The position numbers and the translations under genes were made by a program. This document shows positions 1-16,239 of a stretch of 16,239 nt of DNA, in pieces; position 1 is the first letter of the stretch, and every line of letters starts with the position of its first letter. The DNA comes from Anaerolineaceae bacterium (GTDB taxonomy: Bacteria; Chloroflexota; Anaerolineae; Anaerolineales; Anaerolineaceae), in NCBI GenBank assembly GCA_003158355.1, contig PMIV01000166.1:1-16239 (forward strand), read 5' to 3'. Under the pieces are notes generated by a model. The model saw nothing but the letters and a program-made list of their open reading frames with translations, was not told the DNA's origin and did not search any database.

Positions 1-258
1 CTGCTGGGTGGGTCATTCTTCCTGATCGTGCTGCTGGCAGTACGCGTGATGAAAACCCCGGTCATCACCGGCAGGGAGTCGATGGTCGGTAAAGAGGGGT
101 ATGCCATCACCGAGATCGATCCAATTGGCATCGTGCAGGTGGCCGGCGAGCAGTGGAGCGCGCATCTGGCCAAGAAAGCCAAGTCCGTAGCTAAAGACGA
201 CCGGGTAATTGTGGATGAAGTTCAAGGGGTGAAACTGATCGTCAGTAAGAAAAAGTAA
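1..258 (+). CDS. NfeD-like membrane protein, C-terminal part (5' truncated by window edge)
   Basis: The reading frame is open from the first base, so the gene begins upstream of the window. The visible 85 residues start with a hydrophobic stretch (LLGGSFFLIVLLAV), probably the last transmembrane helix. A small beta-rich domain follows, with the spacing of NfeD C-terminal OB-fold domains: a short 'G..G.A.T.I.P.G.V.V.G' run, then 'D.RVIVDEVQGVKLIV'. NfeD proteins usually partner SPFH/stomatin-type membrane proteins, and the partner would be expected just upstream, outside the window. The tail ends in a run of lysines. The internal ATG at position 49 lies inside the domain and is not a likely start. 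The family call rests on a short domain and is moderately secure. Confidence 0.65.
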   Translation: MLGGSFFLIVLLAVRVMKTPVITGRESMVGKEGYAITEIDPIGIVQVAGEQWSAHLAKKAKSVAKDDRVIVDEVQGVKLIVSKKK

Positions 259-271
259 AAGGATAAAACAG

Positions 272-316
272 AATATCCCCCGCAATGGTTATTTGACCTG
301 TTCGGGGGATATTTTT
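272..316. terminator. Rho-independent terminator between convergent genes
   Basis: An 11-bp perfect stem (272-282 pairs with 303-313, core CCCCCG/CGGGGG) with a 20-base loop is followed by a T run on the plus strand. It lies between the end of the NfeD-like gene (258) and the end of nth (338, minus strand). Read on the minus strand the same hairpin is followed by a shorter T-rich stretch, so it may serve both genes, more strongly the plus-strand one. Confidence 0.85.
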
Positions 317-337
317 ATTAATGGGTGGAAAATTTTA

Positions 338-1024
338 TCAGGATAAATTCATCCGTTTCTGATAATCATCACAAATATCGTTCAGCGGGCAGCGCGGACA
401 TTCCGGGCTGCGTGCGTGGCAGATTTCCCTGCCCAGGCGGATAAGATTAAGATGGGCGGCGAAATAATCGGCCGGAGCAATGGCAGATTCGAGGAAATCG
501 TGGGTCTGTTCCAGCGAAAGGGTCAGCTCGCGCATACCCAACCGGCCGCTGACGCGGTAAATATGTGTGTCCACCGGGAAGGCGGGGCGTCCGAGGGAGA
601 ATTGCAGAACGATGGCCGCGGTTTTCCTGCCCACACCGTTGAAGTGCAGCAGCCAGCTGCGGGCTTCTTCGAGCGGCAGATCTTTGAGAAAATCGATATT
701 GAGTTCGCCGCGTTCAGCCGTGATCTGGCGCAGCACCTGCTGAATGCGCGGGCCTTTTTGGTTGCCCAGGCCGGCAATGCGGATGGCCGCAATGACCCCA
801 TCGGTTGGAGCGTCGCGGACATTCTCCCAGGTGGGGAATTGTGATTTGAGTTGGTTGAAGGCTAGATCGCGGTTGCGGTCGTTGGTGTTTTGCGAAAGAA
901 TGGTGGAAACCAATTCGTCCAGGGCAGGGAGGGGATTTCTCCAGGTGGGGATGCCGTAAAACTCCAATAAACGGTCCACCACCAACTGTGCTTTGAATTG
1001 GCGGGAGGAGGGTTCAGAGATCAT
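338..1024 (-). CDS. nth: Endonuclease III (DNA glycosylase/AP lyase)
   Basis: This is a base-excision-repair enzyme that removes oxidised pyrimidines and cleaves at abasic sites. The 228-residue product has the usual family length. The N-terminal helix carries ILSQNT (42-47). The helix-hairpin-helix is at about 126-136 (FNGVGRKTA), with Lys134 in the position of the catalytic lysine of E. coli Nth. Asp152 in VDTH matches the catalytic aspartate. The C-terminal 4Fe-4S loop is complete, with Cys202, Cys209, Cys212 and Cys218 spaced C-x6-C-x2-C-x5-C. The gene is last in a minus-strand run, starting 23 bases after the metallo-beta-lactamase-fold gene stops. No clear Shine-Dalgarno site precedes the ATG, so translation may be partly coupled. 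Nothing suggests loss of activity. Confidence 0.95.
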   Translation of the reverse strand: MISEPSSRQFKAQLVVDRLLEFYGIPTWRNPLPALDELVSTILSQNTNDRNRDLAFNQLKSQFPTWENVRDAPTDGVIAAIRIAGLGNQKGPRIQQVLRQITAERGELNIDFLKDLPLEEARSWLLHFNGVGRKTAAIVLQFSLGRPAFPVDTHIYRVSGRLGMRELTLSLEQTHDFLESAIAPADYFAAHLNLIRLGREICHARSPECPRCPLNDICDDYQKRMNLS

Positions 1025-1047
1025 AGCTATTGAAACCGGCAGACGGA

Positions 1048-1902
1048 TTATTCTTCAGGAGTTTCCTGAGAAGGGTGCGCGTGGCGGGTTACATAATGCT
1101 GCAATCCCCAGCGCAGCCGGAGTGAATAGTGAGCCATTTTTTCAGGGGGGAATTCGAAGGATTTTAACAGGTGCGTGATGGATCTTTCGATCTCATCCGG
1201 GTTGGTCTTTTCATCGATCTTTTCAAGTTGATGTTCCACTTTTTCAAGGAAGCGCACCTGTTCTTTTACCTGTTCGTAAGTGATCAAACCACCGCGTCCG
1301 GAGATGAGTGTGCAGTTGCGCAGTTCTGGCTGCGAGAGCAGTGCCAGTGATTCTTTCCAGGCAATCAGGTCCGCGTTCGCCAGGAAAGGCGGCGCATTGG
1401 GGACAACCGCATCCCCCAGGAAGATCACTTTTTCAACTGGCAGATAGACCCAAATCGCTCCATTGGAGGGACCGGGATGATATTCAAGGATCATTGGATT
1501 CGCATCCCAGTAAATTTCCAACCGATTGCTAAAGGTGATCTCTGGTGCGGCCCAGCGAATTGAACCGATCCCATTATAAAGTTCCCACTCAGCCCCGGTC
1601 TCGATTGTCTGGGCTTTAAAAGTGATAGGTCGGTCATGGAAGATCTGCGCCATTTTTTCGTGGCCAACGATCATGCATTCCACCTGACGCGAACCCAGGG
1701 TCCGGTCAAAATGAGCGTCAAGGTTAATTAAAAGACGATCAATGCCCCCGCTCATCGTCATCAGTTCTGCTCTCCAACTGCGGATATCTTCTGGCCGGAA
1801 GGGTGTGTCAATCTGAATTAACCCGTGAGGCCAGTTGATGGCTCCGAGCGTAACGCCTGGAAATGCAGTTTCAATATAGACATGCGGAGCAATTTCTTGC
1901 AT
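1048..1902 (-). CDS. Metallo-beta-lactamase-fold protein with altered metal-binding residues
   Basis: The 284-residue product has the general layout of the metallo-beta-lactamase superfamily: an N-terminal 'IDTPFRPEDI' strand-turn, a motif loop at 61-67, an 'FLGDAV' strand (161-166) and a glycine-rich 'SGRGG' loop (201-205). The metal ligands are largely changed. The HxHxDH motif reads D62-A-H64-F-D66-R67, so its first and last histidines are lost. The PGH histidine position is Pro145, although His142 lies three residues earlier. Asp164 is kept. The final GHG histidine is Arg203. His81 (VGHE) may still be a ligand. A normal two-zinc site is unlikely; one metal, a different metal, or no catalysis are all possible. 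A GAGGAG ribosome-binding site sits 5 bases before the ATG. The gene lies 26 bases after the histidine kinase and 23 before nth. Its substrate cannot be inferred. Confidence 0.8.
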   Translation of the reverse strand: MQEIAPHVYIETAFPGVTLGAINWPHGLIQIDTPFRPEDIRSWRAELMTMSGGIDRLLINLDAHFDRTLGSRQVECMIVGHEKMAQIFHDRPITFKAQTIETGAEWELYNGIGSIRWAAPEITFSNRLEIYWDANPMILEYHPGPSNGAIWVYLPVEKVIFLGDAVVPNAPPFLANADLIAWKESLALLSQPELRNCTLISGRGGLITYEQVKEQVRFLEKVEHQLEKIDEKTNPDEIERSITHLLKSFEFPPEKMAHYSLRLRWGLQHYVTRHAHPSQETPEE

Positions 1903-1928
1903 TGGAACTCCTCAAGAGGTAGATGATT

Positions 1929-3491
1929 TTAGTGAGATAGGGGCAGAGAAAAAACAAACCGCGATCCACCTTGCGGTATATTTTCAACCCAGATTGTACC
2001 ACCATGAGCCTGCACTGCAAGCTTACAAAAAGCCAGACCTAATCCCAACCCCTTGACCGGATAATTTTGTTTAAGGCGGATGAATTTTTCGAATATTTCC
2101 TCTTTGAATTTATCCGGAATACCATTTCCCCGGTCATCCACCCAGAACACAATAAATCCCTGATCTTTTTTTGAGCCAATTTGGATTGTTGATTGGTCGG
2201 GAGAAAACTTGATGGCATTTTCTAATAAATTAATGATTACCCTGCGAATCATTTCAGCATCCACAGACACGGCGGGAACATCCGGGTCAATTTGTTGCCG
2301 AATCGTGATCTCTTTGTTTTTAGCCGCGGATTGAACGACCTCAATAGCTCCATTAACAAGCGTCTTGAAATCAGTCAATTGTTTATTCGTGATTTGTTGC
2401 CCGGATTCCAGACGATTGATATCAAGCAGCCCATCGATCATACGCTGCATGCGTTCGGTGGAGCGCTTGGCTACATTAAAAACGGATTTCAGTGATTCGG
2501 ATGGAGAATCCGGCAATAAAGTTCCCATGATATCCAGGCTGGAGATGATATTGGCCAAAGGGGAGCGGAGATCATGGTAAAGCATCGCTGAAAGATCATC
2601 GCGTAATTGCTCTATCTTTTTTTGTTCTTGGATATCCCGAAAGATCCATTGCAAATAAGTGCCGTCAGCGATGATAATTTGCGAGACATGAACTTCAACG
2701 GGTAAGATCTCGTGCCCATTTTTCTTAAGGGAAGATTCGTAAATGATCGAGCCCCTTTCGGGAATATTTTCGAAATTCACGCCGATCTTTTCTGCGGCAA
2801 GCGGATGAAGATCAGCGATAGTTAACTGCTGCAAGGCAGAGATCTCATCACCGGTCTCACGGCTAGCTTCTTGATTGGCCTCAAGAATTTTGCCGTGCAG
2901 GTCAGTGATCAGAATCGGATCAATATTTTCTTCGAAAAGATCATAATAACGGAGGTGCGCATTTTGTACGTCTTTATATAATTCTGCATTCCGGATTGCA
3001 ACGCCGGCTATTTCTGTGATGGCTTTTTGCAGGGCAACATGTTCTTCAGTGAAGAAATCGATCTGTGTATGTACAATGGTAAGCACGCCGACCAGTTTTT
3101 CATGAACCATTACTGGTATGCACAGCGCTGATTTTCCGGATGTGATGTTGCTGTTTGAATTTGGCCGAAACAGCCAGCGCTCGTCATTGGCGGTATTGTT
3201 TAGCAGAGCACTTTTTTTGTTGCGAATGACCCAGCCTGCCAACCCGGAAGTGATGACGTCTTGCATCTGTTCAATGGTAGTGGGGGTTAACTCACCGTTC
3301 GAAATAATGGCAGCATCGATCGGGTTGCCTTTTTCATCTAAAACGACCAGGCTGGCGCGTTCAGCTCCGATGTTAGATGTAGAAAGGCTTAATACTCTTT
3401 CCAACACCGTGTGCAAGTCTAAAGAAGCAGCTAACTCACGACTGATACTATATAGGATTTCCAGCGAAGATCGTTCTGACTGAATGCTCAT
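1929..3491 (-). CDS. Soluble GAF-PAS sensor histidine kinase
   Basis: This is a 520-residue sensor kinase with no transmembrane segment, so it probably reads a cytoplasmic signal. Domains in order: GAF at about 22-170, a PAS domain with its C-terminal segment at about 183-290 ending in 'WIFRDIQEQKKIE', the HisKA dimerisation helix with phospho-acceptor His306 (YHDLRSPL), and HATPase_c at about 375-520. The ATP-binding boxes are intact: N-box Asn421 and Asn425, G1 D453-R-G-N-G457, an F box around 467-470, and G2 GLGLGL at 481-486. No response regulator gene is in the window, so it is an orphan kinase here. The start is supported by AGGGGA a few bases before the ATG. It appears to be first in an operon with the MBL-fold gene and nth. 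The ligands of the GAF and PAS domains are unknown. Confidence 0.92.
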   Translation of the reverse strand: MSIQSERSSLEILYSISRELAASLDLHTVLERVLSLSTSNIGAERASLVVLDEKGNPIDAAIISNGELTPTTIEQMQDVITSGLAGWVIRNKKSALLNNTANDERWLFRPNSNSNITSGKSALCIPVMVHEKLVGVLTIVHTQIDFFTEEHVALQKAITEIAGVAIRNAELYKDVQNAHLRYYDLFEENIDPILITDLHGKILEANQEASRETGDEISALQQLTIADLHPLAAEKIGVNFENIPERGSIIYESSLKKNGHEILPVEVHVSQIIIADGTYLQWIFRDIQEQKKIEQLRDDLSAMLYHDLRSPLANIISSLDIMGTLLPDSPSESLKSVFNVAKRSTERMQRMIDGLLDINRLESGQQITNKQLTDFKTLVNGAIEVVQSAAKNKEITIRQQIDPDVPAVSVDAEMIRRVIINLLENAIKFSPDQSTIQIGSKKDQGFIVFWVDDRGNGIPDKFKEEIFEKFIRLKQNYPVKGLGLGLAFCKLAVQAHGGTIWVENIPQGGSRFVFSLPLSH

Positions 3492-3711
3492 TTTTCCCCT
3501 GTCAATATTATTTTATACCCAATTCCAAGTTGGCTATTTCTTTCCAGAGTAAGATCCATTCGTCTTCCCTGCTGTGTTGGTTTTAATGAAATATCAAAAA
3601 GGGAGAAATACTGGCAAAATAGATCACTCGTGGAAGTGACAAAAAAAAGCTATTCTATTTTTTAGGATGAACAGGCAAAACAATTTTCTTAAATGCAAAT
3701 TTGTTCCTTAA

Positions 3712-3740
3712 AGTATAGCATAAGGAAAATGAATTACCAA
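3712..3740 (-). promoter_or_regulatory. Probable sigma-70-type promoter for the histidine kinase operon
   Basis: On the minus strand a -35-like TTGGTA (3735-3740) is followed after 17 bases by TATACT (3712-3717). An extended -10 TGC lies directly before TATACT. Transcription would start near 3705 and give a leader of about 210 bases before the kinase ATG at 3491. The rest of the 3492-3790 gap is AT-rich, with poly-A/T runs and no convincing ORF. It holds only one weak 5-bp hairpin (TCACT/AGTGA near 3625-3640). A second TATAAAAT at 3510-3517 has no good -35. Confidence 0.5.
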
Positions 3741-3790
3741 ATAAACATCTTAATTTTACAAAAAATTTACTTGAGTTTATCGCTCAGGGA

Positions 3791-4516
3791 TCATGGAATC
3801 AGAGTTGACTTTGGAACTGTACATAAAATGGGTAAGGAAGGGCTGGAGGTTGCATTCAGCGGCAGCCCCAGGTAGGGTGAGGGATCGTAAGTGTTGGATA
3901 TCTGCAATTCGTTGGTGAAGCCGCCTTTACCGTCATCTTTGACGATGGAGAAGTGCAGGTGAACTCCCACCGGGCTGTCCGGGTCGCCAGAGTAATCTCC
4001 CATGAAACCCAAAAAAGTACCAGCTTTGACGAATTCTTCACTGGTTCCGGCGGGAAAATTGGCAGCGATCAGGCTGCTGCCGTCAGGGGTAGCCATGTGC
4101 GTATAATACGTCCAGATCTGGGTACCGGGGTGCAGCGGGTCGGAGGGGATACGGATGATGACTGAAGATTTCCATGCGGCGAGGCGGGTCAGATAACCGT
4201 CGTATGCGGCATAGACCGGGGTGCTGCCTGGCTCGGTGCCCCCGAATATATCGATGCCCTGATGGCGGTGCCCGATCTGAAAAGAGTCGTTCCATAAATA
4301 GCCGACCATCCCGGTGGTGGGGAAGGTAAAAGGCGCGCTGCCGCAGCGGGTGCCCGCCTGGATTTTCCAATCGGCGTGCGCTTCAGGGTTGCGGATAAAT
4401 TGCATCACATACAGGGTGCGGTTTTTGGAATGGGCCGGATCGACAAAGAGAAAGTACCCGGCGATCAAACCGGACACAATTACCAGCGAGGCTAAAAATC
4501 CCCAAAACTTTTTCAT
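3791..4516 (-). CDS. Membrane-anchored M23-family metallopeptidase (LytM/lysostaphin type)
   Basis: The 241-residue product has an N-terminal signal or anchor helix at about 5-24 and then a secreted M23 peptidase domain. Members of this family cut peptide cross-links in peptidoglycan with one zinc ion. All ligand motifs are intact: His85 and Asp89 in HQGID, His140 in YYTH, and His186/His188 in VHLHF, the last pair completing the HxH motif. Cys58 and Cys231 could form a disulfide. No LysM, SH3 or coiled-coil targeting region is present, so the protein is a bare catalytic domain on a tether. The gene starts 7 bases after miaB stops and lacks a visible Shine-Dalgarno site, so translational coupling is likely. 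The pairing with a tRNA-modification gene says little about function. Confidence 0.9.
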   Translation of the reverse strand: MKKFWGFLASLVIVSGLIAGYFLFVDPAHSKNRTLYVMQFIRNPEAHADWKIQAGTRCGSAPFTFPTTGMVGYLWNDSFQIGHRHQGIDIFGGTEPGSTPVYAAYDGYLTRLAAWKSSVIIRIPSDPLHPGTQIWTYYTHMATPDGSSLIAANFPAGTSEEFVKAGTFLGFMGDYSGDPDSPVGVHLHFSIVKDDGKGGFTNELQISNTYDPSPYLGLPLNATSSPSLPILCTVPKSTLIP

Positions 4517-4523
4517 AGCGCCG

Positions 4524-5840
4524 CTATTCTACAAGTTCGCCCAACATCGACCAGGGTCCGGTCCAGGTAATGTGAACCGGCAGCACTTTTCCGTGCAGAT
4601 CATCCGCGGATTCGACAAAAACCAGTTTGTTGGTAGGGGTGCGACCTTTCCAGCGTTTTTTCTCTTTTTCTTCAAAGAGGATGGGCACGGTTTGACTGAG
4701 ATAACGAGCGTGTATCTCACGCATGACCTCCCCTTGTAATCTTTCGATGGCGCGGAAGCGCTGCCATTTTTCTTCTTCAGAAACATCATCCGGTAGCATG
4801 CGTTCCGAGACAGTCCCTTTGCGGGGTGAATAGCGCGCCAAATGAACCATGTCCAGACGCAGTTCCGTTAGCAGGTCAAAGGTGTTCTGGAACTGGGCCG
4901 CGGTTTCACCGGGGAACCCCACAATGATATCGGTGGCGATGGAGACGTTCGGAATGCGCTCGCGAATCTTGTGAACCAGTTGGCGGTATTGATTCGCAGT
5001 GTAGCCGCGGCGCATATTGGCCAATACCTGGTCGTCGCCAGCCTGGTTCGGGATTTCAATATGCGGCATTACCTTGGGCAAGGTAGCCACTGCCTCAAGC
5101 AGTTCATCCGTCATCCAGTTGGGATGCGAGGTGAGGAAACGCAGCCGTTCCAACCCTTCGATCTGGCTCAGACGTTCGAGCAGTTTTGCCAGGGTCGGAT
5201 AGGAAGGTTCGTCTTTTCCGTAGCGGTCGACGATCTGGCCAAGCAGGGTAATTTCTTTGATGCCCTGAGCCACCATAGATTCGGCTTCGGGAATGATCTC
5301 TTCAGGGGGGCGGCTTTTTTCAATGCCGCGGCGGTAAGGGATGATGCAATAGGTGCAGGCGTGCGAACAACCGTAAACAATAGGGATGAAGCCGGAAACC
5401 TGTTTGCCCACCAATAGTCCGGGCAAGGTCAGATCGCTGTCCATCAGAGCATAGCGGCGTGCGGTCTCGGCAGCCTCAGCATCCTGAATATCACGTTGGA
5501 TCAGGAACTCCACCAGCGGACCGGGGTCAGAGGGCGGGGAAAAGACATCTACGTATGGAAAGCGTTTGTGCAGCGGGTTGTCGCCCTTGATGCCGACCAT
5601 GCAGCCCATCATATTGATCACCAGGTCCGGCCGCTGCCGTTTGGTTGGCAGCAGTGTGGTGAGGCGGCCGACGGCTTTTTCTTCCGCGGATTGGCGCACC
5701 ACGCAAGTGTTTAAGACAATAACATCTGCTTCTTCGATCACCGGGCTAAATGTGTAACCGAGGCGTTCCAGTGCAGACGCGACCCGGTCTGAATCTGCCT
5801 CGTTCATCTGGCAGCCTTCCGTCCAAATGTGATATTTCAT
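4524..5840 (-). CDS. miaB: tRNA-2-methylthio-N6-dimethylallyladenosine synthase (MiaB-type radical SAM methylthiotransferase)
   Basis: The enzyme adds a methylthio group to i6A at position 37 of tRNAs reading UNN codons. Numbering from the ATG at 5840, the N-terminal methylthiotransferase domain has cluster cysteines Cys10 (EGCQMN), Cys46 (NTCVV) and Cys80 (MMGCM). The radical-SAM core has Cys148, Cys152 and Cys155 in C-x3-C-x2-C (GCSHACTYC). A TRAM domain closes the protein (about 370-438, with 'TNKLVFVES'). Length is normal for the family. An in-frame GTG at 5846 would add two residues, but a consensus TATAAT ends one base upstream of it, so the ATG at 5840 is the better start. MtaB and RimO are the alternatives; the GCQMNEADSDR start and overall length fit MiaB best. 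Confidence 0.88.
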   Translation of the reverse strand: MKYHIWTEGCQMNEADSDRVASALERLGYTFSPVIEEADVIVLNTCVVRQSAEEKAVGRLTTLLPTKRQRPDLVINMMGCMVGIKGDNPLHKRFPYVDVFSPPSDPGPLVEFLIQRDIQDAEAAETARRYALMDSDLTLPGLLVGKQVSGFIPIVYGCSHACTYCIIPYRRGIEKSRPPEEIIPEAESMVAQGIKEITLLGQIVDRYGKDEPSYPTLAKLLERLSQIEGLERLRFLTSHPNWMTDELLEAVATLPKVMPHIEIPNQAGDDQVLANMRRGYTANQYRQLVHKIRERIPNVSIATDIIVGFPGETAAQFQNTFDLLTELRLDMVHLARYSPRKGTVSERMLPDDVSEEEKWQRFRAIERLQGEVMREIHARYLSQTVPILFEEKEKKRWKGRTPTNKLVFVESADDLHGKVLPVHITWTGPWSMLGELVE

Positions 5841-5847
5841 GGGCACG

Positions 5848-5876
5848 ATTATAACAAGAAACTGTTCGGATTTCAG
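5848..5876 (-). promoter_or_regulatory. Promoter of miaB, likely producing a leaderless mRNA
   Basis: On the minus strand CTGAAA (5871-5876) is followed after exactly 17 bases by a perfect TATAAT (5848-5853). Only 7 bases then separate the -10 box from the miaB ATG (5838-5840). No Shine-Dalgarno sequence fits in that space. Transcription would be expected to begin at or next to the A of the ATG. Confidence 0.6.
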
Positions 5877-6002
5877 CGGCCTTCAGTTATACTTGACCTC
5901 AATGGGGATTGCGAATCTTTGACGGTTGAATATCGTGAAAACCGATCTATTTTTACTTTTCACGTCTCAGAGTAAAATCAAGGGAAATAGAAAAGGACCT
6001 CA

Positions 6003-7346
6003 ATGAACAAAAAACTGACGCTCTCATTTCTGGCAATACTCTTATCAGCCTGTGTTTTAATCAGCGCTGTTTTAATCGTAGCAGTAGTACTCATCACTCG
6101 TTCGAAGCCTGTTCAGGTTGAAGCTGCTGCGGTTACGCCCACTGCGACCAGTATCGATGCCCAAATGGACCAGATCCAGCAAGAGGTGACCTCTTACCGC
6201 GGCCTCAAAATGGATAAACCCCTCAATCGCTCTTTGCTAACCACCGATAAACTTAAAGATCATGTCATCAATGAGTTCTTTGCCGACTATACCGCAGAAG
6301 ATGCTCAGCACGATGAAGAGGAACTGAATGCTTTTGGCCTCCTGCCCGCAAATTTCGATCTGCATGATTTTTACATCAAGTTGTATTCTGAGCAGATCGC
6401 CGGATATTACGATTCGAAGACCAAACAAATGTATGTGGTTTCAGACGAGGGTTTTAATGGTACAGAACGCATGACCTATGCACATGAATTTACCCATGTA
6501 CTGCAAGACCAGACCTATGATCTGGAAAATGGTCTCAAGATGAATGAAGAGTATTGCAAACACGAGACTGAATACTGCGCAGCCTTGAGCGCCCTGGTAG
6601 AAGGCGATGCCACCCTCTCGGAGCAATACTGGTATTATAAATACAGCACAGATCAGGATAAAAGTCAGATCAGCGATTTTCAAAAATCTTATACCAGCCC
6701 GGTTTACGATTCTGCCCCGGCATACATGAAAGAAGATTTCCTTTTCCCCTATACGCAAGGGTTGGCTTTTGTGAATACACTTTACGGCGAGAACAAGTGG
6801 ACGTCAATCGATGACGCTTTTAAAAATCCACCTGTTTCTACCGAGCAAATTCTGCATCCGGAGAAATATCCCGGTGAAGCACCGGTGAAAGTAACCGTAC
6901 CTGATCTGCTGACCACTCTGGGAAAAGGTTGGACGGAAGTTGACCGCAATGTGATGGGCGAATGGTATACCTACCTGATGTTGGCAGACGGTAGCGACGC
7001 TAAATTCCGCCTGGACGATCAGACGGCGAAGGATGCCTCCGCGGGTTGGGGCGGCGATACGTATGTTTATTATAGCAACGACACGACAAAACAATTCGTG
7101 CTGGTCTGGGATTCTGAGTGGGACACAAAGAAGGACAGTGATGAATTCTGGCAGGCCAGCCGCACTTACGGCAATGATCGTTGGGGAACAGCAAAAACCG
7201 ATACAACTGCTTCGATCTCGTGGCAAACGGACAAGGATGGTCTGGTGACTATGCAGCAAACTGACAAAGGCGTGCAGTGGTTAATGAGTCCCACAGCAAG
7301 CATGCAAAGTAAACTGGTGACCGCTTTATCCAGCGGTGGGAACTAA
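6003..7346 (+). CDS. Membrane-anchored putative zinc metallopeptidase (HExxH, gluzincin-like)
   Basis: The 447-residue product has an N-terminal hydrophobic anchor (about 7-31), a short Thr/Pro linker (TPTATS, 45-50) and an extracytoplasmic peptidase-like domain. The zinc motif is His161-Glu162-x-x-His165 in 'YAHEFTHVLQDQ'. Glu200 in 'LVEGDA', 35 residues later, is a good third ligand of the gluzincin type. 'GYYDSKTKQMYVV' just before the motif and 'STEQILHPEKY' further on match a family of uncharacterised bacterial and archaeal putative metallopeptidases with HELTHALQDQ-like motifs. Cys185 and Cys192 may form a disulfide. The C-terminal part (about 320-447) is a likely beta-rich domain of unknown role. 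A clear AAAAGGA site sits 5 bases before the ATG. The substrate is unknown. Confidence 0.82.
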   Translation: MNKKLTLSFLAILLSACVLISAVLIVAVVLITRSKPVQVEAAAVTPTATSIDAQMDQIQQEVTSYRGLKMDKPLNRSLLTTDKLKDHVINEFFADYTAEDAQHDEEELNAFGLLPANFDLHDFYIKLYSEQIAGYYDSKTKQMYVVSDEGFNGTERMTYAHEFTHVLQDQTYDLENGLKMNEEYCKHETEYCAALSALVEGDATLSEQYWYYKYSTDQDKSQISDFQKSYTSPVYDSAPAYMKEDFLFPYTQGLAFVNTLYGENKWTSIDDAFKNPPVSTEQILHPEKYPGEAPVKVTVPDLLTTLGKGWTEVDRNVMGEWYTYLMLADGSDAKFRLDDQTAKDASAGWGGDTYVYYSNDTTKQFVLVWDSEWDTKKDSDEFWQASRTYGNDRWGTAKTDTTASISWQTDKDGLVTMQQTDKGVQWLMSPTASMQSKLVTALSSGGN

Positions 7347-7349
7347 ACC

Positions 7350-8024
7350 ATGTCTTTTGATCCAACCCGGGTAAAAGCAGTTTGTTTCGATGTAGACGGA
7401 ACTCTGAGCGATACTGATGATATTTGGGTAGCCCAGATCGAACAACGCTTACATTTTTTAAAAATTGTCGTACCTGGGAATGATCTTCACACGCTGGCAC
7501 GCCGGATGGTGATGTCTTCCGAGACTCCCATGAATGCCGTTTATCATTGGCTGGATGTGTTGAGCCTGGATGATAATATTGCGCGGATCTACGAGCGCAT
7601 GATCCGGCGGCGCAAACAAAAAGCCCCCTCTTTTTCACTGATGGCTGGGGCAAATGAAACCCTGGCAGAGCTCTCGGCGCGGTTCCCGTTATCTGTGGTC
7701 AGCGCGCGTGACGAATATACCACGCAGGAGTTTTTAGATCAATTCTCTTTGCGAAGTTATTTTCATTTTACGGTGACTTCGCAAACCTGTGAGCACACCA
7801 AACCCTATCCGCAGCCTATCCTGTGGGTGGCTGAACGGATGCAGGTGCCGCCGGAAAACTGTATGATGGTAGGAGATACCACCGTGGATATTCTGGCAGG
7901 GAAAGCAGCCGGGGCACAGACCGTCGGGCTTTTATGCGGGTTTGGTACTGAGCGTGAATTGAGGCGAGCCGGAGCTGACCTGGTACTGAAAGATTTACCA
8001 GAGTTGATCAAAGTTTTCAAATAG
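7350..8024 (+). CDS. HAD-superfamily hydrolase (phosphoglycolate phosphatase-like)
   Basis: The 224-residue product has all four HAD motifs: motif I FDVDGTLSD with nucleophile Asp14 and acid/base Asp16, motif II Ser118 (VVSARD), motif III Lys151 (HTKPYPQP), and motif IV 'GDTTVD' with Asp176 and Asp180. The helical cap between motifs I and II (about 20-100) is the type seen in Gph/PpaX-like phosphatases. It should be a soluble Mg-dependent phosphomonoesterase; the substrate is not predictable from sequence. The ATG lies 3 bases after the stop of the metallopeptidase gene, so the two are co-transcribed and probably translationally coupled. A strong terminator follows 5 bases after the stop codon. 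No functional link between a secreted peptidase and a cytoplasmic phosphatase is obvious. Confidence 0.88.
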   Translation: MSFDPTRVKAVCFDVDGTLSDTDDIWVAQIEQRLHFLKIVVPGNDLHTLARRMVMSSETPMNAVYHWLDVLSLDDNIARIYERMIRRRKQKAPSFSLMAGANETLAELSARFPLSVVSARDEYTTQEFLDQFSLRSYFHFTVTSQTCEHTKPYPQPILWVAERMQVPPENCMMVGDTTVDILAGKAAGAQTVGLLCGFGTERELRRAGADLVLKDLPELIKVFK

Positions 8025-8029
8025 AGTTC

Positions 8030-8057
8030 AAAAAAGACGCCAACGGCGTCTTTTTTT
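8030..8057 (+). terminator. Rho-independent terminator after the HAD hydrolase gene
   Basis: A 12-bp perfect stem (8030-8041 pairs with 8045-8056, core GACGCC/GGCGTC) with a 3-base loop runs into seven T residues. It starts 5 bases after the stop codon and ends the 6003-8024 operon. The A run on the left arm gives the minus strand a T tract too, so it may also stop leftward transcription from the AT-rich island. Confidence 0.93.
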
Positions 8058-8110
8058 ATGGGTTCATTTTGTAAATAATCACCGGTCTGTAGAGCTTACA
8101 TCAACTCGCG

Positions 8111-8224
8111 TTATTTAACTTCGTAGATCAGGTAATTCTCATTAGTGGTTGCTGATGTAAATGACGCGACCAGATTCGTGGCTTGATAAAAAGCATCCAG
8201 ATCAGCCTGAGTCCAGGTAAAGAC
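8111..8224 (-). pseudogene. Remnant of the 3' end of a coding sequence (37 codons, no start)
   Basis: On the minus strand a 37-codon frame ends at TAA (8111-8113) and is blocked upstream by an in-frame TAG (8225-8227). It has no start codon. It reads like real protein: VFTWTQADLDAFYQA, then about 14 residues, then NENYLIYEVK. The base composition is closer to the normal genes than to the AT-rich gene beside it. I take it as the C-terminal stub of a gene whose front was deleted or replaced when the neighbouring island formed. The parent family is not recognised; an end such as 'YLIYEVK' is compatible with a membrane glycosyltransferase but proves nothing. A chance open frame of this length cannot be ruled out. 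Confidence 0.4.
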
Positions 8225-8267
8225 CTAATTGTAGGAATATATCTAAATCAATGGAATTCCAAAAAGA

Positions 8268-9770
8268 TTATATTTTTTCAAAGGGGATAATCTTTTTACT
8301 ATTTTCCTTCCAAAACTTGTTCTCCAACGCGTCAAGAAAGAACAAAATCGACATCCAAAAACCCATCCGGGATTGAAGCAAGAATTGTTCTGCATGCCTT
8401 GGAATTTCTATTGTATCAGAATGCCAAATTAACAGACTAAGTGGAATGACACTTAAAATTAGGAAAGCAACTACAAAATCCCCAACTTTAAATTTATATT
8501 TATTAATCACAATGGTTAAAATACATAAAATAATCCCGATTGGATAGATGATGTTGTTTTTTGGATAAATTATATTTGATAACCTACGTTCCCAATTTGT
8601 GGGTTCAGGAGGATTATGAAGATAAGATAAATTACTTGGACTGATCAGACTATTAATTTCAGAAAAAGGCTTCAGAACATACAATGGGTGAGAGATTAAG
8701 AACTTCGTGTAAATCGTTTTGGTTTTTTGATAAAATGCCATTTGCTGTGCTTTTGGTTGATTCAATAAATTGATATCCACCTTATTTAAATCAAGGCCAT
8801 TGTTTATAAAAAACTGAGTTAATTCTGGTTCAACCATTATTCTGTTATTCAAAACATGAGACATCGGTTCCCACCACCGATTTGAATTATTTACCTGGAT
8901 TAAGGAAAAAGCTGAACAGAGAATGACCATCAAGCTCAGGCTGAAATTTAATATATATTGCTTTTTCCCTTTCATTCGGAATAATACATATAGTAGATAT
9001 AAGAATCCACCGATCAAAACGATCGAAGCATTCGCATCCCTGATGAAAATGTATAAAACTATGCTTATCCAAAGAAGGATAGATAAAGTGATGTTATATA
9101 TGCAGCGTTTGTTTTTTTCAATTGATTCTTTCAAGAGTATCAACGCAACAATGAAAATAAAAAGGCTGTTCGATATAGATTCTGTGAGTAACATTCTTTC
9201 CCACAGACCAATATCAATTCCCAGGCCTAAAAGTAAAATAATGGCTGTTGAGAAGAACTTTAAAAACAGATGTTTGGTTTGAAGACTTACGGTAAAAGCA
9301 AAAAAGATCCAGACGAGAAAGTTCAGAATAAATTGAAATAGTGTAATTCTCCACATTGAATTAAATTGCTCAAAATTACCTATATTGATTCCCAACAATT
9401 TATAGATCAACGGCAAAACAAATGGCCGCTGACCATCCCAAAAATTGGGGCTGGTTATTGGAATTTCGGTCACCTCAACATATGATTTCGTGTCATGCCA
9501 GGGGCGTAAATCGTCGAGATTGTGTAAATATTGAAATTTGATCAAACCAAAACAAATAAGTAAACAGAATGCGGCGCACCAAATAATCAAATTTGGATGT
9601 TTTTTACTCAGGTAACCGAGCAGCATAAGTAATGATCCTAAAATCAATAACTTTAATTGCATTCCCCCCAACATAAATGTTTTTCCGCGGAGAAAATCGC
9701 TAAAAATTGAGAAAAAAATGATAAATCCGCCTGGTATATAAAAACATAATTCTTTTATTCGTTTTTTCAA
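8268..9770 (-). CDS. Multi-pass membrane protein, possibly a GT-C-type glycosyltransferase
   Basis: The 500-residue product is strongly hydrophobic, with about ten to twelve predicted helices (among them 38-55, 60-77, 131-150, 157-178, 219-238, 416-432 and 441-459). A large soluble loop lies at about 290-410. Between the third and fourth helices sits 'RPWHDTKSYVE' with Asp93, followed by 'FWDGQRPFVLPLIYKLLG'. An acidic residue in the first large loop followed by an 'RP..PL.Y' segment is typical of membrane glycosyltransferases that use lipid-linked sugars. Near the C-terminus is 'EIPRHAEQFLLQSRMG'. The likely start is TTG (9768-9770) with GGGGA 7 bases upstream; the next in-frame ATG would remove the first helix. 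The gene is visibly AT-richer than its neighbours, uses mainly A/T-ending codons and stands alone, which suggests horizontal transfer. Confidence 0.65.
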   Translation of the reverse strand: MKKRIKELCFYIPGGFIIFFSIFSDFLRGKTFMLGGMQLKLLILGSLLMLLGYLSKKHPNLIIWCAAFCLLICFGLIKFQYLHNLDDLRPWHDTKSYVEVTEIPITSPNFWDGQRPFVLPLIYKLLGINIGNFEQFNSMWRITLFQFILNFLVWIFFAFTVSLQTKHLFLKFFSTAIILLLGLGIDIGLWERMLLTESISNSLFIFIVALILLKESIEKNKRCIYNITLSILLWISIVLYIFIRDANASIVLIGGFLYLLYVLFRMKGKKQYILNFSLSLMVILCSAFSLIQVNNSNRWWEPMSHVLNNRIMVEPELTQFFINNGLDLNKVDINLLNQPKAQQMAFYQKTKTIYTKFLISHPLYVLKPFSEINSLISPSNLSYLHNPPEPTNWERRLSNIIYPKNNIIYPIGIILCILTIVINKYKFKVGDFVVAFLILSVIPLSLLIWHSDTIEIPRHAEQFLLQSRMGFWMSILFFLDALENKFWKENSKKIIPFEKI

Positions 9771-9804
9771 TTGATTATCCCCAAGATGATCGTTGAGCTA
9801 TGAT

Positions 9805-9942
9805 TTATTTGAATTCCACGTAAAAAATATGGTCTTCACGTTCTCTCAACTGTAGAAGAATTTTTGAAGTCCCACTTTCTTAAAAATTAGGTATAACTTG
9901 TTTGGCATTGTTCACTTCCAAGAGGACGGTTCTATTCAAAGT
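9805..9942 (-). pseudogene. Possible decayed coding fragment with an internal stop
   Basis: On the minus strand one frame reads TLNRTVLLEVNNAKQVIPNF, then a TAA stop (9880-9882), then 23 codons including SKILLQLREREDHIFYVEFK, then the final TAA (9805-9807). Both halves have a plausible beta-strand pattern, and the second ends in a way that resembles the remnant at 8111. There is no start codon, and an in-frame TAA also closes the upstream end. This may be debris of a gene that once lay between the PBP gene and the AT-rich membrane protein gene. In AT-rich DNA the reading is weak evidence. The rest of 9771-9985 holds only an imperfect inverted repeat. Confidence 0.22.
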
Positions 9943-9974
9943 TTATTTTAAAAATGCCAAATAATCTAGTTATA
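9892..9974. repeat. Imperfect inverted repeat downstream of the PBP gene
   Basis: TATAACTTG-TTTGGCATT (9892-9909) is repeated on the other strand at 9953-9974 as TATAACTAG-ATTA-TTTGGCATT. There is a 9-base perfect inner arm, a 7-base perfect outer arm and a 4-base insertion between them. The arms are 43 bases apart. It could be an operator pair, a weak terminator-like fold after the PBP gene, or chance in AT-rich sequence. Confidence 0.35.
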
Positions 9975-9985
9975 AAACTTTTTCC

Positions 9986-12862
9986 CTAAGGTAAAACCGT
10001 AAAAGTAATGTTCTCCGAACTGGACGTGTTGCCGGCGCTGTCGACGGCTTTAATTTGCAGAGTATGTTTACCGGCTGCTGGAGACCAAAGGTAAGTATAG
10101 GGAGGTTCAGTACGTTCCCCGATCTTCTTACCATCCATCCACCATTCCACTTTGGCGACGCTCACCTGGTCAGTCACCTCTGCGCTGAGGGTGAGGACGT
10201 GATTGACGGGTTGGATCTCGCTGCCGCTGGCGGGATAGGTAATATGAATGGACGGCGGAACATTATCCACGGTCACCTGGATCACTGCCGTCTGGATCTG
10301 ATTGTTCTGGTCCACCACATTCAAGCGGATCGCATACAGGCCGTCTAACCCCTTGGTATCCCAAACTGCCAGCTTGCCATCCTTCACCGGGGCAGTACCA
10401 GTCGCATCCACTTGCTGCCAACTTTGCGGATTGATGCCTTGCCCTACCTGAACATTATAGGAAGCAAAAGCTGATACGGCCGCTGTTCCGCTAATGGTCA
10501 CTTTTCCGGCAACTGGGGCAAACAACCCCGGGCTGCTGATCTGAACCAGTGGATTGGTTTGAGTTGTGGAAATCGCATCGTAACCGAGCGGAGGAATCTT
10601 CAGACCGGCGCCGGTAGCCCATTCACGCATATTGGCCGGCACATTTACAAACACCTCTTGATCGATCAATTCAGCCGGGGTAAAAACGGTTGCCAGCAAC
10701 CCGGTCTCGCGGTTCACATTTAATTTTTCATAAAGGGTATCTGCTTGCGTCGGTTCATTACCATACAAGAAAACATCATTGGTAACACTGGGGCAAATCG
10801 CGGTTGGCAGCATTCCCGAAGGGGAGCAAACCTGAATGCTGCTTACATCCGCAGGCTGTGCCCAGGTACTATCAGCCATGTTTTGAATGCTGTATTGGAT
10901 GAGAGCGTGCCAGAGACCAGACGACATGCGTATATCCAGCGGGGAGACTGCTGCAACTGTTTTGTTTTCTCCCATCCAGGTAAGCACAAGTCGATCTGGA
11001 GTGTAGCCAACCGTCCAAACCTGATCTTTTGCCGCCACCTGACCGGTTTTTACGGCAGCACTGCGGCCAATTTCAAGAACATTGGGGTGTCCCAAGCTGG
11101 TTCTGCGGGTAACTTCGTCGCTTAATACATTGTTGATGAGATAGGTAAGCGAACGGCTGAGCATCGCTTGCGAATCGGGAACAGTATGATCGACCAAAAT
11201 TTGACCAGAGGCGGAGCGGACTTTTAAGACCACCACAGGATCAAGGCTGCCGGTTTTAGTATTCAGAGTTCCAATCCTATTACCCTCGGCTGCCAGGGTG
11301 GCGTAAGCCTGGGCAACTTCAAGCAAGGAGCTTTTCCCACCCCCAAAAAGCAGATCAGCAGAAGCGGATTCTTGTTTCGGGGAAGAAAGACCCGTGGCAT
11401 CAGCCAATACCCAAACTGTCTGCGCATCCATCTGTTCAAGCAAGGCCGCAAAAGGCGCCGTGTAATCATTCGCCAGCGCTGAGCGGACGTTTACCGGGCC
11501 GTGGAAGGAATTATCGGGGTTGTGTTGGCCGGAAACATCTGTGGGAAGGGTAGCCGGAACATCCCACTCCAGGGTGGCCGGTGAAATACCGCGGGCGAAA
11601 GCTGCCAGGGCAATAAAAGGCGTGGCCAATGACCCGATCTGATAATCTGTATTGATGATCGTGCTGGTAAGCGTGGTGGGAGCGGAATAGGCCAGGATCT
11701 GACCGGTGTGCGGGTCCAAGATGAGACCGGCAGCGCTTAAATCGGAGCTCCCAGCCTGAGCAAAGCTTTGGGTAGGGAGAAGATCGCCAGCCGGGCAGGT
11801 GCTCCCTTTAGCGGCGTCACCGGAACCAGCGGAAGATTCTATCTGAAGCAGTTGCACATGAGCCGCGCAGGTAAATTGAGTTTGCAGATCAAGATCGAGG
11901 GTAGTGATCACGTTCAGACCACCGCGTTCCACTCGGTCTTTGCCTAACTCAACTTCCAACTGGTCTTTGACCAGGTCGAGGAATTCAGCGTTGGCGTTGC
12001 TGTTTTGAGCAGGTACGGAATAGAGATGAATTTTTTCTGCTGCCGCTGAGGAATATTCAGCCGCGGTGATTACACTTGAACCGGCCAGGGATTTAAGCAG
12101 TTTTTGTTGGTTTTCCAGGGCGGCGCTGAGCGCATCGATCGGATTAAGCGCTGGCGATTGCATCAGGCTGACGATCAAAGCGGATTCAGCCAGGTCAAGG
12201 TCAGAAGCAGATTTATGCAAATAAAGCTGAGCCGCACTGTCTGCCCCATAGCTTAAATGACCGAGATACACGCTGTTAAGGTACCATTCCAGCGTCTGGG
12301 TTCGCCCATATTGGCGAATAATCTGGCTTGCCAGCAGCTTCATGCGGATGGCAGTGCGATCAGAATCGGTTTCGTTGTTCAGTAAAAGGTTTTTTACCAG
12401 TCTTTCTGCAATCGTACGGGGCTGCTGCTGCAGATCTGATAAAGAGCTGGCACCGTTGTTTTTCCAGAAGGTTGGGTCAAGGTCAGCGACAGTGAGGCGC
12501 AGCAACTGCAAGCTGAAGTGATCGGCATCATCCGGGTTGACACTTAAAAAGTGGCGCGTAACGCCGTCATTTTCAATACTGGCTAAAGTTTGAACTCCGC
12601 TGCGGTCCAACAAGCGGGTGGGCTGTAACAATTCTCCGTTTTGGCGGTTCAGCAGGGTTGGCAACTGCTCAATCGAGGGTAAGTCGTATGTGAGTGAAAC
12701 GTAATAAAAACCACCGAAAAGAAGCGAACCGCAAAAAAGCAGCGCAAACAAAGCCAATGCCAGACGCGCCAGGTTTGAAAAAAAAGTATGCACCGACTGG
12801 CTGTTCTTTTGCCGGAAGGATTTCCTTTTTTTTACAAGTAGGTAAACATTTTGGCGCTTCAT
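9986..12862 (-). CDS. Class A penicillin-binding protein homologue, apparently catalytically dead in both domains, with C-terminal Ig-like domains
   Basis: The 958-residue product has a basic N-terminus, one membrane anchor (about 31-54), a GT51-like region (about 85-280), a transpeptidase-like region (about 375-660), a linker with 'VCSPSGMLPTAICP' typical of class A PBPs, and two Ig-like domains (about 772-868 and 869-958). The fold signatures are clear: EWYLNSVYLG (192-201), a SAAQLYLHKSA segment, and ILDPHTGQILAY. The catalytic residues are not. The EDxxF glutamate is Leu128, its histidine is Asn135, and the second GT51 glutamate (RKxxE) is Met174. SxxK is S411-L-A-T414, SxN is D466-Y-T468, and only KTG (605-607) survives. 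The frame is long and undamaged, so this is a maintained protein. Its start is 8 bases after the TPR gene stops. A structural or sensing role at the cell wall is my inference. Confidence 0.85.
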   Translation of the reverse strand: MKRQNVYLLVKKRKSFRQKNSQSVHTFFSNLARLALALFALLFCGSLLFGGFYYVSLTYDLPSIEQLPTLLNRQNGELLQPTRLLDRSGVQTLASIENDGVTRHFLSVNPDDADHFSLQLLRLTVADLDPTFWKNNGASSLSDLQQQPRTIAERLVKNLLLNNETDSDRTAIRMKLLASQIIRQYGRTQTLEWYLNSVYLGHLSYGADSAAQLYLHKSASDLDLAESALIVSLMQSPALNPIDALSAALENQQKLLKSLAGSSVITAAEYSSAAAEKIHLYSVPAQNSNANAEFLDLVKDQLEVELGKDRVERGGLNVITTLDLDLQTQFTCAAHVQLLQIESSAGSGDAAKGSTCPAGDLLPTQSFAQAGSSDLSAAGLILDPHTGQILAYSAPTTLTSTIINTDYQIGSLATPFIALAAFARGISPATLEWDVPATLPTDVSGQHNPDNSFHGPVNVRSALANDYTAPFAALLEQMDAQTVWVLADATGLSSPKQESASADLLFGGGKSSLLEVAQAYATLAAEGNRIGTLNTKTGSLDPVVVLKVRSASGQILVDHTVPDSQAMLSRSLTYLINNVLSDEVTRRTSLGHPNVLEIGRSAAVKTGQVAAKDQVWTVGYTPDRLVLTWMGENKTVAAVSPLDIRMSSGLWHALIQYSIQNMADSTWAQPADVSSIQVCSPSGMLPTAICPSVTNDVFLYGNEPTQADTLYEKLNVNRETGLLATVFTPAELIDQEVFVNVPANMREWATGAGLKIPPLGYDAISTTQTNPLVQISSPGLFAPVAGKVTISGTAAVSAFASYNVQVGQGINPQSWQQVDATGTAPVKDGKLAVWDTKGLDGLYAIRLNVVDQNNQIQTAVIQVTVDNVPPSIHITYPASGSEIQPVNHVLTLSAEVTDQVSVAKVEWWMDGKKIGERTEPPYTYLWSPAAGKHTLQIKAVDSAGNTSSSENITFTVLP

Positions 12863-12870
12863 TGTCGTTT

Positions 12871-14673
12871 TTACTTTTTGGTTGAGGTACTGCTTGGTTT
12901 GGGCGTGGCACTCTTCTTCGGGGTTGGAGTGGGTGTCGGCGTTTTACTCGGAACCGGGGTTTTTGTAAGTGTAGGTGAGGGTGTCGCGGTCACTAGTTCC
13001 GTCAATTGTTTCTCCGCATCCACTTTTAAATCTTGGGGAAGGGCACCGCCAGCATATTCCTGAGCAGCAGTAAAATCTCGAATGGCCGCGCTGGCTTCAT
13101 CCAAACCACGCAATGATGCGGCTTGCCAGTAGAGCAGAACCGCTTTTTGTGAATCTGTTTTAGCCAGTTTTTTACTGTAATCGAACTGATTGTAGGCGCT
13201 GCCGGCCAGGGTTTCCGCCAGTAACACTCTGCCCAGGCCTACATTGGCGTCAAAATTGTTATAGTCTACATGCAATACTGCATTGAAATCTGAACGGGCG
13301 GAGTCAGTTTGATTTTCGCTCAGATAGATATCAGCCCGAAGCAGGTATGCTTCAATGAATTTATTGTCCTGCTGCAGGCATTCATTGACCAGCGCAAGCG
13401 CTTTTTCAGAATCGCCGCCTTCGAAGTATGCCCGGGCCAATAAAATCTTCGAGCTCATATTTGTGGGTGAATAATTCAAAAAAGTGAGCAAAGGTTCAAT
13501 GGAAGTGTTGTAATCGCCGTTCAACTGTAAAATCTTCGCCCAGGTTAAATATACCGGGAGCAGAGAACGGTCGTATTGATTGGCTTTTTTGATCGATACC
13601 AGCGCCTGGTCGCCATCCCCTTTGGCCAGATATGCTTCGGCGCGGTCCAATTCCACCTGCGCGTTGTTCGGCATGCTGGCATCCAACCCGGATAGATAAC
13701 CTAAAGCTGCGTCCGGGGAATTTTGGGCGAGCATGAGATTCGCCAGTTCCAGATATGCCACGCTCAAATTCGGGTCCAGGCTAACCGCCTTTTGCAGGGC
13801 GGTAAGGGCTTGGTCCGTCTTTACAGGTTGGCCCTCAAGATAGACCTGCGCTTCTCCCAGATAAGGCGGTGCAAAATTGACATCGATTTTAATGGCGTTC
13901 TGGTAAGCAGAAAGGGCATTGTCAAAGGCCCCCTGGAAGCGGTAAACATCGCCCAAATGATAGTAGATATCCGCAGCATTTGGTTCACTCGCCAGCACCT
14001 GTTTGAAATAATCAGCGGCCTTTACCCAATCGCCTTTTTCGTAAGCGCGCATTCCGGCGGAATAGGCTTCAAAACGATTATGCGGAGTGGCTACATAGAC
14101 GGGGGTGGGTGTAAAAGTGGCGTCTAGGGCGATGGAAAACAGTGCTGGCCCGGTAGAGGTGATAGTGGGAGTTAAAGTTTCGGTCGCCGTGGGTAGAGGA
14201 GTGACCGTCCAATGTTTGACGGGTGATATACTCGCTGATTGGCTGGGTTTTAATGCGAGATAAATTCCGAAACCGAATAAAGCGATGATGGCAAGGCCGA
14301 GAACTGAATATAAAGCTATTCTTGACCGTAAGGCACGTTGTCCAGCAGGGTTTTCATCTTCCAATTCCAGTTGAGTCTTCCAGGGGATAAAGGGCGGATC
14401 TGATGGTGCTTTTGGAGCTAATTCAGGGGCTTTTTCTCCGAGCATGCGCAGCCCCTGGGCAGCTTCTTCATTTTCCGGGTCGATCACCAGTACTTCTCGC
14501 AAACAATAAATACGTTCTTTTGTTGTTTTTACTGCTGCGCTCATCCACAACCAGTAATCAACGTTTTTTCGGTCGATTTTTAGCAACTGAGAGAAGAGTT
14601 CGCGCGCTTTCGTCAGGTCGTCAGACTGAAAAGATGAAACTGCTTGAGTATACAGGTCTTGCTCTGGAATCAT
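12871..14673 (-). CDS. Membrane-spanning TPR protein with TPR units on both sides of the membrane
   Basis: The 600-residue product has four parts. Residues 1-78 form a cytoplasmic TPR-like helical unit ('VDYWLWMSAAVKTTKERIYCLREVLVIDPENEEA'-type, kept short here). A single transmembrane helix lies at about 119-141. A Thr/Pro-rich linker (about 155-195, with PTATETLTPT) follows. A long extracytoplasmic array of TPR units runs from about 201 to 540, with the regular 'A..Y..LG..Y...G....A...Y..A...D' pattern. The last 40 residues are a low-complexity Thr/Pro/Lys tail that could bind cell-wall polymers. TPR arrays act as protein-binding scaffolds. The gene is directly upstream of the PBP homologue (8-base gap), so the two products probably work together at the envelope. 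There is no Shine-Dalgarno site; the start is set by a promoter 6 bases upstream. Confidence 0.85.
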   Translation of the reverse strand: MIPEQDLYTQAVSSFQSDDLTKARELFSQLLKIDRKNVDYWLWMSAAVKTTKERIYCLREVLVIDPENEEAAQGLRMLGEKAPELAPKAPSDPPFIPWKTQLELEDENPAGQRALRSRIALYSVLGLAIIALFGFGIYLALKPSQSASISPVKHWTVTPLPTATETLTPTITSTGPALFSIALDATFTPTPVYVATPHNRFEAYSAGMRAYEKGDWVKAADYFKQVLASEPNAADIYYHLGDVYRFQGAFDNALSAYQNAIKIDVNFAPPYLGEAQVYLEGQPVKTDQALTALQKAVSLDPNLSVAYLELANLMLAQNSPDAALGYLSGLDASMPNNAQVELDRAEAYLAKGDGDQALVSIKKANQYDRSLLPVYLTWAKILQLNGDYNTSIEPLLTFLNYSPTNMSSKILLARAYFEGGDSEKALALVNECLQQDNKFIEAYLLRADIYLSENQTDSARSDFNAVLHVDYNNFDANVGLGRVLLAETLAGSAYNQFDYSKKLAKTDSQKAVLLYWQAASLRGLDEASAAIRDFTAAQEYAGGALPQDLKVDAEKQLTELVTATPSPTLTKTPVPSKTPTPTPTPKKSATPKPSSTSTKK

Positions 14674-14679
14674 AGATTG

Positions 14680-14708
14680 AGTGTAGCATAGGCTAGAAAG
14701 CTGGGCAA
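14680..14708 (-). promoter_or_regulatory. Promoter of the TPR-PBP operon, likely leaderless
   Basis: On the minus strand TTGCCC (14703-14708) is followed after 17 bases by TACACT (14680-14685). An extended -10 TGC lies directly before TACACT. The ATG of the TPR gene (14671-14673) begins only 6 bases after the -10 box, leaving no room for a Shine-Dalgarno site. The promoter overlaps the upstream half of the divergent LysM gene promoter. Confidence 0.55.
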
Positions 14709-14719
14709 GATTATTCAGG

Positions 14720-14725
14720 TATAAT
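14720..14725 (+). promoter_or_regulatory. -10 element of the LysM lipoprotein gene, likely leaderless
   Basis: A perfect TATAAT (14720-14725) is followed by 7 bases and then the ATG at 14733. This is the same geometry as at miaB. No good -35 is visible 16-19 bases upstream; that region overlaps the divergent TPR promoter. The earlier in-frame ATG at 14724 overlaps the -10 box itself, so it would not be transcribed. Confidence 0.5.
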
Positions 14726-14732
14726 GCAGTTT

Positions 14733-15701
14733 ATGACAATAAACAAAATATTCTGGATTTGGCTGCCTGCCTGCGCATGTGTTTTACTGAGCGGATGCCA
14801 GTCAGTTAATCAAACACAGACTGCTGCAGTCTTTGGTAGCGAGCAATTGACCCCCTATTTTACCGCTACCCTCACACCGACTGCAACCGCCACTCCGATC
14901 AATGCGCCCACGGCCACGCTGCAGCCGACCTTGACCCCCACAGCTCAGATTTACATTGCCAAGGGGAATGAGACGATGTGGACGATCGCGGCCAAAGCCG
15001 GGCTCACTCTTAAGGAAATTCTAGCAGCTAACCCTGATGTAAACCCATATTCACTGACTGCCGGTACGAAAATCGTGATCCCTTCTTCGTCCGCAGGCAG
15101 CTCAACGCCATCGGCTGCCACTTCCACCGCAGTTCCAGTGATCATTCACGACCCCAAATGTACTCCTTCATTAACAGGCGGGTTGTATTGTTTCGCCAAC
15201 GTGGAAAATAACCAGACCTTTACCGTACAAAACCTGAGCGCTCAGTTCATATTGACTGATCTGACCGGCGGAGAAACCAAAACCGAGCCTGCCCTTTTAC
15301 CGCTCGATCATTTGACTGCCGGCAGCACCTTACCCCTGTTCGCGTATTTCCCGCCGACGGTGAGCAGTTCCACCGGGGTACAGATCCAGTTACTTACTGC
15401 TTATCCCGATAGTTCCACAGAATCCAAATATTTGGCGCTCACTCTGGCGAATACCAAAACAGATATTTCCACGGACGGTCTTTCTGCTGCTGTAAGCGGC
15501 TCGGTGAGCGCTGCCTCTGCTGCTTCACGTTTTTGGCTGGTGGCAGTGGCTTATGATGCCGAGGAAAACGTTGTGGCAGTGCGGCAGTTCGATAAAAAAG
15601 CCACCCTGGCTGCCGGAGCGAGCGCGGATTATTCACTTTATGATTACAGCATTGGCGGGAAAATTACTCACGTGGCTGTGTTTGGCGAAGCGACCCCCTG
15701 A
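14733..15701 (+). CDS. LysM-domain lipoprotein
   Basis: The product of 322 residues begins with a lipoprotein signal peptide (MTINKIFWIWLPACACV) and the lipobox LLSGC, with Cys22 as the acylation site. A Thr/Pro-rich linker (about 45-70, TPTATATP) leads to one LysM peptidoglycan-binding domain at about 73-117 ('IAKGNETMWTIAAKAGLT..EILAANPDVNPYSLTAGTKIVIP'). The remaining 200 residues form a beta-rich region ending in an 'FWLVAVAYDAEENVVAVRQF' segment, like the FxLYD-type domains of exported proteins. It should sit on the outer face of the cytoplasmic membrane and hold the wall through LysM. The start at 14733 is chosen over the ATG at 14724 because of the -10 box position; it also gives a cleaner signal peptide. 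The gene is divergent from the TPR-PBP operon. Confidence 0.85.
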   Translation: MTINKIFWIWLPACACVLLSGCQSVNQTQTAAVFGSEQLTPYFTATLTPTATATPINAPTATLQPTLTPTAQIYIAKGNETMWTIAAKAGLTLKEILAANPDVNPYSLTAGTKIVIPSSSAGSSTPSAATSTAVPVIIHDPKCTPSLTGGLYCFANVENNQTFTVQNLSAQFILTDLTGGETKTEPALLPLDHLTAGSTLPLFAYFPPTVSSSTGVQIQLLTAYPDSSTESKYLALTLANTKTDISTDGLSAAVSGSVSAASAASRFWLVAVAYDAEENVVAVRQFDKKATLAAGASADYSLYDYSIGGKITHVAVFGEATP

Positions 15702-15702
15702 T

Positions 15703-16239
15703 CTATTGCACTCCCCAGATCAAATAATTGCCGGTGGCGCAAACCGGTTGCGATGTGCTGTCGGAAATGCAAACCTGATACACCAATATTTGTGAATTAC
15801 TGAGATTACTCATCGCCGGGATGATCAATGATGCCCTTCCGTCAAGGCCTGTTTCCGGGAAAGCCGCGCTATACTGCGATTTATCCGGTAAAGTGATGGT
15901 AAGCTGCGCCTTTATTTTGGTAACCGGCTGTTGATTGTCTTTACGCAGCACCTGGATATCTATTTTTTGGGCATCGCTGGCTGAAATTTGCTTGGATTGC
16001 ACGCTGGCCAGCAGTGTTACCGTACTGGGAGAGATTTCCAATGGCTGTGGCACACTGGCATCCGAGCTATCAGCCAGACCGATATACTGGCTGCCCAGGG
16101 GAGCCATCTGTACTTTTTGATCATCGGGCAGATCGGAATGGTAATCCAGGCAGTAATTCTCAAAACACTGACGGTAGGTGGTTGTGTCATATTGAAACAC
16201 TTCCATAATGGGGTTTCCCGAAAATTCCAGACCGCCGTG
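15703..16239 (-). CDS. Secreted Ig-like beta-sandwich protein, C-terminal part (5' truncated by window edge)
   Basis: The frame stays open to the last base of the window, so the Met at 16206 is not shown to be the start. Read from the edge it begins 'HGGLEFSGNPIMEVFQYD'. A short region with two cysteines four residues apart follows ('QCFENYCLDY'). Next is a segment with the strand pattern of a bacterial Ig-like or invasin-type domain ('PSTVTLLASVQSKQISASD', then 'IKAQLTITLPDKSQYSAAF', then 'GLDGRASLIIPA'). Two further cysteines near the end (VYQVCIS, QPVCATG) suggest an extracytoplasmic protein. I do not recognise the N-terminal part. The stop codon is 1 base from the LysM gene stop, convergently, with no terminator hairpin between them. 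Confidence 0.65.
   Translation of the reverse strand, partial: HGGLEFSGNPIMEVFQYDTTTYRQCFENYCLDYHSDLPDDQKVQMAPLGSQYIGLADSSDASVPQPLEISPSTVTLLASVQSKQISASDAQKIDIQVLRKDNQQPVTKIKAQLTITLPDKSQYSAAFPETGLDGRASLIIPAMSNLSNSQILVYQVCISDSTSQPVCATGNYLIWGVQ

Follow-up and report, generated by a model that had tools for sequence, protein, structure and literature searches.

A predicted class A penicillin-binding protein pseudoenzyme conserved in Anaerolineae

Introduction

Why would a bacterium keep a full-length class A penicillin-binding protein (PBP) from which the catalytic residues of both enzymatic domains have disappeared? The question is raised by a gene on contig PMIV01000166.1 of an Anaerolineaceae bacterium (GCA_003158355.1), of which positions 1 to 16,239 (16,239 nt; the window hereafter) were analysed. 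The gene (9986..12862, minus strand, as are all of its parts given below) encodes a protein of 958 residues. Non-catalytic roles of class A PBPs are usually probed with artificial dead mutants; here a full-length class A PBP has been rendered dead by evolution itself and retained across much of an order, in most cases alongside a normal copy.

Results

The window protein has a class A PBP fold and lacks the catalytic motifs

Pfam placed a transglycosylase (PF00912) and a transpeptidase domain (PF00905) above cut-off in the protein, and its AF2 model (pLDDT 89.8) is a high-confidence class A PBP fold. The best 50 Foldseek matches of the model are all PBPs, and a PDB structural match spans most of both catalytic domains. 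A GT51-fold domain (about residues 118–275; 12038..12511), of which the Pfam Transgly match covers 150–258 only, precedes a transpeptidase-fold domain (about residues 376–665; 10868..11737), and a single N-terminal membrane helix is found in the model, its hydrophobic stretch judged by eye. This is the class A architecture. The cut-offs of two NCBIfam models were missed, PBP_1a_fam (TIGR02074) at 236.5 against 508.75 bits and PBP_1c (TIGR02073) at 148.2 against 494.2 bits.

The motif losses were located by alignment to relatives and to PDB chains. Neither GT51 catalytic glutamate is present in the window protein: the degenerate motif 1 reads LDPTFWKNNG (residues 128–137; 12452..12481), with Leu128 replacing the first glutamate, and Met174 (12341..12343) stands at the RKxxE position of the second. 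Motif 2 has degenerated to RTIAERLVKN (149–158; 12389..12418), whose TIAER signature is kept in the close family. In the transpeptidase domain, SxxK has become SLAT (411–414; 11621..11632), with Thr414 for the lysine, and DYT (466–468; 11459..11467; Asp466, Tyr and Thr468) takes the place of SxN, so that KTG alone remains (605–607; 11042..11050). Gone with these residues are the ones required for polymerising glycan and for acylating the serine. Judged by its sequence and predicted fold, the protein is a class A PBP by descent that fails as an enzyme by motif. The model and the alignment thus bear out the original prediction of a full-length class A PBP devoid of catalytic residues in both domains.

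The substitutions are shared by relatives

A database search returned 556 proteins at E ≤ 0.001. Among the 120 matches listed of these 556, none keeps the SxxK lysine and none keeps either GT glutamate, while methionine stands at the second glutamate in 116, aspartate at the SxN serine in 115, the KTG lysine is present in 118 and serine or threonine at the nucleophile in all 120. The predicted substitutions are therefore common to many homologues. Similarly, the SxxK lysine is absent from all 80 named loci, where the first GT glutamate is found in 2 and the second in 38; many of these loci share genomes with those bearing G labels. The lysine is also absent from all 26 order loci, one of which (L194) keeps both GT glutamates. 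Members of the clade with canonical motifs, which would have spoken for a local fault in this one record, were not found at the SxxK lysine in any of these three sets. Sequence error and decay confined to a single genome can be ruled out, as the substitutions are common to homologues at 44–78% identity in other assemblies.

We also assembled 265 rows of mixed origin, not de-duplicated. In the 184 that lack both GT glutamates, the motif 2 glutamine has become glutamate in 179, the second catalytic glutamate methionine in 166 and the SxN serine aspartate in 168. The 228 rows with a residue other than lysine in SxxK were reduced to 210 by removing duplicates identical over residues 150–600; this set lacks the SxxK lysine by construction, the independent counts being those of the 120 listed proteins and the 80 named loci. 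The first GT glutamate is kept in 3 of the 210 rows, the second in 41 and both in none.

Motif 2 glutamate accompanies methionine at the second catalytic position in 150/210 rows, and motif 2 glutamine accompanies glutamate there in 39/210. Such a pattern would also fit a protein that is still a glycosyltransferase with displaced catalytic residues, Glu153 of TIAER for example taking over, and both glutamates are indeed held by L194 and L202–L204. We consider this very improbable, because window-type proteins lack the first glutamate, the motif 3 lysine is kept in 1% of 114 degenerate rows and the family has lost the motif 2 lysine too (1% kept), although the window protein itself has Lys157. 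Binding of the lipid II diphosphate is attributed to the lysines of motifs 2 and 3 of GT51 enzymes. Furthermore, the stretch between motifs 1 and 2 is shortened by 11–12 residues (spacing of 21 in 173/210 degenerate rows versus 32–33 in 33/35 canonical rows), and the Glu/Met pattern tracks one clade and may reflect a single event.

The transpeptidase pocket looks rebuilt

Across the 210 rows Asp466 is kept in 195, the KTG lysine in 197 and its glycine in 201, whereas the KTG threonine is not conserved. Since Ser/Thr411, Asp466, Lys605 and Gly607 occur together in 187 rows, the pocket looks rebuilt, not abandoned. It may have been repurposed, with Ser/Thr411, Asp466 and Lys605 binding a stem peptide or D-Ala ligand without acylation, or catalysing another reaction, so that the protein would sense uncrosslinked wall. 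The joint retention of the four residues favours this reading when set against a fused pseudo-transpeptidase of the same genomes, described below, in which the serine is kept in 2/29 rows and the KTG lysine in 1/28. From PBP structures, a retained KTG lysine could still bind a carboxylate, and the kept lysine may do so here. We nevertheless regard repurposing as unlikely: a simple Asp–Lys salt bridge accounts for the same conservation, residue 411 is serine in 164 rows versus threonine in 42, a swap unusual in a nucleophile, KTG varies at its middle position, and Lys605 is lost in 13/210 rows. Asp466 is missing in 8 of those 13 as well, compared with 7 of the 197 rows that have Lys605, a difference confounded by kinship.

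The gene is under purifying selection

We estimated dN/dS by the Nei-Gojobori method, with dS partly saturated. Six pairs of the degenerate PBP among four genomes of the window's genus gave 0.087–0.121 (dS 0.54–1.04), three pairs of the normal class A PBP from three of these genomes gave 0.050–0.074, and 16 further pairs of named loci gave 0.079–0.300. From these values, purifying selection acts on the degenerate PBP, about twofold more weakly than on the normal enzyme. An enzyme fold, lost catalytic residues and conservation under selection, the marks of a pseudoenzyme, are all found together here.

The twofold difference, together with long branches, absence from several genera, a stop within the G150 match and another within the G321 match, would also suit a gene degenerating toward loss under relaxed selection. 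Whole-gene dN/dS is well below 1, however, the new residues are conserved at about 90% or more, and long intact frames run across an order, with the 556 database homologues beside them; we therefore hold out little prospect for this explanation.

Constraint is retained after the transpeptidase domain and relaxed before it

Columns at ≥ 90% identity were compared between 114 degenerate and 30 canonical proteins, after manual removal of seven degenerate loci at class level and of several loci that were partial or duplicates. The GT domain has 24 such columns in the degenerate set versus 58 in the canonical one, and the transpeptidase domain 41 versus 102. A module directly after the transpeptidase domain (residues 666–770; 10553..10867; VCxPSGxxPTxxCP ... 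NRETGxLATVFTP) has 34 versus 28, and a first Ig-like beta domain (about 771–866; 10265..10552), with no Pfam match above cut-off, 18 versus 14. The second Ig-like domain (867–958; 9989..10264; Big_7/BiPBP_C) has 0 versus 12. Constraint on the catalytic domains is thus relaxed, and the 666–770 module and first Ig-like domain are as constrained as in active orthologues. This pattern fits the role of wall sensor, scaffold or regulator originally predicted for the protein from its sequence. The prediction also described it as extended by two Ig-like domains; the tail is present, but "extended" is misleading, as canonical orthologues have the same tail.

The same figures can be read as those of a structural wall or surface protein, in which the PBP part is no more than a stalk for anchoring and the work, adhesion or wall binding, falls to the C-terminal beta domains, since residues 666–866 show as much conservation as in active relatives and the catalytic domains show less. 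This seems to us decidedly unlikely, given that the GT and transpeptidase domains retain their 24 and 41 columns, that matches end near profile position 867 in part of the lineage, where the second Ig-like domain is missing, and that active orthologues have that same tail.

Most relatives also carry a normal class A PBP

A degenerate copy is present in 53 of the 81 genomes of the window's family, and 50 of these 53 have a normal class A PBP as well. These counts took 30–107 bits as degenerate and ≥ 190 bits as canonical GT51; matches were sorted by score and counted by hand, with motifs read in 13 of the 53. The three genomes with a degenerate copy and no canonical one (G000, G215 and G248) are drafts, 77–90% complete. 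A second, normal class A PBP thus exists in nearly all of these genomes and was not found in the window's own assembly (84% complete), nor in G012 of the same genus. Transpeptidase matches of the own genome comprise two class B PBPs with intact GSVFK, the window protein and one FtsW/RodA fusion. Four genera of the family, each represented by four genomes (g10, g129, g130 and g147), have a single GT51 protein, a canonical one, so the degenerate PBP is dispensable there. Its presence could not be related to that of the elongasome marker MreB, since the MreB family matches 81/81 genomes, and also two archaeal controls, with other actin-like proteins counted.

At order level, 90 of 121 genomes have a profile match at 1e-120, counting canonical and degenerate proteins alike, and 86 of these 90 have just one. 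One match per genome fits replacement over duplication, without proving it. In the phylum, 16/151 genomes match at 1e-150, 14 of them from the same class. The window-like state is found in the records of Anaerolinea thermolimosa IMO-1, Levilinea saccharolytica KIBI-1, Ornatilinea apprima P3M-1, Longilinea arvoryzae KOME-1, Bellilinea caldifistulae GOMI-1 and Leptolinea tardivitalis YMTK-2, six named strains that we take to be cultured isolates; through them the protein can be tested in culture. An Anaerolineae-type gene also occurs in records titled Chloroflexus sp. and Arcobacter sp. (L105 and L107), whose MAG labels are probably wrong.

Taken together, the conserved substitutions, the predicted intact fold, the signs of purifying selection and the normal PBP in 50/53 family genomes with a degenerate copy strongly support the claim of a PBP pseudoenzyme over simple decay. 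Its retention in many related bacteria, mostly beside a normal PBP, makes the altered protein a probable non-enzymatic helper in building the wall and not the product of a broken gene.

Transpeptidase function was probably lost first

Full-motif orthologues were found in five families of the same order (L061–L065). The transpeptidase motifs and the second GT glutamate are kept in 22 of the 24 best-scoring class loci, a biased sample by that choice, with the same C-terminal layout; in L169 and L175 the position of the first GT glutamate lies outside the available sequence. In a 67-row tree, the degenerate order clade is nested inside the canonical class A PBP family, and 30 of the 33 clade rows group with support 100. 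All degenerate rows can fall on one side of a branch (one change), in a tree that is poorly resolved and in which two long branches (L055 and L056) meet. When the order members were constrained to group, the resulting tree could not be rejected (33 rows; lnL lower by 27.5; p-AU 0.176). Degeneration may have had one origin or several. By sequence, then, the degenerate PBP is a lineage of Anaerolineae (Chloroflexota) within a family of ordinary class A PBPs.

Ten further class-level loci were picked by hand. L202–L204, from another Anaerolineae family, have both GT glutamates and have lost SxxK, SxN and the KTG lysine; L205 and L206 keep the first glutamate alone, and L208 and L209 neither. With their different losses, these loci from other Anaerolineae families are possibly independent conversions. 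As L194 and L202–L204 still hold both GT glutamates, the simplest order of events is probably that transpeptidase function was lost first and GT function later.

The neighbourhood is conserved mainly within the family

Directly upstream of the PBP gene, across a gap of 8 bp, lies a gene for a 600-residue TPR membrane protein (12871..14673, minus strand), followed by a divergent gene for a LysM protein (14724..15701, plus strand) with a lipobox-like LLSGC, read by eye. TPRs are also carried by CpoB. Of the 69 named loci whose upstream sequence exceeds 2.2 kb, 29 have a relative of the TPR protein there, 24 one of the LysM protein and 19 both. The second GT glutamate is lost in 29/29 TPR loci and kept in 32/40 others, an association that probably reflects a single event in one clade. 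LysM is kept, with no TPR match there, in four genomes of the window's genus (L036, L038, L040 and L042), and outside the window's family the product of the upstream gene resembles RecN or FolP or is a different one (names given by eye). A universal operon with TPR and LysM genes is rejected; the linkage is mainly within the family.

Two further genes of the window were noted. One (15703–16206, minus strand) encodes a 167-residue protein with no Pfam match and is conserved beside the LysM gene in much of the family. The other (8268–9770, minus strand) encodes a 500-residue membrane protein between the PBP and HAD genes; it had no match at the other loci compared and is perhaps an insertion in this genome.

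A second pseudo-transpeptidase is fused to FtsW/RodA

The FtsW/RodA (SEDS) fusion of the own genome lies on contig C200 (L214:1240-3612, minus strand) and joins the polymerase to a class B PBP-like transpeptidase domain without catalytic motifs. Matches at 1e-60 occur in 37/41 genomes, at least six of the weakest covering the polymerase part only. In the 30 loci read, the own genome included (relatives L216–L245), the SxxK lysine is present in 0/29 rows and, as given above, its serine in two and the KTG lysine in one of the 28 rows with a letter there. In this fusion the polymerase may carry its own non-catalytic activator.

Discussion

The explanation we favour, with moderate confidence, is a PBP pseudoenzyme derived from a normal Anaerolineae class A PBP and acting as a scaffold or allosteric regulator of active synthases. 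The protein would be anchored in the cytoplasmic membrane, its GT and transpeptidase domains would form a non-catalytic body and its C-terminal module (about 666–866) would dock on partners. The regulated target would most likely be the normal class A PBP, which nearly all genomes with the pseudo-PBP also have; the TPR protein next to it in the window's family would link the pseudo-PBP to the cytoplasm. In the pocket, Asp466 probably pairs with Lys605; with the SxxK lysine gone, such a pair would settle the charges and leave a pocket that is stable, not reactive. Against this explanation stand the restriction of the TPR and LysM neighbours mainly to one family, GT death that is not lineage-wide (second glutamate in 38/80 named loci, both in L194), the four genera that dispense with the gene and the two genomes, the window's own included, in which no normal class A PBP was found.

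More tentatively, a wall synthase could have been converted into a specialised sensor with no catalytic function. Transpeptidase activity would have gone first, the pocket becoming a conserved Ser/Thr-Asp-Lys site able to read uncrosslinked peptides but not to react with them, and the GT domain would have died later in the clade with the TPR neighbour. If this and the reading of the SEDS fusion were true, Anaerolineae would regulate wall growth largely through pseudo-synthases. For the pseudo-PBP, intermediates that have lost the transpeptidase motifs only, and ordinary orthologues as outgroups, exist for comparison. The names "membrane peptidoglycan carboxypeptidase" and "penicillin-binding protein" in the source records overstate the synthases of these bacteria.

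We found no class A PBP pseudoenzyme described in the open-licence PMC literature on pseudo or inactive PBPs, on those of Anaerolineae, on CpoB, on GT51 residues or on SEDS-PBP pairs. A precedent for non-catalytic PBP action is C. difficile PBP3, a class B PBP that acts in a complex with a class A PBP and still promotes septum synthesis when its serine is mutated (PMC12154710). Like the pseudo-PBP it works without transpeptidase activity; unlike it, PBP3 has an intact active site, the mutant being artificial, and no GT domain (PMC12154710). Regulation of PBP1B by a non-PBP protein is seen in CpoB, which is Tol-associated, and LpoA has TPR-like repeats (PMC4458516, PMC4632607). LpoA/LpoB and CpoB share with the pseudo-PBP the proposed function of class A PBP regulation, and a TPR protein adjoins the pseudo-PBP here. 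Their folds are unrelated to it, and no synthase-derived regulator is among those described in the passages considered (PMC4632607, PMC4458516).

Compared with the class A PBPs PBP1a, PBP1b and PBP2, the window protein has the same fold, the same domain order, the EWYLNS scaffold motif and KTG, but it lacks both GT glutamates, the SxxK lysine and SxN and has a shorter loop between motifs 1 and 2. Also close are the canonical Anaerolineae orthologues (about 1000–1130 residues), which share its lineage, its C-terminal module and its Ig-like tail and, unlike it, keep SxxK, SxN, KTG and the second GT glutamate.
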